64,000 nucleotides of DNA, taken from assembly GCF_025137375.1 (NCBI RefSeq), contig NZ_CP073720.1, forward strand, positions 5,046,501 through 5,110,500. Direction: 5' to 3'. The notes beneath the pieces were generated by a model that had not been told where the DNA came from, searched no databases, and saw only the letters and a program-made list of their open reading frames with translations. The DNA comes from Dactylosporangium fulvum (GTDB taxonomy: Bacteria; Actinomycetota; Actinomycetes; Mycobacteriales; Micromonosporaceae). Position 1 is the first letter of the stretch. Each line of letters opens with the position of its first letter. This document shows positions 1 to 64,000 of this stretch, one piece after another. The translations under genes were made by a program, and so were the position numbers.

Positions 1-375
1 CGCCGCGGCCGTCCGCGCACCGCGCGCCACCCTGTTGCTCAATCGCTGTCCCCGCACAGTGCCTCCCCATATGTAATCCGCGCCGCCGTGCGGCACCGGG
101 CCGAACGATGCAGCGACGGTACCCGACGGATCGGTCCGCGCGCCGCCCCGCACTCGCGGGTGCCGCGCCGATGGCAGGATTGGTCCATGACCGAGCACGG
201 GTTCACCCTGCCCGGCACCCCGCACTACCACTGCTGTCCGACGCCGACCTCACCGCTCAGGTCCTGGCCGGCGCCCGCTATGCACCTCCTCCATGGCCGG
301 TTCAAGATCGACGACTGACCCTGCCGGCGGTCCCGTTCCGGGGTACGCTCACCGTCGGATCGCGGAGGAGTCGTC
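1..375. other. No confident gene; promoter and RBS of the next gene
   Basis: Several short overlapping frames are open here, but none gives a recognisable protein and none has a convincing ribosome-binding site, so I annotate no gene. A 43-codon frame (187-318) starts with ATG but its composition is not convincing. The last 40 bases hold a -10-like TACGCT and the sequence GGAGGAG five bases before the ATG at 376, which belong to the next gene. Confidence 0.5.
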
Positions 376-1209
376 ATGGAGGAGCAGGTCCGGCAGGCAG
401 TCGCCGCGTGGAACGCGCAGGACTGGGAACGGTCCGCGGTGCTGTACGAACAGCTCGCCACCCAGACACCCGACGACCCGAGGGCCGGCGGCTGGTGGTA
501 TGACGCGGCGTTGGCGCAGAAGTTCCGCCGGAACTGGGCGGAGGCGTACCGGCTCGGCATCCACGCCGCCGCGCACGCCGCCCGTGGCACGCAGGACCCG
601 GCGTTCTGGAACCTCGGCATCGCCGCGACGATCCAGCGGGACTGGGCGACCGCCCGCGACGCGTGGACCGGCTTCGGGATCACCCTGCCACCCGGCGACG
701 GCCCGATCGACGGCGACTTCGGCCTGGCCTGTGTCCGGCTCGACGGCGCCGAGGTCGTCTGGATCCAGCGGCTCTGCCCGACCCGTGGCCGCGTGATGAG
801 CGTGCCGTTCGACACCTCCCGCCGGTACGGTGAAATCGTCGTCCACGACGGTGAGCCCAAGGGCGACCGGGTCGTCGACGACCGGACCTACCGGGTGTTC
901 GACGAACTGATGCTCTTCGAGGCCTCCGACCGGCCCACCCTGACCGTCACCGTGACGGCCGCCGAGCCGGCGGACCTCGACGCGCTCGCCGAACTGCTCG
1001 ACGCGGACGGCTTCGGCTTCGAGCCGCTGCGCAACGGGGTCGTGCTGTGCAAGTGCTGCAGCGAAGGCACCGTCGACCAGCGGGCGGTCGAGCTCAGCGG
1101 CGAGCAGCGCTGCCTGGTCGCGGCGCCGCTCGACCGGGTCCGCGAGGTCCTCGACCGCTGGCAGAACTCGGCGACCCGCACCTGGACCGACCTGCACCCG
1201 GCGACGTGA
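376..1209 (+). CDS. TPR-like hypothetical protein
   Basis: This is a 277-residue cytosolic protein without signal peptide or membrane segment. Residues 1-95 are helical and read like tetratricopeptide repeats (AWNAQDWERSAVLYEQLA, then a second helix pair with FWNLGIAATIQRDWATARDAW), a fold used for protein contacts. Residues 110-275 are acidic, with a Cys pair (CKCC) near residue 224, and I do not recognise them as a named domain. The start is well supported by GGAGGAG five bases upstream. It converges with the SanA-like gene with only 16 bases between the stops, so it is monocistronic. Its function is unknown; a scaffold or immunity-like role is only a guess. Confidence 0.75.
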   Translation: MEEQVRQAVAAWNAQDWERSAVLYEQLATQTPDDPRAGGWWYDAALAQKFRRNWAEAYRLGIHAAAHAARGTQDPAFWNLGIAATIQRDWATARDAWTGFGITLPPGDGPIDGDFGLACVRLDGAEVVWIQRLCPTRGRVMSVPFDTSRRYGEIVVHDGEPKGDRVVDDRTYRVFDELMLFEASDRPTLTVTVTAAEPADLDALAELLDADGFGFEPLRNGVVLCKCCSEGTVDQRAVELSGEQRCLVAAPLDRVREVLDRWQNSATRTWTDLHPAT

Positions 1210-1225
1210 TGCCGACGTGATTCGG

Positions 1226-1942
1226 TCAGCCGTTCCGTAGCGCGTCCTCGACCCCGGTCTCGTGACGGCCGAGGTGGACCGGATCGCGGCCGGAGAGCAC
1301 GTCGAGGGCCGCCTTGACGCTCGCCACGTGCTCACGGGCGGAACTGGTCAGCCAGGCGACCCGGTGGTGCTTGACAGTGTCGTCGCCGACGCCGTTGGCA
1401 TCCAGCCCGAGCCGGCGGCACACCGCGATCGCGCGCGGCAGGTGGAAGCTCTGCGTCACCACGATCGTCTTCTGCACGCCGAAGATCCGGCGGGCACGGG
1501 CGCAGGAGTCGTACGTGTCGAAGCCGGCATAGTCCAGCACGATCCGGTCGGCGGGCACGTCGTGCTCGACCAGCCAACGTCGCATCGCGGTCGGCTCGTC
1601 GTAGTCGTGGCGCATGTTGTCGCCGGAGACCAGGATGACGCGCACCTTGCCGGCGACGAACAGCCGGCGGGCCACCTCCAGACGGGCGGCGAGGAAATCC
1701 GACGGTACGCCGCTGTCGTCGACCAGCGTGCCCAGCACCAGGGCCACCGGCGCCTCGGGCACCGTCTGCTCGGTGAAGATGTGGTGGCCGGCGCTCGACC
1801 GCACCCACACATCGCTGGCCGTCGTGACCACGACCGCGGCCACCGAGGCCACCGTCGCCCACACCCTGATGCGCCGCGACCAGCGCCGGAACTTCGGACC
1901 CGGCCGCCAGGCCATGAACGATGGCTTCCGCACGCGCTCCAT
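1226..1942 (-). CDS. SanA/YdcF-like DUF218 membrane protein
   Basis: A 238-residue protein of the DUF218 (SanA/YdcF) family, members of which act in the cell envelope; E. coli SanA affects the vancomycin barrier. I chose the internal ATG at 1942 because it has GGGGA seven bases upstream, whereas the longest frame adds a low-complexity His/Arg stretch. One membrane segment follows a basic N-terminus (about residues 25-45), so the domain is probably extracytoplasmic. Family features are visible: ALVLGTLV, the LVSGDN turn, the DxAGFDTYDSCARAR block, and VTQSFHLPRA with the conserved His. The exact substrate of this family is not established. It is transcribed divergently from the DUF4190 gene. 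Confidence 0.85.
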   Translation of the reverse strand: MERVRKPSFMAWRPGPKFRRWSRRIRVWATVASVAAVVVTTASDVWVRSSAGHHIFTEQTVPEAPVALVLGTLVDDSGVPSDFLAARLEVARRLFVAGKVRVILVSGDNMRHDYDEPTAMRRWLVEHDVPADRIVLDYAGFDTYDSCARARRIFGVQKTIVVTQSFHLPRAIAVCRRLGLDANGVGDDTVKHHRVAWLTSSAREHVASVKAALDVLSGRDPVHLGRHETGVEDALRNG

Positions 1943-2028
1943 GATCCCCGCAGATGTCAACCGGCGGGTACCTCGACCGTGGTGGTGACCCGCCCGGGCG
2001 AGCCGGATGGTCATCTACGCTCGCCGCT

Positions 2029-2364
2029 GTGACGTATCCTCCGCATCCTCAGCAGTATCCGCCGGCTCCGTCCTTTCCGGGTGCGCCCGGTGCCACAGCA
2101 GGCCCTGGGATCAACGGGCTGGCGGTCGCGTCGATGGTGGTCTCGATCGCCGGGCTTCTCCTCTGCTGCGGCGGCGTGTCGGGTGTCGTCGGTGTTGTGC
2201 TCGGCCACGTCGCGCGGCGGCAGATCCGCCGGACCGGCCAGGGTGGTGCCGGCATGGCGCTGGCGGGCATCCTCGTCGGCTGGATCGGGTTCGTGATCTT
2301 CCTGCTGGTCCTCACCTGGCACATCCTCTTCAACGTGATGGCGGTGAAGATCCCTGGGTTGTGA
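2029..2364 (+). CDS. DUF4190-type small membrane protein
   Basis: A 111-residue protein with a Pro/Tyr/Gln-rich cytoplasmic N-terminus (about 25 residues) and two hydrophobic segments (about 30-60 and 75-105) separated by the typical basic loop GHVARRQIRRTGQGGAGMALAG cut short here as GHVARRQIRRTGQ. This is the usual layout of actinobacterial DUF4190 proteins, whose role is unknown. I start it at GTG 2029, where MTYPPHPQQ begins, because a -10-like TACGCT ends seven bases before it and there is no Shine-Dalgarno sequence, which suggests a leaderless message. The upstream ATG at 1954 would add an unrelated segment. Confidence 0.8.
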   Translation: MTYPPHPQQYPPAPSFPGAPGATAGPGINGLAVASMVVSIAGLLLCCGGVSGVVGVVLGHVARRQIRRTGQGGAGMALAGILVGWIGFVIFLLVLTWHILFNVMAVKIPGL

Positions 2365-2495
2365 CCATCGGATCGTTTCGACGGGTGACATCTGTCAGCG
2401 GTGCCCGGCCTCGCGCGGAGCTACCGTCGGTTCCCGGAACGGCCGGAACCGGCCGCCGGGCCGGCCGGCGGCACGGGCGCTGATGACCGCGGGGC

Positions 2496-2538
2496 GGGCA
2501 TCGCGCGAACCGGCACGCATCCGGTTCGCGCGATGCCC
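2496..2538 (-). terminator. Strong hairpin terminator after katG
   Basis: An 18-bp perfect stem (GGGCATCGCGCGAACCGG and its complement) closes a 7-base loop 17 bases beyond the katG stop. The convergent DUF4190 gene ends at 2364, so the hairpin probably terminates both directions. Confidence 0.85.
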
Positions 2539-2555
2539 AGCTCGGTCCGGAACGG

Positions 2556-5147
<2,592 letters not shown>

Positions 5148-5151
<4 letters not shown>

Positions 5152-5162
5152 GAAAATCTTGA
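5148..5162. promoter_or_regulatory. AT-rich palindrome upstream of the furA remnant
   Basis: TCAAGA-AAA-TCTTGA is a perfect 6+3+6 dyad in an AT-rich patch, unlike the surrounding DNA. It lies at the 5' end of the furA remnant where the furA-katG promoter is expected, so it is a candidate relic or live operator. Confidence 0.45.
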
Positions 5163-5369
5163 GGGTGGTTTCTCACCCCTCGTGGCTCAACCGTACCGAC
5201 GCGCGGGGGATGCGGCCGGGCCGGCAGATCGGTGATGGCGATGCAATCGGGGGAGTCCGCGTATTTGCACGCGCGGGCTGTCGTGCCGTCGGGTGTGGCG
5301 CGCGGCACCTTCGCCCGGGATCGGCACGGTGGGACCGGCGGGCGTCAGGCCGTTTGCGAGGATCGGAGC

Positions 5370-6482
5370 ATGTCCGATCACCAGCCTGCCTTGCCGACGC
5401 GGTCGGGAGGGCCGCACAGCGGCACCGCCGCGGTTGCTCCCGTGGCGGACTCCGGGGACGGCTCGGCAGCCGCCGCCACGAGACGGCGGAGGCGGCTGAC
5501 CCGCCTGATCGTCTTCGCCGCCGTCGTGACGGGTCTCGCCGTGATCGGCCTGCACGGACGCCTCCCGGCGCCGCGGGACGTCCTCAAGGCGCTCGCCGGC
5601 GCCGGCTACCTCTGGATTCTGCTCGCCGCGTTCCTGCAGGCCGCTTCGATCGGCGCCTTCGCGCTCCAGCAACGGCGCCTGCTCCACAGTCTGGGCGTGC
5701 ACCTGCGGCGCGGCCGCGCGTTCGCGATCATCCTGGCCAGCACGGCGCTGTCCATCAGCCTGCCCGCCGGGCCCGCGCTCTCCACCGCGTACACCATCCG
5801 GCAGTACGAGCGTGCCGGTGCCACGCGAGAGATCGCCGCCGCCTCCGCGATCGTGTCCGGGCTGGCGTCCATCGGCGGGCTCGCCCTGCTGTACGTCGGC
5901 GGCGGTGCCGCGATCGTCGCCGGCAGCCCTGCGGCGTTGCTGAACTGGCGACCCCTGGTCGTCGTCGTCGGGCTGGCCGTGCTCACCACCGCGGTCGTGC
6001 TGGCCGGACGCCGGTACTCCCGCAGGCCGCCGGCGAGCCGGTCCGGACGGACCGGCGGCCGCGCCGCGCGGTACGTGCGGATCGCGCTGAACTCGGCCCG
6101 CGAAGCGTGGCGGGCGGGTGCCGGCCTCCGCACCGTCGACTGGGCGGCGGCGCTCGCATACGCCACCGTCAAATGGCTCGCGGACCTGCTGTGCCTGATC
6201 GCCGTCGCCCGGGGGCTCGGCCTGCCGGTCGGCGTGGCGGCACTTGCCGGCATCTACCTCAGCGTGCAGATCGTCCGGCAGGTGCCCCTCACCCCCGGTG
6301 GCGTCGGTGTCGTCGAGACCGCCCTGATCGCCGGGCTGACCGCCGCGGGCGCGACTGGGATCGGCGCGGCCGCCGCCGTCCTGCTCTACCGGCTGCTCTC
6401 CTGCTGGCTCATCATCCCGGTCGGCGGCCTCGCCGCGCTGCTGCTCCGTCGCGAGCCGTCCCGCGACCGTGCCGTGAAGTGA
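5370..6482 (+). CDS. YbhN-like (UPF0104, LPG synthase TM region) membrane protein
   Basis: A 370-residue integral membrane protein with about seven hydrophobic segments, matching the YbhN/AglD2 family that resembles the membrane half of lysylphosphatidylglycerol synthase. Typical motifs are visible: SISLPAGPALSTAY in the first half, and VRQVPLTPGGVGVVE in the second half, a family hallmark. No soluble aminoacyl-transferase domain follows, so it is not a complete MprF. The start ATG 5370 (MSDHQPAL) is preceded by GAGGATCGGAGC. Some members are thought to act in lipid or undecaprenyl-linked envelope transport; the substrate is not known here. It converges with the ABC-F gene. Confidence 0.85.
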   Translation: MSDHQPALPTRSGGPHSGTAAVAPVADSGDGSAAAATRRRRRLTRLIVFAAVVTGLAVIGLHGRLPAPRDVLKALAGAGYLWILLAAFLQAASIGAFALQQRRLLHSLGVHLRRGRAFAIILASTALSISLPAGPALSTAYTIRQYERAGATREIAAASAIVSGLASIGGLALLYVGGGAAIVAGSPAALLNWRPLVVVVGLAVLTTAVVLAGRRYSRRPPASRSGRTGGRAARYVRIALNSAREAWRAGAGLRTVDWAAALAYATVKWLADLLCLIAVARGLGLPVGVAALAGIYLSVQIVRQVPLTPGGVGVVETALIAGLTAAGATGIGAAAAVLLYRLLSCWLIIPVGGLAALLLRREPSRDRAVK

Positions 6483-6518
6483 CTCCCGCCGCGCGTGACG
6501 ACGGATGCCGTCACAAGG

Positions 6519-8141
6519 TCAGCTCACGGCGGCCGGCGGGCCGGTCTCCGTGAGCCGGCCGTCGGCGAGCAGCAGCCAGCGCTGCACGCCGATCTCCGCC
6601 AGGAACCGGTCGTCGTGGCTGACCACCACGAACGCGCCCCGGTAGGCGTCGAGGGCCCGCTCCAGCTGCGCGACGCTGGTCAGGTCGAGGTTGTTCGTGG
6701 GCTCGTCGAGCAGCAGCAGTTGCGGCGCGGGCTCGGCGCACAGCACGCACAGCAGCGTCGCCCGCAGCCGCTCCCCGCCGGACAGCGCGCCGACCGGCAG
6801 GTGCGCCCGCTCCGCCCGGAACAGGAACCGGGCCAGCTGGTGCATCATGTCCGACGCCGGCATCCGCGGCGCGAACGCCCGCAGGTTCTCCAGCGTGCTG
6901 CGGTCGAGGTCGAGCAGGTCCAGCCGCTGCGAGAGGTACGCCACCCGCCCGTCGGCCCGCGCCGTGCGGCCCCCGTCGGGCTCGAGCAGCCCGCCGAGGA
7001 TCCGCAGCAGCGTCGACTTGCCGGTGCCGTTGGCGCCGGTGAGCGCGATCCGCTCCGGGCCGCGGATCGTCAGCGTCACGCCGTCGCCCGCGAACAGGTC
7101 GCGGACCCGCAGCCGCTCACCGTCGAAGACGGTGCGGCCCGCCGGCACGGTCGTGTCCGGCAGTGACAGCGCGAGGGTGTCGTCCTCGCGCAGCGCCCGG
7201 TCCGCCTCGTCGACCCGCGCCCGCGCCGCCTCGAGGCGCTGCGAGTGCAGCTCGTTCGCCCGGCCGGCGGACTCCTGCGCGCGGCGCTTCAGCCCGCCCT
7301 GGATGATCCGCGGGATGTCGGCGTTGGTCCGCGCCCCGGTGCTCGCCCGGCGCGCGGCCCGCTCCCGGGCCTGCTGCAGCTCCCGCTTCTCCCGCTTGAG
7401 GTCCTGCTCGGCGCTGCGCAGCTGGCGCTCCGCGACGTCCCGCGCGGCGCGTTTGGCGGCCTCGTACTCGGCGAAGTTGCCGCCGAACATGCGCACCTGG
7501 CCGTGGTCGAGCTCGGCGATGCGGTCCATCCGGTCCAGCAGCACCCGGTCGTGGCTGACCAGCAGCAGGCACCCGGACCAGTCGTCGAGCACGGCGAGGA
7601 GCCGCCGGCGGGCGTCGCGGTCGAGGTTGTTGGTGGGCTCGTCGAGCAGCAGCACCGACGGCGCCTTCAGCAGCTGCGCCGCCAGGCCGAGGGAGACGAT
7701 CTGGCCGCCGCTGAGCGAGCCCAGCCGCCGGTCCAGCGCGACGTCGCCGAGGCCGAGCCGGCTCAGTTCGGCGCGGGCGCGCTCCTCGACGTCCCAGTCG
7801 GTGCCGATGACGGTGAAGTGTTCCTCGCTCGCGTCGCCGGACTCGATGGCGGCCAGCGCGCGCACGACCGGCGCGATCTCCAGCACGTCGGCGACGGTGA
7901 GGTCGCCGGACAGCGGCAGCGCCTGCGGCAGGTAGCCGAGCACGCCGTCGACGGTGACCGAGCCGCCGGTCGGCCGGTGCTCGCCGGCGACCAGCTTGAG
8001 CAGCGTGCTCTTGCCCGCCCCGTTGGGCGCGACGAGGCCGGTGCGGCCGGTGCCGACGGTGAACGTGAGGTCGTCGAAGACCGGGGTGCCGTCCGGCCAG
8101 GAAAAGGACAGACCGGTGCAGACGATGGAAGCCTTGGACAT
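6519..8141 (-). CDS. ABC-F ribosomal protection ATPase
   Basis: A 540-residue protein with two ABC ATPase domains and no membrane segment, the architecture of ABC-F translation factors. The first domain has Walker A at 38-46 (APNGAGKST), LSGGQ and LLLDEPTNNLD; the second has GANGTGKST, LSGGERLR and again LLLDEPTNNLD. The basic linker between them (about 225-300) includes the interdomain helices that reach the peptidyl-transferase centre. Actinomycete members displace macrolides, lincosamides or pleuromutilins from the ribosome; which drug applies here cannot be read from sequence. An unusual leader with a short ORF and two hairpins lies just upstream, as is common for antibiotic-inducible ABC-F genes. 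Confidence 0.92.
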   Translation of the reverse strand: MSKASIVCTGLSFSWPDGTPVFDDLTFTVGTGRTGLVAPNGAGKSTLLKLVAGEHRPTGGSVTVDGVLGYLPQALPLSGDLTVADVLEIAPVVRALAAIESGDASEEHFTVIGTDWDVEERARAELSRLGLGDVALDRRLGSLSGGQIVSLGLAAQLLKAPSVLLLDEPTNNLDRDARRRLLAVLDDWSGCLLLVSHDRVLLDRMDRIAELDHGQVRMFGGNFAEYEAAKRAARDVAERQLRSAEQDLKREKRELQQARERAARRASTGARTNADIPRIIQGGLKRRAQESAGRANELHSQRLEAARARVDEADRALREDDTLALSLPDTTVPAGRTVFDGERLRVRDLFAGDGVTLTIRGPERIALTGANGTGKSTLLRILGGLLEPDGGRTARADGRVAYLSQRLDLLDLDRSTLENLRAFAPRMPASDMMHQLARFLFRAERAHLPVGALSGGERLRATLLCVLCAEPAPQLLLLDEPTNNLDLTSVAQLERALDAYRGAFVVVSHDDRFLAEIGVQRWLLLADGRLTETGPPAAVS

Positions 8142-8290
8142 TGGGCAGCTCTCATGCGCGACCCGGGCACACCTGTGCCCGGAAGGAGGACAGGGGAAGG
8201 AAACGACGAACGCAGCACTCCGGGGTCACCCGGAAATGTCGTCGTCCTCTGTCCGCATCGGAGCTCGAACTCCCACCATGTCGCGATCAA
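8142..8290 (-). promoter_or_regulatory. Attenuator-like leader of the ABC-F gene
   Basis: Between a short upstream ORF and the ABC-F start are two perfect hairpins: a 6-bp stem with GTCA-type loop at 8219-8234, which contains the stop codon of the upstream ORF, and an 8-bp stem (CCGGGCAC/GTGCCCGG) at 8163-8182, 21 bases before the ABC-F ATG. Between them the minus-strand RNA has a pyrimidine-rich CCTCCTTCC segment. The arrangement resembles ribosome-stalling attenuators of resistance ABC-F genes; that function is inferred. Confidence 0.5.
8226..8279 (-). CDS. Possible 17-residue leader peptide of the ABC-F gene
   Basis: ATG at 8279 opens MVGVRAPMRTEDDDISG and stops with a TGA that sits inside the first leader hairpin. 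A ribosome held on this frame by an antibiotic would disturb that hairpin. A second in-frame ATG would give a 10-residue peptide. There is no strong Shine-Dalgarno sequence before either. The position and the stop inside the stem are the only support. Confidence 0.35.
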   Translation of the reverse strand: MVGVRAPMRTEDDDISG

Positions 8291-8343
8291 CTGCCCGTCG
8301 AGCATAGCAGCCCGCGCCGACCGGCCACCCGGCCCCGTGCGGC

Positions 8344-8468
8344 GCCGGCACACCCGTCACCGTCGAGGGCTCGTGGCCGCACGACAAGGTCGTGCTGATG
8401 GCGTTCGAGGACCGGGCCGCGTTCGAGCGGGTTGCGACGGCGTCGTGCTCACCGTGCAGGGCTTCTGA
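8344..8468 (+). pseudogene. DUF1330-family gene remnant
   Basis: One frame reads GTPVTVEGSWPHDKVVLMAF and then EDRAAFER, the central strand and helix of DUF1330 proteins (small dimeric ferredoxin-like fold). Immediately afterwards a different frame carries CDGVVLTVQGF and a stop, which is the family's C-terminal strand. The N-terminus and about 15 internal residues are missing. It is therefore a relic, caught between the ABC-F leader and the 3' end of the HxlR gene. Confidence 0.6.
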
Positions 8469-8873
8469 TCACGGCGCGGCGTGGGCCGTCGTGTCCCGGG
8501 ACCGCCCACGCCGGTTCGCCAGCACGGCCGGACCGTGCTCGCCGACCCAGCCGATGAGGGCGTCGATCGTGTCCACCAGCGTCCGGCCGAGCGGGGTCAG
8601 ACCGTACTCGACCCGCGGCGGCACCTCCGCGTAGACGCTCCGGCTGACGAGGCCGTCGCGCTCCAGGTCGCGCAGGGTCTTGGTCAGCATGCGGTGGGAG
8701 ATGCCGGCGACGTCGCGCTGGATGGCCGTGAACCGCTGGTCCCGCTCGACGAGCGCGGCGACCACCGCGAGCGTCCACTTGTCGCCGATGGTGGTGAGCA
8801 GGTCGCGCACGACCGCCCGGAGCGACTCGTCCCCACACACCGCCGCCGTTCCGGCAATGTCCGGCTTCGTCAT
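8469..8873 (-). CDS. HxlR-family transcriptional regulator
   Basis: A 134-residue winged-helix regulator of the HxlR type, which commonly senses quinones, aldehydes or redox stress. The core LTTIGDKWTLAVVAALVERDQRFTAIQRDVAGISHRMLTKTLRDLERDGLV (seen here at about residues 25-75) contains the signature GDKW and the helix ISHRMLTKTLRDLE; the wing YAEVPPRVEYGLTPLG follows. I use ATG 8873, preceded by AAAGGATC, rather than an upstream frame start inside the operator. It diverges from the FMN-reductase gene, and two perfect dyads lie between them, so autoregulation and control of the reductase are likely. Confidence 0.9.
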   Translation of the reverse strand: MTKPDIAGTAAVCGDESLRAVVRDLLTTIGDKWTLAVVAALVERDQRFTAIQRDVAGISHRMLTKTLRDLERDGLVSRSVYAEVPPRVEYGLTPLGRTLVDTIDALIGWVGEHGPAVLANRRGRSRDTTAHAAP

Positions 8874-8893
8874 TTCGGGATCCTTTCGTATCA

Positions 8894-8928
8894 CGCACTT
8901 GAAAGTGCGTATCGCACTATTTAGTGCG
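8894..8928. promoter_or_regulatory. Twin perfect dyads, probable HxlR operators
   Basis: Two 16-bp dyads share the same arms: CGCACTT-GA-AAGTGCG at 8894-8909 and CGCACTA-TT-TAGTGCG at 8913-8928. Their centres are 19 bp apart, about two helical turns. They lie between the HxlR and reductase starts and are AT-richer than the region. Binding by the adjacent HxlR protein is inferred from position and symmetry. Confidence 0.75.
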
Positions 8929-9027
8929 GATGCGGGACTGGGAATCAACCACTTCGAGGCACTGCTCACATGGTCGGAACGCAATTGCCGTTCATTTCAC
9001 GACGTCCAGTGTTAGGGAGTCCAGAGC

Positions 9028-9585
9028 GTGACAAAGATCGCCATCATCGTGGGCAGTGTGCGGCCGGGCCGATACGGCCGCGGTGTCGCCGACTGGGTGC
9101 ACGAGCAGGCGTCGAAGCGCACCGACGCGCAGTTCGAGATCGTCGACCTTGCCGACTTCCCGCTGCCGCACCTCGACGAGCCGATCCCGGCCTCCGCCGG
9201 CAGCTACGCCAACGAGCACACCAAGGCGTGGTCGGAGCGGGTCGCCGGCTTCGACGGATACGTGTTCGTCTCACCGGAGTACAACCATTCGACGAGCGGG
9301 GTGCTGAAGAATGCGCTCGACTATCTCTACGCCGAGTGGAACAACAAGGCGGCCGGTTTCGTCAGCTACGGCGTGGTCGGCGGCGCCCGGGCCGTCGAGC
9401 ACCTGCGGCTGATCGCGGCCGAGCTGCAGCTGGCCACGGTGCGGTCGCAGGTCGCGTTGTCCTTCTACACCGACTTCGAGAACTTCACCGCGCTGACCCC
9501 CGGCGCCCACCAGTTCGACGCCCTGAGCGCCCTGCTCGACCAGCTCGTCGCCTGGTCCGACGCGCTCGCACCACTGCGCAAGTAG
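9028..9585 (+). CDS. NADPH-dependent FMN reductase
   Basis: A 185-residue flavodoxin-fold NAD(P)H:FMN/quinone reductase. The phosphate-binding loop is IIVGSVRPGRYG near the N-terminus, followed by FVSPEYNHSTSGVLKNALDYL, the signature of this family. Such enzymes reduce quinones or supply reduced FMN. It starts with GTG 9028 behind AGGGAG. Its promoter region carries the HxlR dyads, so it is probably induced by an electrophile or quinone. A 14-bp hairpin ten bases after its stop ends the transcript, so it is a single-gene unit. Confidence 0.93.
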   Translation: MTKIAIIVGSVRPGRYGRGVADWVHEQASKRTDAQFEIVDLADFPLPHLDEPIPASAGSYANEHTKAWSERVAGFDGYVFVSPEYNHSTSGVLKNALDYLYAEWNNKAAGFVSYGVVGGARAVEHLRLIAAELQLATVRSQVALSFYTDFENFTALTPGAHQFDALSALLDQLVAWSDALAPLRK

Positions 9586-9594
9586 CGGCGTCCT

Positions 9595-9625
9595 GACCCC
9601 GGCGGCCGTCCCGGCCGCCGGGGTC
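9595..9625 (+). terminator. Terminator of the FMN reductase gene
   Basis: A perfect 14-bp stem (GACCCCGGCGGCCG and complement) with a 3-base TCC loop starts ten bases after the reductase stop codon. Confidence 0.85.
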
Positions 9626-9654
9626 GGGTTGCGCAGGGCCGCACGGGGTGGGAC

Positions 9655-9735
9655 TCAGGTGAGTTCCGGGCCGCCGTCGATCGAGAGGGCACGGCCGGTG
9701 AGCCACGGCGTTGACGCGGATGCCGTCGGCGGCGG
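9655..9735 (-). pseudogene. Short-chain dehydrogenase remnant
   Basis: The frame ending at 9655 reads WLTGRALSIDGGPELT, the typical C-terminus of classical SDR enzymes (cofactor-site TGR and DGG). Directly upstream, in another frame, is AADGIRVNAV, the conserved strand that normally lies about 60 residues earlier. The catalytic Tyr/Lys region and the intervening helix are absent. It is an internally deleted relic of an SDR gene. Confidence 0.6.
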
Positions 9736-9785
9736 GTCGGTTGCGATACCGGGATGCTCGGCACCGAGCCTTGCTCACGCGGCCG

Positions 9786-10256
9786 CTACGTGATCGAAAA
9801 GAGCCGGTCAACGGGGTCCACGACGGCGGCCAGCAACGCGCCGGGCACGAGGGCCGGGTCGTCGGCGCGGATCGTGTCCGCCTCGAACGTGGCGAACCCG
9901 GGCCCGCTGATACGCAGGTGGAGTTCCAGCCCAGGATCCTCTCCGTCCAGGTGGTTCGCCACCGCGAGAATCTCCGCCGTCGCGGCGACACCAGCGGCGG
10001 ACAGCCGACGCGCGTCGCGGCGCGAGCGGGTGACCAGCCGCCAGCCGAAGACGCCGAAACCGACACCGACGCTCGTCGCCAGTACGCCACCGGCGAGCAG
10101 GCCCCAGAAGTCCGCGGGCGACCGCAGCGGGTCCAGCGTCAGCGCGACGGCGAGCAGGACCGGTCCGGGCAGGCAGATGGCCAGGAACATCAGTCGGCAG
10201 AGCAGCGCGCCGATCGGACCGATGCGCGCTTCCGCTTCCCGGGGGCTGCTCGTCAC
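9786..10256 (-). CDS. Two-TM hypothetical membrane protein
   Basis: A 156-residue protein not assigned to a family. Two hydrophobic segments (about 15-42 and 52-75) are followed by a basic stretch (RSRRDARRL) and a soluble C-terminal domain of about 75 residues, which has the look of a small beta-rich domain (ATAEILAVANHLDGEDPGLELHLRISG). The start GTG 10256 has no Shine-Dalgarno sequence; a -10-like TACGGT ends six bases upstream, so the message is probably leaderless. Confidence 0.65.
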   Translation of the reverse strand: MTSSPREAEARIGPIGALLCRLMFLAICLPGPVLLAVALTLDPLRSPADFWGLLAGGVLATSVGVGFGVFGWRLVTRSRRDARRLSAAGVAATAEILAVANHLDGEDPGLELHLRISGPGFATFEADTIRADDPALVPGALLAAVVDPVDRLFSIT

Positions 10257-10528
10257 CCTCGCACCGTAGTGCAGCGCCCGACGTGACTGACCGACTCGTC
10301 AGAGCGGCGTGTTCGCGTAGCCGGCCGGCGTCCGCCGCGGCCTCGTCCGGGTGACCGGCGTCCCGCAGGACCTCGCCGTCGCGGACCGGCGACCAGTACC
10401 GCTGCCAGGCCCGTCCCTGGTCGCGGGGCGCGGCCCACGGCGCTCCATCGACGCATAGCATCCCGCGCCACGGGCGACAGCACCTCGGGTGTGGTGAACG
10501 CGTGCGGTCCCGGCACTAGGCTCTCGGC

Positions 10529-12061
10529 ATGGCCGATGGCGTGCCCGGTGCGGAGGACCGCGTCGCACCTGTGGTGCGCGAGATCCTGGCGCTGATCCCG
10601 GCGGGATGCTCGTGGCTGCGGCCGGTCCGCGACGGCGGCGGCCGGGTGGTGGACTTCCGTATCGAGGCGGTCAGCGGCCAGGTCAGCGACATCTACGGGC
10701 GGGGCGTCGAGCGGGTCGGGGCACTCGTCGGCGAGCTGTATCCGGCCATGATCGGCGGCCCGCTGTGGCAGGCGTACCACGACGTGCTGGCCACCGGCGC
10801 CGCCCGCTGCCTGCCGGCCTACCGGTACCGCGGGAGCAGCGCCGGTGTCGTGGCCGAGTCGACGTTCGAGGTCAGCGTTCACCGGGTCCTCGGCGGCGTG
10901 CTCTCGTGGTGGCAGCGGCTCGACGAGGAGCAGCGGCGGCTGGAGCGCACCGAGCAACTCGGCCGCCTGGGCTGGTCCGAGTACGACCTCACGACCGGGC
11001 GGATCGACTGGTCCCCGGGCATGTACCACATCTTCGAACGGGACCCCGCCCTCGGCCCGCTGTCCCGCGCGGAGCAGACCGCCGCCATCCTCCCCGACGA
11101 CCGGGCACTGCCGGAGACCGTCTGGCAGACCCTCGACAGCGGTGCCACGTCCGACGTGACGTTGCGGTTCCGGGCCGGTGCCGGCGTGAAGTACCTGCGG
11201 ATCCTCTCCGACGTCGCACGCGACGCCGACGGCGCGCCGCTGAAGATCTACTCCGTCATGCAGGACGTCAGCGCCCGCGAGGACTCGCGGACCGCGATCC
11301 AGCGGCTCCGCGACCTGCTGCGCACCCGCGAGACGACGGCGCTGGCCGAGCACCGGCTCGCCGCCCAGCTGCAGAACATGATCCAGCCCGTGCCCCGCGA
11401 GCCGTTCCCGCTCGCCGGTCTGCAGGCGACCGTCAGTTACATGCCGGCGGAGTGTGCGGTGCAGGTCGGTGGCGACTGGTACCACGCGCAGACGCTCCCC
11501 GACGGGCACGTCGCCCTCGGCGTCGGCGACGTCGCCGGCCACGGCCTCGAAGCCGCCAGCGGCATGGCCCACCTGCGGTTCGCGCTCGTCGCCTGGCTGT
11601 CGATCGGCATCCGCGACCCCGGCGTCCTGCTCGGCCACATGAACCGCCTGAGCGCACAGCTGCGCATCACCGGGACCGCCGTGATCGCGATCTTCGACCC
11701 GGCGGCGCGCACCCTGTGCTGGGCGCGCGCCGGTCACGCGCCGCCGCTGCTGACCCGCGCCGGCGCGGCCGACGAGCTCGACCCTCCGCCGGGCCTGCTG
11801 CTCGGCGCCGCCGACGACGCGGGCTACCCGGTCGCCGTCGTCCGCCTGCAGCCGGACGACCTGCTGCTGTTCTACACCGACGGGCTCGTCGAGCGGCGGT
11901 CGGCGAGCGTCACGGAACGGCTCGACAAAGTGCGCCGCGACCTCGTGGACGTCTGGGCCGAGCCCGGCGAGCCGGCGCTGGCCCGGCTCCGCGCGCTGCT
12001 GTACCGCCCCAGCCCCGACGATGACACCTGCACCCTCGCGGTGCGCGTCCTGCCCGACTGA
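10529..12061 (+). CDS. PAS domain - SpoIIE/RsbU-type PP2C phosphatase
   Basis: A 510-residue signalling phosphatase. An N-terminal PAS-like region is followed by a second PAS at about 130-245 (LGWSEYDLTTGRIDWS to IYSVMQDVSARE), a short coiled helix (TRETTALAEHRLAAQLQNMIQP) and a PP2C domain of the SpoIIE class at about 290-508. The metal-binding aspartates are seen in VGGDWYHA and GVGDVAGHGLEAA, and DDTCTLAVRV near the end. This family dephosphorylates STAS anti-anti-sigma factors. It starts at ATG 10529 six bases after TAGGCT (leaderless) and converges on the RsbW-like and STAS genes, its likely partners. Confidence 0.92.
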   Translation: MADGVPGAEDRVAPVVREILALIPAGCSWLRPVRDGGGRVVDFRIEAVSGQVSDIYGRGVERVGALVGELYPAMIGGPLWQAYHDVLATGAARCLPAYRYRGSSAGVVAESTFEVSVHRVLGGVLSWWQRLDEEQRRLERTEQLGRLGWSEYDLTTGRIDWSPGMYHIFERDPALGPLSRAEQTAAILPDDRALPETVWQTLDSGATSDVTLRFRAGAGVKYLRILSDVARDADGAPLKIYSVMQDVSAREDSRTAIQRLRDLLRTRETTALAEHRLAAQLQNMIQPVPREPFPLAGLQATVSYMPAECAVQVGGDWYHAQTLPDGHVALGVGDVAGHGLEAASGMAHLRFALVAWLSIGIRDPGVLLGHMNRLSAQLRITGTAVIAIFDPAARTLCWARAGHAPPLLTRAGAADELDPPPGLLLGAADDAGYPVAVVRLQPDDLLLFYTDGLVERRSASVTERLDKVRRDLVDVWAEPGEPALARLRALLYRPSPDDDTCTLAVRVLPD

Positions 12062-12085
12062 CGCTCGGCCGATCAGGCGCTGAGA

Positions 12086-12499
12086 TCAATGGAGGTCGAG
12101 GCGCATCCGCACGACGGTGCCGCCGGGGGCGGCGAACGCGGTCACCTCGTCGCAGATCCGTTCGACGATCGCCAGGCCGCGGCCGCCGGGCGCGTCGGCC
12201 GGTGGCATGTCCCGCCCGAACGTCCGCATCGGCCCGCCGTCGAGCACCTCGCAGTACAACCGGCCCGCCTCGGCCCACAGCCGGACGGTCCCGCCGCCGG
12301 AGGCGTGCTGCAGCGTGTTGGTCGCCAGCTCATTGACCGCCAGCACCAGCAGCTCTGCCCGAAGCGGCGGCAGGCCCAGGGCGACCGCGCGGGCGCACAC
12401 GAACGTGCGCACCACCGTCAGATCGGCCGGTGCGGTGTAGGAGGCCGTGTCCGCGCGGCGCGTGCGGGCGGCCGGATCTCCGGGGTGCTGCTCAGGCAT
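12086..12499 (-). CDS. RsbW-like anti-sigma factor kinase (HATPase)
   Basis: A 137-residue GHKL ATPase of the anti-sigma/serine kinase class. The N-box is LVLAVNELATNTLQHASGGG, and the G1 box GGRGLAIVERICDEV; these bind ATP. In partner switching it holds an alternative sigma factor or phosphorylates the STAS protein. Its start overlaps the end of the STAS gene by eight bases, so the two are co-translated. No sigma factor gene is present nearby, so the target must be elsewhere. Confidence 0.88.
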   Translation of the reverse strand: MPEQHPGDPAARTRRADTASYTAPADLTVVRTFVCARAVALGLPPLRAELLVLAVNELATNTLQHASGGGTVRLWAEAGRLYCEVLDGGPMRTFGRDMPPADAPGGRGLAIVERICDEVTAFAAPGGTVVRMRLDLH

Positions 12500-12830
12500 G
12501 GTCGGCGTGCCCGCTGTCCGCGGTCGGCGGGCTCAGCAGGTCGGCGACGCCGGTGACTTGCAGCACGTGCGCGACCACGCCACCCGCGTTCACCAGGTAG
12601 AGCCGGCGGCCCTCCTCCTGCGCGGCCCGGTGCGCGGTGACCAGGCCGTGGACTCCGCTGGAGTCGAGGAACTCCAGCTCATCGGCATCGACGACCACGA
12701 CCGGCGCCGTGTGCACGGCCGACATGAGCACGGCTGTGAGCTGCTCCCGGCTCGCGAGGTCGCACTCGCCGGCGAGCGTCACGACGACACGGCCGGGCTC
12801 GACCGACATCCTCGACTCGAAGCGCGCCAT
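12492..12830 (-). CDS. STAS anti-anti-sigma factor (RsbV-like)
   Basis: A 112-residue STAS protein. VTLAGECDLASREQL gives the first strand and helix, and VVVVDADELEFLDSSGVHGL is the conserved loop in which one of the Ser pair is the phosphorylation site. It should be phosphorylated by the overlapping RsbW-like kinase and dephosphorylated by the PAS-PP2C protein encoded on the opposite strand. It is first in the two-gene operon. Confidence 0.9.
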   Translation of the reverse strand: MARFESRMSVEPGRVVVTLAGECDLASREQLTAVLMSAVHTAPVVVVDADELEFLDSSGVHGLVTAHRAAQEEGRRLYLVNAGGVVAHVLQVTGVADLLSPPTADSGHADHA

Positions 12831-12948
12831 GTGGTCGTGGCCTCACTTCCTCGCACCGGGGGCGATGTCCGGCACCATCATGTCATCGATCGTCCGTCAG
12901 CGTGTCAGGGAGTTACCCGCCTGCCACGCTGAGCGCCGCGGGTGCCGG

Positions 12949-14064
12949 TCAGGTCCCGGGCCGGGCCCGGCGGCTGGTCACCGGCAGCCGGTGGAACGGG
13001 ATGGGCCGGTCGGCGGACCAGGGTGCGGGCGGGGCGGTCGTCAGCGAGGCGAACCGCAGCAGCACCCCTTCGTAGCAGACCCGGCAGGCGGCGAACTCGC
13101 GCCACGCCTGGTCACGGTCCGTCCTGAGCTGCGCGCCGGCGGCACGGAGCCGGCGGCACGCGTCGTCGTACTCCTCCCGGGTCACCGCGATCGGGGCGTT
13201 GCGCCGCCCGCCCGCGTCGTACGGCATTTCGTAGGGCATGTGGAAGTAGTCGCCGATGCGCCGCAGCGCGAGGTGGCCGGCGCGCACGCACAGGCCGGCG
13301 TGGGACGGCTGCGTCCCCTGGGCGATGAACGTCGAGGAGACGAGCGCGGCGGAGTCCAGGACGGCGCCGGCGGCGGTGACCCAGTGCCGGTCCGGTGAGG
13401 GTGAGCGGAAGAAGACCAGGATCGGGTTGGACGAGTGCGTCTCCTCCAGCTCGTTGAACCACCTGGTCCAGTCGTGCCAGTACTCGTCGAGCAGCTCGAC
13501 GCCCTTGGCCCGCAACAGTCGCTCCAGCAGCTCGGTGGCCGACGGGGGCGTGCCCGCCTCGACCTCCAGCGCGGTCACGAGCACCTCCCGCCTGGAGTAG
13601 CTCGAGTACAGGGCCGGGAGGTAGTTGATCACCATCGCGAGCAGGCCGAGGCCGACCATCGCCTCGACGACCTGCACCGCGCCGGTCGCGAGGCCGCTCG
13701 GCTGGTGGAAGCCGAGCGTCAGCAGCGACGAACCGCTGTCCAGCAGCGCGTCCTGCCAGGGACGCACGCCCAGCGACCAGAACACCGCGGCGAACCCGGT
13801 CAGGATGAGCGCGAGCCAGGCCACCGGCAGCGCCAGCACCGTGACCGGGCCGAACAGCACCAGCACGTGGTCACAGTCGTGGTAGGTGCGCGCCCTGCGC
13901 AGCCGCAGGTCGAACAGCGCCCGGACGGCGACCATCACCCAGCGCGTGATCAGGACCGTCGTGCCGCGCGGCACGACCAGGGTGCGCGCCGCGGAGAACG
14001 CGGTGGCCAGGACCGTCGCCGCGCCCAACAGCCCGACCAGCAGCGCGAGGATGTCACGGCCCAT
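12949..14064 (-). CDS. Channel-like membrane protein of unknown function
   Basis: A 371-residue protein with an N-terminal membrane anchor (residues 5-30), further hydrophobic segments (about 68-92 and 95-112) and then SGSSLLTLGFHQPSG followed by a long hydrophobic helix ending in LPALYSSYSRRE. This last part looks like the pore helix, filter and inner helix of two-TM ion channels, with TLGF where potassium channels have TVGYG. The C-terminal 200 residues are cytosolic and contain a WHDWTRWFNELEETHSS block. Family members are annotated as hypothetical or ion-channel-like; transport is not shown. The start ATG 14064 has no clear ribosome-binding site. Confidence 0.6.
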   Translation of the reverse strand: MGRDILALLVGLLGAATVLATAFSAARTLVVPRGTTVLITRWVMVAVRALFDLRLRRARTYHDCDHVLVLFGPVTVLALPVAWLALILTGFAAVFWSLGVRPWQDALLDSGSSLLTLGFHQPSGLATGAVQVVEAMVGLGLLAMVINYLPALYSSYSRREVLVTALEVEAGTPPSATELLERLLRAKGVELLDEYWHDWTRWFNELEETHSSNPILVFFRSPSPDRHWVTAAGAVLDSAALVSSTFIAQGTQPSHAGLCVRAGHLALRRIGDYFHMPYEMPYDAGGRRNAPIAVTREEYDDACRRLRAAGAQLRTDRDQAWREFAACRVCYEGVLLRFASLTTAPPAPWSADRPIPFHRLPVTSRRARPGT

Positions 14065-14198
14065 GACGGTGCCCCGGAAGTCGAACTTCAGCGTGACCTC
14101 TCAAGGTACCCCGGCAGCGAGCGGGGCCGGGCTCACCCGGCCGCCCACCCCGGGGTTCACCCCCCACGGGTCCGGAGCGGACGTATGGTGGTAAGTGG

Positions 14199-14343
14199 CC
14201 TGCAAGACAAGCGGGAGAGCAAAACTGGTAAAACAGTGGAGCTGAGACGTCGAAAGGCTGATCGGTCGAAAGACCGAGAGGTTGGACGACGATCCCCACT
14301 ACCTGATCCGGGTAATGCCGGTGAAGGGAAATTGCCTTGCAGG
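14199..14343 (+). promoter_or_regulatory. TPP riboswitch aptamer (THI element), orphan
   Basis: The 3' half has the diagnostic THI-box sequence CCTGATCCGGGTAATGCC followed by GGTGAAGGGAA (14311-14331), and the 5' half has the GCTGAGA element that recognises the pyrimidine. P1 is a perfect 8-bp helix, CCTGCAAG with CTTGCAGG, enclosing the whole element. P3a is extended and includes the CGGTC-GAAA-GACCG hairpin and a CGTCG/CGACG helix. It would bind thiamine pyrophosphate. No gene follows on the plus strand before 16.4 kb, so it controls no visible coding sequence. A -10-like TATGGT lies just upstream (about 14184). Confidence 0.88.
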
Positions 14344-14349
14344 TCATGG

Positions 14350-14388
14350 AGGCCGCGACGTCCGACCAAGACGCCGCGGCCTTGTTGT
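14350..14388 (+). terminator. Terminator of the TPP riboswitch
   Basis: AGGCCGCG pairs with CGCGGCCT (8 bp, further inner CGTC/GACG pairing) and is followed by TTGTTGT. It begins seven bases after the riboswitch P1 helix, as expected for an expression platform. Confidence 0.8.
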
Positions 14389-14424
14389 GCGCTCAGCCCG
14401 CCGTGCGATCGGCCGGGTGGCCGG

Positions 14425-15303
14425 CTACGCGACCGGGAAGTCGAAGTACGTGCGCGGGAACGGTTCGCCGCCGAGCGTGTAGTGCCACCACTCCTTCGGG
14501 TAGTTGGCGAATCCGCCCGTGGCCATCAGCCCGGTGAGCAACGCCCGGTTGTCCCGGACCGCAGTGCTCAGTCCCGGGGCGGCCGTGTGCGCCAGCGGGT
14601 CGAAGCAGTCGAACCCGGTGCCCATGTCGATGCTGTTGTCCGGGAACCGTTGCCCCGCCGGTGCGGTGCAGGCGACGAGCGGCCGGTCCGGCGTGTACGA
14701 GGGCTGGTCGCGGGGCGGCGTGGCGACCAGTGTCAGATCCACCGTGCTGCCCCGGCTGTGTGCGGTGGGCCCGCCGATGTACCCCTCGTCGAAGAGCACG
14801 GACTTGTCGACCTCGGGGTAGAACTCCGACTTCATCCGCTGGTCGCGGTCGCCCGCCCAGCGGATGAAGTCGTCGACGCCCTGCTGCGGGCGATAGCAGT
14901 CGTACACCTTCAGGCTGTATCCCCGGGCGAGCGCGGCGGTCTGCACGTGGTGCAGCGCCTCCGCGGCCTGCCGGGTGAGCAGGCAGCGCGGCTGCCGGTA
15001 GCCGGCGACCGGCCGGCCGACAAAGTTGTGCGCGGTGGCGTACCGGATGTCGGTCAGGATGCTGGGATCCACGTCCGGCAGCGCGACGAATCCCGGCGGG
15101 ACCGGGGCGAGGGACGCCCCGGACGGGCTGGCCGGTGCCGGCGGCGACGGCTCGGCGGCTGACGGCGACACCGTCTGGGCCGGTGACGAGCCGGTGGCGG
15201 AGTGTGGCGGCCGGGCCGATGGTGCCGACCGGGCAGGCCCGCCGCAGGAGGCGGTCAGGGCACAGGCCGCGGCGGCGACCAGGACGCGGACGACGAGGTG
15301 CAT
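14425..15303 (-). CDS. VanX-like D-Ala-D-Ala dipeptidase lipoprotein
   Basis: A 292-residue secreted lipoprotein of peptidase family M15D. It begins MHLVVRVLVAAAACALTASC, a signal peptide with lipobox LTAS-C, then a Pro/Ser-rich linker to about residue 75. The catalytic zinc site is seen in TAHSRGSTVDLTL (His and Asp) and KEWWHYTLGGEPF (catalytic Glu and third zinc ligand). VanX-type enzymes hydrolyse D-Ala-D-Ala; exported members may act in peptidoglycan turnover rather than vancomycin resistance, since no vanH/vanA lies here. The ATG 15303 is chosen for the signal peptide; the same frame is open upstream through a formate dehydrogenase relic. Confidence 0.85.
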   Translation of the reverse strand: MHLVVRVLVAAAACALTASCGGPARSAPSARPPHSATGSSPAQTVSPSAAEPSPPAPASPSGASLAPVPPGFVALPDVDPSILTDIRYATAHNFVGRPVAGYRQPRCLLTRQAAEALHHVQTAALARGYSLKVYDCYRPQQGVDDFIRWAGDRDQRMKSEFYPEVDKSVLFDEGYIGGPTAHSRGSTVDLTLVATPPRDQPSYTPDRPLVACTAPAGQRFPDNSIDMGTGFDCFDPLAHTAAPGLSTAVRDNRALLTGLMATGGFANYPKEWWHYTLGGEPFPRTYFDFPVA

Positions 15304-16275
15304 GCCCAGATTATTCGGCTTTGTACGCAGATCGATGCTCCCCGGGGCGCGGATCACGCCGTACGGGCAGGCCGGGATGCAGTAGCCGCAGCCGTTGCAG
15401 ATGTCCTCCTGGACGACAACCGTGCCGAACTCGGTGCGGAACAGCGACCCGGTCGGCACGTACAGCCAGCCCTTGCCGTCGCCCTGCTGGACGAACGGGT
15501 CGTCGCCGGCGATCGCCTCCGGGCCGGTCGCGCCAGGCGGCGGCCGGTAGCCCGGCGGCTTCGTCCGCTCGAAGTCGGGCACGTCCGGCCCTGCCCAGAC
15601 CCCGCGCTCGGCGTCCCACCAGACGTACCGCTTGCGGTCGCTCCACGGCCGGCCCTCCGGATCGGCGGAGGCCCGGTTGTACATGAGGCGCCGGTTCAGC
15701 GGCCAGGCCCAGCCCCACTCGAGCGCCACCTCGTCCTGCTCGGTGCGCGGCTTGCGGCGGGCCGCCTGGTTCACCCCGCCGGCGTACACACCGGCGTAGA
15801 TCCAGCAGCCGCCCGCCGTCGTACCGTCGATGCGGTACTCGGCGAAGCCCGACAGCGGCCGCCGGGTCGCGGTCTCGTAGCCGTTGATCTCCATGAGGAC
15901 CGCCTCGGCGCTCGGCTCGTCGTGCACGCCGTGCACCGGGTAGTCCCAGTCGAGGTCGAGCAGCGCCCGGTCCCGCGGCTCGGTGGACCCGGCCAGCCGC
16001 TCCCGCATCCGCCGGCCGAGGTGGTAGAAGAACCACAGCTCCGAGCGGCAGTCGCCCGGCGGGTCGAGCGCCTTCTCCCGCCACTGCAACAGCCGCTGCG
16101 TCTGGGTGAAGGTGCCCTCCTTCTCCACGTGCGAGGCGGCCGGCATCAGGAACACCTCGGTCCGGCAGTGCTCGGGCACGATCTCGCCGGTGCGGACCTC
16201 GAGGCTGTCCTTCCAGAACGTGGCGCTCTCGATCTCGTACAGGTCGCGCACGACGAGCCAGTCGAGGTTCGCCAT
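15304..16275 (-). pseudogene. fdhA'-fdhB' formate dehydrogenase deletion chimera
   Basis: The frame begins inside the catalytic subunit of a formate dehydrogenase (MANLDWLVVRDLYEIESATF, then SHVEKEGTFTQTQRLLQW, the molybdopterin-dinucleotide domain) and runs to DGKGWLYVP near 15455. There it jumps directly to TGSLFRTEFGTVVVQEDICN and GCGYCIPACPYGVI, an internal part of the iron-sulfur subunit FdhB with a CxxCxxCxxxC cluster motif. The fdhA N-terminus, the fdhA end, the fdhB start and the fdhB end are all missing. No stop codon separates it from the VanX-like gene, so the open frame is continuous, but no such fusion enzyme is known and I regard it as a relic. Confidence 0.85.
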
Positions 16276-16377
16276 GCCGAGCCGTCTTCGCCTACGAGTC
16301 CGGGCTCATCCGGCCGGGCGAGGACCGATAGCGACGGTGTTCCGGTTGGTGGCTGCCGGTGCGGGTACCGCTCCGCG

Positions 16378-16491
16378 GTGCGGGACCGACACCGGAACCC
16401 GTTCACGGTCGGCCTGCTGGGGGTGGCGGGCGCGGCGGCCTTCGGCCCGCCGGGCGCCGCCGCGATCGACATCCTGCTGGACCGGTCATGA
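16378..16491 (+). CDS. Possible 37-residue membrane peptide
   Basis: GTG 16378 opens VRDRHRNPFTVGLLGVAGAA followed by a Gly/Ala-rich hydrophobic stretch and LLDRS. A basic N-terminus and a single hydrophobic segment would fit a small membrane protein just before the rhomboid-like gene. There is no ribosome-binding site and no homology I can name, so it may be chance. Confidence 0.25.
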   Translation: MRDRHRNPFTVGLLGVAGAAAFGPPGAAAIDILLDRS

Positions 16492-16510
16492 CGCGGGCCC
16501 GGCCGCTGCT

Positions 16511-17707
16511 GTGCACCGGCAGGCCGGAGTGACCGGCTTCAAATGGCTGCACCAGGACCCGCCGGGCCTCGTACCGGCCTGGTACCTCCCCGGTGGCGAC
16601 CTCGCCAGCGCCCTCGCCGCCGCCGGCGGACCGGCAGCCAAGGCCAAGGTCCTGCTCAGGGCCGCGACGCGGCTGCGGCTCGCCCCGCTGTACGTGCTCG
16701 CCGTCGCGGTCATCGGGTTCCTCCTCGACCGGGCCGATCCGCAGACGCGGAACCACCTGATCGCCGCCAACTCCACCAACGTGGCCAACCTCGACCAGCA
16801 CCGGGTCTGGACGCTGGTGACCAGCGCGTTCATCGTCACCGAGCCGCTCGGTGTGCTCACGGTCGCCCACCTGCTGCTGCTCACCGGCGCTGCCGAGCTG
16901 CTATGGGGACGACGGCGGCTGTTCGAGGTGTTCTTCCTGACCCACGTCGTCGCCAGCTGCCTGGTCTACGCCCTGCTGCGGACCGGGATCCGGTACGAGT
17001 GGGTCGAGCGCACCGTCGCCACGGCCAGCGACGTCGGCACGAGCTACGGCGCGCACGCGGTCGGCGGGGCCCTCGCGTTCAGCCTTCCGGTGCGGGCCCG
17101 GCGGGTGCTCGTGCCCCTGGCGCTCGCCGCCGTGCTGCTGCCGCTGGTCGGCGAGCGTACGTTCACCGACGTGGGCCACCTGCTGTCCACCGTCATCGGC
17201 CTGCTCGCCGGCTGGCAGATGCGCCGCCGCCCGCTGGCCGGGCGCCTGCGCCTCCCGGCGCGGATGCGCGACGACCGGCCGATGGCGTTCGCGTTCGGCA
17301 CCGAGGAGGAGGCCCGGACGGCGCTGGCCACGGTGCTGCACCTGCAGGAGCACCATCTGGTGCACCTAGCGGACGCCGTCGTCACATGGTCCGACCGGGC
17401 CCACCGCATCCACGAGCGGGAGACCCGCGACCTCGGCGTCCTCGACGGCGCCATGGCCGGGACCGCCTGGGGCGTGGTACTGGGCACCCTCGCCGGGTTC
17501 CCGGTGGCGGGACTGGTCGCCGGTGCGGGCGTCGTCGCGGTCGTCGCCGGCCTGCACGACGCCGGCCTGCCCGACAGCACGGTGGTCCACAGCGCACGTG
17601 CCGCCCCGCCCGGCGGGGTGGTGCTGGTCCTGCTCACCGATCGGGCCGACCGGACGCGGCTGACCAGTGTCCTCGCCGGCGTCGGCGGCGCGCCGGTCGG
17701 GCCGTAG
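16511..17707 (+). CDS. Rhomboid-like membrane protein fused to a DUF1269-like domain
   Basis: About 398 residues (start uncertain: GTG 16511, or GTG 16529 in the same frame). Residues 50-230 hold six hydrophobic segments like rhomboid-related proteins, with ASDVGTSYGAHAV in the place of the GxSG nucleophile loop and FTDVGHLLSTVIGLLAG like the helix with the catalytic His. Whether it cleaves proteins is uncertain. From about residue 260 the cytosolic part (FGTEEEARTALATVLHLQ, then GTAWGVVLGTLAGFPVAGLV) matches DUF1269, a Gly-rich membrane-associated domain. Two such modules in one chain is uncommon. It is followed 53 bases later by a second rhomboid-like gene. Confidence 0.65.
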   Translation: MHRQAGVTGFKWLHQDPPGLVPAWYLPGGDLASALAAAGGPAAKAKVLLRAATRLRLAPLYVLAVAVIGFLLDRADPQTRNHLIAANSTNVANLDQHRVWTLVTSAFIVTEPLGVLTVAHLLLLTGAAELLWGRRRLFEVFFLTHVVASCLVYALLRTGIRYEWVERTVATASDVGTSYGAHAVGGALAFSLPVRARRVLVPLALAAVLLPLVGERTFTDVGHLLSTVIGLLAGWQMRRRPLAGRLRLPARMRDDRPMAFAFGTEEEARTALATVLHLQEHHLVHLADAVVTWSDRAHRIHERETRDLGVLDGAMAGTAWGVVLGTLAGFPVAGLVAGAGVVAVVAGLHDAGLPDSTVVHSARAAPPGGVVLVLLTDRADRTRLTSVLAGVGGAPVGP

Positions 17708-17760
17708 GCCCGGTGCCGCATGGTGCGGCGGAGCGCGGGTACAAGGTGCTCGTCCATTCG

Positions 17761-18492
17761 ATGACCGCCCCGCCGGAGCGCGTGATGACCGACCTCAGGA
17801 AGCTGCCGACCTGGCTCAGCGAGCAGGGTGATGTCCTGGCCGGACCCGTGGTCGACGCGGTCCGCCGGCGGCGGTTCGGCCGCCTGTGGACGGGTCCGGC
17901 GGCGGCGCTGATGGTCGCGGGTCTGGCGCTGGCGGCGCGGACCGGACCGGGACACGCCTTCGTGTCCGGCTTCGCCATCACCCATCCGGGCGACCCGCTC
18001 CTCGTCACCCTGGCCAAGCTGCCCCTGTCGATGTTCGCCCCGGCGGCGCTCCTGCCGTTCTGGTTCGCCGTGCTGCAGGTCGGCGTCGTGTTCTCCCTGG
18101 TGCAGGCCGCGGCCGGTGCACGGTGGACGCTCCTGGTCGCCGCGCTCGGGCACACCGTCGCGACGCTGTCCGCCCGGCTGTGGGTCCTCGCCGGCCCACC
18201 CGTCGGCGTCGCGCACGGGCTCGGCCACTTCGGCGACGCCGGCCCCTCGGCGGCGGTGGTGTCGCTGCTGGCGTACGTCGCGGTCCGGCGCCGGGCCGGC
18301 TGGCTGGCCCTGGGCCTGATCGCGTACCACACGATCGAGGTCGCGGTCCTCAACGGCCTGACGCAGCGGGAGCACCTGGTCGGCACGGTGACGGGAGCAA
18401 CGGTGGCCCTGGCCGCCGCCGTGTGGGCCGCCCGGCAACGGGTGCCGCTGGCGGACGTCGCCGTCGCCGGATCACGCGATCGCCGGCACTAG
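17761..18492 (+). CDS. Second rhomboid-like membrane protein
   Basis: A 243-residue protein (or 235 from the second ATG at 17785) with about six hydrophobic segments. The GHTVATLSARLWVLAGPP and HFGDAGPSAAVVSLLAYVAVRRR segments fit the rhomboid-like family of actinobacteria, where DxGPS occupies the nucleophile loop, and LIAYHTIEVAVLNGL carries a His in the last part. Catalytic competence is uncertain because the canonical GxSG is not exact. It lies in tandem with the rhomboid/DUF1269 fusion gene, probably the same transcript. Confidence 0.65.
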   Translation: MTAPPERVMTDLRKLPTWLSEQGDVLAGPVVDAVRRRRFGRLWTGPAAALMVAGLALAARTGPGHAFVSGFAITHPGDPLLVTLAKLPLSMFAPAALLPFWFAVLQVGVVFSLVQAAAGARWTLLVAALGHTVATLSARLWVLAGPPVGVAHGLGHFGDAGPSAAVVSLLAYVAVRRRAGWLALGLIAYHTIEVAVLNGLTQREHLVGTVTGATVALAAAVWAARQRVPLADVAVAGSRDRRH

Positions 18493-18501
18493 GGTGGGTC
18501 C

Positions 18502-18870
18502 ATGCTCGATCACCTGTCGATCCAGGTCGCGGACGTCTCGGCGGCAGGATCGTTCTACGACACCGTGCTCGCCCCGCTCGGCGGCCGGCGCCTCCTCGAG
18601 TTCGGCCCGGTCGTCGGCTACGGTTCGGACCGGCCGGTATTCTGGCTGGGCCCGGTGACGACGGGCGGTGCGGCGCGCGAGGCGCACATCGCCTTCACCG
18701 CGGCGGACCGCGCGTCGGTGGTGGCGTTCTTCGAGGCCGCCGTGGCGGCGGGTGCCGAGGTGTTGCACGAGCCGCGGCTGTGGCCGGAGTATCACGCGAG
18801 CTACTTCGGCGCGTTCGTCCGCGACCCGGACGGCAACAACGTCGAAGCGGTGTGCCACCGCCCGGAGTGA
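18502..18870 (+). CDS. VOC/glyoxalase-family protein
   Basis: A 122-residue single-domain vicinal-oxygen-chelate protein. MLDHLSIQVADVSAAGSFYD gives the first beta-alpha module and metal-ligand His; AHIAFTAADRASVVAFFEAA the third strand; YHASYFGAFVRDPDGNNVEA the conserved end with the second His/Glu. It could be a small dioxygenase, isomerase or drug-binding protein; the substrate is not evident. TAGGGT ends six bases before ATG 18502 and there is no Shine-Dalgarno sequence, so it is probably leaderless and independent of the upstream membrane genes. Confidence 0.85.
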   Translation: MLDHLSIQVADVSAAGSFYDTVLAPLGGRRLLEFGPVVGYGSDRPVFWLGPVTTGGAAREAHIAFTAADRASVVAFFEAAVAAGAEVLHEPRLWPEYHASYFGAFVRDPDGNNVEAVCHRPE

Positions 18871-19020
18871 CGCTCCCGGCGGGTGCCTTGTAGACAGGCT
18901 TCGGCCGGCAGGGCCTCGGCTTGGTGAGCTTTGGTCATCGGGCCTTAGTTGGCGCTCCCCGGCCGGCGGGCTCTGATTGTTGGTGCGTTGGTCGTCGTGC
19001 CCCGTTCGTCGTGCCCCGGT

Positions 19021-19240
19021 CGTCGGGCGCGGGCTGGTCGGGTGCTGGTCGTTGGGTGCTGGTCGGGCGCGGGCTGGTCGGGTGCTGGTCGTTGGGTGCT
19101 GGTCGGGCGCGGGCTGGTCGGGTGCTGGTCGTTGGGTGCTGGTCGGGCGCGGGCTGGTCGGGTGCTGGTCGTTGGGTGCTGGTCGGGCGCGGGCTGGTCG
19201 GGTGCTGGTTGGCAGGTGCTGGTCGGGCGCGGGCTGGCAG
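19021..19240. repeat. 40-bp tandem repeat, about five copies, G-quadruplex-like
   Basis: Units of exactly 40 bp start at 19021, 19061, 19101, 19141 and 19181, with a decaying sixth from 19221. Each reads GGTCGGGCGCGGGCTGGTCG then GGTGCTGGTCGTTGGGTGCT. Copies two to four are identical. Each unit has four GGG runs separated by 3, 6 and 11 bases, so the plus strand could fold as a G-quadruplex. Forty is not a multiple of three, so the repeat cannot be a protein repeat. Confidence 0.95.
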
Positions 19241-19540
19241 GTGCTGGTTGGCGGGTCCCGGTCGTCGGGTGCTGGCTGGTGGTGCCTCGGCTTGGCGGGC
19301 TCTGGTCATCGGGCCTCGGCGGGGCTGGGGCTGACGGGCTCTGGTCGTCGGGGCTTGGGTTGGCGGGTTCTAGGTGCTGGGCCTTTGGTTTGGGGTTGCG
19401 TCCCCGGCCCACGGGCCTTGATCGGCGGGCCTTGGTCGGCGTGGGCAGCTGTGGCTTTGCGTGAGTGGCAATCTTGCCGGAGTGGTGCCCGCTTGTCGCC
19501 ACTCGACTGCCACGCGCGTCGGACATTCCGGACATCACGG

Positions 19541-19558
19541 TGCATCGACATCGATGCA
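19541..19558. repeat. Perfect 18-bp inverted repeat
   Basis: TGCATCGA-CA-TCGATGCA, 8+2+8, in a locally AT-richer stretch just before the longer hairpin. It could be a protein-binding site. Confidence 0.6.
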
Positions 19559-19569
19559 TATGTGCCCTT

Positions 19570-19629
19570 TTTCATGATCCCGAAGACTTTGCGTCGCCAG
19601 CGGTGCCACAAGTCTTCGGGATCATGAAA
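19570..19629. repeat. 20-bp perfect inverted repeat hairpin
   Basis: TTTCATGATCCCGAAGACTT and its exact complement flank a 20-base loop. The AT content is well above the neighbourhood. It contains CATGATC, also present in the hairpin at 63024, so it probably belongs to a dispersed palindromic repeat family. Confidence 0.85.
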
Positions 19630-19927
19630 TCCGCCGAGACAAGCATCGGCGATATTCGATTGATTCTCGCAATGTGGGCATTTTGGCGGTGCTCCCGGCG
19701 GAGTTGGTCGAGGCTGTGGCGCTCGGTGACGGGGACTGCCTCGGTGTGCTCGGGCGGCCTGCCGGCAGGGGGTCGACGGGTCGGTCTGGCCTGCCGGTCG
19801 ACCTCCCGGCATGTGGCGGGCTGGCAGGCGAGTGCGCCCGGGTTGGTGGTGCGCCCGGGTTGGTGGTGTGTCCGGGCTGAGGTGGGCCTGACGGGTGGCT
19901 GGCTGGTGGTGGCCTCGGCTGGCGGGT

Positions 19928-19961
19928 GCTCGGCGCTTCAGGGCTCGGCTGGTGGTGGGCT
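19928..19961. repeat. 34-bp direct repeat, left copy
   Basis: GCTCGGCGCTTCAGGGCTCG then GCTGGTGGTGGGCT occurs here and identically at 22315-22348, on the two sides of the IS21 element, about 70 bp from each end. Confidence 0.85.
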
Positions 19962-20082
19962 GGGCTGGTGGTGCCTGGGCTGGTGGTGTGTCCGGGCTGG
20001 CGGGCGGGTGTCGCAGCTTCCGGAAGACTGACCCCCGGTGGATCTTTGAATTTTGACCCCTCCGTTCTGATGATCTTGGAGG

Positions 20083-21354
20083 GTGTTGAGCGTGGAGGAC
20101 TGGGCAGAGATCCGTCGTTTGCACCGGGCGGAGGGGGTGCCGATCAAGGAGATCGTCCGGCGGTTGGGGGTGGCTCGGAACACGGTGCGGGCGGCGTTGG
20201 CGTCGGATCGGCCGCCGCGGTATGAGCGGCCGGCGCGTGGGTCGGTGGTGGATGCGTTCGAGCCGCGGATCCGGGTGTTGCTGGGTGAGTGGCCGCGGAT
20301 GCCGGTTCCGGTGATCGCGCAGCGGATCGGCTGGCCGTATTCGTTGTCGCCGTTGAAGAAGCGGCTGGCGCAGATCCGGCCGGAGTACGTGGGGATCGAC
20401 CCGGTCGACCGGGTCGTCTATGAGCCGGGGCAGATCACGCAGTGCGATCTGTGGTTCCCGCAGCCGCGGATCCCGGTCGCTGCGGGTCAGGACCGGGTGT
20501 TGCCGGTGCTGGTGATGACGCTCGGGTTCTCCCGGTTCATGACCGCGACGATGATCCCGACCCGGCAGGCCGGGGACATCCTGTCCGGGATGTGGCTGCT
20601 GATCTGCGGGATCGGGCGCGTCACCCGGACCCTGGTCTGGGATCGGGAGTCCGCGATCGGCGGGACCGGCAGGGTCAGCGCCCCGGCGGCGGCGTTCGCC
20701 GGGACCCTCGCCACCCGCATCCAGTTGGCCCCGCCCCGCGACCCGGAATACAAGGGCATGGTGGAACGCGCCAACGGCTATCTGGAGACGTCGTTCCTGC
20801 CCGGCAGGCGGTTCACCTCACCCACCGACTTCAACACCCAGCTCGGTGACTGGCTGGGGAGCACGGCGAACACCCGCACGGTCCGCTCGATCCATGGCCG
20901 GCCCGTGGACCTCCTCGAAACGGACCGCCCGGCGATGCTGCCGCTGCCACCGGTCGGGCCGCAAGTCGGTTTGCAGCAACGGATCCGGCTGGGCCGGGAC
21001 TACTACGTGCGGGTCGACACCGTCGACTACTCCGTCGACCCGCGTTTCATCGGCCGGTTCGTCGAGGTCACCGCCACGGCGCATCTGGTGACGGTGTCCT
21101 GCGACGGCACCGTCGTGGCCCGGCACGACCGGTCCTGGGCCAAACACGGCGTGATCACCGACCCGGGCCACGCCGCGACCGCGAAGCTGATGCGCCACGC
21201 CCTCGCCGAAGACCGCCAACGACGCCTCGCGGCCACCCGCCACCACGGCGACGGGCATCCGGTCACCCTGCGGGCCCTGCACGACTACGACGCCCTGTTC
21301 GGCGTCGACTTCAACCCAACCACCAGCACAGCAACGAGAGCGAGCAGCGAATGA
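20083..21354 (+). CDS. istA: IS21 transposase IstA
   Basis: A 423-residue DDE transposase. The N-terminal helix-turn-helix is EDWAEIRRLHRAEGVPIKEI with LGVARNTVRAAL, which binds the element ends. The catalytic acidic residues are in QITQCDLWFPQ, LVWDRESAIGG and PEYKGMVERANGYLETSFL. A C-terminal beta-rich domain (LGRDYYVRVDTVDYSVDPRFIGR) is usual. GTG 20083 is the family-like start; GTG 20092 behind GGAGG is an alternative. It acts with IstB and its stop overlaps the istB start by four bases (ATGA). Confidence 0.95.
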   Translation: MLSVEDWAEIRRLHRAEGVPIKEIVRRLGVARNTVRAALASDRPPRYERPARGSVVDAFEPRIRVLLGEWPRMPVPVIAQRIGWPYSLSPLKKRLAQIRPEYVGIDPVDRVVYEPGQITQCDLWFPQPRIPVAAGQDRVLPVLVMTLGFSRFMTATMIPTRQAGDILSGMWLLICGIGRVTRTLVWDRESAIGGTGRVSAPAAAFAGTLATRIQLAPPRDPEYKGMVERANGYLETSFLPGRRFTSPTDFNTQLGDWLGSTANTRTVRSIHGRPVDLLETDRPAMLPLPPVGPQVGLQQRIRLGRDYYVRVDTVDYSVDPRFIGRFVEVTATAHLVTVSCDGTVVARHDRSWAKHGVITDPGHAATAKLMRHALAEDRQRRLAATRHHGDGHPVTLRALHDYDALFGVDFNPTTSTATRASSE

Positions 21355-22196
21355 CCACCACCAAGACGAAATCCCAGCAAGCCCAGCCCACCGGCCCCAG
21401 AAACGGGCCCGGCGGCGGGATCAAGGACGGGATGCCGTCGATGATCGCCTACCTCACCCGGGTCCTGAAGACCCCCACCATCGGCGCGTTCTGGGAAGAA
21501 CTCGCCGGTCAGGCCCGGGACGAGAACTGGTCCCACGAAGAATATCTGGCCGCGCTGCTGCAACGCCAGGTCGCCGACCGCGAGTCCAAAGGCACCGTCA
21601 TGCGCATCCGCACCGCGCACTTCCCAACCGTGAAAACCCTCGAGGACTTCAACCTCGACCACCTGCCCTCACTGCGCCGCGACGTCCTCGCCCACCTCGC
21701 CACCAGCACCTACGTCGCGAAAGCCGAGAACGTGATCCTGCTCGGACCACCCGGCCTCGGCAAAACGCACCTCGCCATCGCCCTCGGCGTCAAAGCCACC
21801 CAGGCCGGGCACTCCGTCCTGTTCGACACCGCCAGCAACTGGATCACCCGCCTCGCCGAGGCCCACCACGCCGGACGTCTCGAAGCCGAACTGAAGAAGA
21901 TCCGCCGCTACAAACTGATCATCATCGATGAAGTCGGCTACATCCCGTTCGACCAGGACGCCGCGAACCTGTTCTTCCAACTCATCGCATCCCGCTACGA
22001 GCAAGGCTCCGTCATGGTCACCTCGAACCTGCCGTTCGGACGCTGGGGCGAGACCTTCTCCGACGACGTCGTCGCCGCAGCCATGATCGACCGACTCGTC
22101 CACCACGCCGAGGTCCTCACCCTCACCGGCGACTCCTACCGCACCCGCCAACGCCGCGAACTCCTCAACAAAGACAACCGCACCAACCACAACTGA
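21351..22196 (+). CDS. istB: IS21 helper ATPase IstB
   Basis: A 281-residue AAA+ ATPase related to DnaC, which assists IstA in target choice and strand transfer. Walker A is LLGPPGLGKTHLA, Walker B LIIIDEVGYIPF, sensor-1 region VMVTSNLPFGRW, and the C-terminal DRLVHHAEVLTLTGDSYR is characteristic of IstB. Translation is coupled to istA through the ATGA overlap. Confidence 0.95.
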   Translation: MTTTKTKSQQAQPTGPRNGPGGGIKDGMPSMIAYLTRVLKTPTIGAFWEELAGQARDENWSHEEYLAALLQRQVADRESKGTVMRIRTAHFPTVKTLEDFNLDHLPSLRRDVLAHLATSTYVAKAENVILLGPPGLGKTHLAIALGVKATQAGHSVLFDTASNWITRLAEAHHAGRLEAELKKIRRYKLIIIDEVGYIPFDQDAANLFFQLIASRYEQGSVMVTSNLPFGRWGETFSDDVVAAAMIDRLVHHAEVLTLTGDSYRTRQRRELLNKDNRTNHN

Positions 22197-22314
22197 CCAA
22201 CCACCGGAGGGGTCAAAATTCCGGAACCCAAAAGGGGTCAAATTTCAAAAATCGGCGACAGCGGGTGCGCCCGGGCTGGGTGGGCCTGGCTGCTGGCTGG
22301 CTGGGCTGGTGGTT

Positions 22315-22348
22315 GCTCGGCGCTTCAGGGCTCGGCTGGTGGTGGGCT
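22315..22348. repeat. 34-bp direct repeat, right copy
   Basis: Identical to 19928-19961. It shows that the element sits inside a repeated low-complexity tract. Confidence 0.85.
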
Positions 22349-22532
22349 CGGCTGGTGGTGGGCTGGTTCGGGGCTCGCTCGGTTGATGGTCGGCGCCGCT
22401 GGTGGACTGGACTGGCTGGAGGTTCGGCCCGGTCTGGGGTGGTTGCGGCGTGTGCGCCGCCGTGCGGGCCGGCGAGGTTCGCAGGTCTGGGTTCATCGCG
22501 TCCCCCGTGGTGGGGGCCGTCCGTAAACAGGG

Positions 22533-22572
22533 TTGCCCGCAGAAGGCTTTCCGTATAGCTTTTAGAAAAGCT
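22533..22572 (+). promoter_or_regulatory. Promoter and dyad of the amidohydrolase gene
   Basis: TTGCCC and TATAGC (15-base spacing) form a possible promoter. A perfect 7+2+7 dyad, AGCTTTT-AG-AAAAGCT (22557-22572), overlaps the likely start site. The block is a sharp AT-rich island in GC-rich DNA, so an operator for an unlinked repressor is likely. Confidence 0.5.
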
Positions 22573-22590
22573 TTCACGGAGGAGATCTTC

Positions 22591-23859
22591 ATGCGGTATC
22601 TGGTACAGGGTGGGCATGTCGTCACCATGGAGCCTGGGGTTGGGGAGCTGCCCGGGGCTGACGTGCTCGTCGACGACGGGCGGATCGTGGCCGTGGGGGA
22701 GGGGCTGGACGACGCCGGTGCGGAGGTCGTCGACGCGCGGGGGCTGGTCGTCGCGCCGGGCTTCGCCGACACGCACCGGCACGTCTGGCAGGCGCCCCTG
22801 CGGGGTATCGGCGCCGACATGAGTCTCGGCCGGTATCTTGCCGAGGTGCTCGGGCGGATCGCCACGCGGTACAGCCCCCGGGACATGTGGCTCGCCACCT
22901 ACCTCGGTGCCCTCGAGGCCCTCGACGCCGGCGTCACCACCGTCTTCGACTGGTGCAACGCTACCCAGTCGCCCGAGCACGCCGACGCCTCACTCGACGC
23001 ACTCGGGCAGGCCGGCATCCGGGCGCTCTTCGGGCACGGCGACCCCGACGACGAGGCCGGCGTGCGGCGGCTCGCCGGGACCCGGGGCCTGGTCACCACC
23101 GCGATCGCGACCACGGGCGCGGAGTTCCTGCCGTTCGACCTCGCGAGCCGGCACCTCGCTCTGGCGCGTGAGCTGGGCATGGTCGCCTCCATGCACGTCG
23201 GCGTCGGCACGCACGGGCCCCGGGTCCGGGCCGTGACCCGGCTCGGCGAGGCCGGCCTGCTCGGTCCCGACCTGCTGCTCGCGCACTGCAACACGCTCGG
23301 CGACGACGAGGTCCGGATGGTCGTCGGCAGTGGCGCCGGGGTCAGTGTCACGCCGGTCGTCGAATGCATGATGGGCCACGGCACACCCGCGTACGGCCGG
23401 TTCGCCGCGGCCGGTGGCACCCCGTCGCTCGGTGTCGACGTGCCCGTCGGCGCCCGGCCCGACCTGTTCGAGCAGATGCGGGCCGCGCTGGTCGTCGAGC
23501 GGATGCACGCCAACCGGCGCAGCCTTGACGCCGGCGCGGACCCGGCCACCGTAGTGCCGGCCGCCGCGGACCTGCTGCGTGCGGCGACCGTCGACGGCGC
23601 GCGGGCGCTCGGCCTGGCCGGCCGGGTCGGCTCGCTCGGCCCGGGCAAGCGCGCCGACGTCATCCTCGTCGCCGGACTGGAACACCTCGCCGGCGGCGCA
23701 CCCGTCGCCGGAGCGCTCGTCGCGGCCGGTGCGGCGGTGGACGTACGGACCGTGTTCGTCGACGGCCGGATCGTCAAGCGCGACGGCCACCTGGTCGCCG
23801 ACCTCGCGAAGGCCCGTGTCGAGGCCGAGGAGGCAGCCCGACGGATCCTGGCAGCCTGA
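22591..23859 (+). CDS. Amidohydrolase (cytosine/guanine/triazine deaminase-like)
   Basis: A 422-residue metal-dependent hydrolase of the ATZ/TRZ-guanine deaminase group. It has the composite N-terminal beta-sandwich (YLVQGGHVVTMEPG), the metal motif PGFADTHRHVW, a further His in ASMHVGVGTHGPR and LAHCNTLGDDEV, and the late SLGVDVPV region with the conserved Asp. The end (RADVILVAGLEH, VFVDGRIVKRDG) closes the sandwich. It should remove an amino or chloro group from an aromatic ring; the substrate is not evident. GGAGGAG lies seven bases before ATG 22591. It has its own AT-rich promoter and dyad. Confidence 0.88.
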   Translation: MRYLVQGGHVVTMEPGVGELPGADVLVDDGRIVAVGEGLDDAGAEVVDARGLVVAPGFADTHRHVWQAPLRGIGADMSLGRYLAEVLGRIATRYSPRDMWLATYLGALEALDAGVTTVFDWCNATQSPEHADASLDALGQAGIRALFGHGDPDDEAGVRRLAGTRGLVTTAIATTGAEFLPFDLASRHLALARELGMVASMHVGVGTHGPRVRAVTRLGEAGLLGPDLLLAHCNTLGDDEVRMVVGSGAGVSVTPVVECMMGHGTPAYGRFAAAGGTPSLGVDVPVGARPDLFEQMRAALVVERMHANRRSLDAGADPATVVPAAADLLRAATVDGARALGLAGRVGSLGPGKRADVILVAGLEHLAGGAPVAGALVAAGAAVDVRTVFVDGRIVKRDGHLVADLAKARVEAEEAARRILAA

Positions 23860-23895
23860 GCCCGATTCTCAGCTGATGCTGGTTGGATTTCGGTT

Positions 23896-24284
23896 GTGCT
23901 GTACGGCTACGCCGTGGCCGCGGTCGCCGGCGACAGCCTCGGCTACCTGATCGGCCGGTCCGGCGGCCTCCGGCTGGTCCAGCGCTACGGGCGGTACGTC
24001 GCGCTCACCGAGTCGCGCCGGCGCCGGGCCGAGTCGTTCATGGCCCGGCACGGCCCGAAGGTCGTGGCGGTGGCGCGGTTCGTGGAAGGCCTGCGCCAGC
24101 TCAACGGCGTGGTCGTCGGCGAGCCGCGTGGGTGGCAGTGTGGACCGCGATCGGCTACCTGGCGGGCGACCACATCTCCGTGCTGGAGTCGGCCCTGCAC
24201 CGCTACGAGTGGTACGCGGTGGCCGCCGCCGCGGTCCTGGCCCTCTCGTTCGTGGTGCTCCGCCGGATCCGCCGCCACCGCTGA
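23896..24284 (+). pseudogene. DedA-family membrane protein remnant
   Basis: The first frame reads LYGYAVAAVAGDSLGYLIGR, then LVQRYGRYVALTESRRRRAE and VAVARFVEGLRQLNGVVVGE, the conserved DedA core (GDxxGYLIGR, RF..RQ..G). At about 24128 the sequence continues only in another frame as WVAVWTAIGYLAGDHISVLE and ends LRRIRRHR, the DedA C-terminus. The loop normally between these two parts (about 20 residues) is deleted and the frame shifted, and about 60 N-terminal residues are missing. The intact protein would be a lipid scramblase-like membrane protein. Confidence 0.8.
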
Positions 24285-24356
24285 CCGCATGAACGGGGCT
24301 GCGGCGGGCAGCACATTCCGGCACGCAAACCCGAGCCCGCACCCAGGGAGCCGGAC

Positions 24357-25319
24357 ATGACCAATCAGAAGCCCAGCTGGCCGGCCTTGCCGCTCGGCGA
24401 GTGGGAAGCGACCTACGACACCCTGCACATGTACGCCCAGATCGCCGGGAAGGTGGCCCTGGCCCTGCGACCGATGACGAACCACTGGTGGCAGGTCGCC
24501 CTCGAGCTGTCCGCCCACGGGCTGACCACCGGCGCCATTCCCTACGGCGACCGTACCTTCAGCGTCGAGCTCGACCTGATCGAGCATGTCGCCCGCATCG
24601 ACACCAGCGAGGACGAGCGGCGCACCGTCCCGCTCGGCGGGCCGGTCCGCGAGTTCTACGCTGGCACGATGGCCGCGTTCGCCGACCTCGGCATCGACGC
24701 GCCGATCTGGCCGAAACCGGTGGAGGTCGCCGACCCGATCCCGTTCGACCGGGACGACCGGCACACGACCTACGACGCCGGTCAGGTCGAGCGGTACTGG
24801 CACGTGCTGCGCCAGGTCGAGCCGGTGTTCGAGGAGTTCCGGGCAGGCTTCACCGGCAAGGCCAGCCCGGTGCAGTTCTACTGGGGATCGTTCGACCTGG
24901 CCGCGACCCGCTACTCGGGCCGGCCCACCGACCCTCCGCCGAACGCCGACGTCATCACCAGGTTCAGCTTCACCGCCGAGCAGAGCGCGGTCGGCTTCTG
25001 GCCCGGCGGGACCGCGGCCAACGGCGCGCGGGTCGACGAGCCGGTCTTCTTCGCGTACACCTATCCCGAGCCGCGCGGCATCCGCGACTACCCGGTCGAG
25101 CCGGCCGCGGCGCGGTTCCATCCCGATCTCGGCGAGTTCGTCCTCGCCTACGAGGACGTCCGCAAGACGCCCGAGCCGGCGCGGGCGATCCTCGACTTCG
25201 CGCAGAGTGCGTACGAGGCCGGGGCGCGCCTGCAGGACTGGCCGCGCGAGCTCCTGGAGTGGACCCCGCCGATGCCGCCGACCCGCCGCCGGGCCCTCGC
25301 GCACGCCGGTGGTCGATGA
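24357..25319 (+). CDS. DUF5996 family protein
   Basis: A 320-residue soluble protein matching DUF5996: it begins WPALPLGEWEATYDTLHMYAQIAGKVAL, has NHWWQVALELSAHGLTTGAI, and later FYWGSFDLAATRYSG and FFAYTYPEP (quoted in pieces). The family is widespread in actinobacteria and its function is unknown. Aromatic residues are abundant and no nucleotide-binding motif is seen. CAGGGAG precedes ATG 24357 by eight bases. It may form a unit with the DUF1697 gene, 24 bases downstream. Confidence 0.85.
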   Translation: MTNQKPSWPALPLGEWEATYDTLHMYAQIAGKVALALRPMTNHWWQVALELSAHGLTTGAIPYGDRTFSVELDLIEHVARIDTSEDERRTVPLGGPVREFYAGTMAAFADLGIDAPIWPKPVEVADPIPFDRDDRHTTYDAGQVERYWHVLRQVEPVFEEFRAGFTGKASPVQFYWGSFDLAATRYSGRPTDPPPNADVITRFSFTAEQSAVGFWPGGTAANGARVDEPVFFAYTYPEPRGIRDYPVEPAAARFHPDLGEFVLAYEDVRKTPEPARAILDFAQSAYEAGARLQDWPRELLEWTPPMPPTRRRALAHAGGR

Positions 25320-25343
25320 CCCGGATACCGGGCACGACCGTCG

Positions 25344-25904
25344 ATGGTTCGGTACTCTGACCATACGGCGGTCTGGGTCGCACTCCTGCGGGGCGTCAAC
25401 TTGGGCGCCCGGAACAGGGTCGGCATGCCGCAGCTGAGGGTCGCGCTCGGCGAGGCGGGCTTCGCCGACGTGCGGACCCACCTGCAGAGCGGCAACGTCG
25501 TGGTCGAGTCGGGCGATGCCGCGGCCGACGAGGTCGCCAAGCGGGTCGCCGACGTCGTGCGCGAGGGCTTCGGCCTCGACGTGCCGGTCGTCATGCGCAG
25601 CCCGGATGAGCTGCGTGCCGTGCTGGACTGGTGCCCGTTCCCGGAGGCCGCCGAGCAGGACCCGAGTGCCGTGCACGTCCTTCACCTCACGGACAAGCCG
25701 GCACGGGCCCGGGCGGCGGCCTTCGTCGCAGACGACTGGTCGCCGGACGAGGTCGCCTGGCGCGGCCGTGAGCTCGTCATGCGGTACGGCAACGGCATGC
25801 GCAACAGCCGTCTGCAGTACGCCCCGGCACTCAAGCGGCTCGGGGTCGACGGCACCGCGCGCAACTGGCGCACCCTGAAGGCACTGGTCGACCTGACCAC
25901 CTGA
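25344..25904 (+). CDS. DUF1697 family protein
   Basis: A 186-residue protein of DUF1697, recognised by VALLRGVNLGARNRVGMPQL, THLQSGNVVVESG and, near the end, RLQYAPALKRLGVDGTARNW. The fold is alpha/beta with internal duplication. No biochemical role is established. The start ATG 25344 gives a slightly longer N-terminus than usual but no GTG or ATG lies closer to the conserved WVALLRG. Confidence 0.9.
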   Translation: MVRYSDHTAVWVALLRGVNLGARNRVGMPQLRVALGEAGFADVRTHLQSGNVVVESGDAAADEVAKRVADVVREGFGLDVPVVMRSPDELRAVLDWCPFPEAAEQDPSAVHVLHLTDKPARARAAAFVADDWSPDEVAWRGRELVMRYGNGMRNSRLQYAPALKRLGVDGTARNWRTLKALVDLTT

Positions 25905-25947
25905 CACACCGGGATCCTCGGCATCGTCGGGCTGAACCGGACCACGT

Positions 25948-26886
25948 TCAGTCGAAACACAGGGTCCGGTGCAGCGACACCTGCCCGCCCAGCGCGGAAC
26001 AGGCGGCGACCGTCGCGGCGACCCTCTCGGCGTGGTCCGGGTCGTCGGTCGCCAGCAGCACGCCCAGCATCGTGCCGCTGTGCGCGGCCGCCACCCCGAG
26101 CGCCCCGACGTCGCGCGCGACGGCCCGGACCGCGTCCAGCGTCCGCTTCGGCCGCAGCATCTGGTTCATCTCCGCGCTGCGCGTCGCCACCGCCCCGACC
26201 TCGGCCAGGTCCCGCGCCGCCACCGCGGCGGTGATCCGGTCGAGCAGGCGGGCGTACTCGCGCCGGTCCGCGGCGGTGAACGGCTTCTCGATCCGGTTGA
26301 ACGCCACCGTGTCGACCGTGCCGCCCTCGTCGACGGCGACGATCGTCATGGTCGGCAGCGAACCCAGGACCGCGCGCAGCCGCACCCGGCGGTGGTCGAA
26401 CGCGACGACCGCCTGGTAGAGCACCCCGTCGGTCGGCTCGATCCGGCCGAGCAACTCCTCGATCTGCCGTGGGGTCACTTCCAGGCGCAGCGCGTTGGCC
26501 ACGGCCCGGGCGGTCGCCACCAGGTCGGCGGACGAACTGGCCATGCCCTTGCCTTCGGGCAGCCCGCTGTCGATGGTGAGCAGGCCGCCGCCCGGCACTC
26601 CGAACCCGGCGAGCATCGTCTCCACCAGGTGCCGCGCCTTCGTCTTGTGCGCCGGCCGCACCTCGACGCCGCGCCCCGCCGGGTCGACGCTGAACGACGC
26701 CGTCGTCCAGCGCGCCACCGGGAGCGTGACGAGGAAGTCGCCGTCGGGGGCGGGCAGCACGCCCTGCAGCAGTTCGCCGAACGTGCCGAACGCCGTGCTG
26801 ACACCGGTGGCGCCTTGGTGGCCGCCCGGGCGGGGCCGCGCCGTGCACGACCCCGGGAACGTCCCCGCGCCGCGGACGACCGTCAT
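25948..26886 (-). CDS. GHMP kinase, PduX-like (L-threonine kinase)
   Basis: A 312-residue GHMP-superfamily kinase. AFGTFGELLQG fits the PduX N-terminal substrate motif, and LPEGKGMASSSADLVATARA is the ATP-binding glycine/serine loop; AAHSGTMLGVLLA is the third motif. PduX makes L-threonine phosphate for the nucleotide loop of cobalamin; related enzymes serve other pathways, and no cobalamin gene is nearby, so the substrate is open. The ATG 26886 lacks a ribosome-binding site; GTG at about 26802 (VSTAFGTFGE), with AAGG eight bases upstream, is an alternative start that fits the family better. Confidence 0.75.
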   Translation of the reverse strand: MTVVRGAGTFPGSCTARPRPGGHQGATGVSTAFGTFGELLQGVLPAPDGDFLVTLPVARWTTASFSVDPAGRGVEVRPAHKTKARHLVETMLAGFGVPGGGLLTIDSGLPEGKGMASSSADLVATARAVANALRLEVTPRQIEELLGRIEPTDGVLYQAVVAFDHRRVRLRAVLGSLPTMTIVAVDEGGTVDTVAFNRIEKPFTAADRREYARLLDRITAAVAARDLAEVGAVATRSAEMNQMLRPKRTLDAVRAVARDVGALGVAAAHSGTMLGVLLATDDPDHAERVAATVAACSALGGQVSLHRTLCFD

Positions 26887-26896
26887 GGCGGCCCGC

Positions 26897-27163
26897 TCAG
26901 CCGACCGCGACCGGCGGCGCCGCGGCCGGCAGCCCGGCTGTCACGACGGCCGCGACCGCGTCGGGCCGGGTCCGGACGGAGGAGTGCCCGCCCTCGTTGA
27001 AGACCCGCACCACCGTGCCGACCGGGGTGCGCAGCGGCCACGGCCCGGGATCCTCCTGCACCGCGACGAGGTATCGGTTGGTGGAGCACACGTCGTGACG
27101 GTACGCGGCCCCGACGACGTCGGAACGCTCGGCCTGCTGCGCGGTGATGCCGGCGCTGTCCAT
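26897..27163 (-). pseudogene. Possible alpha/beta-hydrolase (thioesterase-like) remnant
   Basis: An 88-codon frame reading AAYRHDVCSTNRYLVAVQED, GPWPLRTPV, then VVRVFNEGGHSSVRTRPDAV. The second part looks like the last strand and catalytic His region of alpha/beta hydrolases; the first part like the helical lid. The nucleophile region is absent and the segment normally between LRTPV and the His strand is shortened. I read it as an internally deleted 3' remnant, 10 bases before the PduX-like gene. It could instead be a real small protein. Confidence 0.4.
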
Positions 27164-27233
27164 GGCGCCGACGGCCGGAACCGCCCCACAGCGCGTCCGA
27201 CATCACCTACCGGTAACGGCCCGTTCCCGTGCG

Positions 27234-27776
27234 TCAGTGGCTGAACGGCTCCAGGCAGCCGAACTCGGCGGCCGAGCCGGTCACCGACGCCCGGACCTGT
27301 TCCGGGCGCACGTCGCCGATGACGCAGCCGCGGGTGCCGACGCGGACGCCGTACGCGGCGCCGGGCACCGACGGGTCACTCATTCCCCTGACCTGCACCC
27401 GGTCGGCCGGGAAGCCGAGGCCGGTGAGGGTGGCTCCGGTCGTCTCGGGGCTGACGTCACCGGCCTGGCGCTGCGCCTCCAATGCGGTCCGGATGCGCCC
27501 CGCGGCCTCCTCGCTGAGGCGGTTGTCCTCGGCAGTGAGGTCCGGGCGCTGCTTCCAGGCGTTGTTGTCCGCATGGTTGGGCGGGCCGTCACCCGGCCCG
27601 GTGGTGGCGACCGTACCGGCCGTCGGTCCGGCCGTCGTGCCGGCTGCCGCGGTGGCGCTGACCCCCGGGTCGCCGGGCAGGGGCTCGTCGCCGACCGCCG
27701 CACCCGGGCGGGCGCAACCCACCAGTGCCAGCATCACCATCGCGACCGTGGCCGCGCGTACTGTCCCCGTTTTCAT
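27234..27776 (-). CDS. Small secreted lipoprotein, hypothetical
   Basis: A 180-residue protein starting MKTGTVRAATVAMVMLALVGC, a lipoprotein signal with lipobox LVG-C. A Gly/Ala/Thr/Pro-rich linker (to about residue 65) leads to a globular domain of about 110 residues (KQRPDLTAEDNRLSEEAAGRI; TLTGLGFPADRVQVRG; GVRVGTRGCVIGDV). Two Cys in the domain may form a disulfide. No family is recognised. I use ATG 27776 because the signal peptide begins there. A perfect dyad lies 43 bases upstream. Confidence 0.75.
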   Translation of the reverse strand: MKTGTVRAATVAMVMLALVGCARPGAAVGDEPLPGDPGVSATAAAGTTAGPTAGTVATTGPGDGPPNHADNNAWKQRPDLTAEDNRLSEEAAGRIRTALEAQRQAGDVSPETTGATLTGLGFPADRVQVRGMSDPSVPGAAYGVRVGTRGCVIGDVRPEQVRASVTGSAAEFGCLEPFSH

Positions 27777-27818
27777 GGGCCAATTCTGCCCGGCCCGGCG
27801 GCGCCGGCCATCGGCTGT

Positions 27819-27841
27819 GCTACTCAGGCGGGCTGAGTAGC
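27819..27841. promoter_or_regulatory. Perfect dyad between lipoprotein and XRE genes
   Basis: GCTACTCAG-GCGGG-CTGAGTAGC, 9+5+9, between two divergent genes. Its half-site CTACTCAG recurs (minus strand) upstream of the DUF397 gene at about 30435, so it may be the operator of the XRE-DUF5753 regulator. Confidence 0.55.
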
Positions 27842-27978
27842 GACGGGCCGGCTCCCTGAACGTGTGGTCAGGCAAATCGCCCGGTACGAAGTCTGCCCGG
27901 CCGACCGTGTAACTGCGGGTGCACACGCTGTAGGGTGTCGGAGTCGTCGTTCATCGTGAGTTCGCGCGGGAGTCAGCC

Positions 27979-28800
27979 ATGCCGATCACCGGACAGCGAG
28001 TGGTCCGCCGGACACTCGGGCGGCGGATGACCCGGTTACGGCTGGCGAGCGGCAAGAGCCGCCGCGAGGTCGCCGAGGCGAAGCTGGGCATCTCCGAGCC
28101 GACCCTCCACCGGATCGAGACCGGCAAGGTCCCGGTGTCCCCGGCGAACGTGCGGGCCCTGTGCTGGCTCTACGGCGCCGACCAGAGCATCACCGACGCG
28201 CTGGCCGAGCTGGCGCTGGGCACCTCGCAGGAAGAGTGGTGGGACGCCAACCCGGTGATCCCGGACTGGTTCAAGCTCTACGTCGGGCTGGAGGCCAGCG
28301 CCAACCAGATCAGCACCTACGACGGCGAGATCGTCCCCGGTGAGCTGCAGACCGAGCAATACGCGGTGGCGGTGTTCGCGGCCGAGCAGCCCGCCGACAA
28401 CGAGGCGGCGCAGCGGCACGTGAAGCTCCGCATGCAGCGGCAGCAGGCGCTGTTCAGCCGATCGCCGGTCCCGCGGCTGGCGACCGTGATCGGCGAAGGT
28501 GTCCTGACCCGGCAGGTCGGCGGCAAGGCCGTGCTCGACGGGCAGATCGAGCACCTGCGGCAGATCGCCGGCCGCGGTCTGGTCGACATCCGCGTGTTGC
28601 CGTTCGCGGCCGGTGCGCATGCCGCGATGGCCGGCGCCTTCCGCATCCTCGACTTCGACGACCCGGACGACCCGGACATGGTGTACATCGAGTCGCACGT
28701 CGGCGCGATGTACCTCGAGGAGGCGCACGAGATCGCCGAGTACCGCCGCATCTTCGAGCTGGTCCGGAAGGCTTCGGTGCCGCTGGCGGAGTTTCGATAA
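27979..28800 (+). CDS. XRE-DUF5753 (Scr1-like) transcriptional regulator
   Basis: A 273-residue regulator with an N-terminal XRE helix-turn-helix (LGRRMTRLRLASGKSRREVA and LGISEPTLHRIETGKV, residues 13-50) and a DUF5753 domain (YDGEIVPGELQTEQYAVAVF, then VIGEGVLTRQVGG and VDIRVLPFAAGAHAAMAG). Such proteins occur in hundreds of copies in actinomycetes, usually paired with a DUF397 protein that they bind, in a toxin-antitoxin-like switch. The DUF397 partner lies at 30.15-30.35 kb. GGGAG precedes ATG 27979. The upstream dyad is a candidate autoregulatory site. Confidence 0.92.
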   Translation: MPITGQRVVRRTLGRRMTRLRLASGKSRREVAEAKLGISEPTLHRIETGKVPVSPANVRALCWLYGADQSITDALAELALGTSQEEWWDANPVIPDWFKLYVGLEASANQISTYDGEIVPGELQTEQYAVAVFAAEQPADNEAAQRHVKLRMQRQQALFSRSPVPRLATVIGEGVLTRQVGGKAVLDGQIEHLRQIAGRGLVDIRVLPFAAGAHAAMAGAFRILDFDDPDDPDMVYIESHVGAMYLEEAHEIAEYRRIFELVRKASVPLAEFR

Positions 28801-28849
28801 CCATCGTTTTGTACGGGCCGGGTATGATCACGCGGACGGGGCGTGATCC

Positions 28850-29707
28850 ATGGGAATACGCCGACATCCCGACCCGAGGGTGGTAACGGTGGCAGGTGTG
28901 GGAAGCGGCGGTGAGCCGAAGCCGGCGACCGCGGCCCGGATCTACGACTATCACCTCGGCGGCATCCACAACTTTCCCGCGGACCGCGAGGCCGGCGACG
29001 CGGTCGCTCGCTTGTTCCCGCTGGTGCCGGCCCTGGCGCGGACCAACCGCGCCTTCCTGCGCCGCGCCGTCCGGCACCTGGCCGAGTCGGGCGTCCGCCA
29101 GTTCCTCGACATCGGCTCGGGCATCCCGACGGCCGGCAACGTCCACGAGGTGGCCAGGTCGGTCGTCCCCGACGCGCGGGCGGTCTACGTCGACATCGAC
29201 CCGGTAGCCGTGTCCGAGAGCCTCGAGATCCTCGCCGGCGACGAGCGCGCCGGCGCCGTGCGCGCCGACGTGCGCGACCCGCAGGCGATCCTCGGCCATC
29301 CGCAGGTGCGTCGCCTGCTCGACTTCGGCGAGCCCGTGGGACTCCTGCTCATCGCGGTCCTGCACTTCGTCCCCGACGACGAGGCGGCCCAGGCCGCGGT
29401 CCGGCAGCTGCGGGAGGCCCTGGTGCCCGGCAGTTACGTCGTGGTGTCGCACGCCGCCTCCGACGGCGTGCCGGACGACGACTCCGGCCATCTGGCCGTC
29501 GCGAAGGACGTTTACCAGCGCAGCACCGCGACCCCGTTCCACCTCCGCTCCCGCCCGCAGGTGGAGCGGTTCTTCGAGGGCCTGGAGCTCGTCGAGCCGG
29601 GCGTGGTCTGGCTGCCGGAGTGGCGCCCCACCCCGGACGACCCGGCCGACTTCGTGCAGGACCCGCCCCGCAGTGCCGGCCTGGCCGGCGTCGCCCGGGT
29701 CCGCTGA
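28850..29707 (+). CDS. SAM-dependent methyltransferase, DUF574 family
   Basis: A 285-residue S-adenosyl-methionine methyltransferase of the actinobacterial DUF574 family. The hallmark start RIYDYHLGGIHNFPADREAG is present, then FLDIGSGIPTAGNVHEVA (SAM loop), YVDIDPVAV (acidic ribose ligand), RADVRDPQAIL and LHFVPDDEAAQAAVRQL. It is typically a neighbour of XRE-DUF5753/DUF397 pairs; its substrate is not known. ATG 28850 is used; GTG 28889 behind GAGGGTGG is an alternative that gives a more usual N-terminus. Confidence 0.9.
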   Translation: MGIRRHPDPRVVTVAGVGSGGEPKPATAARIYDYHLGGIHNFPADREAGDAVARLFPLVPALARTNRAFLRRAVRHLAESGVRQFLDIGSGIPTAGNVHEVARSVVPDARAVYVDIDPVAVSESLEILAGDERAGAVRADVRDPQAILGHPQVRRLLDFGEPVGLLLIAVLHFVPDDEAAQAAVRQLREALVPGSYVVVSHAASDGVPDDDSGHLAVAKDVYQRSTATPFHLRSRPQVERFFEGLELVEPGVVWLPEWRPTPDDPADFVQDPPRSAGLAGVARVR

Positions 29708-30147
29708 CCTCCACGCGCCCCGGCGACGGGCCGGCGGCGGTCCCGGGGCCACACCGGGGCGATGTCGCTGCGGCACGCGTTGACGGTGCTCGGAGCGTGG
29801 CGGGAGGTGCTTCCGCCGCTCACGGCGTCGCTGTGGACACCGGCCGGTGGCCTGGAGCGGGCTTGGCCGACCACGATCGGGCGGTGCTGTCCTTCATGCT
29901 CTGGTCGGTCACCGACCGCGGCACGTTCCGGAACGGCCACGAGGGACCGGATCGGCCGTCGTGGGGGCGGCCCGCGAGAACGCGTTGATCGAGGCGGCGT
30001 TCGTCGCCCCGCGGGCGGATCTGTTCGCCACCGTGCAATGGATCGACCGGGCAGACGTCTGAACCCGGCGCTGCGGGTTTGCGTCGCCGGCTTGGCGGCT
30101 GCACTGCCGCGGCCGGCGACGCTCCATGCGAATCGTTCGCGGTCGGC
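29708..30147. other. 440-bp region without a recognisable gene
   Basis: Frames are open in patches (for example 29847-30062, ending AAFVAPRADLFATVQWIDRA), and codon-like GC patterning changes frame midway, as in a decayed gene. I cannot name a family for any piece, so I leave it unassigned. Confidence 0.5.
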
Positions 30148-30351
30148 TCAGCCGTTGAGGAGCTGGTCGAACTCGCCCCGCTTGGCGCCGAAGAGGAACG
30201 AGTCCCATTCCTCCGGGGTGAACAGCACGCTGCCGGCGCCGGGGTTCTTGCTGTTGCGGACCTCGATCAGGCCGTTGTATCGGCGCGCTTCGACGCAGCT
30301 GCCGCCGTTCCCCGTCGAACGGCTGGACATGATCCATTCAGTGTGTTGCAT
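30148..30351 (-). CDS. DUF397 domain protein
   Basis: A 67-residue protein that is a textbook DUF397 domain: SSRSTGNGGSCVEARRY, then VRNSKNPGAGSVLFTPEEWD and SFLFGAKRGEFDQ. DUF397 proteins partner XRE-DUF5753 regulators. Here the regulator is 1.3 kb away on the other strand with a methyltransferase between. GGAG precedes ATG 30351. A TACTC-T-GAGTA dyad about 80 bases upstream shares its half-site with the dyad next to the regulator gene. Confidence 0.92.
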   Translation of the reverse strand: MQHTEWIMSSRSTGNGGSCVEARRYNGLIEVRNSKNPGAGSVLFTPEEWDSFLFGAKRGEFDQLLNG

Positions 30352-30430
30352 CCGTTACTCCTCGCTGTGGCGCGACGTCAAGCGATCGTCGGCGGCTGGC
30401 GGTGTACCGCTGCGAACTACGTCACACACT

Positions 30431-30441
30431 TACTCTGAGTA
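30431..30441. promoter_or_regulatory. TACTC-T-GAGTA dyad upstream of DUF397
   Basis: A short perfect 5+1+5 dyad. On the minus strand it reads CTACTCAGAGTAAG, sharing CTACTCAG with the dyad at 27819-27841, which suggests a common binding protein. Confidence 0.45.
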
Positions 30442-30729
30442 GTTGCTCACCAACCAACCGCCATGGACTCTGGAACGTCTTGTGCCTGGTGGTCCACTAT
30501 CTGTGCACTGCCGGTGCCGCCGTTGCATCTTTCACCATGAAACCGCGGCTGACATAGCGTAATGGAAATCCGCTCGTGTGCATGTTCTCCCGGTGACGAT
30601 TTGTCGCCGTGAAATCTTGCACAGGGCTTGCTGCGCTGACATGCTCATCGGCAGAGAAGCGTCGGCGGTTACGGCGGCCGGCGATCTCGAACCGCGACCT
30701 GCGCGTCGATCTGCACGGGAAGGAATGTC
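30442..30729. other. Intergenic region, no gene seen
   Basis: Unusually AT-rich patches for this genome (about 30480-30640) with no frame I can support. It probably holds promoters for the small Cys/His gene downstream and for DUF397 on the other strand. Confidence 0.5.
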
Positions 30730-30894
30730 GTGTCCGCACAGCCCGCCGCCCCGCCGCATACGGCCAGTTGCGGGCACCGCTGGACCGACGCCAGGGCGTG
30801 TCAGGCCGGTGACGAGCATCGCTGCACGAGGGCGAGTCTCGAGCACCGTTCCCACATCTGCGCGTGTCACGCGGTCCAGCTGCGTGCCGCCTGA
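30730..30894 (+). CDS. 54-residue Cys/His-rich small protein
   Basis: GTG 30730 lies six bases after GGAAGGA and opens VSAQPAAPPHTASCGHRW, then ACQAGDEHRCTRASLEHR and SHICACHAVQLRAA before a TGA. Five Cys and seven His in 54 residues are spaced like a small zinc-binding or ferrous-metal-binding domain (C-x-H, C-x5-H-x-C, H-x-C-x-C-H). It fits no family that I know. It is followed 60 bases later by another small gene with a strong ribosome-binding site. Confidence 0.6.
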   Translation: MSAQPAAPPHTASCGHRWTDARACQAGDEHRCTRASLEHRSHICACHAVQLRAA

Positions 30895-30954
30895 GCCCAA
30901 CCCGTCGGCGCCCGTCAGGCAGGGCCGCTCGACCGGAATTCGACGGAGGTGAAC

Positions 30955-31230
30955 ATGTCCGCGCCAAGCCGTTTGAGCGCGCCGCAAGCGTTCAGCCCGG
31001 GAGACCGGGTCTGGGTGCCGAAAGCGGGAGTCCAGCGCCCCGGCATCGTGCTGTGCTCCTCGCCCGACGCCGCCACCGTGCGGTACCGCCCGAACGACGG
31101 CCGGGGGACCGGCGTGGACACGGTGACCGCCGTCAACCTGACGACGCGCAACGACGCCGACCCGCTGCTCGACAGCACCCTGGACTTCGCACTGAGCCGG
31201 CGCATCCCGGCCACCGAGCGAGTGGCCTGA
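30955..31230 (+). CDS. Small hypothetical protein, KOW/SH3-like fold possible
   Basis: A 91-residue soluble protein. FSPGDRVWVPKAGVQRPGIV followed by LCSSPDAATVRYRP resembles a small beta-barrel (KOW or SH3-like) with its GDxVWVP opening. The C-terminal third is helical and charged. GGAGG lies five bases before ATG 30955, which decides the start over the in-frame GTG at 30949. Role unknown; it may be co-expressed with the Cys/His-rich protein. Confidence 0.7.
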   Translation: MSAPSRLSAPQAFSPGDRVWVPKAGVQRPGIVLCSSPDAATVRYRPNDGRGTGVDTVTAVNLTTRNDADPLLDSTLDFALSRRIPATERVA

Positions 31231-31253
31231 GCGCGCCGTCTCCGCGGTCCGGC

Positions 31254-34031
31254 TCAGCCGGGCTGGTTGACCCGGTCGTCCGGTGTCACCGTCTTCAACG
31301 CGTCGGTCAGCGCCGCACGTGACGTGATGCCGAGCTTCGGGAAGACCCGGTGCAGGTGGGCGCTCACCGTCCGGTGCGACAGGAAGAGTCGCTCGCCGAT
31401 CTGCTTGTTGGTCAGGCCCGTGGCGGCGAGCGTCGCGATCTGCCGCTCCTGAAAGGTCAGCTGCGCACGGGCGACGGGCTGCTGCGGTGCCCGGGCCACA
31501 CCGGTGGCCCGCAGTTCGTTGCGCGCCCGCTCCGCCCACGGCTGCGCGCCCAGCTGGTCGAGCGTCTCCAGCGCCGCGCGCAGGTGCAGCCGTGCCCGGC
31601 CGGTGTCGCGGGTGCGGCGCAGCCACTCGCCGTACGCGAGCTGGATCCGCGCCTGCTCGAACGGCCACCGTTCGCTCTCGGGCGACCGCAGTGCGATCTG
31701 GAACAGCGCGTCGGCCTCCTCGTCGGACGCGGCGAGCGCGGCCGCCCCGGCGGTGATGAGCGCGGTCCGCGGCGAGATCCGCCCGATGCCCTCCCGCTTC
31801 GCGGCGGCGACGTGGTCGCGCGCCTGATCGGCGCGACCGGTCCGCATCGCCGCCTCGACCAGGTCCATGACCATCCAGCGGGCGGGGATGCCCGGCGAAG
31901 GCATCCCGGGCGGGTTGATCAGCGTCGCCTGCACGTACGCCTCCTCGAAATCGCCCTGACCGAGCGCGGCGACGGTGCGGGCCTGCCGGACGAGCGCCTG
32001 CGTCAGGCCCACGCCACGGGGCGCGGCCCACCTCGTGATCTCGTCGGTGAGCGCATGACAGCGTGCGACGTTGCCGCGGGCGGCCTCGAGGAACGCCAGA
32101 TGGCTCAGCAGTTGGCCCTCGAACAGGTGGTATCCGTGTGCCACCGCCAGGTCGAGCCCCTCCCGCAGCAGGCCCTCCGCCTCGTCCCACCGGCCGTGGT
32201 ACGAGGAGTCGGCGCCGAGCATGAACAGGCCGGAGAGGACGAAGCTGACCGCGCCGCCGTCGCGTTCCCGGTCGACCATCCGCCGGATCGCGTGCCGGAA
32301 CGGCGCCAGGGCGTCGACCCGCAGCGCCGCGTACGCGAGCGGGGTGAAGTGCCACGAGCCGGCGTCGCACGACAGGCCCTCGATCGTGCGGATGATGCCC
32401 TCCCGCACCGGATACGGCGGGCGCGCCGGGTCGGTGATGGCGTCGTAGCACAGCCGCAGCGGGGTGACGCCGTCCGGCTCGTACCGGTTGATCGTCTTGT
32501 CCAGCAGGTCCCACAGCTCGCGCCGGGCCCCGTATTCGCAGACGAACAGCAGTGCGCTGAGCGTGTCGTCGATCCATTCCCGCGACGCCTCGGTGCTGTC
32601 GGCGCCCCGGTCCAGCGCCTCGGCGAGGAGGCGGTGGCCGGTGTCGATGTCCCCCTCGGCGTGGATGAGGCCCAGCGCGACCGCGGCCGCGGTGAAGACC
32701 GACCCGGTCGGGCTGTCCTGGACCTGGCGTGCCTCGGCGAGCAGCTGGGTCGCCCGGCCGAGCGGGCCGGTCACGCTCGCCAGGGACGCGGCCTCGACCA
32801 GCCGCCGGAAGCGGTCCGCCGGCTCCGGGCTCAGCTCGCTGGCGCGGACCAGTGCGGACACGGCGGCCGAGGCGCTGCCGCAGCGCTGGGCGGCCCGCGC
32901 CGTCTGCTGCAGGGCCATGGCCACCTCCTCGTCGGGTGCCGCCGCGGCCTCCGCGAGGTGCCACACCCGCCGGGACGGGTCGCCGGCCAGGGCGTCGGCC
33001 AGTGCCCGGTGCGCGGCCCGCCGCTCGTCCGGCGTCGACAGCTGGACAAGCGCGGCGCGGACCAGCGGGTGCCAGAACGTCAGGGGGTCGTGGACCGTGC
33101 CGGCGCGCACCAGGTGGGCCGTCTCGGCCGGTTCGAGGTCGTCGACGCCACCGTCGGCCGCCGCGCGGACGGTGCCCAGCGGCGCTGCGGACTCCAGCGC
33201 GGCGAGCAGCAGCAGGTGCCGGGTCCGGCGCGGCAGGCCGGCGATGCCGGCACCGTACACGTCGAGAAGCCGCCGGCTGAGCCGCGGCGGGTCGGGCAGC
33301 AGGTCCTGGCCGGCGTGCTCCCGGTCGGTGAGCGTGCCGACCAGTTCCTGCAGGGCGAGCGGGTTGCCGGCCGCCTCGGTGATCAGGCGCCGGCGGACCG
33401 CCGCGGCCAGGTCCGGGTGCAGGCGCTCCAGCAGGGCGTCCGCAGCCGGCTCGGCGAGCGGGCCGATCTGCCGTTCGGGCAGCCGGACCTGGTCGAACGG
33501 GCTCTCCGCGCAGGTGCGGCCGGCGGCCAGCACCAGGATCGGCGCGCCGGCGAGCCGCCGGGCGACGAACCCGAGCACGACCGCGCTGTCGTGGTCGACC
33601 CACGGCACGTCGTCGAGCACGATGAGCACGGGCCGCTCGGCGGCGACGTCCTCGAGCAGGGTGAGCACGGCGGTCGCGACGATGAGCGGGTCCGTCTCTG
33701 TCCCGCCCATCCCGAGCAGCCGGTGGAGGGCGGCGCGGTGGCCGGGCGCGAGGCGGTCGGCGTGGGCCCGCAGCGGGTGGAGCAGTTGGTGCAGGGTCGA
33801 GTAGCCGATGCCCGACTCGAACTCGACGCCGGAGACCCGCAGCACCCGCATCCCGGCGTCCCGGGCCTTCGTGGCGGTCGCGTCGAGCAGAGCCGTCTTG
33901 CCGATCCCGGGCTCGCCGCGCAGCAGCAGGCTGCTGCCTCGCCGCTCGGCGCGAACCTCGATCAGAAGCTCGTCGAGGAGTTCCAGTTCGCCGGCGCGCC
34001 CCACCAGGCTTCCCGGAACGGTACTGGTCAC
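31254..34031 (-). CDS. LuxR-family regulator with AAA ATPase (LAL type)
   Basis: A 925-residue large ATP-binding LuxR regulator. Residues 1-180 carry a P-loop (LLRGEPGIGKTALLDATA) and Walker B (PVLIVLDDVPWVD); the middle 600 residues are TPR-like helices; the end is a LuxR helix-turn-helix (LTFQERQIATLAATGLTNKQ with IGERLFLSHRTVSAHLHRVF). Such proteins activate secondary-metabolite or maltose-type operons on binding an inducer. It starts with GTG 34031, eight bases after GGAG. It stands alone, convergent with the small genes and divergent from the esterase-like gene, so its targets cannot be assigned from position. Confidence 0.93.
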   Translation of the reverse strand: MTSTVPGSLVGRAGELELLDELLIEVRAERRGSSLLLRGEPGIGKTALLDATATKARDAGMRVLRVSGVEFESGIGYSTLHQLLHPLRAHADRLAPGHRAALHRLLGMGGTETDPLIVATAVLTLLEDVAAERPVLIVLDDVPWVDHDSAVVLGFVARRLAGAPILVLAAGRTCAESPFDQVRLPERQIGPLAEPAADALLERLHPDLAAAVRRRLITEAAGNPLALQELVGTLTDREHAGQDLLPDPPRLSRRLLDVYGAGIAGLPRRTRHLLLLAALESAAPLGTVRAAADGGVDDLEPAETAHLVRAGTVHDPLTFWHPLVRAALVQLSTPDERRAAHRALADALAGDPSRRVWHLAEAAAAPDEEVAMALQQTARAAQRCGSASAAVSALVRASELSPEPADRFRRLVEAASLASVTGPLGRATQLLAEARQVQDSPTGSVFTAAAVALGLIHAEGDIDTGHRLLAEALDRGADSTEASREWIDDTLSALLFVCEYGARRELWDLLDKTINRYEPDGVTPLRLCYDAITDPARPPYPVREGIIRTIEGLSCDAGSWHFTPLAYAALRVDALAPFRHAIRRMVDRERDGGAVSFVLSGLFMLGADSSYHGRWDEAEGLLREGLDLAVAHGYHLFEGQLLSHLAFLEAARGNVARCHALTDEITRWAAPRGVGLTQALVRQARTVAALGQGDFEEAYVQATLINPPGMPSPGIPARWMVMDLVEAAMRTGRADQARDHVAAAKREGIGRISPRTALITAGAAALAASDEEADALFQIALRSPESERWPFEQARIQLAYGEWLRRTRDTGRARLHLRAALETLDQLGAQPWAERARNELRATGVARAPQQPVARAQLTFQERQIATLAATGLTNKQIGERLFLSHRTVSAHLHRVFPKLGITSRAALTDALKTVTPDDRVNQPG

Positions 34032-34291
34032 AGCGACGTACTCCGTTCTGCGGCTTTCAACCGGTTTGGTAGCCGCTTAGGCATTCGTCCGGTGTCCGGC
34101 AAGCGTAGTCCGCGGATCCGTGTTGCCAACCGTTTCCCGGGTCCCGCGGTCGGAAATCCGGTGACCGACGCCACCCCTCGGCGCACCGCCAATGCGGTCA
34201 AATGACCCATGCCGGGTGGACCGCGCCGATCGCAGGCTTGCTTCGTGTACGGGCCGTACAGACACCGGCCACGAGCGAACCTGGAGCAGTG

Positions 34292-34873
34292 ATGAGCACG
34301 ATGTCGACAACCGTCGCCGAGCCGGCGCCGTGCGGCGCCTCGCACACTGTCGTCCCGACCGCACTCGACCTGCCGGGCCGGTGCCGCCCGGCACCACGCC
34401 ACCGCAACGTCCGCGGGGACGGCCCCAGCGACCTCACGATCCGCGGCGGGCCCCTCGGCGAGACGTGGCTGCGGCTCTACCGGCCGGCCGGCGTGCCCGG
34501 CCCCCTGCCCGTCATCGTCCACGTCCACGGCGGCGACGCGCCCTTCCGCGACTCGGACACACAGCGGCTGGCCTCCCGGCTCGCGGCGGAGGTGGGGGCC
34601 GCCGTGATCCTCGTGGACTACTCGCTCGCGCCCACGGCCCGCGTGCCCATCGCGCTCGAGGAGGACTACGCCGCCGTGCGCTGGGCCGCCCGGCACGGCG
34701 CCGAGCACGGCCTCGACGGCACGAGGATCGCCGTCAGCGCCGATCCGTCCGGCATGGAGCACGCCGACGAGCTGATGCTGGTCAGCGACCGGCGGGGCGG
34801 GCCGAAGCTGTCGGCCCACGTGCTGAACAGCCCGGGCGCGGCGGCGGTGCTGCGGGCCGCGCTGGCGGCGTGA
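34292..34873 (+). CDS. Truncated esterase-like (HSL-type) protein, probably inactive
   Basis: A 193-residue protein that follows the hormone-sensitive-lipase pattern: VIVHVHGGDAPFRDSDTQRL in the oxyanion HGGG position, then VILVDYSLAPTARVPIALEE and DYAAVRWAARHGAEHGLDGT. Where GDSAGG should supply the nucleophile it has AVSADPSGMEHADE, and the chain ends before the catalytic Asp and His. It is about 110 residues short of the family. It may be a non-catalytic relic. GGAG lies before ATG 34292. Confidence 0.6.
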   Translation: MSTMSTTVAEPAPCGASHTVVPTALDLPGRCRPAPRHRNVRGDGPSDLTIRGGPLGETWLRLYRPAGVPGPLPVIVHVHGGDAPFRDSDTQRLASRLAAEVGAAVILVDYSLAPTARVPIALEEDYAAVRWAARHGAEHGLDGTRIAVSADPSGMEHADELMLVSDRRGGPKLSAHVLNSPGAAAVLRAALAA

Positions 34874-35110
34874 GGAACCCCTACGGAGACCATGCGGCCG
34901 GACCGGCCGAGCGCGCGATACTCCACGCGCTCACCATACCGGCGATCGCTGCATACCGGCCCTGCGTGAGGTGGGGCCACGTGTGACCCGCAACCGAACC
35001 TCCACAGTGGACCATCGGCGGGTGGCGCCCAGGCGATCGATCATCGTCGGCTACGATCGGCGCGCCTGGCTGGTACATCCCTTGACGTCCGGAAGCAGGA
35101 GGCTGGCCGC

Positions 35111-36439
35111 ATGATCTCGGTGGCCGAGCGGGTTGTCGTCGCGTTCTCCGGTGCGGGCTCGGGCACCGGCCCGCTCTCGTGGGGTCAGCAGGACATCTGG
35201 CAGGCGATGGTGCGCCAGCGGTCGTGGCTGCCCAACGGCGCCTGGGGGCCGCTGCCCGCCGGCACCACGGTCGACGACGTCGCCGACCGGCTGCGCTACC
35301 TCATGAGCCGCTTCCCGACCGCCCGCACCCGGCTGCGCTTCGACGCCGCCGGCCGGCCGGAGCAGGTCGTGCACGACACGGGGGAGACCACGCTCGAGAT
35401 CGTCGACGCCGGCGCCGCCGACCCGGCGGAGGTCGCCGAGGCGCTCCGGCTGCAGTACCAGGACGCCGACTACGATTTCGTCACCGAGTGGCCGGTGCGG
35501 ATGGCCGCGGTCCGCCACGGTGGCGCGCTCACCCACCTCGTCGTGGTCATGTGCCACCTCATCACCGACGGCTTCGGCTCCCAGGTGCTGCTCGACGAGC
35601 TCGACACCCGCCCGGACACGCCGATCCCCGACCTGCAGCCGCTGGAGCAGGCCCGCTGGCAGGCCTCGCCGGCCGGGCAGCGGCAGAACAGCCTGGCGCT
35701 GCGGCACTGGGACGGCATCCTGCGGGCCATGCCGCCGCGCCGGTTCCCCGAGTCGGCCGACAAGCGGCAGCCACGGCACTGGCGCGGGGAGTTCACGTCG
35801 TACGCGCTGGCTCCCGCGCTGCGGACCGTCACCGAGCGGACCGGCGTCGGTTCGGCACCGGCGCTGCTGGCCGTGTTCGCGATCGCCCTGGCCCGGGTGA
35901 CCGGCGTGAACCCGGTCGTGGTGCGGCCCATGGTGAACAACCGCTTCCGGCCCGGCCTCGACCGGGTCGTGTGCATGCTCGCGCAGTACGGCCTGTGCAT
36001 GCTCGACGTCGCCGGCGCGTCCTTCGCCGAGGCGTTGGACCGGGCCCGCCGCAGCGCGCTGACCACGTACAAGCACGCGTACTACGACCCGGCCCGGCTC
36101 GACGAGCTGATCGCGCGGGTCGTCGCGGAGCGCGGCGACGACCTCGAGCTGCCCTGCTACTTCAACGACCGCCGCGGCGAGCCCACCGGCGCCGTGCCGG
36201 AACCGGCGCGGCTGCGTGCGGCGCTGTCCCGGGGCGAGTTCCGCTGGACGACACAGCAGGACGTGCCGTTCGAGCCGCTGATCGTCCACGTCGACGACGT
36301 GCCCGGCGACGCGGTGCGGGCCATCCTCTTCATGGACACGCACGTCGTTTCGCCCGGCGACGGCGAGGCCCTGCTGCGCGGCCTGGAGGCCGTGGCCGTC
36401 GAGGCGGCGCTGGACCCGTCCGCCCCCACCGGCGTTTAG
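35111..36439 (+). CDS. Stand-alone NRPS condensation-like domain protein
   Basis: A 442-residue single condensation-superfamily (CoA-dependent acyltransferase) protein without adenylation or carrier domains. The active-site motif reads VVVMCHLITDGFGSQ, where HHxxxDG has lost its first His but keeps the second (catalytic) His and the Asp-Gly. SWGQQDIWQAM is the N-terminal C1-like motif, and RPMVNNRFRPG the C4/C5 region. Such proteins may load or condense a carrier-bound acyl group in trans, or form an ester. No NRPS is in the window. AGGAGG lies eight bases before ATG 35111. Confidence 0.8.
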   Translation: MISVAERVVVAFSGAGSGTGPLSWGQQDIWQAMVRQRSWLPNGAWGPLPAGTTVDDVADRLRYLMSRFPTARTRLRFDAAGRPEQVVHDTGETTLEIVDAGAADPAEVAEALRLQYQDADYDFVTEWPVRMAAVRHGGALTHLVVVMCHLITDGFGSQVLLDELDTRPDTPIPDLQPLEQARWQASPAGQRQNSLALRHWDGILRAMPPRRFPESADKRQPRHWRGEFTSYALAPALRTVTERTGVGSAPALLAVFAIALARVTGVNPVVVRPMVNNRFRPGLDRVVCMLAQYGLCMLDVAGASFAEALDRARRSALTTYKHAYYDPARLDELIARVVAERGDDLELPCYFNDRRGEPTGAVPEPARLRAALSRGEFRWTTQQDVPFEPLIVHVDDVPGDAVRAILFMDTHVVSPGDGEALLRGLEAVAVEAALDPSAPTGV

Positions 36440-36484
36440 CGAGCGTTGTCAGCGGATCGCGGGGGCAGAGATCGTGAAATCTCG

Positions 36485-36904
36485 CTAGACGACGTTGCGG
36501 CGGGCCGAGTCGCGGGCCCGGGTGCTCCGCGGCATCCGGGACCGCTCCAGCCACTCGCCGGTCTCGCAGCCGCGGCAGATGCGCACCGCGCCGACCGCCT
36601 CCGGTGCGGTGCCGTCGCCGCTGCGGGCCATCTCGTGCGTCTCGGCGAGGGGCCGGCCGCAGCGCGGACAGCCGTCGGTGTTCGTGGTGATCGAGGTGTA
36701 CGCCACGTGCTCCGTCGTGTATCGGATCGTCGAGTAGCCCTGCCCGTCGCCGATGTGCAGGGCCGGGTTGCGCGGCGCGCCCGCATACGGGCCCATGTCG
36801 GCGTGCGAGACCGCGTTCGCCGCCCCGCCGAGGACGCGGAACCGGCGCCGCAGCCAGGCCATGAACGCGGACCGGCGCTCAGCCGGTCGGTCGTCGTCCG
36901 TCAT
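36485..36904 (-). CDS. Zinc-ribbon hypothetical protein
   Basis: A 139-residue protein with TNTDGCPRCGRPLAETHEM and VRICRGCETGEWLERS, two CxxC knuckles about 35 residues apart that should bind one zinc. The N-terminal third is basic. Family unknown. Its ATG overlaps the stop codon of the TetR gene (ATGA), so it is translationally coupled to that regulator. Confidence 0.7.
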   Translation of the reverse strand: MTDDDRPAERRSAFMAWLRRRFRVLGGAANAVSHADMGPYAGAPRNPALHIGDGQGYSTIRYTTEHVAYTSITTNTDGCPRCGRPLAETHEMARSGDGTAPEAVGAVRICRGCETGEWLERSRMPRSTRARDSARRNVV

Positions 36905-37506
36905 CGGGTCCTCGCTTCCGGAAGCAGTACGTCCAGCAGGCCGGCCGAGACGCCGGCCGCGTCGGTGGCCGGGTCCGTCGCGGCGAGCAGCGCCAGGCCG
37001 CCGCCGAACGCGCCGAGGGCCACCACGAGTTGCGGGACCGGCATGGCCGGGCGGATGCCCAGGCGGCGGCAGTGCCGCGTCAGCAGCGCGGCGAGCTCCC
37101 CGTCGAGGCGCCGTTGCAGCGCCGCCAGGGCGGCCGCGTGGGCGGGCTGGGCGGCGACCGCGGCGAGGTACTCGGCGGACGTGAGCGTCCAGCGGGCCGC
37201 CTCGTCGTCGCGGGCGAACGCGCCGGGGTCGAGGGCCGCGAGCAGCTCCGCCCGCGAGCCGGCCCGGTCGAAGGCGTCGCGCAGTGCCGCGAGGCGCACG
37301 CCGGCGACGGCGTCGACGATCGCCTGCCACAGCCCTTCCTTGCTGCCGAAGTGCTTGTAGACCGCGCCGCGGGTGTAGCCGGCCTCGGCCGCGATCTCCT
37401 CGACCGTCGCCGCCAGGAACCCGCGCCGCAGGAACACGGCACGCCCCGTCGCGAGCAGCCGCTCGTGCGTGCGCTCCTGCGCCTCGGCCCGGGTCAGCCT
37501 GACCAA
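36901..37506 (-). CDS. TetR-family transcriptional regulator
   Basis: About 201 residues. Helix-turn-helix: FLRRGFLAATVEEIAAEAGY with TRGAVYKHFGSKEGLWQAIV (residues 20-60), followed by a helical ligand-binding domain. The longest frame begins at GTG 37554, but that codon is inside a 32-bp dyad; I prefer TTG 37506, nine bases after GAGGGG and directly before the conserved VRLTRAEAQ. The dyad between this gene and the P450 gene upstream suggests autoregulation. It forms a unit with the zinc-ribbon gene. Confidence 0.85.
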   Translation of the reverse strand: MVRLTRAEAQERTHERLLATGRAVFLRRGFLAATVEEIAAEAGYTRGAVYKHFGSKEGLWQAIVDAVAGVRLAALRDAFDRAGSRAELLAALDPGAFARDDEAARWTLTSAEYLAAVAAQPAHAAALAALQRRLDGELAALLTRHCRRLGIRPAMPVPQLVVALGAFGGGLALLAATDPATDAAGVSAGLLDVLLPEARTR

Positions 37507-37522
37507 CCGGATCCGCCCCTCA

Positions 37523-37554
37523 GTGACGTCGTGTTTCTGGAAACAATACGTCAC
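37523..37554. promoter_or_regulatory. 32-bp dyad, probable TetR operator
   Basis: GTGACGT, three bases, GTTTC-TG-GAAAC, three bases, ACGTCAC: two nested perfect arms around one centre. It sits between the TetR start and the P450 stop and is the only AT-richer patch there. Confidence 0.65.
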
Positions 37555-37599
37555 CGAGTTGGCCGGGGAGGCCCGCCACCGCGGCCTGGCGAACGTGGC

Positions 37600-38790
37600 C
37601 TAGGCCGGGACGACCGACACCGGGAGCTTCGTCGGGGTGAGCATCACCCACGGGTTGCGGTACACCGACGCGGCGGTGTCGACGGCGATCTCGCGGTACC
37701 GCCGCAGCAACACCTCCATCGCGATCCTCGCCTCCAGCCGGGCCAGCGGCGCACCGATGCAGAAGTGGATGCCGTGCCCGAACGTGAGGTGCGGGTTCGG
37801 GTTGCGGCGGATGTCGAAGCGCAAAGGGTCGGCGAAGACCCGGCCGTCGCGGTTGGCGGCCGCGAGCCAGGCGACGACGACGTCACCCGCCGGGACCGGC
37901 AGGCCGCCGATCACCGCGTCCGTGGTCGACCGCCGCGCCAGCCGCGGGAACGGCGTGCGCAGGCGCAGCACCTCCTCGATCGCGTCCGGCAGCAGTGCCG
38001 GGTCGGCCCGGACCTCGGCCGCCGCGTCCGGGTGCTCGTCGAGGCTGGCCACCGTGTTGCCCAGCGTCGCGGTCGTCGTGATGTGGCCGGCGAGCAGCAG
38101 CAGGCCGACGAACCCGATGATCTCCTCGTCGGAGAGCCGCTCGCCGTCGGCCTTGGCCTGCACCAGGTTGCCGGTCAGGTCGTCGCCGGGCGTCGCGCGG
38201 TGCGCCCGCACGTGCTCCAGCAGGTACTCGTTCATCTCACGCATGACCGCCGCGACCGCCTGCACGCTCCGGTCGTCCAGCATCCGGGTCAGTGGCTGGT
38301 CCGGGCCGGCCTCCGGCCGCTCGAACAGCGCGTCGGCCCACCGCCGGAACACCGGCCGGTCCGCTGCCGGGATGCCGAGCAGTTCGGCGATGACGATCAC
38401 CGGCAGCGGGTACGCCAGGTCGTCGACCAGGTCGAACCGCTCCGCGCCGGCCAGTTCGTCGAGCAGCTCGGACGTGACCGTGGTGATGCGCGGCGCCAGG
38501 CCGGCCACCACCCGCGGCGTGAACGCCCGGCTCACCAGCCGCCGCAGCGAGTCGTGGCGGGGCGGGTCCATCTGGACGAAGTTGCCGCGCTGGAACAGGT
38601 CCAGGTCCTCCTGCCGGGGCTGCAGGTCGCCCAGGTCGGAGGAGAACGTGTGCGGGTCGCCGAGGACGGCCGAGACCTCGGGGTGCCCGAGGACCGTCCA
38701 GCAGCGCTGCCGCTCGTCGTAGTGGACCTCGCCGTCGCGGCGCGACTGCTCCAGCCAGGTGAACAGGTCGGGCAACGTGGGGGCCGTCAT
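37600..38790 (-). CDS. Cytochrome P450
   Basis: A 396-residue bacterial class-I P450. The I-helix oxygen motif is LLLLAGHITTTATL, the ExxR is EEVLRLR, and the haem-Cys loop FGHGIHFCIGAPLARLEAR. FVQMDPPRHDSLRRLVSRAF is the typical C-helix region. It should hydroxylate or oxidise a small molecule using ferredoxin from elsewhere. GGAGGGGAG precedes ATG 38790. The TetR gene lies just downstream on the same strand with a dyad between, so the two may be linked functionally, but the P450 promoter is separate. Confidence 0.95.
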   Translation of the reverse strand: MTAPTLPDLFTWLEQSRRDGEVHYDERQRCWTVLGHPEVSAVLGDPHTFSSDLGDLQPRQEDLDLFQRGNFVQMDPPRHDSLRRLVSRAFTPRVVAGLAPRITTVTSELLDELAGAERFDLVDDLAYPLPVIVIAELLGIPAADRPVFRRWADALFERPEAGPDQPLTRMLDDRSVQAVAAVMREMNEYLLEHVRAHRATPGDDLTGNLVQAKADGERLSDEEIIGFVGLLLLAGHITTTATLGNTVASLDEHPDAAAEVRADPALLPDAIEEVLRLRTPFPRLARRSTTDAVIGGLPVPAGDVVVAWLAAANRDGRVFADPLRFDIRRNPNPHLTFGHGIHFCIGAPLARLEARIAMEVLLRRYREIAVDTAASVYRNPWVMLTPTKLPVSVVPA

Positions 38791-38845
38791 CGCCGATCAC
38801 TCCCCTCCGGGGTTCGTCGGCGCCGCCTACCCGCCCGGCGGAGCG

Positions 38846-39586
38846 TCAAACCGCGTCGTCGCGCAGCACGGTCTCCAGGACCCGCGCGATGCCCGCCTCG
38901 GACACCGGCGCCGCCGGGTCGGTCGTGTACTGGTGCAGCGCCTGCGGGATCGCGGTGAGTGACGGGTCACGCTCCAGCGCCCACCGGGCGGCGGGCGTCT
39001 TGGCGCTGTGCCTGCCCTCCACGGCGAACAGCCAGATGCGGCACGCGGTGAGAACCATGTGCGCGGCGTCCTCGGTGTCGCCGGTGCGTGACTGCCACTC
39101 CCGCAGCCAGTGCCGGCCGCGGTCGCGGACCCACGCGGCCGGGACCGGGCCGAGCACGTCGGCCGGGGCGGCGCCGAGGACGGCGCGGCCGTCGGCACGC
39201 GCCATGGACAGCTCCGCCGGCAGGTCCGGTGCGGCGGCCACCCGGCGCTCGACCTCGACGCCCACGGAGCTGCCGTCATACCGCCCGACGTGCAGCTCCA
39301 GCGGTGGTGCCGGGGACGGCGCGGAGGCCACGGCGGCGGTCACGACGTGCAGGTCGATGCCGCTCGCCGGGCCGGGATCGGTGTTGCGCACCAGTCGCTC
39401 CAGCGCTCCGGCGGCCGTGTCCGGCAGCGGTCCGCCGACGACGAGCAGCAGGTCGATGTCGCTGCGGCCGGGCAGGAAGTCGCCGGTGGCCACGGACCCG
39501 TGCAGGATCGCCGAGCGCACCGGCACACCGGCCGCCGCGGTGGCCGACCGGGCGAGGCCGGCCGCGATCTCCTCGATCGGCGCCAC
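38846..39586 (-). CDS. Nucleotidyltransferase (aminoglycoside adenylyltransferase-like)
   Basis: A 246-residue protein with the pol-beta nucleotidyltransferase motif GSVATGDFLPGRSDIDLLLV (G-S-x10-D-x-D), and a helical C-terminal domain (TGDTEDAAHMVLTACRIW; KTPAARWALERDP) as in AadA/DUF4111 enzymes. It may adenylylate an aminoglycoside, but resistance cannot be concluded from sequence. It starts at GTG 39586, three bases after the stop of a small membrane-protein gene, so the two form an operon. Confidence 0.85.
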   Translation of the reverse strand: MAPIEEIAAGLARSATAAAGVPVRSAILHGSVATGDFLPGRSDIDLLLVVGGPLPDTAAGALERLVRNTDPGPASGIDLHVVTAAVASAPSPAPPLELHVGRYDGSSVGVEVERRVAAAPDLPAELSMARADGRAVLGAAPADVLGPVPAAWVRDRGRHWLREWQSRTGDTEDAAHMVLTACRIWLFAVEGRHSAKTPAARWALERDPSLTAIPQALHQYTTDPAAPVSEAGIARVLETVLRDDAV

Positions 39587-39589
39587 CCC

Positions 39590-39766
39590 TCAGACGCCCG
39601 GGCGCTGCGGCGGCTGGGCGAAGTGGCCGGGTGGCGGCGGGAGCTGCGCGGGCCGGGCCGGTCGCCGGACGAGCGCGAGCACGGCGCCCGCGAGGGTGAG
39701 CAGGACGACCGGAACCCGCAGCCCGATCAACGTCGCGTCGGACAGGGGCGTCACCGCGTCGATCAT
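39590..39766 (-). CDS. 58-residue single-TM protein
   Basis: ATG 39766 opens MIDAVTPLSDATLIGLRVPV, then VLLTLAGAVLALVRRP and a Pro-rich tail (QLPPPPGHFAQPPQRPGV). It has one membrane helix (about 14-34) with a positive inside end and a short cytosolic Pro/Gln tail. It lies three bases before the nucleotidyltransferase start. Codon composition and the tight spacing support a real gene; no family is recognised. Confidence 0.6.
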   Translation of the reverse strand: MIDAVTPLSDATLIGLRVPVVLLTLAGAVLALVRRPARPAQLPPPPGHFAQPPQRPGV

Positions 39767-40000
39767 CCGGCGATGCTACCGAAATCCCCCGATGAGTTCC
39801 GGCCCCGCCGCCGTGCCCACTGCGGAGCGCGTGATGCCCGCGCGCCGGGCAGGAGGGCACGATGACCGGGGACGATTCGAACCGATCCGCGCGGCGGTGC
39901 TGTCGGCCTGGGATCGGACCGCCTGGTGCCGCTGCGACCAGGTTCACCCGGGCGGCGACCGGCCGACCACACCCCGGTCCGCCCTGCGACGATGCCCGGC

Positions 40001-40474
40001 ATGACTGATCGCGAGCGGAACGGCTACCTCCTCACCACCGAGCCCGGCCGCGTCGACGTCGACCGGGTCCACCGGTGGCTGTCGGAGGAGTCGTACTGGG
40101 CGGCGGGCCGCGAACGGGACGTCGTGGCCCGCTCGATCGCCGGCTCGGTGCCGTACTCGGTCTTCGACGGCGCCGAGCAGGTGGCGTTCGCCCGGGTCGT
40201 GACGGACGGGGCGACGTTCGCCTGGATCTGCGACGTCTTCGTCGACTCCGGCCACCGCGGCCGGGGGCTGGGCGGCTGGCTCGTCGACAGCATGATCGAG
40301 GACCTGTCCGCGACGGGCGTCCAGCGGTTCGTCCTCGCGACCCGCGACGCGCACGAGGTGTACCGGCGCTCCGGCTTCGAGCCGCTCGCGGGCGCGGAGC
40401 GGTACATGGAGATCGACCGCCGTCCCACCCGTGCCGCCATCCTCGCCCACCTGACCCGTGCGGAGGAAGGCTGA
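40001..40474 (+). CDS. GNAT-family N-acetyltransferase
   Basis: A 157-residue single-domain GNAT enzyme. The acetyl-CoA loop is DVFVDSGHRGRGLGGWLVDS (RGxG variant), followed by FVLATRDAHEVYRRSGFEPL, the usual motif B end. It will transfer an acetyl group to an amine of unknown identity. ATG 40001 is used; it has no ribosome-binding site. Confidence 0.9.
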   Translation: MTDRERNGYLLTTEPGRVDVDRVHRWLSEESYWAAGRERDVVARSIAGSVPYSVFDGAEQVAFARVVTDGATFAWICDVFVDSGHRGRGLGGWLVDSMIEDLSATGVQRFVLATRDAHEVYRRSGFEPLAGAERYMEIDRRPTRAAILAHLTRAEEG

Positions 40475-40496
40475 GCGCGGCCGGTACGCTCGCCGG

Positions 40497-41675
40497 GTGG
40501 CCAGCCCGGTGCCGTGGGCGGAGCTCTCCGCCGGCCAGCTCGAGCGGCTCGTCGCCGCCTGGATCGTCAGCACGCATCCGGGCGCGTTCCGGGTCGAGGG
40601 CAGCGGCGGTGACGACGGCGCCGACGTCCGGCAGCCCGTCGACGGCGGGCAGCGGGTCTTCGAGATCAAGAGCTTCGACGGGCTGCTCTCCGCCGGTCAG
40701 AAGCGGCAGATCCGCGGCTCCCTGGAGACCGCCGTCCGGCGCCAGGCCGGGATGGTCCACTGGACCCTCGTCCTCCCGCACGACCTGACCCCGGCGGAGA
40801 TCCGCTGGTTCGAGACCGAACTGGCGCCGCGGACCACCGCGCGGACCGACTGGATCGGGCGGACCGCGCTGGACGCCGGACTCAGCGGCCGTCCCGAGCT
40901 GCTGAGCCTCGTCCCCGGCTCCGCGGAGCGCCGGGCGATCGACCTGGTCGCCCGGCTGGGGCTGCCGTCGCTGCGCAGGACGCTGGTATTCGTCGTCGCC
41001 GCGCTGTGCGTGGTGACCGCGATCGCCGTGGCCGCCGTGACGTGGACGGCTCCGCGTGGGTCCGATCCGGCGGCGACCGGCGGACCGGGTGTTCCGGCCG
41101 CTCCTTCCGGGCCGCCGGTCGCGGCCGTGAGCTCGGTCGCCGGGGTCAGCTGCCGCTCCGGCTGGGTGGTGCCCGACCACGGTGCAGCGCCGATCCCGTA
41201 CCTGTCCGACCGGGCCCCGGACGGCGGCGTCGCCACCGGCGGTGCGGAGGCCACCGTGACCGTGCAGGGCCTGACCGGCCGGGCCGTGATACTGCAGTCG
41301 ATGACGGTCGAGGTGGTGCGGCGCCGCCCGCCGCTGGCCGGCGTGTACCTCCCGCTCGGCTGCCAGGGCGGGGTGACGCCCCGCAAGTACCGGCTCGACC
41401 TCGATCCCGCGGCGCCGCGGATCGTGCCGGAGGCCGGCACGGTGACGTTCCCGTACCGTGTCGACCAGCTCGAACCGGAACAGTTCCTGATCACCCCCGA
41501 CGTGACGACGGGAGACGTCGAGTGGCGCCTGCTGCTCAGCTGGACCTCCGGAGCCGACAAGGGAACGCTGGTCCTGCCCGAGGCCGGCAAGCCGCCGTTC
41601 CGGAACACCGCCACCACGGCCGCGCGGGAGTTCTGCGCCGACCTCACCGCCTGGGTCTGGAAGCCGTCCTGCTGA
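40497..41675 (+). CDS. Membrane-anchored protein with Mrr-like nuclease domain
   Basis: A 392-residue protein. Residues 1-110 contain GSGGDDGADVRQPVDGG then QRVFEIKSFDG, the D...ExK pattern of restriction-endonuclase-like (Mrr/type IV) domains, preceded by a helix beginning LSAGQLERLVAAW. One membrane helix follows at about residues 170-195 (LVFVVAALCVVTAIAVAAVT), then a linker and an extracellular domain of about 180 residues (VVPDHGAAPIPYLSDRAPDG; LTGRAVILQSMTVEV). A cytosolic nuclease-like domain tied to an outside domain is unusual. GTG 40497 follows TACGCT by six bases, so the gene is probably leaderless. Confidence 0.7.
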   Translation: MASPVPWAELSAGQLERLVAAWIVSTHPGAFRVEGSGGDDGADVRQPVDGGQRVFEIKSFDGLLSAGQKRQIRGSLETAVRRQAGMVHWTLVLPHDLTPAEIRWFETELAPRTTARTDWIGRTALDAGLSGRPELLSLVPGSAERRAIDLVARLGLPSLRRTLVFVVAALCVVTAIAVAAVTWTAPRGSDPAATGGPGVPAAPSGPPVAAVSSVAGVSCRSGWVVPDHGAAPIPYLSDRAPDGGVATGGAEATVTVQGLTGRAVILQSMTVEVVRRRPPLAGVYLPLGCQGGVTPRKYRLDLDPAAPRIVPEAGTVTFPYRVDQLEPEQFLITPDVTTGDVEWRLLLSWTSGADKGTLVLPEAGKPPFRNTATTAAREFCADLTAWVWKPSC

Positions 41676-42820
41676 CCGCGGCGCTGGCCCTCACCGCCTG
41701 CACGGCCGACCCGCCGCCGCCCGCACCCGCACCCGCGCCGGCGTTCGAGCCTCCACAGTGGACTCGGGGACCGGCACTGACCGGACTGCCGTCGCCGGGC
41801 TCCGGGCTGGCGGCGTGGGACGGCGGGCTGCTGCTCGGCAACGGTGTCGTCGGCGTCCACGGGTACACCGAGGTCTTCGCCTCGGCCGACGGCCGGACAT
41901 GGCAGCCGTCGGCACCCGAGGCCTCGATCCGGCCCGCCTCGTGCTGCCTGCGCATGGTCGCCGGCCACGGCTCCGCCGCGTATCTCGTCGGCTGGGGCTC
42001 CCGCGGCCTGACGGTGTGGCGGACCGAGGACGGCCGGCAGTGGACGGCGGCCCAGCTGCCGCTCGGCGGCACCCGCGTCCGCGACCAGTTCGACCTGGAG
42101 GTGACGATCGCGGCCGGCCCGCGCGGGGTCGTCGTCGCCGGCATCAGCATGCTCAACCCGCCGCGCTTCCCCGGCGTGTACGTCTGGAGCTCGCCCGACG
42201 GCCGCTCCTTCGTCCCGCCGGTGCACGTCCGGTCCGGCCCCGGGACGACGACGCTTCCGGTCGTGGAGGTCACCGCCACCGGTTTCCTCCTGGCCGTGTC
42301 GGTCGACGGCCAGGGGACGACGGTGTACGAGTCGGCGGACGGCACCGGCTGGCGGGACATCACGGCCGGCCTGACCGGCGTCCCGGTCGTGGGTCACCTC
42401 GCCGGCAACGGCACGACGACGGTGCTGCTGCCGGACAAGGCGCGGCCGGGGGAGCCGCAGGCCTGGTACCGCCGGGGCGACGGCGGGTGGCAGGCGGGGA
42501 CGATGGATCCGGGCCGCCTGCCGGACGCCGGGGTGGTGCCCGCCGAGGAGCGCGAGGTCAACGCCGTCCACCGCTGGGGCAACGGCTTTCTCGCGGTGGG
42601 CAACACGTATGCCGACGAGGGCCGGGAACGGTCCGTCATGGTGTGGTACACAGTGGACGGTGCACTCTGGACCAGGATGCCGGTCCGTGCGAACGGCTTC
42701 GACTCGGCCGCGATCCTCGAGGACGTGGCGTCGAACCGGGAGCGGACCGTCCTGCTGGCGGTGCCGGCCGACTTCTCCGAGCAGCTGCTGACCTGGCAGG
42801 CCCCCGCCCCGCACAGCTAG
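41657..42820 (+). CDS. Secreted lipoprotein, beta-propeller-like
   Basis: About 387 residues. LLTAALALTACTADPPPPAP is a lipoprotein signal with lipobox LTA-C, followed by a Pro/Ala linker. The rest repeats a W-rich blade pattern with Asp-Gly turns (FASADGRTWQPSAPEA; VWRTEDGRQWTAAQLP; VWSSPDGRSFVPPVHV; VYESADGTGWRDITAG; VWYTVDGALWTRMPVR), as in sialidase/Asp-box propellers. No ATG, GTG or TTG lies near the signal sequence; CTG 41657 or 41651 is the only in-frame candidate, inside the end of the preceding gene. The start is therefore uncertain; translational coupling or a rare CTG start is possible. Confidence 0.65.
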   Translation: MEAVLLTAALALTACTADPPPPAPAPAPAFEPPQWTRGPALTGLPSPGSGLAAWDGGLLLGNGVVGVHGYTEVFASADGRTWQPSAPEASIRPASCCLRMVAGHGSAAYLVGWGSRGLTVWRTEDGRQWTAAQLPLGGTRVRDQFDLEVTIAAGPRGVVVAGISMLNPPRFPGVYVWSSPDGRSFVPPVHVRSGPGTTTLPVVEVTATGFLLAVSVDGQGTTVYESADGTGWRDITAGLTGVPVVGHLAGNGTTTVLLPDKARPGEPQAWYRRGDGGWQAGTMDPGRLPDAGVVPAEEREVNAVHRWGNGFLAVGNTYADEGRERSVMVWYTVDGALWTRMPVRANGFDSAAILEDVASNRERTVLLAVPADFSEQLLTWQAPAPHS

Positions 42821-44193
42821 GCACCGGCTCGGCGCCCTGCGGTCGGACCGTCGAGCAGTGCCCCGTCGACCAGGTGGCCGGCGGCGCCCGTGTAGCGGGA
42901 CGGGTCGCACAGGTCGTCGAGGTCCAGCGCCTTCGTCGCCGGTTCGTCCGCCAGCACCTCGGCGAGCGGCAGGCCCCGCCGGTCGGCCTCCGCCGCCGCC
43001 CGGGACAGCAACCGCCGGGCCTCCGGCTTGCCCAGCGCCGGGGTCAGCACCGCCGCCAGGCGTTCCGACACCACCTGGCCGCCGGTGCGGGCCAGGTTGT
43101 CGCGCATCCGGTCCGGGCGCGGCTCCAGGCCCTCCGCCAGGGCCGCCGCCGTGTGCGCGGCGCCGCCGGTCAACCGTAACGCCTCCCGCAGCAGCGGCCA
43201 CTCCGCGTGCCAGCCGCCCGCCGAGCGCTCGTCCTCGCCGAGCAGCGCCTGCGTCAGGCCCGTCGCCAGCACCGGCACCTGCAGGGCCGCGGACCGCACC
43301 AGCGTCGCGAGGACCGGGTTGCGCTTGTGCGGCATCGCCGAGGAGGCGCCGCCGGCCGGCTCCACGACCTCGCCGATCTCGGTCCGCGCCAGCGTCAGCA
43401 CGTCGACCGCGAACTTGCCCAGCGCGCCCGCGGTGAAGCCGAGCGCCGCGCCCAGGTCGGCGACCGGGGTGCGCAGCGCGTGCCAGGGGAGGGCCGGGCG
43501 GGCGAGGCCGGTCTCGTCGGCGAACGCGGCCGCCAGGTCGGCTGCGTACGACGCGGGCGCCCCGCCGTCGACACGCGCGTACTCGAGGTAGCCGGCGAGC
43601 GTCCCGGCGGCGCCGCCCAGCGAGACCGGCAGGCCGCCGTCGAGGAGCCGGGCCAGCCGCGTGTCGGCGTCCAGGACCAGCTGCCGCCAGCCGGCCGCCT
43701 TCAGCCCGAACGTCGTCGGCACCGCGTGCAGCGCCAGGGTCCGGCCGGCGACCGGGGTGTCGCGGTGCGCCGCCGCCAGCGCGGCCAGCGCACCCGCGGT
43801 GCGGGCCAGGTCGTCGCGGACCAGCCGCAGCACCCGCGCCGCGACCAGCATCGCGCCGGTGTCGAGGATGTCCTGGCTGGTGGAGCCGCGGTGCACGTAC
43901 TCGGCGGACGGCGGGTCGACCTCGGCCACCCGCGCGGTGAGCGCCGCGACCAGCCCGACGACCGGGTTCGCGGTCGCCCGGGCCGCGACCGCGAGCGCCC
44001 GCGTGTCGAACAGCTCGGCACGAGCCGTGCGCGTGATGACGGCGGCGGCCTGCGCCGGCAGGCGGCCCAGCCGGGCCTGGGCCCGGGCGAGCGCCGCCTC
44101 CGCGTCGAGCATCGCCTGGAGCCAGGCCCGGTCGCTGACGAGCGCCTCCACGGGCGTCCCGGCGCTGACGGGGCTCAGCAGGCCCGTACTCAC
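42817..44193 (-). CDS. creD: Nitrosuccinate lyase CreD-like (aspartase/fumarase superfamily)
   Basis: A 458-residue member of the fumarase/aspartase superfamily, closest in pattern to 3-carboxy-cis,cis-muconate cycloisomerase (PcaB). Motifs: YVHRGSTSQDILDTGAMLVA, the GGASSAMPHKRNPVLATLV signature loop with the catalytic Ser, and GGWHAEWPLLREALRL. No pca gene is nearby. Instead it follows a CreE-like flavoenzyme gene, its start overlapping that stop (GTGA). In the nitrous-acid pathway CreD/CreE pairs are encoded like this, and CreD cleaves nitrosuccinate to nitrite and fumarate. I infer that role from context; a muconate-type role is the alternative. Its stop overlaps the stop of the convergent lipoprotein gene. 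Confidence 0.75.
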   Translation of the reverse strand: MSTGLLSPVSAGTPVEALVSDRAWLQAMLDAEAALARAQARLGRLPAQAAAVITRTARAELFDTRALAVAARATANPVVGLVAALTARVAEVDPPSAEYVHRGSTSQDILDTGAMLVAARVLRLVRDDLARTAGALAALAAAHRDTPVAGRTLALHAVPTTFGLKAAGWRQLVLDADTRLARLLDGGLPVSLGGAAGTLAGYLEYARVDGGAPASYAADLAAAFADETGLARPALPWHALRTPVADLGAALGFTAGALGKFAVDVLTLARTEIGEVVEPAGGASSAMPHKRNPVLATLVRSAALQVPVLATGLTQALLGEDERSAGGWHAEWPLLREALRLTGGAAHTAAALAEGLEPRPDRMRDNLARTGGQVVSERLAAVLTPALGKPEARRLLSRAAAEADRRGLPLAEVLADEPATKALDLDDLCDPSRYTGAAGHLVDGALLDGPTAGRRAGA

Positions 44194-46112
44194 ACCACCA
44201 CCCCCGTGAACGAGGGAGCGGACCGCGGCACGGACGCCGGCGCCAGGTCCCGGACCGCGGCCGCGATCGCGTCGGCGTCGCCGAGGGTCACCGAGTCGAC
44301 GCCGGGCCGGATGCCGGCCGCAGTGACCCAGTGGACGGACTCGGTCGGCACGCCGTACGCGAACCGGCGCGGATGGGGCTGCCCCTGCCCGTCGACGACG
44401 TGGTACGGGCGCCGGGTGACCGCGAGGCCACCGGTCTCGTGGAAGCCGCCGCCGGCACACGGGATGCGGTACGGCCGGCACTGCTCGGTGTCGAGCATGT
44501 GCCGCAGCAGCGGATCCGCCGTCCGGCGCAGGTCGACGTCGTGCAGCCGCGCCTCGACGAGGGCCGCGGCCCGCACCGGCTCGTCCGGCACCGCCGCCGA
44601 CACGGCGACGAACGCCGGATCCTCGGTGTCCACGAGGATCTGGGTGCCGGGCCCGGTCAGCTCCACCACGCCGCTCTCGATGACGGCGGCGAGCTCCTCG
44701 ACCCGCGACGCGGGCGGGCCGATCGACAGGAACGCGTTGAACGGCGTGTACCAGGCGGTGAGCTCGTCGCGGTACGAGTCGCCGTCGAGCCCGCCGTGGT
44801 CGACCACGAGGCGGATCTCGTTGCGCAGGTCCCGCAGGACGTCCAGGGCGGCCTTGAGCGGCCCGCTGACGTTGCCGAGCCGGGCCTGCCCGACGTCGCG
44901 CGCCAGGTACTCCAGCGCCCAGGCGCGGAACTCGGCCCGCCCGGCGAAGCGGCGCCGCCCGGCCGGCCGGGCCAGCCGCTCCCAGTCCCAGCGGTCCGCC
45001 GCCGCGACGCCGTGCTCGTCGAGCAGGCCCGCCGGGTCGGCGAGGTATCGGGCGGTGAACGCCGCCCGGTCGCCGGGCTGCAGCAGCGTCGCGTAGTACA
45101 CGCTCTCCACCTCGGCGGCGACGAGCGGCCACAGGTCGCGGCCGAACCGCAGCGTGCCGTGCCGTTCCCGCAGCCGTGCGATCACCTCGGGCGTGAGGAC
45201 CCGCGGCGTGTGCCGGCCCGACGCGCCCTTCTCGTTCTCGCCCCGGGCGTGCGACGGCACCCCGCGCCGCGAACCGGCGAACAGGCGCGGCTCGCGGCCG
45301 CTCGGGACGTACCGCAGCCGACCGCCCTCCCGCTCGAAGCGCCCGCCGCGGCCGGCCGTCAGCAGGGCCAGGTAGTCGAAGAAGTTCAGCCCCAGCCCGC
45401 GGATCAGCACCGGCGCACCCGGTTCCAGGGCGTCGAGGTCGACGTCGGCGGGGTTGGCCTGGGTGAGGTACGTGAGCCGGTGGACCCGCGCGAGGCTCGC
45501 CGCACGGGCCTGCGCCGGCGGCAGCAGCGACGGCACGTGCCCCTGCGCCAGGACGACCGCGTCGAGGTGGTGCAGCCGGGTGCCGTCGGCGAGGCGCACG
45601 CCCTGCGGCCCGCCCGGCACGCCGCTGGTGTCGGCGATCGCCACCGCCCGCGACCGGTGCACCCGGACCGTCACGTGCGCCGGGGCGGCCGCGACGACAC
45701 CGGCGAAGCTGTCGGCGAGGTACCGGCCGTAGAGGGCCCGGCTCGGGTAGTCGTCGGGCCCGAGTCGCTGCGCCTCCGCCAGGGTTCTGTCGTCGGCGCC
45801 GCCGATCGGGCCGAGCAGCGCGAGCTGCCTCGCCCAGTCGTAGAGGCTCGGGCCCGGCTCGATCGGGCCGTCGATCCGCGCGGTGCGGTCGGTGTAGACG
45901 GTGATCTGCGCGGCGACCGTGTTGGTGAGCAGCAGCCGCGACTGGTCCGTGCGCCAGACCGCCCCCGCACCGGGCTCCGTCGCGTCGACGACGTGCACGG
46001 TCACGGCCGTGAACCGCGGCTCGTGCCGCTCCTGCGCGCACAGCCGCTCCAGCACCGACAGCCCGCGGGGCCCGGCGCCGATGATGCAGAGATGGAACCG
46101 TCCGTCGTTCAC
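44190..46112 (-). CDS. creE: CreE-like FAD-dependent aspartate N-monooxygenase
   Basis: A 640-residue FAD/NAD(P)-binding protein. The dinucleotide loop is CIIGAGPRGLSVLERLCAQE (G12-x-G-P-x-G), a second nucleotide region VLAQGHVPSLLPP and LIRGLGLNFFDYLALLTAGR, and a long C-terminal half with LPGTQILVDTEDPAF-like strands. Length and motifs fit the CreE/FzmM family that oxidises L-aspartate to nitrosuccinate. The overlap with the lyase gene downstream and with the FAD monooxygenase gene upstream (GTGA at both ends) indicates coupled expression. The enzymatic step is inferred from the family and context; general NAD_binding_9 proteins of other function exist. Confidence 0.75.
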   Translation of the reverse strand: MNDGRFHLCIIGAGPRGLSVLERLCAQERHEPRFTAVTVHVVDATEPGAGAVWRTDQSRLLLTNTVAAQITVYTDRTARIDGPIEPGPSLYDWARQLALLGPIGGADDRTLAEAQRLGPDDYPSRALYGRYLADSFAGVVAAAPAHVTVRVHRSRAVAIADTSGVPGGPQGVRLADGTRLHHLDAVVLAQGHVPSLLPPAQARAASLARVHRLTYLTQANPADVDLDALEPGAPVLIRGLGLNFFDYLALLTAGRGGRFEREGGRLRYVPSGREPRLFAGSRRGVPSHARGENEKGASGRHTPRVLTPEVIARLRERHGTLRFGRDLWPLVAAEVESVYYATLLQPGDRAAFTARYLADPAGLLDEHGVAAADRWDWERLARPAGRRRFAGRAEFRAWALEYLARDVGQARLGNVSGPLKAALDVLRDLRNEIRLVVDHGGLDGDSYRDELTAWYTPFNAFLSIGPPASRVEELAAVIESGVVELTGPGTQILVDTEDPAFVAVSAAVPDEPVRAAALVEARLHDVDLRRTADPLLRHMLDTEQCRPYRIPCAGGGFHETGGLAVTRRPYHVVDGQGQPHPRRFAYGVPTESVHWVTAAGIRPGVDSVTLGDADAIAAAVRDLAPASVPRSAPSFTGVVV

Positions 46113-47275
46113 CGCACCGCTCCGATCCGTTCCTCGTGCATCCACGCGACCTCGTCGTGCAACTGCTCGGCCGTCATCGCGGCGAGCAGCCGGTTGCGGG
46201 CCGCCGCCGCGTCGCCGGCCGGGTGCCACAGCCGGATGCTCTCCCGCGAGATGCGCTGGATCGCCGCCGTCCGGCCGCGCCGGCGGTCCCGGTACTCCGC
46301 GAGCCCTGCCGGGCCCCGCTCGACCAGCTCCGCCAGCAGTACCGCGTCCTCGAGCGCCTGGCAGGCACCCTGGGCCGCGTAGTGCAGCATCGGGTGGGCG
46401 GCGTCGCCGAGCAGCGTCACCCGGCCGTCGCACCACTCGTCGACCGGCTCGCGGTCCACGAGCACCCAGGCGCGCCAGTCGCGGCCGAGGTCGAGCAGGT
46501 GCCGGGCGGCCGGCAGCCGGCGGAACTCCCGGCGCACCCGCTCGGTCGTCGCCGGGATGCCGGCGAACGCCTCGGTCACGCCGTCGTCGCTGCTCGCCGC
46601 GAGGTTGAGGAACCGGCCGCCGCCGATCGGGTAGTGCACGAAGTGGCACTTCGGCCCGGCCCACCAGGTCACCGCGGCGGTCCGCAGCGGTGCCGGTACC
46701 TCTTCGATGGGGATGATCGAGCGGTACACCGTGATGCCGGAGACCCTGGGCTCGCCGTCGCCGACGAGCTGCTCGCGGATCGCGGAGCGGATGCCGTCGG
46801 CCCCGACGAGCACGGTGCCGGTGACCCGGGCGCCGGTCGCGAGGACCGCGGTGGCGCCGGTGGCGTCCTGCGCGTACCCGACGACGGGGCTGGCGGCGCG
46901 CAGCTCGACGCCGGGGGCGGCGCGGCAGGCGTCGAGCAGCAGGCCGTACAGGTGGCCGCGGTGCACGACGACGTAGGAACTGCCGAAGCGGCGCTGGTAC
47001 TGCCCGGTCAGCGGCATGCTCACCACGTGCGCGCCGGTGACGCCGTCCATGAACCGCAGCTCGTCCATCGGCGTGGCGATCGCCCGCACCGCCGTGCCGA
47101 GCCCCAGCCGGTCCAGTGCGTGGATGCCGTTCGGCGCCAGCTGGATCCCGGCGCCGAGCTCGGCGAACTCGGCGCTGCGCTCCAGCACGGTCGCGCGGTG
47201 GCCGCGGGCGGCGACGGCCAGCGCGAGCGCGAGCCCGCCGATCCCGCCACCCACGACGACGACGTGTTCGCTCAC
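46109..47275 (-). CDS. FAD-dependent aromatic monooxygenase
   Basis: A 388-residue class-A flavin monooxygenase of the salicylate/3-hydroxybenzoate hydroxylase type. It has VVVVGGGIGGLALALAVAAR (FAD loop), LVGADGIRSAIRE (DG motif, NADPH side) and RVTLLGDAAHPMLHYAAQGA (second FAD motif). It should hydroxylate an aromatic ring. In cremeomycin-type clusters such an enzyme modifies the aminobenzoate before or after diazotisation. It overlaps both neighbours by four bases (GTGA), and so is a fixed part of the operon. Confidence 0.88.
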   Translation of the reverse strand: MSEHVVVVGGGIGGLALALAVAARGHRATVLERSAEFAELGAGIQLAPNGIHALDRLGLGTAVRAIATPMDELRFMDGVTGAHVVSMPLTGQYQRRFGSSYVVVHRGHLYGLLLDACRAAPGVELRAASPVVGYAQDATGATAVLATGARVTGTVLVGADGIRSAIREQLVGDGEPRVSGITVYRSIIPIEEVPAPLRTAAVTWWAGPKCHFVHYPIGGGRFLNLAASSDDGVTEAFAGIPATTERVRREFRRLPAARHLLDLGRDWRAWVLVDREPVDEWCDGRVTLLGDAAHPMLHYAAQGACQALEDAVLLAELVERGPAGLAEYRDRRRGRTAAIQRISRESIRLWHPAGDAAAARNRLLAAMTAEQLHDEVAWMHEERIGAVR

Positions 47276-48813
47276 CGGTCCGCGCTCCCCAGCAGGCGGG
47301 CCAGCTCCAGACGCTTGATCTTGGTGGTGGCCGTCTGCGGCAGGTCGGCGAGGCGCCACTGCACCGGCTCCGCCATCGCCGGCAGCGCGGACACCGCGGA
47401 GCGCCACGCGGCCCGGTCCAGCGGCCGGTCGTCCTTCGTGCACACCACCGGGACCGGCGCGCCGTCGGTGCCGGGCACGATGATGACCTCGGCGAGCTCG
47501 TCGAGCCGGGCGAAGAGGTGGTCCTCGGCGGCGAGCGTGCTGCCGAAGCCGGGGATCTCGTCGACCTCGCGGTCGAGCAGGTGCAGGCAGCCCCAGCGGG
47601 TCCGGTAGCCCAGGTCGCCCATCCGCCACCAGGAGCCGTCGCGCTGGCCGTCGTAGCGTTGCTGCTCGCCGAGGTACGTCAGGACCCGCCCGTCGGTGCG
47701 CACCTCGATGAAGCCGGGCGACGACGCGGTCACCCGCCGGCCGTCGCGGCTCACCACCCGCACGTCGGTCATGCCGGGGAAGGGACGGCCGACGCACCGG
47801 CCGTCGGCGTCGAGCGCGCGCTGTCTGGTGAAGGCGCGTGCGACGACGGGGCCGACCTCGCTCTGGCCGTACAACTGCCCGAACACCGGGAACCGGTGAC
47901 CGGACGCACCCAGCATGCGGTGCACGGTCCGCGGGTGGATCGCGTCGAACGTGCTGCTGAAGTACTTCACGCTCGCCAGCGGCCGGCGCGGGTCGTCCGC
48001 GAGCTCCTCCCACCGCATGAACGTGTTCGGGTGCGCCTCCAGCACGCCGGGGCGCACCTCGGCGAACAGGTCCGCGACCAGGCGCGGGTCGTCGTCGGCG
48101 AGCACGACGAGCGGGAACCCGCGCAGCAGCGTGATCGAGAGCGCGGTGAACAGCCGCGAGTGCACGAACGACACGTGGATGGCGACCGGCCGCCGGCGGC
48201 GGACGAGCGCGGCGACCGACGCCTGCGGCCGGTGCCGCGCCTGCAGCGTCCGTCCGGTGTGGACGGCCAGCTTCGGCACGCCCGTCGTGCCGGACGTGTG
48301 GGTCACCAGCGTGGGGTGCTCCGGCGGTACCGTGACCGCCGGCTGCTCGGGGACCTCGGCGCGCTCGAACAGCCGCACCGCGTCGAGCACCCCGCCGGCG
48401 TGCGCGGCGATGTCGGACGGGAGGTCGTGGTCAAGCTTGGCCCGGTCGGTGAGCAGGAACGGCCGCTCCACCCGGCGCACCAGCTCGGCGACCGTGGCGC
48501 CGTCGAGCTTCGGGGAGAGCAGCACCGGTACCGCACCGATGCGCGCGATGGCGCAGGCGAGCAGGGTGATGTCGAAGCCGTTGGTCTTGTAGACCACCAC
48601 CCGGTCCCCGGTGCGCACACCCGCCGCCCACAGCCGTGACGCCGCGTCGGCGACGAGCCCGGCGATCTGTGCGACGGTCGTGCGCCGGCCGAGATGCGGC
48701 GCGATGGCGAGGTCGTGGTCGAGGACCACGACGTTGTCGGGGTGGCGGTGCGCGGCCCGCTCGAACAGCGTGCCGAGCCGGATGCCGCGGTTGCCGATGC
48801 GCTGCAGGAACAT
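47272..48813 (-). CDS. creM: AMP-dependent ligase, CreM-like diazotase candidate
   Basis: A 513-residue ANL-superfamily ligase. P-loop motif VTHTSGTTGVPKLAVHTG, then FGQLYGQSEVGPV (A5) and MGDLGYRTRWGCLHLLDREV (A7/A8), with TTKIKR as the late catalytic Lys. No CoA- or carrier-specific partner is encoded nearby. In cremeomycin and avenalumic acid pathways an enzyme of this type (CreM, AvaA6) uses ATP and nitrite to diazotise an aromatic amine; its position in a CreD/CreE operon makes that role likely here. A plain acyl-CoA or aryl-acid ligase remains possible. GGAGG lies before ATG 48813. Confidence 0.75.
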   Translation of the reverse strand: MFLQRIGNRGIRLGTLFERAAHRHPDNVVVLDHDLAIAPHLGRRTTVAQIAGLVADAASRLWAAGVRTGDRVVVYKTNGFDITLLACAIARIGAVPVLLSPKLDGATVAELVRRVERPFLLTDRAKLDHDLPSDIAAHAGGVLDAVRLFERAEVPEQPAVTVPPEHPTLVTHTSGTTGVPKLAVHTGRTLQARHRPQASVAALVRRRRPVAIHVSFVHSRLFTALSITLLRGFPLVVLADDDPRLVADLFAEVRPGVLEAHPNTFMRWEELADDPRRPLASVKYFSSTFDAIHPRTVHRMLGASGHRFPVFGQLYGQSEVGPVVARAFTRQRALDADGRCVGRPFPGMTDVRVVSRDGRRVTASSPGFIEVRTDGRVLTYLGEQQRYDGQRDGSWWRMGDLGYRTRWGCLHLLDREVDEIPGFGSTLAAEDHLFARLDELAEVIIVPGTDGAPVPVVCTKDDRPLDRAAWRSAVSALPAMAEPVQWRLADLPQTATTKIKRLELARLLGSADR

Positions 48814-48823
48814 GCGTCCTCCG

Positions 48824-49363
48824 TCACGCCTTCTCGATGACCACTTTGACCCGTTGCAGGGTGTCCGCCAGGTCCGACTGGACCTTGGTACCCCACTCGG
48901 CGAAGAACCGTGTGCGCTCCGCCTCGTCCATGTCCGCGGTGATCTTGCGGATGCCCTCGGTGGGCCGCCCCATGCGGAAGTGGTGGACGAGCGTCGACCC
49001 GTCCCCGTCCGGCTCGACCTCGAACGACCACACGCTGTCCTGCGTGCGACCGGCGCTGTCCCGCATCGCCCAGCGGAAGGCCTTGCCCGGCTCGGCGGCG
49101 ACGACCTCGGCCTCGGTCGTCCAGGTGCCCCGTACGACGGGCGCCCAGGCGACGACGTCCTCGCCGCGCAGGTTCTCGCCCTGGAAGACGGCACCGACAC
49201 TGCCCGGCGTGCCGGCGATCCAGCGGCCGCCGGTGCACTCGGTGCTCCATTCGCCGCTGCGCGGCAGATCACTGACGACGGCGTAGATTTCTTCGGGCCG
49301 CGCGGCGACGTGGAGATCGGCGCGGGCCTGGAAAAGCGGTGGACCGCTCAGAGTTTCGGCCAT
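48824..49363 (-). CDS. SRPBCC (START-like) protein, cyclase/aromatase family
   Basis: A 179-residue SRPBCC-fold protein: FQARADLHVAARPEEIYAVV, DLPRSGEWSTECTGG, and the late VHHFRMGRPTEG strand. Such proteins bind hydrophobic or aromatic ligands; some are polyketide cyclases. It is first in the operon, with the ligase gene 10 bases downstream. There is no Shine-Dalgarno sequence before ATG 49363; a promoter-like TTGACC and CAACAT end six bases upstream, so the message is probably leaderless. Confidence 0.85.
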   Translation of the reverse strand: MAETLSGPPLFQARADLHVAARPEEIYAVVSDLPRSGEWSTECTGGRWIAGTPGSVGAVFQGENLRGEDVVAWAPVVRGTWTTEAEVVAAEPGKAFRWAMRDSAGRTQDSVWSFEVEPDGDGSTLVHHFRMGRPTEGIRKITADMDEAERTRFFAEWGTKVQSDLADTLQRVKVVIEKA

Positions 49364-49369
49364 GCGAAG

Positions 49370-49399
49370 ATGTTGTGGGGCAGCGTTTTGTGCGGTCAA
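49370..49399 (-). promoter_or_regulatory. Promoter of the creD/E/M-like operon
   Basis: On the minus strand TTGACC (49394-49399) and CAACAT (49370-49375) are separated by 18 bases. The expected start of transcription coincides with the ATG at 49363, consistent with a leaderless message. Confidence 0.5.
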
Positions 49400-49452
49400 A
49401 GGCCCGGCCGCTGGTCCGTCAGGTCCGCGCCGGCCGATCGAAGCGCGACGAA

Positions 49453-49497
49453 ACCCGTCAAGCCCGCGGCCGCCGATCGGCCGCGGGCTCAACGGGT
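49453..49497 (-). terminator. Terminator between the two operons
   Basis: A perfect 12-bp stem (AGCCCGCGGCCG and complement, 5-base loop) extended by ACCCG/CGGGT outer pairs, 10 bases after the stop of the NmrA-type gene. It separates the oxygenase operon from the creD/E/M-like operon. Confidence 0.85.
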
Positions 49498-49507
49498 CCG
49501 ACACGTG

Positions 49508-50365
49508 CTACGGGAGGAAGTCCGCCGCGTGGTCGTGGGCCCACTCGGCGAACGTCCGTGCCGGGCGGCCGGTCACGCGTTCGACCACGTCCGTCACCTC
49601 ATACGGCACGCCGTCCGTCGCCGCCCAGTAGCCTATCGTCGCCTCGATCACCCACTCCGGCACGATCCGGGCCAGCTCGGCCCGGCCCTGATCCGGGGTC
49701 AGTTCCGCCACGCGGACCGGGCGGCCCGTCGCCTCGGCGATCAGCTCCGCCTGCCGGCGCTGGGTCACCGACTCCGGGCCGGTGATGAGGTACCGCGCGC
49801 CCTCGTGGCCCGGAGTCGTCAACGCCGCGGCGGCCACGGCGGCGATGTCGCGCTCGTGGATCGCGTCGCTGTGCGACTCCGGATACGGGAACCGGACCAC
49901 GCCCTCGGCCCGGATCGACCTGTCCCAGCCCCACAACAGCACGTTGCTCGCGAAGTTGTCCGGCCGCAGATACGTCGTCGCCAGACCTGAGGCGTCCAGC
50001 GCCTGCTCGACGACGCGGTGCATGTCGGCGATCGCCTTGCGGGCCGGGATCCGGTCCAGCACGGTGTCGGACGACAGCAGCACCACGTGCTCGACCCCGG
50101 CGGACCGGGCCGCCGCGACGAACGCGTCGACGCCCTGCGGCACCGCGTAGAGGAACACCTTGCGGACGCCCGCCAGGGCGGCCGGCAGGCTCTCGGGGAC
50201 GGTCAGGTCGGCGCGGACGGTCTCGACGGCGGCGGGCAGCTCGAGGCGGCCCGGGTCGCGGCCGGTCGCCCGGACCCGGACACCGGCGGCGAGCAGCTCG
50301 TCGACGACGGCGCGGCCGACCTGGCCGCCGCCGCCGAAGACGAGGACGGGATCGGTGACGGTCAT
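49508..50365 (-). CDS. NmrA-type NAD(P)-binding reductase
   Basis: A 285-residue atypical short-chain dehydrogenase. VLVFGGGGQVGRAVVDELLA is the dinucleotide loop, VRADLTVPESLPAAL and VFLYAVPQGVDAFV follow, and YLRPDNFASNVLLWG with ITGPESVTQRRQAEL fits the NmrA/quinone-oxidoreductase-2 group. It may reduce a quinone or imine, or act in a dediazotisation-like step known from related pathways (inference). AGGAGG precedes ATG 50365, which overlaps the stop of the acyltransferase gene (ATGA). It is last in its operon, before a strong terminator. Confidence 0.88.
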   Translation of the reverse strand: MTVTDPVLVFGGGGQVGRAVVDELLAAGVRVRATGRDPGRLELPAAVETVRADLTVPESLPAALAGVRKVFLYAVPQGVDAFVAAARSAGVEHVVLLSSDTVLDRIPARKAIADMHRVVEQALDASGLATTYLRPDNFASNVLLWGWDRSIRAEGVVRFPYPESHSDAIHERDIAAVAAAALTTPGHEGARYLITGPESVTQRRQAELIAEATGRPVRVAELTPDQGRAELARIVPEWVIEATIGYWAATDGVPYEVTDVVERVTGRPARTFAEWAHDHAADFLP

Positions 50366-51528
50366 CTGCTGGGACCTCCTGAGTGCTCGACGGTGAGAGC
50401 GGGCTGCCGCTGCTGCGGCACGACCGCGGCGCGGCGGGCGGTGGAGAAGCGGCGGGTGATCGGCCGCTCCACGGCGGTGTAGAGCAGCGCGGCCAGCGCG
50501 ATCGACACGGCGAGCTCGGCGGCGAGCAGCGCGATCGCGGCCGGGGTGCCGAACGTGCGGCCGAGCAGCGACCGCCCGGCGGCCAGGACGATGAAGTGCA
50601 GCAGGTAGAAGGCGAAGGAGATCTCGCCGAGCCAGCGGGCGGCCCGGCCGCGGAACGGCGTGAACCGGCCCTGCGCGTCGGCGGTCGCCGCCGCGGCGAT
50701 GAGCAGCACGATCGGCACGATGGTGACGGCGCGTTGCCCGTACAGGTACGGCACGAACGACGCCAGCGGCACGGCGACCGCCAGCAGGAGGGCGGACCAG
50801 CCGAGCCCGACGTCCCGCCACCGTCCACTGAGGACGGCGCGGGCGACCAGGATGCCCAGCGCGAAGTCGAGCAGCCGCACGGGCGGCAGGAAGTACGCGA
50901 ACCAGTACTGCGACTCGGACGCCTCCCACCCGCCGGGGACGCCCGGGGTCGACGGGAACACCAGGTAGGCCACGAGCGGGGTGGCGACGACCCCGGCGAC
51001 GGTGCCGGCGATCCAGTACTTCAGCCGGTCCTCGCGGATCCGGTTGGCGAGCACCAGCAGCAGCGGGAACGCCGCGTAGAAGATCGCCTCCGTGCCCAGC
51101 GACCAGCTCGGCGGGTTGACGCTGATGTTGACGAAGAAGTCGGGCACCCAGACCTGCAGCATGAACAGGTTGAGCACGGCCTGCCACGCCGGCGTGTACG
51201 CGGCCGCGAACACCACCATGGCGAGGATCCACGCGACCACGTAGTTCGGGTAGATCTTCACCAGCCGGCGGCGCCAGAACGCCCTGGGCGTGTCGTGCTC
51301 ACGCGCCGACCAGGTCAGCACGAAGCCGCTGAGCACGAAGAAGAACGTGACGCCGAGCGCGCCGAGCTGGGCCCCCGCCGTGGCGAAGCCGCCCGCGAGG
51401 CCCTGGTCGGCGAAGAGGCTGGTGCTCGGCAACTGCAGCGACGCGTGGTACACGAAGACGAGCAGGGCCGCTGGGAACCGTAAGCCCGTCAGCGAGGGCA
51501 GCCGGGAGGGCCGGTCGGGGGTGGTCAT
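50362..51528 (-). CDS. Acyltransferase 3 family membrane protein
   Basis: A 388-residue integral membrane acyltransferase (OafA/YrhL type) with about ten hydrophobic segments. The conserved N-terminus is LTGLRFPAALLVFVYHASLQ with the catalytic His, then FFFVLSGFVLTWSARE and RRRLVKIYPNYVVAW (RxxxxYP-like). It O-acylates a sugar or small molecule at the membrane. In this operon it may modify the pathway product. ATG 51528 is three bases after the upstream stop. Confidence 0.92.
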   Translation of the reverse strand: MTTPDRPSRLPSLTGLRFPAALLVFVYHASLQLPSTSLFADQGLAGGFATAGAQLGALGVTFFFVLSGFVLTWSAREHDTPRAFWRRRLVKIYPNYVVAWILAMVVFAAAYTPAWQAVLNLFMLQVWVPDFFVNISVNPPSWSLGTEAIFYAAFPLLLVLANRIREDRLKYWIAGTVAGVVATPLVAYLVFPSTPGVPGGWEASESQYWFAYFLPPVRLLDFALGILVARAVLSGRWRDVGLGWSALLLAVAVPLASFVPYLYGQRAVTIVPIVLLIAAAATADAQGRFTPFRGRAARWLGEISFAFYLLHFIVLAAGRSLLGRTFGTPAAIALLAAELAVSIALAALLYTAVERPITRRFSTARRAAVVPQQRQPALTVEHSGGPSR

Positions 51529-51531
51529 CGA

Positions 51532-52392
51532 TCACCGTCCTGTGTGGAGGGCTGTGAATGGCAGGGGTGGCAGGCCGAGCCGGGCCCGGAGGGTGCCGTG
51601 CGGTGACCGGGCACGCTCCGGCAGCAGCGGTACGACCTGTGCCGCGAACTCGGCGACACCGCACCCGCCGTGCGGGTCGAGGACGAACCCGGCGCACTCA
51701 CCGGCCGCGACGCGCTCGACGAGCCGCGCCGCGACGGCCGCCGGACCGCCGGCCGCGGCGAGGTCCACCCGCAGCGGGGCGAAGGCGAGCGGGTGCGGCC
51801 GGTCGCCGAGGACGACGTCGGCGAGGGGCGTGACGTGCGGCCCCGCGCCGGCGGGGACGAACAGCACCGGGCGGCCCTGCGGGCTGCGCGGCACGTTGAA
51901 CTGCCCGGTGATGTCGAAGTCGGCGTCGCGGTGCCGGAACGCGCCGACGTCGGGCCGGGTGACGTGGACGCCGCGGGCGCGGTCGGCGACGACCTCGTCG
52001 CCGTGCCACGCGTCGAGCAGCGTCCAGGCCGCGCCGACGAACCGCGCGGCCCGCTCGGCGCCGCCCTGCGCCGCGGTGCCGCGGCGGAAGTCGCCGGGCC
52101 GGAACAGGTCCCAGCGGGCGAGCCAGCCGGCCCGGCCGCCGCTGAGGTGGTCGAGGCTGGCGAGCTGCCGGGCCACCTCGTACGGCTCGGTGAAGTCCGT
52201 CGACACCGCGGCGACGAGCCCCACGTCACGGGTCGCGCCGGCGAGCGCGGCGAGGAGGGTGAGCGGCTCCGGTCGTGCCGCCCGGTCCGGGTCGTCGTCG
52301 GCGAGGACGAAGTCGAAGCCGGCCCGATCGGCGGCGACCGCGTCGGCGTGCCAGTCCTCCGACAGCCGCGCGGCGAGGCGCACCACGGTCAT
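51532..52392 (-). CDS. Luciferase-like (LLM) flavin-dependent monooxygenase, small
   Basis: A 286-residue member of the bacterial luciferase-like family. FVLADDDPDRAARPEPLTLL and DVGLVAAVSTDFTEPYEVAR with QLASLDHLSGGRAGW are the family strands and conserved loop; the C-terminal region VLDPHGGCGVAEFAAQVVP is shorter than usual. It uses reduced FMN from another enzyme. GGAGG precedes ATG 52392, which overlaps the end of the larger LLM gene (ATGA). The two LLM proteins may act as a pair. Confidence 0.85.
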   Translation of the reverse strand: MTVVRLAARLSEDWHADAVAADRAGFDFVLADDDPDRAARPEPLTLLAALAGATRDVGLVAAVSTDFTEPYEVARQLASLDHLSGGRAGWLARWDLFRPGDFRRGTAAQGGAERAARFVGAAWTLLDAWHGDEVVADRARGVHVTRPDVGAFRHRDADFDITGQFNVPRSPQGRPVLFVPAGAGPHVTPLADVVLGDRPHPLAFAPLRVDLAAAGGPAAVAARLVERVAAGECAGFVLDPHGGCGVAEFAAQVVPLLPERARSPHGTLRARLGLPPLPFTALHTGR

Positions 52393-53498
52393 CGCGCACC
52401 TCCGGCCGCCGGCAGGTGCAGGGCCTCGCGCAGCGTCCCCGGCGGGTACGCCGTTTTGAAGGCGCCCCGGCGGCGCAGCTCCGCGGTCAGGTCGCGGGTG
52501 ATCGCCACGAGGTCGTCGGGGATCGCGCCGGGGCGCAGCCGGAACCCGGTCACCCCGGCCTCCCGCCACTCCTGCATGAGGTCGGCGAGGTCGGCGGGGG
52601 AGCCCGCGAAGACGAGCGTGTCGGTGGCGAACTCCGCACCGGCGAGCTCGTCGAGGTGGTCGCGGCGGCCCTTGTCGAGGAACACCACGAGGTCGCCGAA
52701 GATGTGCAGCGGCCGGTCGCCGCGCCCGGCCGCCACCTGCGCGGCGCGGATCTCGGCGACGATCTGCCGGACCCGGCCGGTGTCGAAGGCGGTGATCCAG
52801 ACGACGTCGGCGGCGCGGGCCGCCAGCCGGTACGGGATCGTGGCGTGCGCGAGGACCATCACCGGCGGGTGGCCCTGGGGCGGCCGGGGTGGCACACCCG
52901 GCCCGGCGACGTCGAACCAGCGGCCGGTGAAGCCGACCGGCCCGCCGTCCCAGAGCCGCCGGACCACCTCGACGTGGTCGCCGGTCTCGTCGAACAGGGC
53001 CGTGACGACCGGGGCGATGTCCGGCCGGTCGAAGTCGGCGATGGTGAACCGGGGCAGGGTGCGGCGGCCGAAGTGCGCGGCCTCGTTGGCGCGGTTCGAC
53101 GCCTGGGGCCGCCAGCCGGCCCGGCCGCCGCTGAGGTGGTCGAGGGCCGCGATCGACCGGGCGACGTGGAACGGCTCGGTGTGGGTGACGGTCGCGGTCG
53201 GCACCAGCCCGATCCGGGTCGTCGCCGGGGCCACCCGCGCGGCGACCAGGACCGCGTCGAGCCGGCCGCGGACCTGGTCGACACGGCCGTCCGGGCCGTC
53301 GTAGTGGGAGGTCTGCAGCCCGACCGAGTCCTCGATGGTGACGAAGTCGAGCAGGCCGCGCTCGGCCTCGCGGACCAGGTCGACCCAGTAGTCGGCGGTC
53401 AGCAGGTCGCCGGGGCGGGCGGCGGGGAGCCGCCAGGCCGCGGGGTGCCAGCCGGCGCCGTCGAGCGCGACGGCGAGGTACAGCGGCGGCTCAGCCAA
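52389..53498 (-). CDS. Luciferase-like (LLM) flavin-dependent monooxygenase, large
   Basis: A 369-residue LLM enzyme of the nitrilotriacetate/alkanesulfonate-monooxygenase group: LDFVTIEDSVGLQTSHYDGP, RIGLVPTATVTHTEPFHVAR with SIAALDHLSGGRAGWRPQAS, and GHPPVMVLAHATIPYRLAAR. It probably oxygenates an organic substrate at N, S or C with FMNH2. The start is TTG 53498, overlapping the end of the iron-oxygenase gene by eight bases, and the stop overlaps the next gene (ATGA), so translation is coupled throughout. Confidence 0.9.
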   Translation of the reverse strand: MAEPPLYLAVALDGAGWHPAAWRLPAARPGDLLTADYWVDLVREAERGLLDFVTIEDSVGLQTSHYDGPDGRVDQVRGRLDAVLVAARVAPATTRIGLVPTATVTHTEPFHVARSIAALDHLSGGRAGWRPQASNRANEAAHFGRRTLPRFTIADFDRPDIAPVVTALFDETGDHVEVVRRLWDGGPVGFTGRWFDVAGPGVPPRPPQGHPPVMVLAHATIPYRLAARAADVVWITAFDTGRVRQIVAEIRAAQVAAGRGDRPLHIFGDLVVFLDKGRRDHLDELAGAEFATDTLVFAGSPADLADLMQEWREAGVTGFRLRPGAIPDDLVAITRDLTAELRRRGAFKTAYPPGTLREALHLPAAGGAR

Positions 53499-54450
53499 CG
53501 CTGATCGCCCGGATCTTCTCGTAGAGGTACTGCGACGCCGAGATCTCCGGGTACTCCACGCTGCCGATCGGCGGGGCGAGGGAGGCGATGCGCGCGTCGC
53601 GGTCGCTGACGTAGAAGAACACCAGCGAGACCAGGTCCTCGTCGGGCGCGCTCGCCTGCGGCGGCAGCACCCGGTGGCGGGTGGAGCGCCAGCGGTCGCC
53701 GGTCCAGCGGGCCATCAGGTCGCCGATGTTCACGGTGAACGCGGCCGGGTCGTACGGCGCGTCCTCCCATTCGCCGTCGGCGGTGAAGACCTGCAGGCCG
53801 CCAACGCCCGGCTCCCGGTCCAGCACGGTGACGGTGCCGAAGTCGGTGTGCGGCCCGATCCGGAACTGCCCGTCCGAGGGCGGCCCGACCTCGTCCAGCG
53901 GCGGGTACCGGTTGATGTTCAGCGTGTACTTCGGGTGCCGCGTGTGCGTGGTGAAGTGGTCCGCGGGCAGGTCGAGCGCGGCCGCGAAGATCGTCAGCAG
54001 GTCGTCGGACAGCGCCCGCATGCGGTCCATGTACTCGCGGGCGGCGGCCTCCAGCTCCGGCACGCCGGTCGGCCATACGTTGGCCGGGTGCCAGTCCAGG
54101 TCGGCCGCGGGGTCGTCGGCCTCGACGGACGAGCCGACCGAGTAGGACTCCTTGAGGTCCGGCGGCGACTCCACGCCCTCGAGGTAGCCGTTGGCCTCGA
54201 CACCGGGGGCGAGCCAGCCGCGGCCGCCGACCGGCACCGCGTACGGCCGCTTCTGCGCCTCGGGCAGCGCGAAGAACCGGCGCGCGGCGGCGCGGGTGCG
54301 GTCCCGCAGGTCCGTCGGCACGCCGTGCCCGGTGACCAGCAGGAAGCCCGACACCTGCAGGGAGCGGTCGATCTGGGCCGCCACGGCGGCGCGGTCGGCC
54401 GGCGAGCCGGAGAACCACGGCTCCAGGTCGACCAGGGGGATGCTGCTCAT
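53491..54450 (-). CDS. Isopenicillin-N-synthase-like non-haem iron oxygenase
   Basis: A 319-residue protein of the 2-oxoglutarate/IPNS family. The iron triad is seen in FRIGPHTDFGTVTVLDREPG (H-x-D) and RWRSTRHRVLPP (distal His); the N-terminal DIOX_N-like domain begins SIPLVDLEPWFSGS. It may hydroxylate, desaturate or cyclise a substrate. It is the first gene of the operon, with AAGGAGG eight bases before ATG 54450. A 26-bp dyad overlaps its promoter. Confidence 0.92.
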   Translation of the reverse strand: MSSIPLVDLEPWFSGSPADRAAVAAQIDRSLQVSGFLLVTGHGVPTDLRDRTRAAARRFFALPEAQKRPYAVPVGGRGWLAPGVEANGYLEGVESPPDLKESYSVGSSVEADDPAADLDWHPANVWPTGVPELEAAAREYMDRMRALSDDLLTIFAAALDLPADHFTTHTRHPKYTLNINRYPPLDEVGPPSDGQFRIGPHTDFGTVTVLDREPGVGGLQVFTADGEWEDAPYDPAAFTVNIGDLMARWTGDRWRSTRHRVLPPQASAPDEDLVSLVFFYVSDRDARIASLAPPIGSVEYPEISASQYLYEKIRAISVG

Positions 54451-54473
54451 CTTGTCGCCTCCTTCGTTAAATT

Positions 54474-54499
54474 CCTATTACTCCTACCGGAGAAATAGG
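54474..54499. promoter_or_regulatory. Dyad in the promoter of the oxygenase operon
   Basis: CCTATT-A-CTCC, four bases, GGAG-A-AATAGG: a 26-bp symmetrical element in AT-rich DNA 24 bases upstream of ATG 54450. On the minus strand it overlaps a likely -10 (TAATAG), so it is a plausible repressor site for the oxygenase operon. Confidence 0.65.
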
Positions 54500-54545
54500 T
54501 TGTACGGCATGCGCCGCCCCTCCGGGCGGGCCCGTCAGGACGGAA

Positions 54546-55418
54546 TCAGGACGTGCGGGTCTGCTCCTGCAGGCCCGGGAACAGCTCGCGGCCCACGACC
54601 CGCAGCAGCTCCAGCTGCTTCGCGTTGTGGCTGCCGGGCGGTGCGGTGAACAGCAGCAGGTGCTGGTCCTCGGCGGGGGACAGCAGCTGCTCGCAGTTGA
54701 GGTCGATCAGCCCGACGGTCGGGTGGATGACCCGGACGTTGCCCTGCCGGCGCACGCCGACCTCGTGCCGCTCCCAGAGCGTCGCGAACTCCTCGCTCGC
54801 GACCCGCAGCCGCCGCACCAGGTCGAGCGCGGCCGGGTCGCCGCTGCGGCGGGCCAGCGCGGCGCGCAGGTCGGCCACGTGCAGGCGGCTGTAATACGCC
54901 TGGTCCTCGACGGGATACGCGGCCCGCACGAACGGGTCGGTGAACCACCGCCAGACGATGTTGCGGTTCTGCGGCTGCGTCGAGCACACGCCCCCGAACA
55001 GCGACTCGGCCAGCGTGTTCTGCGCGAGCAGGTCGCCGATGTCGTTGAGGATCTGGGCGGGCGCGTCGGTGAGCCGGTCGAGCAGGAACAGCAGCCCGGG
55101 ACGCACGTGGTCGCCGGCCTGCCGGCCGATCGGCGGCCGGTGCCCGGCGAGCAGGTAGAGGTGGTCGCGCTCGTCGTCGTTGAGCCGCAGGGCGCGGGCC
55201 AGCGGCGCGAGCAGCTGGGTCGACGGCTGCGGGCTGCGGGCCTGCTCGAGCCGCATGTAGTAGTCCGCCGACATCCCGGCGAGCTGCGCGACCTCCTCAC
55301 GGCGCAGGCCGGGTGTGCGGCGCCGTGCGCCGGCGGACAGCCCCACGTCCTGCGGCTGCAGCCGCTCGCGGCAACGGCGGAGGAAGTCGGCGAGTTCACG
55401 GCGGTTCATGCTGCCCAT
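54546..55418 (-). CDS. XRE-family regulator with MmyB-like ligand domain
   Basis: A 290-residue regulator. The N-terminal helix-turn-helix (LADFLRRCRERLQP; RRTPGLRREEVAQLAGMSAD with YYMRLEQ, residues 8-60) and the C-terminal MmyB-type PAS-like domain (ILNDIGDLLAQNTLAESLFG; NIVWRWFTDPFVRAAYPV; LNCEQLLSPAEDQHLLLFTA) are typical of this actinobacterial family, which binds fatty or aromatic ligands. It lies just upstream of the oxygenase operon on the same strand, so it is the best candidate for control of the dyad at 54474. GAAGGG precedes ATG 55418; ATG 55409 is an alternative. Confidence 0.92.
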   Translation of the reverse strand: MGSMNRRELADFLRRCRERLQPQDVGLSAGARRRTPGLRREEVAQLAGMSADYYMRLEQARSPQPSTQLLAPLARALRLNDDERDHLYLLAGHRPPIGRQAGDHVRPGLLFLLDRLTDAPAQILNDIGDLLAQNTLAESLFGGVCSTQPQNRNIVWRWFTDPFVRAAYPVEDQAYYSRLHVADLRAALARRSGDPAALDLVRRLRVASEEFATLWERHEVGVRRQGNVRVIHPTVGLIDLNCEQLLSPAEDQHLLLFTAPPGSHNAKQLELLRVVGRELFPGLQEQTRTS

Positions 55419-55688
55419 GATGTCCCGAGCCCTTCGAATGTAGCCAAGGATCGTTGGTCCTAGTCATGCCGCGGTCCGGCGTCGCTGCAGGTCCGGGCGA
55501 GTGACGACGAGGAGATGTAACACAGAGCGTACTTGAGTGGCTACGGATGCTGGTGTTAGCTCATGAGGGGCATACAGCGACGCACATCCATGCCCGTTGC
55601 CGGTGGCCCGCCCGTCCGGCGAGCGCGACGCTGCGCCGCCGTGGACCGGGGGTGCGGCACCGTTCGAGCCAGCTGACCGGAGGTGCCA

Positions 55689-57590
55689 GTGGTTCCGCGC
55701 TTCGCGCCGGTGCAGGACGACACCCGGGCGGACGCCCACCGGGGGCTCGCCGCCCTCGTGGACGCCGCGCACGATCTCACCGTGCCCAGCGACCTGGAAA
55801 GCCTCTTACCCGTCGTCGCGCGGCAGGCGCGCCGGCTGCTCGGCCTCTCCCTCGCGTTTGTCGGCGTGCTCGACGACGAGCAGGGCACGGTCACCGTCCG
55901 CGCCGTCGACGGCCTCGCGTCCGGCCTCGCACCCGGGTTCCGGCTGCCGCGCGACGAGGGTCTCGCCGGCGCCGCGCTCACCGGCGCGGGCCCGCAGTGG
56001 ACGGCCGACGCGACGGGCGCGCTCGACCGGACCGACCGGCCTCCGCAGGCCGGGCGGGCGTGGCCGGCGGACGTGAACGGCGCGGACGCGGGAACCGCGC
56101 CGGGGTGGGCCGCCGCCGGGGAACACGGCGACCCGTTCGCCGCGCTGGTGCGGGCCGAGGCACTGCGCGCGGTGATCGCCGTCCGGCTCGGCCACGGCAC
56201 GGGACGCTTCGGCAAGCGGCCGTTCGGCGTGCTCTGCGCCGCCGACCGGCGGGCGCGCCCGTTCACCGCCGACGAGTGCGCGCTGCTCGGCTCCCTCGCC
56301 GAGCTGGCGGGTGCCGTGATCGAGAAGGCGCGGCTGCTCGACCGTACCGCAGCCCGGCTGTCCGGGCTGGAGAACACCACCGCCCGCACCGCCGCCGACC
56401 TCGGGCGGGTCCGGGAGCTCGGCGCCGTGCACCGGGCGCTCGTCGACCTCGCCGTGTCCGGCGGCGACCCGCAGGAGCTCGTCGACGAGGCCGGCCGGCG
56501 GCTGCGCGGCGGGGTCCGCCTGTACGACGCGGACGGTCGGACCCTCGCGACGAGTTGCGAGGGCCCGGCCTGGCCGGACGACGGGCCGGCCGATCCGCCG
56601 GTGAACGGCACGGCGGGCCGTGAACCGGTGGCGCTCGACCCGACGACCTGGCGGGTGCCGGTCGTCGCCGGGGACCGGCCGCTCGGCACGCTCCTGGTGC
56701 GCACCGGGCGCAGCCTCACCGGCGTCGAGCGGCAGGTGCTGCCGCTGGTCGCGCAGGCCGCCGCCGTCGTGCTGCGCCACCACGCGGGCAGCGCCGCCGA
56801 GGAGCACGCCCGCGAGGACCTGCTCGACGACCTGCTCGTCACGCCACCGCGCCCGCGCCGGCGGCTCGACCGGGCGGCCCGGCGGCTCGGCGTGGACCTC
56901 GACCGGCCGTACGTGGTGCTCGTGGCCCGGCCGGAGGACGCCGCGCGCGACCCGGGAGCGCAGCGCCGGCCCGGCCGTGCCGCGATCTGGGCCGCCTCGC
57001 ACGCGCGGCGCACCGGCGGCCTCAGCGGCACCCGCGACGGCCACCTCGTGCTGGTGCTGCCCGGCACCGACCCCGGCGCGGCGGCCCGCACGGTCACCGA
57101 CGAGCTGTCGGCGCTGCTCGGCACGCCGGTCACGATCGGCGCCGCCGGACCGGCCTCCGGCGCGGCGGCCCTCGCGGCCGGGCACCGGGAGGCGCTGCGC
57201 TGCATCGACGCCCTCACTGCGCTCGACCTCACCGGCCGCGGCGCGTCCGGGCGGGAGCTGGGTTTCCTCGGTGTCCTGATGTCCGGCCGGCAGGGCGTCG
57301 ACACGTTCGTGGACGCGGTCCTCGGCCCGGTCCTCGACCACGACCGGCGCCGGTTCACCGACCTCACCCGCACGCTCGACGCCTACTTCGAGGCCGGCGG
57401 CAGCCCGACCAACGCCGCGGAGCGGCTGCACGTGCACCCCAACACCGTCGCGCGCCGGTTGGAGCGGGTGAAGGAGCTGCTCGGGCCGGACTGGCAGCGG
57501 CCGGTGAAGGCACTGGACGTACAACTGGCGCTGCGGCTCTTCCGGTTGCGCGACACGCTGTCCGGCGAGCCGCGCGGCCAGCGCCGGTGA
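55689..57590 (+). CDS. PucR-family regulator with GAF domain
   Basis: A 633-residue regulator. A GAF domain spans about residues 30-210 (VARQARRLLGLSLAFVGVLD; DEGLAGAALTGAGPQWTADA; PFGVLCAADRRARPFTADEC); a central nucleotide-binding-like segment follows, and the C-terminal PucR helix-turn-helix is TLDAYFEAGGSPTNAAERLH with VHPNTVARRLERVKELLG. It senses a small molecule and controls catabolic or secondary genes. GGAGG lies five bases before GTG 55689, which decides the start over GTG 55683. It is divergent from the XRE gene and convergent with the oxidoreductase gene. Confidence 0.9.
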   Translation: MVPRFAPVQDDTRADAHRGLAALVDAAHDLTVPSDLESLLPVVARQARRLLGLSLAFVGVLDDEQGTVTVRAVDGLASGLAPGFRLPRDEGLAGAALTGAGPQWTADATGALDRTDRPPQAGRAWPADVNGADAGTAPGWAAAGEHGDPFAALVRAEALRAVIAVRLGHGTGRFGKRPFGVLCAADRRARPFTADECALLGSLAELAGAVIEKARLLDRTAARLSGLENTTARTAADLGRVRELGAVHRALVDLAVSGGDPQELVDEAGRRLRGGVRLYDADGRTLATSCEGPAWPDDGPADPPVNGTAGREPVALDPTTWRVPVVAGDRPLGTLLVRTGRSLTGVERQVLPLVAQAAAVVLRHHAGSAAEEHAREDLLDDLLVTPPRPRRRLDRAARRLGVDLDRPYVVLVARPEDAARDPGAQRRPGRAAIWAASHARRTGGLSGTRDGHLVLVLPGTDPGAAARTVTDELSALLGTPVTIGAAGPASGAAALAAGHREALRCIDALTALDLTGRGASGRELGFLGVLMSGRQGVDTFVDAVLGPVLDHDRRRFTDLTRTLDAYFEAGGSPTNAAERLHVHPNTVARRLERVKELLGPDWQRPVKALDVQLALRLFRLRDTLSGEPRGQRR

Positions 57591-57597
57591 CGGGCGC

Positions 57598-58575
57598 TCA
57601 GGACGGCCTGAGCACCACGCGGCGGCCGTGCAGCTCGCCCCGCTCGATCATGCGGTGGGCCTCCGCGGTCGCCGACAGCGGCAGGTCCACCGTCGCCCGC
57701 GGGCGCAGCCGCCCGGCCGCGAGCAGCCGGTTGATCGTCACCGCGGCCTCGGCCAGCTCACTCGCCGTGGCGTGGGAGATGACAAAACCGGTGACGGTGC
57801 GGTCGTGCATGTAGAGCGCACCGGCCGGCAGCACCGGACGGGTCGCGGCGCCGGCGACGAGGACGACCCGCCCCCGGAACGCCAGCAGCTCCACCACGGT
57901 CTCCAGGTCGTTGCGCCCGGACGTGTCGAGGTAGAGGTCGATGCCGTCCGGGCAGGCCCCGGCGAGCCGGTCGGTCAGGTCCGGCGCGCGGTAGTCGAGG
58001 ACCTCGGCCGCGCCCAGGTCCGCGCAGTACGCGGCGTCGGCCGCCGCGGCGGTCGCCACCACCCGCGCGCCGGCCTCCACGGCCAGCGCCACCAGCGCCG
58101 TGCCCACGTTGCCGGCGGCGCCCTCGACGACCACCGTCTCGCCGGCCCGCAGCCGCCCGTGGGTGAACAGCCCGAGGTAGGCGGTGCCGGCCGGGTGCAC
58201 CGCCGTCACCGCGGTCTCCGGCGGCACCCCGGCCGGCAGGCGGTACAGCCGCTCGACCGGCACCACGGCCTGCTCGGCGGCGGCGCCCTGCCGGCCCGCG
58301 TGGCCCAGGCTGTTGCACCAGACGAGGTCACCCGGGGCGAACCCGGCCGCGCCGGCGCCGGCCCGGGCCACCGTGCCGACCAGGTCGCGGCCGACGACAA
58401 ACGGCATCGGCAGCGGGGTGCGGAACAGCCCCGAGCGGACGAACGTGTCGACCGGGTTCACCGTCGTGGCGATCACGTCGACGAGGACGTCGGTCGGGCC
58501 CGGGACGGGGGCGGGCAGCTCGCCGTGCCGGATGACCTCCGGCGGCCCGAGCCGTTCGATGTAGGCGGCGCGCAT
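57598..58575 (-). CDS. Zinc-type alcohol dehydrogenase-like / quinone oxidoreductase
   Basis: A 325-residue medium-chain reductase of the NADPH:quinone reductase type without zinc ligands. VLVDVIATTVNPVDTFVRSG and VVVEGAAGNVGTALVALAVE (AAGxVG NADPH motif), and VVLVAGAATRPVLPAGALY, are characteristic. It reduces quinones or enones. It ends seven bases after the convergent PucR stop and is divergent from the second MDR gene; the 178 bases between hold both promoters. Confidence 0.9.
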   Translation of the reverse strand: MRAAYIERLGPPEVIRHGELPAPVPGPTDVLVDVIATTVNPVDTFVRSGLFRTPLPMPFVVGRDLVGTVARAGAGAAGFAPGDLVWCNSLGHAGRQGAAAEQAVVPVERLYRLPAGVPPETAVTAVHPAGTAYLGLFTHGRLRAGETVVVEGAAGNVGTALVALAVEAGARVVATAAAADAAYCADLGAAEVLDYRAPDLTDRLAGACPDGIDLYLDTSGRNDLETVVELLAFRGRVVLVAGAATRPVLPAGALYMHDRTVTGFVISHATASELAEAAVTINRLLAAGRLRPRATVDLPLSATAEAHRMIERGELHGRRVVLRPS

Positions 58576-58753
58576 GATTGCGGATTCTGCCCGCCGAGGC
58601 GGCGCTTTCTCATCGCGCCGGGCGCCGTTCCGTCAAGTTCACCCGGTTACCCCAGGGTTGCGGGTCCTAGGCAAAACGGTCCGATTCTCAGTGCCCGCCG
58701 GTAGTGCGACGGTCGTCTTGTCCGGATTCTCACATCATCAGGGAGCGACAACC

Positions 58754-59674
58754 ATGCCACGCGCTGTGCGATTCGACCGGTTCGGCGGCACCGAGGTGCT
58801 GCAGGTCGTGGAGGTGGACCGGCCCGTGCCCCCGGCGGGCACCGTGCTCGTCCGGGTGCGGGCCGCCGGGCTGAACCCGGTCGAGTCCGGCATCCGCGGC
58901 GGCTTCCTCGACAAGGTGTACCCGACCACGTTCCCGGCCGGCCAGGGCCGTGACCTCGCCGGCGTGGTCGAGGAGGCCGGGCCGGGTGTCACGGAGTTCG
59001 CCGCCGGCGACGAGGTCCTCGGCTGGACCGACGAGCGCGGCACCCAGGCCGAGCTCGTCGTCGTGCCCGTCGGCAACCTCACCCGCCGCCCCGCGGAGGT
59101 CTCGTGGGAGGTCGCCGGGGCGCTGTACACCGCCGGTGCCGCCGCCTACGCCGCGGTGCGCGCCGTCGCGGTCGGCGACGGCGACACCGTGGTCGTCGCC
59201 AACGCCGCCGGCGGCGTCGGCTCGATCGCCGTCCAGCTCGCCCGCCACGCCGGCGCGACGGTCATCGGCCTGGCCGGCGAGGCGCACCACGACTGGCTCC
59301 AGCAGCACGGCGTGACGCCGGTCGCCTACGGCGAGGGTGCCCTCGACCGGGTCCGCGCCGCGGCCGGCGACAAGATCGACGCGTTCGTCGACGCGTTCGG
59401 CGCCGACTACGTCGACCTCGCGCTGCAGCTCGGCGTCCAGCCGGACCGGGTCAACACGCTCATCAACTTCGCCGCGGCCGCGCAGCACGGGGTCAAGGCC
59501 CAGGGCAGCAACGACGCCTCCACCCCGGAGGTGCTCGCCGAGCTCGCCGACCTCGTCGCCAAGGGCCGCCTCGAGGTGCCGGTGGAGCGGGCGTTCCCGC
59601 TGGAGGGCGTCGCCGAGGCGTACGACCTCCTCGAGCGCCGCCACACCCTCGGCAAGATCGTCCTGGTCCCGTAA
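58754..59674 (+). CDS. NADP-dependent medium-chain oxidoreductase
   Basis: A 306-residue MDR-family reductase. VRVRAAGLNPVESGIRGGFL, the TVVVANAAGGVGSIAVQLAR dinucleotide motif and LPLEGVAEAYDLLERR-type C-terminus (here FPLEGVAEAYDLLERRHT) identify the enone/quinone-reductase class. The C-terminal segment LGKIVLVP is the usual end. Its substrate is unknown. It begins a four-gene operon (hemerythrin, VOC-SnoaL, MFS); GGGAG precedes ATG 58754. Confidence 0.92.
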   Translation: MPRAVRFDRFGGTEVLQVVEVDRPVPPAGTVLVRVRAAGLNPVESGIRGGFLDKVYPTTFPAGQGRDLAGVVEEAGPGVTEFAAGDEVLGWTDERGTQAELVVVPVGNLTRRPAEVSWEVAGALYTAGAAAYAAVRAVAVGDGDTVVVANAAGGVGSIAVQLARHAGATVIGLAGEAHHDWLQQHGVTPVAYGEGALDRVRAAAGDKIDAFVDAFGADYVDLALQLGVQPDRVNTLINFAAAAQHGVKAQGSNDASTPEVLAELADLVAKGRLEVPVERAFPLEGVAEAYDLLERRHTLGKIVLVP

Positions 59675-59683
59675 GGAGTCACG

Positions 59684-60334
59684 ATGACCGAACCGCTCGA
59701 CCCATGGGGCATGGCCTGGGTGCACCAGGTGTACCGGCGGGAGCTGCGCCTGCTGGCCACGCTCGTCGCCGGGGTCGCCGACGGCGACCGCGACCGGGCC
59801 GCCGTCGTCGGCGAGCACCTGACCGACATCACCGCCTCGCTGCACGAGCACCACGTCGGCGAGGACGAGCTGCTCTGGCCGGTCCTGCTCGACCGCGCCG
59901 GGCCGCAGGCCGACCTCGTCCACCGCATGGAGAAGCAGCACGGCGCGCTGCACGAGCTGCTGGGCGAGGTCGCGGAGCTGACCCCGCGCTGGCGGGAGAC
60001 CGCAACCGCCGCCGACCGCGACCGGCTCGCCGGCGTCGTGCGGCGGGTCTCCGAGACGACCGACGAGCACCTCGCCGACGAGGAGGAGCACGTCCTGCCG
60101 CTCATCCGGCAGCACATCACGCCCGACGAGTGGCAGGCCTTCGAGCTGCGCGGCCACGCCTCGATCCCGCAGGAGAAGGCGCTGGTCTTCCTCGGCATCG
60201 GCCTCGAGGACGCGACGCCGCACGAGCGGGCGAAGTTCACCGGCGGGCTGCCGCCGGAGGTCCAGCAGTTCTGGGAGGGCCCGGGTCAGCAGCAGTACGC
60301 GCAGTGGCGCGCCGACCTGCTGGGCACGGCCTGA
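59684..60334 (+). CDS. Hemerythrin-domain protein
   Basis: A 216-residue four-helix protein with the His/Glu pattern of hemerythrins: WVHQVYRRELRLLATLVAGV, HLTDITASLHEHHVGEDELL (HxxxE), LVHRMEKQHGALHELL and TTDEHLADEEEHVLPLIRQH. It binds a di-iron site that can sense or bind O2 or NO. Its position in an operon of oxidoreductase and exporter genes suggests a redox-sensing or protective role. GGAG precedes ATG 59684. Confidence 0.93.
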   Translation: MTEPLDPWGMAWVHQVYRRELRLLATLVAGVADGDRDRAAVVGEHLTDITASLHEHHVGEDELLWPVLLDRAGPQADLVHRMEKQHGALHELLGEVAELTPRWRETATAADRDRLAGVVRRVSETTDEHLADEEEHVLPLIRQHITPDEWQAFELRGHASIPQEKALVFLGIGLEDATPHERAKFTGGLPPEVQQFWEGPGQQQYAQWRADLLGTA

Positions 60335-60336
60335 CC

Positions 60337-61080
60337 ATGGCGGTCCGGCTCAACCACACGTTCGTGCACACCCGGGACGCCTGGCGGTCCGCCCGCGACC
60401 TGGCCGACACGCTCGGGCTGCCCGAGCCGGGCTGGTCCGGGCCGTTCCCCGCGGTGCGGCTCGACGGCGGCGTCCTGCTGGAGTTCGTCCAGGTCGAGGG
60501 CGAGGTGACCACACAGCACTACGCCTTTGAGGTCACCGCCGCCGAGTTCGACACGATCCTCGGCCGCATCCGCGGCGCGGGCCGGCCCTACTGGGCCGGT
60601 CCGCTGCACCACGGGCCGGGCGTGGTCAACTCCTGGGGCGGCGGGCGCGGCTTCTACTTCGACAGCGTCGACGGCCACGCTTTCGAGGTGCTGACCCGCC
60701 CCGCCGGCGGCGCCGACAGCCCGGCGCACCTCGTCGAGCTCGTCGCCCGCGCGTACAACGACGGCGACGCGGAGGCCGCGCTGCGGCTGTTCGAGCCGGT
60801 CGCGGTGCTCGTCACGCGGCCCGGCGAACCGGTCACCGGGGCTCGGCTGCGCCAGTCGATCACGGCCTTCCTCGGCCAGGTCCGGCAGATGGAGATCCGG
60901 ATCCGGCACGTCTACGAGGCCGACGGGATCGCGCTGCTCGTCACCGACCACGACACCGAGCTCACGGGGCCGGACGGCGACCCGGTCCGGGTCGCCGGCA
61001 CGGCCACCGACGTCGCCCGCCGCGGCCCGGACGGCCGGTGGCGATACCTGCTCGACAACCCTTCCGGTACAGCTCCCTGA
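60337..61080 (+). CDS. VOC domain - SnoaL-like fusion protein
   Basis: A 247-residue protein with two small domains. Residues 1-125 are a glyoxalase/VOC module (RLNHTFVHTRDAWRSARDLA; LEFVQVEGEVTTQHYAFEV; GRGFYFDSVDGHAFEVLTRP), and residues 130-245 a SnoaL/DUF4440-like alpha+beta cone (LVELVARAYNDGDAEAALRL; RIRHVYEADGIALLVTDHDT). The pairing of both folds in one chain is uncommon. It starts two bases after the hemerythrin stop, so it is coupled to it. Confidence 0.85.
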   Translation: MAVRLNHTFVHTRDAWRSARDLADTLGLPEPGWSGPFPAVRLDGGVLLEFVQVEGEVTTQHYAFEVTAAEFDTILGRIRGAGRPYWAGPLHHGPGVVNSWGGGRGFYFDSVDGHAFEVLTRPAGGADSPAHLVELVARAYNDGDAEAALRLFEPVAVLVTRPGEPVTGARLRQSITAFLGQVRQMEIRIRHVYEADGIALLVTDHDTELTGPDGDPVRVAGTATDVARRGPDGRWRYLLDNPSGTAP

Positions 61081-61090
61081 AAGGTCCACG

Positions 61091-62524
61091 ATGGACGCCA
61101 CACCGCCGCGGCGCGCCGGCCTCGTGCTCGCCCTGCTCGGCCTCGCCCAGCTCATCACCTCGATCGACTACAACATCGTCTACGTCGCGCTGCCGGAGAT
61201 CGGCGCCGATCTCGGCTTCTCCGCGCAGAACCTCCAGTGGGTGGTGAGCGCCTACGCGGTCGCGTTCGGCGGCTTCCTGCTGCTCGGCGGGCGCGCCGCC
61301 GACCTCGTCGGCCGGCGCCGCGTCTTCGTCGCCGGGCTCGCGCTCTACGCCGTGTCGTCGCTCGTCGGCGGCCTGGCCGGTCATCCGGGCCTGCTCGTCG
61401 CCGCCCGTGCCGTGCAGGGCCTCGGCGGCGCGCTGCTGTTCCCGGCGACGCTGTCGCTCGTGGCCACCTCGTTCGAGGAGGGTCGCGACCGCAACCGGGC
61501 GTTCTCGGTGTGGGCCGCGGCCGGGGCCGGCGGCATGGTCCTCGGCTCGCTGCTCGGCGGCGTGCTCACCCAGGCGTTCGGCTGGGAGGCCGTGTTCTTC
61601 GTCAACGTCCCGCTCGCGGGCGTCGCGATCCTGCTCGCATACGTGCTGCTGCCCGCCGACGGCCCGCGCGTCACCGGTCGCGGCTTCGACCTGCCGGGCG
61701 CGGCCACCGCCACCGTCGGGGTGACCCTCGTGGTGTTCACGCTGGTGCAGGGCCCGGCCCTCGGCTGGACGTCGCCGCTGCTGCTGGCGACCGCCGCCGG
61801 TGGTCTCGTGCTGCTGGCCGGGTTCGTCGCGATCGAGGCCCGCACCGCCGCGCCGCTCATGCCGCTGCGGCTGTTCCGCAACCGCAACCTCAGCACCGGC
61901 GTGAGCGTGACGCTGCTGTTCATGGCGACGTTCGGGACGCTGCTGTACTTCCTGACGGTCCACTTCCAGCAGGTGCTGGGCTACAGCGCGCTGCAGACCG
62001 GGCTGGCGTACGTGGTGCCGATGTGCGCCGGTGCCGTCGGCTCGATGCTCGGCGGGCGGCTCGCGACCCGGTTCGGCAACCGGGCGACGCTGGTCACCAG
62101 CCTCGCCGTCGGCGCCGTGTCGACCGTCGGGCTGGGGCTCGGGATCGGCGCCGGTGGGTCGTACCTCGCGCTGCTGCCCGCCATGGTCGTGCTGAACGTC
62201 GCCCAGGGCGTCATCTTCACCACGATGTTCGCCGCCGCCACCACCGGCACCGCCCTGTTCGACCAGGGCATCGCGTCCGGCATCGTCTCGACCGGGCAGC
62301 AGGTGGGCTCGGCGGTGGGCCTGGCGGCGCTGGTCGCCGTCGCCAACGCCGGCACGGCCGGGCTGACCGGCCCGGACCTGCGCGACGCGACCGTCTCCGG
62401 CCTGCGCGACGCGGTGCTGGTGGCGGCGGCCGGCATGCTGGTGACGATCCTGGTGGCGCTGAACCTCCGCCGCCACCGGGCCCCGGCCGAGGAGCCGACC
62501 GAGCCGGCGCTGGCGTCGAACTGA
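61091..62524 (+). CDS. MFS drug exporter, DHA2 (EmrB/QacA) family
   Basis: A 477-residue transporter with 14 predicted helices. Motifs: DYNIVYVALPEIGADLGFSA (motif D1), GGRAADLVGRRRVFVAGLAL (motif A) and GGMVLGSLLGGVLTQAFGWE (motif C, antiporter class). It should export a hydrophobic drug or metabolite by proton antiport. It ends the operon and may be the exit route for a product of this region, though a link to the creD/E/M-like operon is only inferred. Confidence 0.95.
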   Translation: MDATPPRRAGLVLALLGLAQLITSIDYNIVYVALPEIGADLGFSAQNLQWVVSAYAVAFGGFLLLGGRAADLVGRRRVFVAGLALYAVSSLVGGLAGHPGLLVAARAVQGLGGALLFPATLSLVATSFEEGRDRNRAFSVWAAAGAGGMVLGSLLGGVLTQAFGWEAVFFVNVPLAGVAILLAYVLLPADGPRVTGRGFDLPGAATATVGVTLVVFTLVQGPALGWTSPLLLATAAGGLVLLAGFVAIEARTAAPLMPLRLFRNRNLSTGVSVTLLFMATFGTLLYFLTVHFQQVLGYSALQTGLAYVVPMCAGAVGSMLGGRLATRFGNRATLVTSLAVGAVSTVGLGLGIGAGGSYLALLPAMVVLNVAQGVIFTTMFAAATTGTALFDQGIASGIVSTGQQVGSAVGLAALVAVANAGTAGLTGPDLRDATVSGLRDAVLVAAAGMLVTILVALNLRRHRAPAEEPTEPALASN

Positions 62525-62586
62525 ACCCTTCCCGTCGCCGCGGGGCGGCGTCCGCCGGTCAGTAGCGGACGCCGCTCTGGACGCCT

Positions 62587-62668
62587 CGCGCCGATCTTGG
62601 AGTTGTGGCGCCATGAATCTCCGAATTTGTCCTGGTTTGTCAAGGACCACAACTCCAAGATCGGCGCG
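62587..62668. repeat. 22-bp perfect inverted repeat
   Basis: CGCGCCGATCTTGGAGTTGT-GG and its exact complement around a 38-base AT-richer loop. The long perfect stem is typical of dispersed palindromic elements in this group (inference). Confidence 0.9.
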
Positions 62669-62951
62669 GTTGTCGGGGTTGACGCGCGAGGGATCCGAAT
62701 TGCGCAACAGGCTCTCCAGCCCATCGGAAGCTCCGTGATCTCAAGCGGTGCCGGGGCCGCGCACCCAGCCGTGCCTGAGCGGTGCCGGGCCGCGGCGTCC
62801 GTGGCCCCGTAGTGCGGGGCCGGCCGTGCTCCGCGCTTGGCCTGACCGGGGTTCCTTGATCGTCGGAAACATCTGGCTGTCCAGGCAACCCGAAGTTTCC
62901 CTTGATCTATCAACCGCAGCCACACCACCCGGCCAGGCCCAACCGCCGCAC

Positions 62952-62980
62952 CCGTGATCGCGAACTTGCCGCGATCACGG
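62952..62980. repeat. 11-bp perfect inverted repeat
   Basis: CCGTGATCGCG-AACTTGC-CGCGATCACGG. Contains TGATC. Confidence 0.85.
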
Positions 62981-63023
62981 CCACAAACCGGCCGGAACCC
63001 ACGACGACAACCCTCCCACCATT

Positions 63024-63064
63024 CATGATCGCGGAGGCTGCGACGCGAAACCTCCGTGATCATG
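63024..63064. repeat. CATGATC/GGAGG inverted repeat
   Basis: CATGATC, two bases, GGAGG pair with CCTCC, two bases, GATCATG across a 13-base loop. Shares CATGATC with the repeat at 19570-19629. Confidence 0.85.
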
Positions 63065-63280
63065 CCGCCCGCGGTCGCCCGGGGGTGGAGTCAACCGGTG
63101 GATGCAACGCCCGGGGTGGTGATCGTGGAATGTGGTCGGGGCGATTGGGTGTTGTGGACGCGTTGTGGGGCGGGGGCAGGCCCGGCGTCGAGCGGGTCGC
63201 CCCGCTCTCAGCGGCGTGGGTGGTGCCCGGCCACCTTCGCGGGGGTGGCCGGGCACCGCGGTGTCAGGTCGGTGCCGGGG

Positions 63281-64000
63281 TCAGCCGGCCGCGTTGCGGA
63301 ACACCGGGTAGTAGCCGCCGGCCTGACCGGCGGCCGTCGGGTGGTACGAGATCCCGATGTTGAGGTAGTTCAGCGCGTGCAGCCACTTCTCCCCGTAGCT
63401 GCACAGCTGGTGGCCGACGAAGGTCGACCGGACGTCGGCGAACTTGAACCCGGCCGCGGTGGCGGCGGTCCGGATGATGTCGTCGATCAGGTTGATGCCC
63501 TCGTTGATCTTCGTGCGGGAGTTCGCGCTCAGCCCGACGCAGACCGTGCCGAGCTGGTAGAAGACCGGGTAGCCGACGACGATCACCCGGGCCGACGGGG
63601 CGCGGCTCTTGATGCCGTTGTAGACGGCGGCGAGCTTGGCGGGCAGTTCCGTGCGGGCCTTGTTCTCGGCCGTCTGCACCGCGGCCACGCACTCGGTCTC
63701 GCCGTAGAGCACGCAGGTGGTCATGATGGTGGCGAAGCCGGCGTCGTTGCCGCCGACGGTGACGCTGACCAGCGTGGTCGACGTGGACAGCGCGGAGAGC
63801 TGCTTGTTGACGACGTCGGTCGTGGTCGCGCCGGAGCAGGCCACCGAGCGGTACGAGGCGGGTTTGACGTTGGTGTTGTACAGGGCGGAGTAGGCGTTGG
63901 TGCTGCGCTGGCAGGAACCGCTCTCGGCGGTGTAGCTGTCCGCGCCGACACCGGAGGCGTACGAGTCGCCGAGGGCGACGTACCGGTCGGTGGCGGCGGC
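63281..64000 (-). CDS. Secreted SGNH/GDSL esterase (5' end beyond window)
   Basis: At least 239 residues; the start and signal peptide lie beyond 64000. The visible N-terminus is RYVALGDSYASGVGADSYT (block I, nucleophile Ser), then VTVGGNDAGFATIMTTCVLY (block III, GxND), and near the end ISYHPTAAGQAGGYYPVFRN with the catalytic His (block V, here HP-tAAG). Six Cys suggest disulfides outside the cell. It resembles the actinobacterial lipase/esterase class of the Streptomyces esterase type. Substrate unknown. Confidence 0.9.
   Translation of the reverse strand, partial: AAATDRYVALGDSYASGVGADSYTAESGSCQRSTNAYSALYNTNVKPASYRSVACSGATTTDVVNKQLSALSTSTTLVSVTVGGNDAGFATIMTTCVLYGETECVAAVQTAENKARTELPAKLAAVYNGIKSRAPSARVIVVGYPVFYQLGTVCVGLSANSRTKINEGINLIDDIIRTAATAAGFKFADVRSTFVGHQLCSYGEKWLHALNYLNIGISYHPTAAGQAGGYYPVFRNAAG

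Follow-up and report, generated by a model that had tools for sequence, protein, structure and literature searches.

The window analysed here is a 64,000-nt stretch of the Dactylosporangium fulvum genome, to which all unlabelled positions refer. Positions 14198–14345 of its plus strand hold an RNA element of the TPP-aptamer type, flanked on both sides by genes of the minus strand. The divergent neighbour encodes a 371-aa protein without a Pfam or NCBIfam family (12949–14064), the convergent neighbour an M15 / VanX-like D-Ala-D-Ala dipeptidase lipoprotein (14425–15303; PF01427, E 5.9e-39). The VanX-like gene and an fdh-like remnant stand between the element and the next annotated plus-strand protein, a rhomboid-like one that starts at about 16.68 kb, more than 2 kb past the element, as a preliminary description of the locus had noted. 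The remnant, a fragment at 15327–16275 with Fe-S and molybdopterin-oxidoreductase matches, is fused in frame to the lipoprotein ORF (14425–16275 in total) and looks like an fdh relic. Further downstream, an IS21-type element composed of a Mu-type transposase and IstB occupies 20083–22196. A cis-acting TPP riboswitch would be expected to precede a thiamine gene or transporter as part of its 5' UTR; here, the gene downstream is the convergent VanX-like one. A long plus-strand ORF that spans the element was regarded as spurious.

The closing helix P1 is formed by the strands 14198–14209 and 14333–14344, and its core arms CCTGCAAG (14199–14206) and CTTGCAGG (14336–14343) pair perfectly. Among eight sequences compared, 11 pairs of P1 include three with double, i.e. 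compensatory, changes, and the P3 arm (14218–14243) is paired in all eight. The motif GCTGAGA (14241–14247), which we take from the thiM structure to be the pyrimidine-sensing motif of TPP aptamers, is invariant in the family except for copy G005 and the non-TPP variants described below. The P3a arm (14248–14290) is 16 nt longer than in the orthologue. The THI motifs ACCTGATCC (14301–14309) and GGGTAATGCC (14310–14319), followed by GGTGAAGGGAA, make up the P4–P5 pyrophosphate-sensing half (14301–14330). All ligand-contact motifs (UGAGA; ACCUGAU; L5; G.AGGGA) are present, with a U where thiM has C77. The positions of GAAGGGAA, UGAGA, ACCUGAUCC, L5 and the P1 arms agree with the preliminary description, whose THI element was found in place.

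Unconstrained folding returned the TPP aptamer architecture with z = -5.7, none of 200 shuffles being as good, and the P1-P2-P3/P4-P5 junction fold is accompanied by covariation. The RF00059 model aligns over its full length (model positions 1–105) to 14203–14346 with 41.1 bits (cmscan). This lies below the curated cut-off of 54.3 bits, and a scan of the window at the gathering score reports no RF00059 element, though the E-value over the full model is 1.6e-6. A low covariance score had been named beforehand as evidence against the element; the score is indeed low with the generic Rfam model, whereas the family model R1 introduced below, of which the window copy is one of the seven seeds, gives 134.8 bits.

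Upstream of the RNA, two CACCC boxes at a distance of 12 bp (CCCACCC, 14144–14150; TTCACCC, 14156–14162) are conserved in the Dactylosporangium copies and presumably serve as an activator site. A -10-like hexamer, TATGGT (14184–14189), lies about 9 nt before the RNA, where Dactylosporangium copies have TANNNT, and transcription would start at about the first base of P1. On the other side, a GC-rich hairpin with the arms 14351–14362 and 14370–14381 (-23.4 kcal/mol) and the tail TTGTTGT (14382–14388) is a probable intrinsic terminator. The terminator had been reported to follow the element at once; this is approximately right for the hairpin, which begins 7 nt past P1, while the tail is T-rich but interrupted. 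The hairpin is conserved in D. roseum (38 of 43 positions identical), where the tail reads CTTCTTTG. In relatives the sequence of a GC-rich hairpin and a U-run is provided by P1 itself and a U-tract, as seen in G000b, G004b, G002, G005 and G003; in the window copy and its orthologue, the separate hairpin with the T-rich tail takes their place.

Few RNA sensors have been studied as well as TPP riboswitches, which have been described as leaders of thiamine genes. The 10.5-Mb, single-contig genome of D. fulvum contains four RF00059 matches, two ordinary and two divergent. The ordinary ones precede a PF09819 permease and a thiS-side operon, such that transport and thi genes are served by separate canonical TPP riboswitches; the divergent ones are the window element and a second copy at 1402140. 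Relatives were matched to D. roseum, D. siamense and D. sp. AC04546; a member from another genus corresponds to Planosporangium mesophilum.

Both D. fulvum copies are syntenic in D. roseum. At the window locus the two species share the same neighbours, including the 371-aa protein, and no thi gene is present. As the orthologous locus on the complete D. roseum chromosome is arranged alike, a coding gene hidden by misassembly is not the cause of the orphan position. Conservation is centred on the RNA, with 93% identity (123 of 132 aligned bases) versus 82% for the promoter, 88% for the terminator and 74–76% for the outer flanks.

Within Dactylosporangium, the promoter consists of the paired CACCC boxes 12 bp apart and the TANNNT hexamer, the second box being located 20 nt before GTANNNT. 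The derived pattern YTCACCC-N20-GTANNNT has only two matches in the whole D. fulvum genome, exactly the two RNA copies, and likewise only two in G006, both of them RNA copies. Searching with the promoter motif alone led to two further RNAs in G002, in which the closing helix is kept and the TPP interior is gone. A closing-helix pattern yielded 11 matches in 354 genomes, all in Dactylosporangium and including a tandem pair with non-TPP interior in G003, while the reversed control yielded none. In total, the TPP core is lost or shortened with promoter and closing helix kept in two copies each of G006, G003 and G002 and in one of D. roseum, and G005 carries CTCAG in place of CTGAG. Copies with promoter, closing helix and non-TPP interior are located at L136:6198-6292 and 7572-7666 (G003, tandem, 1.4 kb apart), L137:6372-6468 and L138:5618-5686 (G002), and L094:6658-6783 and L095:6671-6802 (G006). 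These paralogues, together with the CTCAG of G005, indicate that ligand sensing is not universal in the family.

The family model R1 was built from seven copies. In 354 Micromonosporaceae genomes it separates the family, with scores above 60 bits, from ordinary TPP riboswitches at about 40 bits. Eight sequences of this set keep 98% of the pairs, and their covariation of 0.209 compares with 0.019–0.086 for slid controls and was reached in none of 500 shuffles; one P5 pair, for instance, is G-C in five sequences and A-U in three. Moving to higher taxonomic levels, a model search in a sample of 396 Actinomycetota genomes revealed one member in the genus Streptomyces and several in a distant actinobacterial family (f30), the other weak matches being ordinary leaders of thi genes. 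Here, Streptomyces is the presumed genus of the large carrier set, the nearest named match being Embleya, a Streptomycetaceae. Among 392 Streptomyces genomes, 107 (about 27%) have a single match at E <= 1e-9, in nearly all cases with scores clearly above 60 bits. Many matches of 50–57 bits outside the family (L150–L162) were discarded as ordinary TPP riboswitches before thi genes. Altogether, homologous elements occur in six of seven Dactylosporangium genomes, two genomes of the Planosporangium group, the distant family, and the 107 Streptomyces genomes.

Thirty Streptomyces sequences form 97% of 53 pairs, 17 of which show double changes, and all four core motifs are intact in 28 of them. The closing helix extends over 12–14 bp, with a U-tract behind it; four or more T within 10 nt past P1 were found at 70% of the Streptomyces loci versus 4% in the background. 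A coding role was rejected, as the lengths of the Streptomyces RNAs differ out of frame and no conserved ORFs are present. Spread by a mobile element was dismissed as well, since the window pattern has no matches in viral contigs and the Streptomyces RNA none in phages; the single plasmid match is a 5.7-Mb Embleya replicon. Common to the members are a dedicated promoter region, a closing helix often with a U-tract directly after it, and usually the TPP core. The members scored against RF00059 reach 33.5–49.0 bits, all below 54.3, which explains why they are not annotated. We conclude that they probably constitute a previously unannotated small-RNA gene family in soil actinomycetes, of which most members would control no adjacent gene.

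The genomic context is in good accordance with this conclusion. A convergent gene comes next at 28 of 30 Streptomyces loci, and the loci are scattered over many unrelated sites, e.g., between iscS and mnmA, next to a TetR gene and a ferredoxin, or beside a phosphoglycerate mutase-like gene; as the Streptomyces genes were called by simple GC3-based ORF picks, individual cases may be wrong. The neighbours of the Dactylosporangium copies differ as well. Across the family, the convergent gene encodes, from copy to copy, the VanX-like peptidase, MerR, IscS, TetR or a zinc-binding dehydrogenase. Read-through antisense to the VanX-like gene, predicted earlier for low TPP, is for this reason unlikely as the function in general. 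No thi gene adjoins any family member inspected. In the Streptomyces loci L171, L175, L178 and L187, the RNA runs antisense to the two genes on either side of it, iscS (cysteine desulfurase) and mnmA (tRNA 2-thiouridylase); this association with sulfur-relay genes is possibly due to chance.

Exceptions are given by G002, the second copy of G006, G673 and possibly G044, in which a same-strand gene follows 20–170 nt downstream; some members may thus be ordinary leaders. One of them, G673, forms an instructive pair with G736. In G673, an intact phosphoribosyltransferase gene begins 21 nt after the RNA, while its counterpart in G736 is a pseudogene that lacks the start codon and most of the central part. 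The two RNAs, which call for some caution as both come from draft assemblies, are about 93% identical and differ at about nine of 139 positions, two of which compensate each other, turning a C-G pair of P3 into T-A. The persistence of the RNA with a compensatory change next to a dead gene suggests selection on the RNA independent of that gene. The G673/G736 pair is the best single test of INDEPENDENCE.

A further promoter feature was found outside Dactylosporangium and Streptomyces. In all six genomes tested there, from Planosporangium, a MAG and f30, a DosR-type box (RGGACNNNYGSCCCT) ends 36–38 nt before the RNA; these genomes are mutually related and not independent trials. The motif occurs 7–17 times per genome in these six and, genome-wide, is not commoner than the reversed control; what counts is its fixed position. 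In a seventh genome, G778, a similar sequence can be made out by eye. The box is absent from the window copy, where the paired CACCC boxes are found instead. Same-strand genes downstream of the RNA are often homologues of DosR-regulon members, namely the phosphoribosyltransferase (G002, G673), an M50-CBS protease (G006) and a universal stress protein, Usp (G044). The phosphoribosyltransferase also adjoins the degenerate D. roseum copy, and RtcB, archease and NAPRTase are encoded near other copies. The M. tuberculosis counterparts of phosphoribosyltransferase, Usp, M50-CBS protease, RtcB and NAPRTase belong to the DosR regulon, whose genes include Rv0571c, Rv2625c, Rv2623, Rv2631 and Rv0573c (PMC5309233). 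At L165:1124-3267 (G752), an RNA copy with its own DosR-type box lies directly past NiFe hydrogenase genes.

Taken together, we consider it fairly probable that the window element represents an autonomous small-RNA gene with a TPP-class aptamer as its body, and that its product binds TPP, is closed by P1, and acts in trans or via its stability. Transcription from the gene's own promoter would begin at about the first base of P1, and the two ends of the RNA would pair as P1. In many relatives, the U-tract directly past P1 would let the closing helix double as intrinsic terminator; the window copy has no such U-tract, which counts against this explanation, and here the separate hairpin a few bases on may do the terminator's job. 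TPP, if bound, would hold the closed, terminated form, resulting in a TPP-responsive free RNA of about 130–180 nt. This RNA might exert its effect elsewhere, through base pairing or protein binding, or its lifetime might report TPP. Even in the absence of TPP, P1 is stable enough to form, and ligand-dependent termination may therefore be slight. In some lineages, the DosR-type box could make the RNA part of the low-oxygen or dormancy response. The wider proposal, a widespread actinobacterial sRNA family in which the TPP aptamer has become a free TPP-sensing trans-regulator, switched by oxygen or dormancy (DosR type) in several lineages and linking thiamine status to dormancy, is tentative, and we hold it for possible rather than probable.

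One alternative is a relic, i.e., a riboswitch in decay after rearrangement had removed the thi gene or thiamine transporter downstream of it. The 2-kb distance to the next plus-strand gene, the oxidoreductase remnant and IS21 element nearby, and the degenerate cores of some paralogues would fit. However, D. roseum shares the site, neighbours included, and lacks a thi gene there, its RNA is far better conserved than the outer flanks, and compensatory changes have accumulated in the RNA. Moreover, more than 100 homologues are known, and those inspected in Dactylosporangium, the Planosporangium group, the distant family and Streptomyces have no adjacent thi gene. The relic reading is contradicted by these findings, and we regard it as very improbable; the loss of a thi gene at this locus, suggested earlier, receives no support, while the proposal made beside it, that the element works alone, agrees with homologues that mostly lack a downstream gene.

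More weight, though still an unlikely standing, is due to a TPP-gated attenuator, in which P1 is the terminator and transcription without TPP reads through into a downstream gene or antisense to the convergent one. The U-tract after P1 in many copies points in this direction, as do the phosphoribosyltransferase starts 21 nt past P1 in G673 and about 55 nt in G002, and HMP-PP riboswitches provide a precedent for an aptamer placed within a terminator (PMC6478431). Yet an attenuator needs a downstream target, which most copies lack, their neighbour being convergent and of varying identity, and in G736 the RNA has outlived the gene downstream of it. In G044, the RNA and usp, the universal stress protein gene, are separated by a second DosR-type box (G044:C24:111650-111664, L061), such that usp could be transcribed without the RNA. 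Nor is there a clear antiterminator: in the window, the best complement between aptamer and terminator measures 9 bp, and both structures coexist in the folded RNA. Somewhat less probable still is a descendant of TPP riboswitches that no longer senses TPP and in which the closing helix or the P3 arm is active, e.g., by binding a protein. Between Dactylosporangium and Streptomyces the closing-helix sequence is held tighter than pairing alone needs, and copies that have lost the core retain promoter and helix; a role in structure only, in contrast, has no need of UGAGA, ACCUGAUCC and GCG.AGGGA, which 28 of 30 Streptomyces copies preserve.

The preferred reading, an autonomous TPP-aptamer RNA gene, has partial counterparts. 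In Listeria, SreA (SAM) and Rli55/EutX (AdoCbl, sequestering EutV) are reportedly trans-acting RNAs under riboswitch control. They share with the present family the path from metabolite aptamer to short terminated RNA, trans action being only inferred here, and differ in that our family is of the TPP ligand class, resides in actinomycetes, and mostly lacks a regulated gene downstream. DrrS/MTS1338 of M. tuberculosis is a DosR-regulated sRNA and resembles the copies with a DosR-type box as a small RNA under a promoter of this type. With the TPP aptamer proper (RF00059, THI element), the family has in common the P1–P5 structure with optional P3a, UGAGA, ACCUGAUCC, L5 and GxAGGGA; it differs by its sub-threshold scores, an extended closing helix of conserved sequence, the lack of a thi gene, and its own promoter and terminator. 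The HMP-PP riboswitch (thiS motif, PMC6478431) likewise merges a thiamine-pathway aptamer with an intrinsic terminator; it has another fold and ligand, its motifs precede thiamine-pathway genes, and its ligand prevents termination, whereas TPP would be expected to favour termination in the present family. In a reannotation of S. lividans, two TPP riboswitches were listed, both before thiamine genes (PMC8079986). We found no prior report of a stand-alone TPP RNA family in the open-access literature, and an earlier description is possible. Precedents exist for the aptamer class, for trans RNAs derived from riboswitches (SAM and AdoCbl, in Listeria) and for a thiamine-pathway aptamer within a terminator. 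A family equipped with promoter and terminator of its own would mean that a classic aptamer may serve as a regulatory gene in its own right and, if the DosR connection is true, would tie a central coenzyme to the hypoxia/dormancy network. It also suggests that other orphan or sub-threshold aptamers may be RNA genes.

Three further observations concern individual loci. One exact match to the family pattern occurs in a MAG labelled Bacteroidetes (L101), where chance or contamination is possible. Near one Streptomyces RNA, the minus strand of L139:1272-1345 carries a partial cobalamin riboswitch match of 33.9 bits (cut-off 31.5). About 2.6 kb from the second RNA copy of D. fulvum (L034:3200-3505), a gene for an MTH1187/YkoF-type thiamine-binding protein (PF01910) is part of a minus-strand group with glutamine synthetase, directed away from the RNA, and it is also present at the orthologous D. 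roseum site (L036).

What the first reader, a model, noticed from the sequence alone, without database searches (positions are those of the whole stretch)
42817..49363. Compact operon with the gene set of a nitrous-acid (aspartate-nitrosuccinate) diazotisation pathway
Five co-directional genes, four linked by GTGA overlaps, encode a CMLE-like lyase, a 640-residue GAGPRG flavoenzyme, a class-A FAD monooxygenase, an ANL ligase and an SRPBCC protein. The lyase has no pca neighbours. CreD/CreE make nitrite from aspartate in cremeomycin biosynthesis, and CreM-type ligases use it to diazotise an aromatic amine. No aminohydroxybenzoate synthase (GriI/GriH type) and no O-methyltransferase is present, so the amine would come from elsewhere and the product may be a new diazo, azo or dediazotised compound.
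Basis: partly seen in the sequence, partly recalled or inferred. Interest (0 to 1): 0.88.

Follow-up and report, generated by a model that had tools for sequence, protein, structure and literature searches.

The report
Nitrite-making diazotisation operon, 3-hydroxyanthranilate cluster
Five linked genes very probably make nitrite from aspartate and use it to put a nitrogen-nitrogen bond on an aromatic amine, most likely one derived from 3-hydroxyanthranilate, whose genes start about 8 kb beyond the window; the whole cluster recurs in Streptomyces-family genomes, but no product is on record for it beyond one partly similar cluster.

Summary
The lyase passes NCBI's nitrosuccinate-lyase cut-off (727 vs 650 bits), is 70% identical to CreD, keeps all 17 CreD residues checked, and groups in a tree with lyases that sit beside an aspartate N-hydroxylase, away from the PcaB-like group. 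The 640-aa flavoenzyme is 59% identical to the solved aspartate N-hydroxylase and keeps its aspartate-binding Arg/Asn cluster. The ligase is not of the AvaA6/Tri17 type: it lies in a separate clade almost always next to an SRPBCC gene (39 of 41 loci) and usually beside both nitrite genes (30 of 41), the same linkage as Pzm18-Pzm19 of the penzonemycin cluster. Just past the window's right end (8-12 kb) lies a complete 3-hydroxyanthranilate gene set, so the amine source is in the same cluster. All 21 conserved families of this cluster recur together in two Streptomycetaceae genomes and 16-20 of them in four more. Best reading: a penzonemycin-related cluster that diazotises a 3-hydroxyanthranilate derivative, with a distinct tailoring set (class-A monooxygenase, carboxylate-reductase-like pair, KASIII, arylamine acetyltransferase). 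Nitrite formation is near certain by homology; the diazotisation substrate and product are inferred. New variant of a known kind.

The parts
42817..44193 (-). nitrosuccinate lyase (CreD type)
   Evidence: NF052556 726.7 bits, cut-off 650; CreD 5xny E 4e-165; 17 of 17 key residues; tree
44190..46112 (-). L-aspartate N-hydroxylase (CreE/FzmM type), makes nitrosuccinate
   Evidence: 8cp2 643 bits; 10 of 12 named residues kept, only the two tunnel-mouth Arg lost
46109..47275 (-). class-A FAD monooxygenase related to 3-hydroxybenzoate 6-hydroxylase
   Evidence: 405.6 bits to NF006021, below its 459 cut-off; 36% identical to 4bjy
47272..48813 (-). ANL ligase, predicted nitrite-dependent diazotase of the SRPBCC-linked (Pzm18-like) clade
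   Evidence: AMP-binding; tree and linkage; motifs intact
48824..49363 (-). SRPBCC (Polyketide_cyc2) protein, conserved partner of the ligase
49508..50365 (-). NmrA-like reductase, paired with the next gene in 6-7 related clusters
50362..51528 (-). acyltransferase-3 family membrane acyltransferase
55689..57590 (+). PucR/GAF regulator conserved in related clusters
57598..58575 (-). zinc-type quinone oxidoreductase, conserved in 30 of 40 related loci (Pzm13 is annotated as quinone reductase)
60337..61080 (+). fusion of a VOC protein and a SnoaL-like protein that are separate genes in related clusters
61091..62524 (+). MFS exporter conserved in related clusters

Best explanation
The operon is the nitrite-making and diazotising module of a biosynthetic cluster built on 3-hydroxyanthranilate (3-HAA). 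Step 1: the 640-aa flavoenzyme oxidises L-aspartate to nitrosuccinate. Step 2: the lyase splits it into fumarate and nitrite. Step 3: the ligase activates nitrite with ATP and nitrosates an aromatic amine to a diazonium or quinone diazide. The amine is a 3-HAA-derived o-aminophenol; its genes (DAHP synthase, PhzE-type synthase, isochorismatase, DhbA-type dehydrogenase) lie 8-12 kb beyond the right end of the window. The class-A monooxygenase hydroxylates the ring, and the SRPBCC protein binds or steers the reactive intermediate. Shown by homology and residue checks: steps 1-2 and the 3-HAA supply. Inferred: step 3, its exact substrate, the SRPBCC and monooxygenase roles, and whether the N-N bond stays in the product.
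For: Lyase over the nitrosuccinate-lyase cut-off, 70% to CreD, all key residues, tree. Flavoenzyme 59% to aspartate N-hydroxylase 8cp2 with its substrate-binding residues. Ligase clade tied to SRPBCC (39/41) and to both nitrite genes (30/41). Complete 3-HAA set in the same cluster: PhzE-type synthase 634 bits to 3r74, dehydrogenase over the DhbA cut-off, isochorismatase, class-II DAHP synthase. 3-HAA genes also near this cassette in other genomes: any of the four within 10.5 kb in 17 of 41 loci, within the fetched region in about half of 40. The described pzm cluster joins the same nitrite genes, ligase, SRPBCC and 3-HAA genes and gives phenylhydrazones.
Against: In penzonemycin the N-N bond is on C4, not on the 3-HAA nitrogen, and no aminotransferase is found here, so the amine that is diazotised is uncertain. 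Some related loci (G694, G673, G681, G605, G616) showed no 3-HAA genes in the DNA fetched.
Confidence: 0.7

Rival explanations
1. Diazotisation-dependent deamination: the ligase diazotises the amine and the diazo group is then replaced by hydrogen, as AvaA7 does, so nitrogen is removed and no N-N bond remains. The monooxygenase, related to 3-hydroxybenzoate 6-hydroxylase, would then act on the deaminated ring; the NmrA-like protein is a candidate reductase.
For: Precedent in avenalumic and p-coumaric acid pathways. The monooxygenase relative acts on 3-hydroxybenzoate. An NmrA-like reductase is encoded directly upstream and is conserved.
Against: The NmrA protein scores 18 of 400 bits to the AvaA7 model and is missing from most related loci (7 of 40). 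An arylamine N-acetyltransferase and, in relatives, a GNAT suggest that an amine is kept. The monooxygenase carries His for the Q301 of the 3-hydroxybenzoate enzyme in 36 of 37 relatives.
Confidence: 0.17
2. The ligase-SRPBCC pair uses nitrite to nitrosate a ring carbon; the nitroso group is reduced to an amine by the FMN or quinone reductase and may be diazotised in a second round. This would supply the C4 nitrogen that penzonemycin needs.
For: No aminotransferase in this cluster and an 'unknown enzyme' is invoked for it in pzm. Conserved FMN reductase and quinone reductase. Several clusters hold two ligases of this family.
Against: No known member of the ligase family does this in the sources read; most clusters, this one included, have one ligase only. 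The amine of 3-HAA itself is a simpler target.
Confidence: 0.1
3. The ligase is an ordinary aryl-CoA or acyl-adenylate ligase for the 3-HAA carboxylate, and nitrite is used by another enzyme or non-enzymatically.
For: It is an ANL enzyme only 29% identical to Tri17 and scores better to a general acyl-CoA ligase model (122 bits) than to AvaA6 (96 bits). Some relatives at 39-43% identity have no nitrite genes nearby.
Against: The clade is tied to the nitrite genes (30 of 41 loci), and Pzm18, with the same SRPBCC linkage, is reported as 48% identical to the diazotase CreM. No Pfam AMP-binding C-terminal domain was detected, unlike the CoA ligase L133_7.
Confidence: 0.1
4. The lyase is a PcaB (carboxymuconate cycloisomerase) and the flavoenzyme an unrelated protein.
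For: The protein also exceeds the TIGR02426 pcaB cut-off (367 vs 356 bits), as a close superfamily member may.
Against: Twice that score to the nitrosuccinate-lyase model, CreD-group placement, adjacent aspartate N-hydroxylase, no pca neighbours.
Confidence: 0.01

Closest known systems
Penzonemycin (pzm) cluster, Streptomyces sp. SCSIO 40020 (PMC9323291)
   Same: CreD and CreE homologues, ligase beside SRPBCC, quinone reductase, VOC protein, MFS, transposase-like gene, and the four 3-HAA genes
   Different: pzm lists no class-A monooxygenase, carboxylate-reductase-like pair, KASIII, arylamine N-acetyltransferase, NmrA or acyltransferase-3; the window cluster showed no acetolactate synthase or second acyl-CoA ligase like Pzm16/17
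Cremeomycin cluster (CreD, CreE, CreM)
   Same: CreD-type lyase (70% identity) and CreE-type hydroxylase; ANL ligase presumed to diazotise
   Different: amine there is 3,4-AHBA made by CreH/CreI; here the cluster holds a chorismate-derived 3-HAA set and no O-methyltransferase was found
Avenalumic/p-coumaric acid clusters (AvaA6/CmaA6) and Tri17
   Same: nitrite from the same two enzymes and an ATP-dependent ANL enzyme
   Different: window ligase is in another clade, 96 of 975 bits to the AvaA6 model and 29% to Tri17
Type III PKS/prenyltransferase clusters resembling furaquinocin-type clusters (L128-L130, L204, L206)
   Same: ligase about 51-54% identical; L206 also holds the nitrite genes
   Different: they carry a DegT aminotransferase, cupin and type III PKS and no SRPBCC partner; the furaquinocin label is from memory, not tested

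Membership tests
Aspartate-nitrosuccinate (ANS) pathway | nitrosuccinate lyase equivalog with CreD active site | tested here: met
Aspartate-nitrosuccinate (ANS) pathway | aspartate N-hydroxylase with substrate-binding Arg/Asn cluster | tested here: met
Aspartate-nitrosuccinate (ANS) pathway | nitrite released from aspartate by the pair | not testable with these tools
   needs an enzyme assay
Pzm18/CreM-type diazotase | functional adenylation motifs | tested here: met
Pzm18/CreM-type diazotase | groups with CreM or Pzm18 in a tree | tested here: inconclusive
   neither sequence was available; same SRPBCC and 3-HAA linkage as Pzm18
Pzm18/CreM-type diazotase | nitrite- and ATP-dependent diazotisation | not testable with these tools
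   needs an enzyme assay
AvaA6/Tri17-type diazotase | AvaA6 equivalog score or same clade as Tri17 | tested here: not met
   96 of 975 bits; separate clade
3-HAA-based (pzm-like) cluster | DAHP synthase, PhzE-type synthase, isochorismatase and dehydrogenase in the same cluster | tested here: met
   beyond the window's right end
3-HAA-based (pzm-like) cluster | pzm side-chain genes (acetolactate synthase Pzm16, acyl-CoA ligase Pzm17) | tested here: not met
   none among the genes annotated
Cremeomycin/3,4-AHBA-type cluster | GriH/CreH-type DHQS-II synthase in the cluster | tested here: not met
   only PF01959 gene is 1.5 Mb away
PcaB / protocatechuate cluster | groups with PcaB and has pca neighbours | tested here: not met
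3-hydroxybenzoate 6-hydroxylase | equivalog cut-off 459 bits | tested here: not met
   405.6 bits; His213 and Tyr217 kept, Q301 is His

The most novel reading that the evidence does not exclude
The ligase-SRPBCC pair is a new kind of nitrite-using system that nitrosates the ring, or couples or cyclises the diazonium, of a 3-hydroxyanthranilate derivative, so that a new ring nitrogen or both nitrogens of an N-N unit come from aspartate-derived nitrite; the conserved cluster would make an undescribed class of quinone-diazide or other N-N compounds.
Probability: 0.15. Interest if true: 0.85.

Novelty: new variant of a known kind. Interest (0 to 1): 0.56.

Why it matters
Diazo and other N-N natural products are rare, reactive and of medical interest. 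This cluster gives a nitrite pathway a defined amine supply (3-hydroxyanthranilate) and an unexplored ligase clade tied to a small SRPBCC protein of unknown role. Because the gene set recurs in many genomes and the open literature searched holds only the partly similar penzonemycins, it is a concrete target: the nitrite step, the diazotase and the role of the SRPBCC partner can be tested with a handful of purified proteins.

Tried and rejected
PcaB reading of the lyase: rejected. AvaA6/Tri17 membership of the ligase: rejected. 3,4-AHBA as the amine: no synthase in the cluster. NmrA as an AvaA7 orthologue: 18 of 400 bits. Looking for the S. cremeus cluster, and so CreM, through CreD in 393 genomes: best hit 73%, not S. 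cremeus. SRPBCC structure: model of mean pLDDT 69, only generic helix-grip matches. LLM1, LLM2, the 2OG oxygenase, the MmyB-type regulator, the second quinone reductase and the hemerythrin protein have no counterpart in 40 related loci and are left out of the core. The name penzonemycin was not adopted for the product because the pzm side-chain genes are missing.

Full report
Observation. The five genes are present at the stated coordinates on the minus strand, in transcription order SRPBCC (48824-49363), ANL ligase (47272-48813), class-A flavin monooxygenase (46109-47275), 640-aa flavoenzyme (44190-46112), lyase (42817-44193). The last four are joined by three 4-base overlaps; SRPBCC and ligase are 10 bases apart; the gap to the next upstream gene (NmrA) is 144 bases.

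Nitrite genes. The lyase scores 726.7 bits against NCBI's nitrosuccinate lyase model (cut-off 650) and 367-374 bits against pcaB models. CreD (PDB 5xny) is by far its best solved relative, E 6e-165 against 5e-76 for the next, a carboxymuconate cycloisomerase. Identity to CreD is 70%, and all 17 positions taken from the 2026 mutagenesis paper (PMC13411527), including the fingerprint E49/H118/D125/H253/R341 and the SS loop, are conserved. In a tree of 57 lyases the window protein lies among lyases whose loci hold an aspartate N-hydroxylase, while the lyases without one form, apart from two outliers, a separate group. The flavoenzyme matches one protein in the whole PDB at E up to 1, the aspartate N-hydroxylase of Streptomyces sp. 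V2 (8cp2, 643 bits; PMC10404684). It keeps Arg13, Trp51, Asn62, Arg266, Arg276, Arg409, Arg412, Asn413, Arg416 and Arg577; only Arg593 and Arg597, which bind a second aspartate at the tunnel mouth, differ. Aspartate to nitrite is therefore close to certain by homology, though not assayed.

Ligase. It has intact adenylation motifs and the C-terminal lysine but scores only 96 of 975 bits against the AvaA6 diazotase model and is 29% identical to Tri17. Homologues were gathered from about 690 genomes. In a quick tree of 74 ligases the AvaA6/Tri17-like ligases of nitrite clusters form one clade. The window ligase lies in another, in which an SRPBCC gene is within 10.5 kb in 39 of 41 loci and both nitrite genes in 30 of 41. 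Its sister clade holds ligases from clusters with type III PKS, DegT aminotransferase, cupin, aromatic prenyltransferase and O-methyltransferase genes, and second ligases of clusters that also carry a ligase of the window's clade. The penzonemycin paper reports Pzm18, which sits beside SRPBCC Pzm19, as 48% identical to CreM. CreM itself could not be obtained.

Conserved cluster and amine source. The window genome (10.49 Mb, one contig; window = 5046501-5110500) has a PhzE-like gene at 5120958-5122736 and an isochorismatase at 5120329-5120928. Reading the flanking sequence shows, in window coordinates, an FMN reductase 71257-71871, class-II DAHP synthase 71864-73036, dehydrogenase 73047-73817 (346.7 bits, above the 300-bit DhbA cut-off), isochorismatase 73826-74449 and PhzE-type synthase 74449-76239 (634 bits to PDB 3r74). 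This is the chorismate route to 3-hydroxyanthranilate cited for calcimycin, limazepine and pzm. Between them and the operon lie an ALDH-like/AMP-binding pair (65638-68114; sizes and weak domain matches suggest a GriC/GriD- or LuxC/LuxE-like carboxylate reductase, an inference), an arylamine N-acetyltransferase (68130-68921), a KASIII (68921-69937), a DDE_5 gene, an MFS exporter, a quinone reductase, a PucR regulator and a VOC-SnoaL fusion. Counterparts occur together in related clusters: of 21 conserved families, G546 and G508 hold all 21, G744 20, G650 and G608 19, G244 16. In these genomes the five-gene cassette keeps its order. The only DHQS-II (3,4-AHBA-type) gene of the window genome is 1.5 Mb away.

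Mechanism. Aspartate is oxidised to nitrosuccinate, split to nitrite and fumarate, and nitrite is activated by the ligase to nitrosate an o-aminophenol derived from 3-HAA. The first two steps and the 3-HAA supply are shown by homology; diazotisation by this clade is inferred from linkage and from the pzm proposal. [quoted passage not shown] The SRPBCC protein is a helix-grip fold of unknown role.

What is not settled. In penzonemycins the N-N bond is on C4 and the 3-HAA nitrogen is acylated, and the authors invoke an unknown transaminase. No aminotransferase turned up in the window cluster either. Either this cluster diazotises the 3-HAA nitrogen itself, or a second nitrogen is installed in a way not yet known. 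Deamination and C-nitrosation stay open and are given as rivals.

Comparison and novelty. The nitrite pair is an ordinary member of a known kind. The cluster as a whole is nearest to pzm but differs in its tailoring genes and lacks the pzm side-chain genes. A full-text search for SRPBCC with diazo and gene cluster returned only the pzm paper, and searches for nitrite clusters with 3-HAA genes returned pzm plus reviews and other pathways; subscription journals are not covered. Hence: new variant of a known kind, of solid but not extreme interest.

Noticed in passing
window 51532-54450 (-): Two luciferase-like monooxygenases (NtaA/DmoA family) and a 2OG-Fe oxygenase lie in line upstream of the operon with overlaps, but have no counterpart in 40 related loci; the two luciferase-like genes recur near 33-37% aspartate N-hydroxylase homologues in other genomes (L242, L243, L246).
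   Followed up: partly
window 60337-61080 (+): One ORF fuses a VOC protein (residues 1-122) and a SnoaL-like protein (from about 128), which are two separate genes in the related Streptomycetaceae clusters.
   Followed up: yes
L221:5956-7050, beyond the window's right end: A DDE_5 'transposase' gene is conserved (43-51% identity) in 13 of 40 related clusters, often next to the PucR regulator, and pzm10 is also a transposase; it may be a stable cluster member.
   Followed up: partly
G000:C1:6602888-6610331 (L224, L225): A second PhzE-type/isochorismatase locus with a DHQS-II gene and a class-A monooxygenase homologue lies 1.5 Mb away: another aminobenzoate-type cluster.
   Followed up: no
L186, L189, L194, L196; L126/L127, L193, L198, L202, L002: Several related clusters hold two ligases of this family, either two of the SRPBCC-linked clade or one of it plus one of the sister clade, which hints at two nitrite-dependent steps.
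   Followed up: partly
L131-L137: Ligases 49-52% identical to the window's sit in clusters with a fused anthranilate synthase, a class-IV aminotransferase-fold protein, a class-A monooxygenase and a second AMP ligase, with no nitrite genes in the fetched DNA.
   Followed up: no
window 42817-44193, 50362-51528, 55689-57590: Rare TTA leucine codons occur in the lyase, the acyltransferase and the PucR regulator, which hints at bldA-type control.
   Followed up: no
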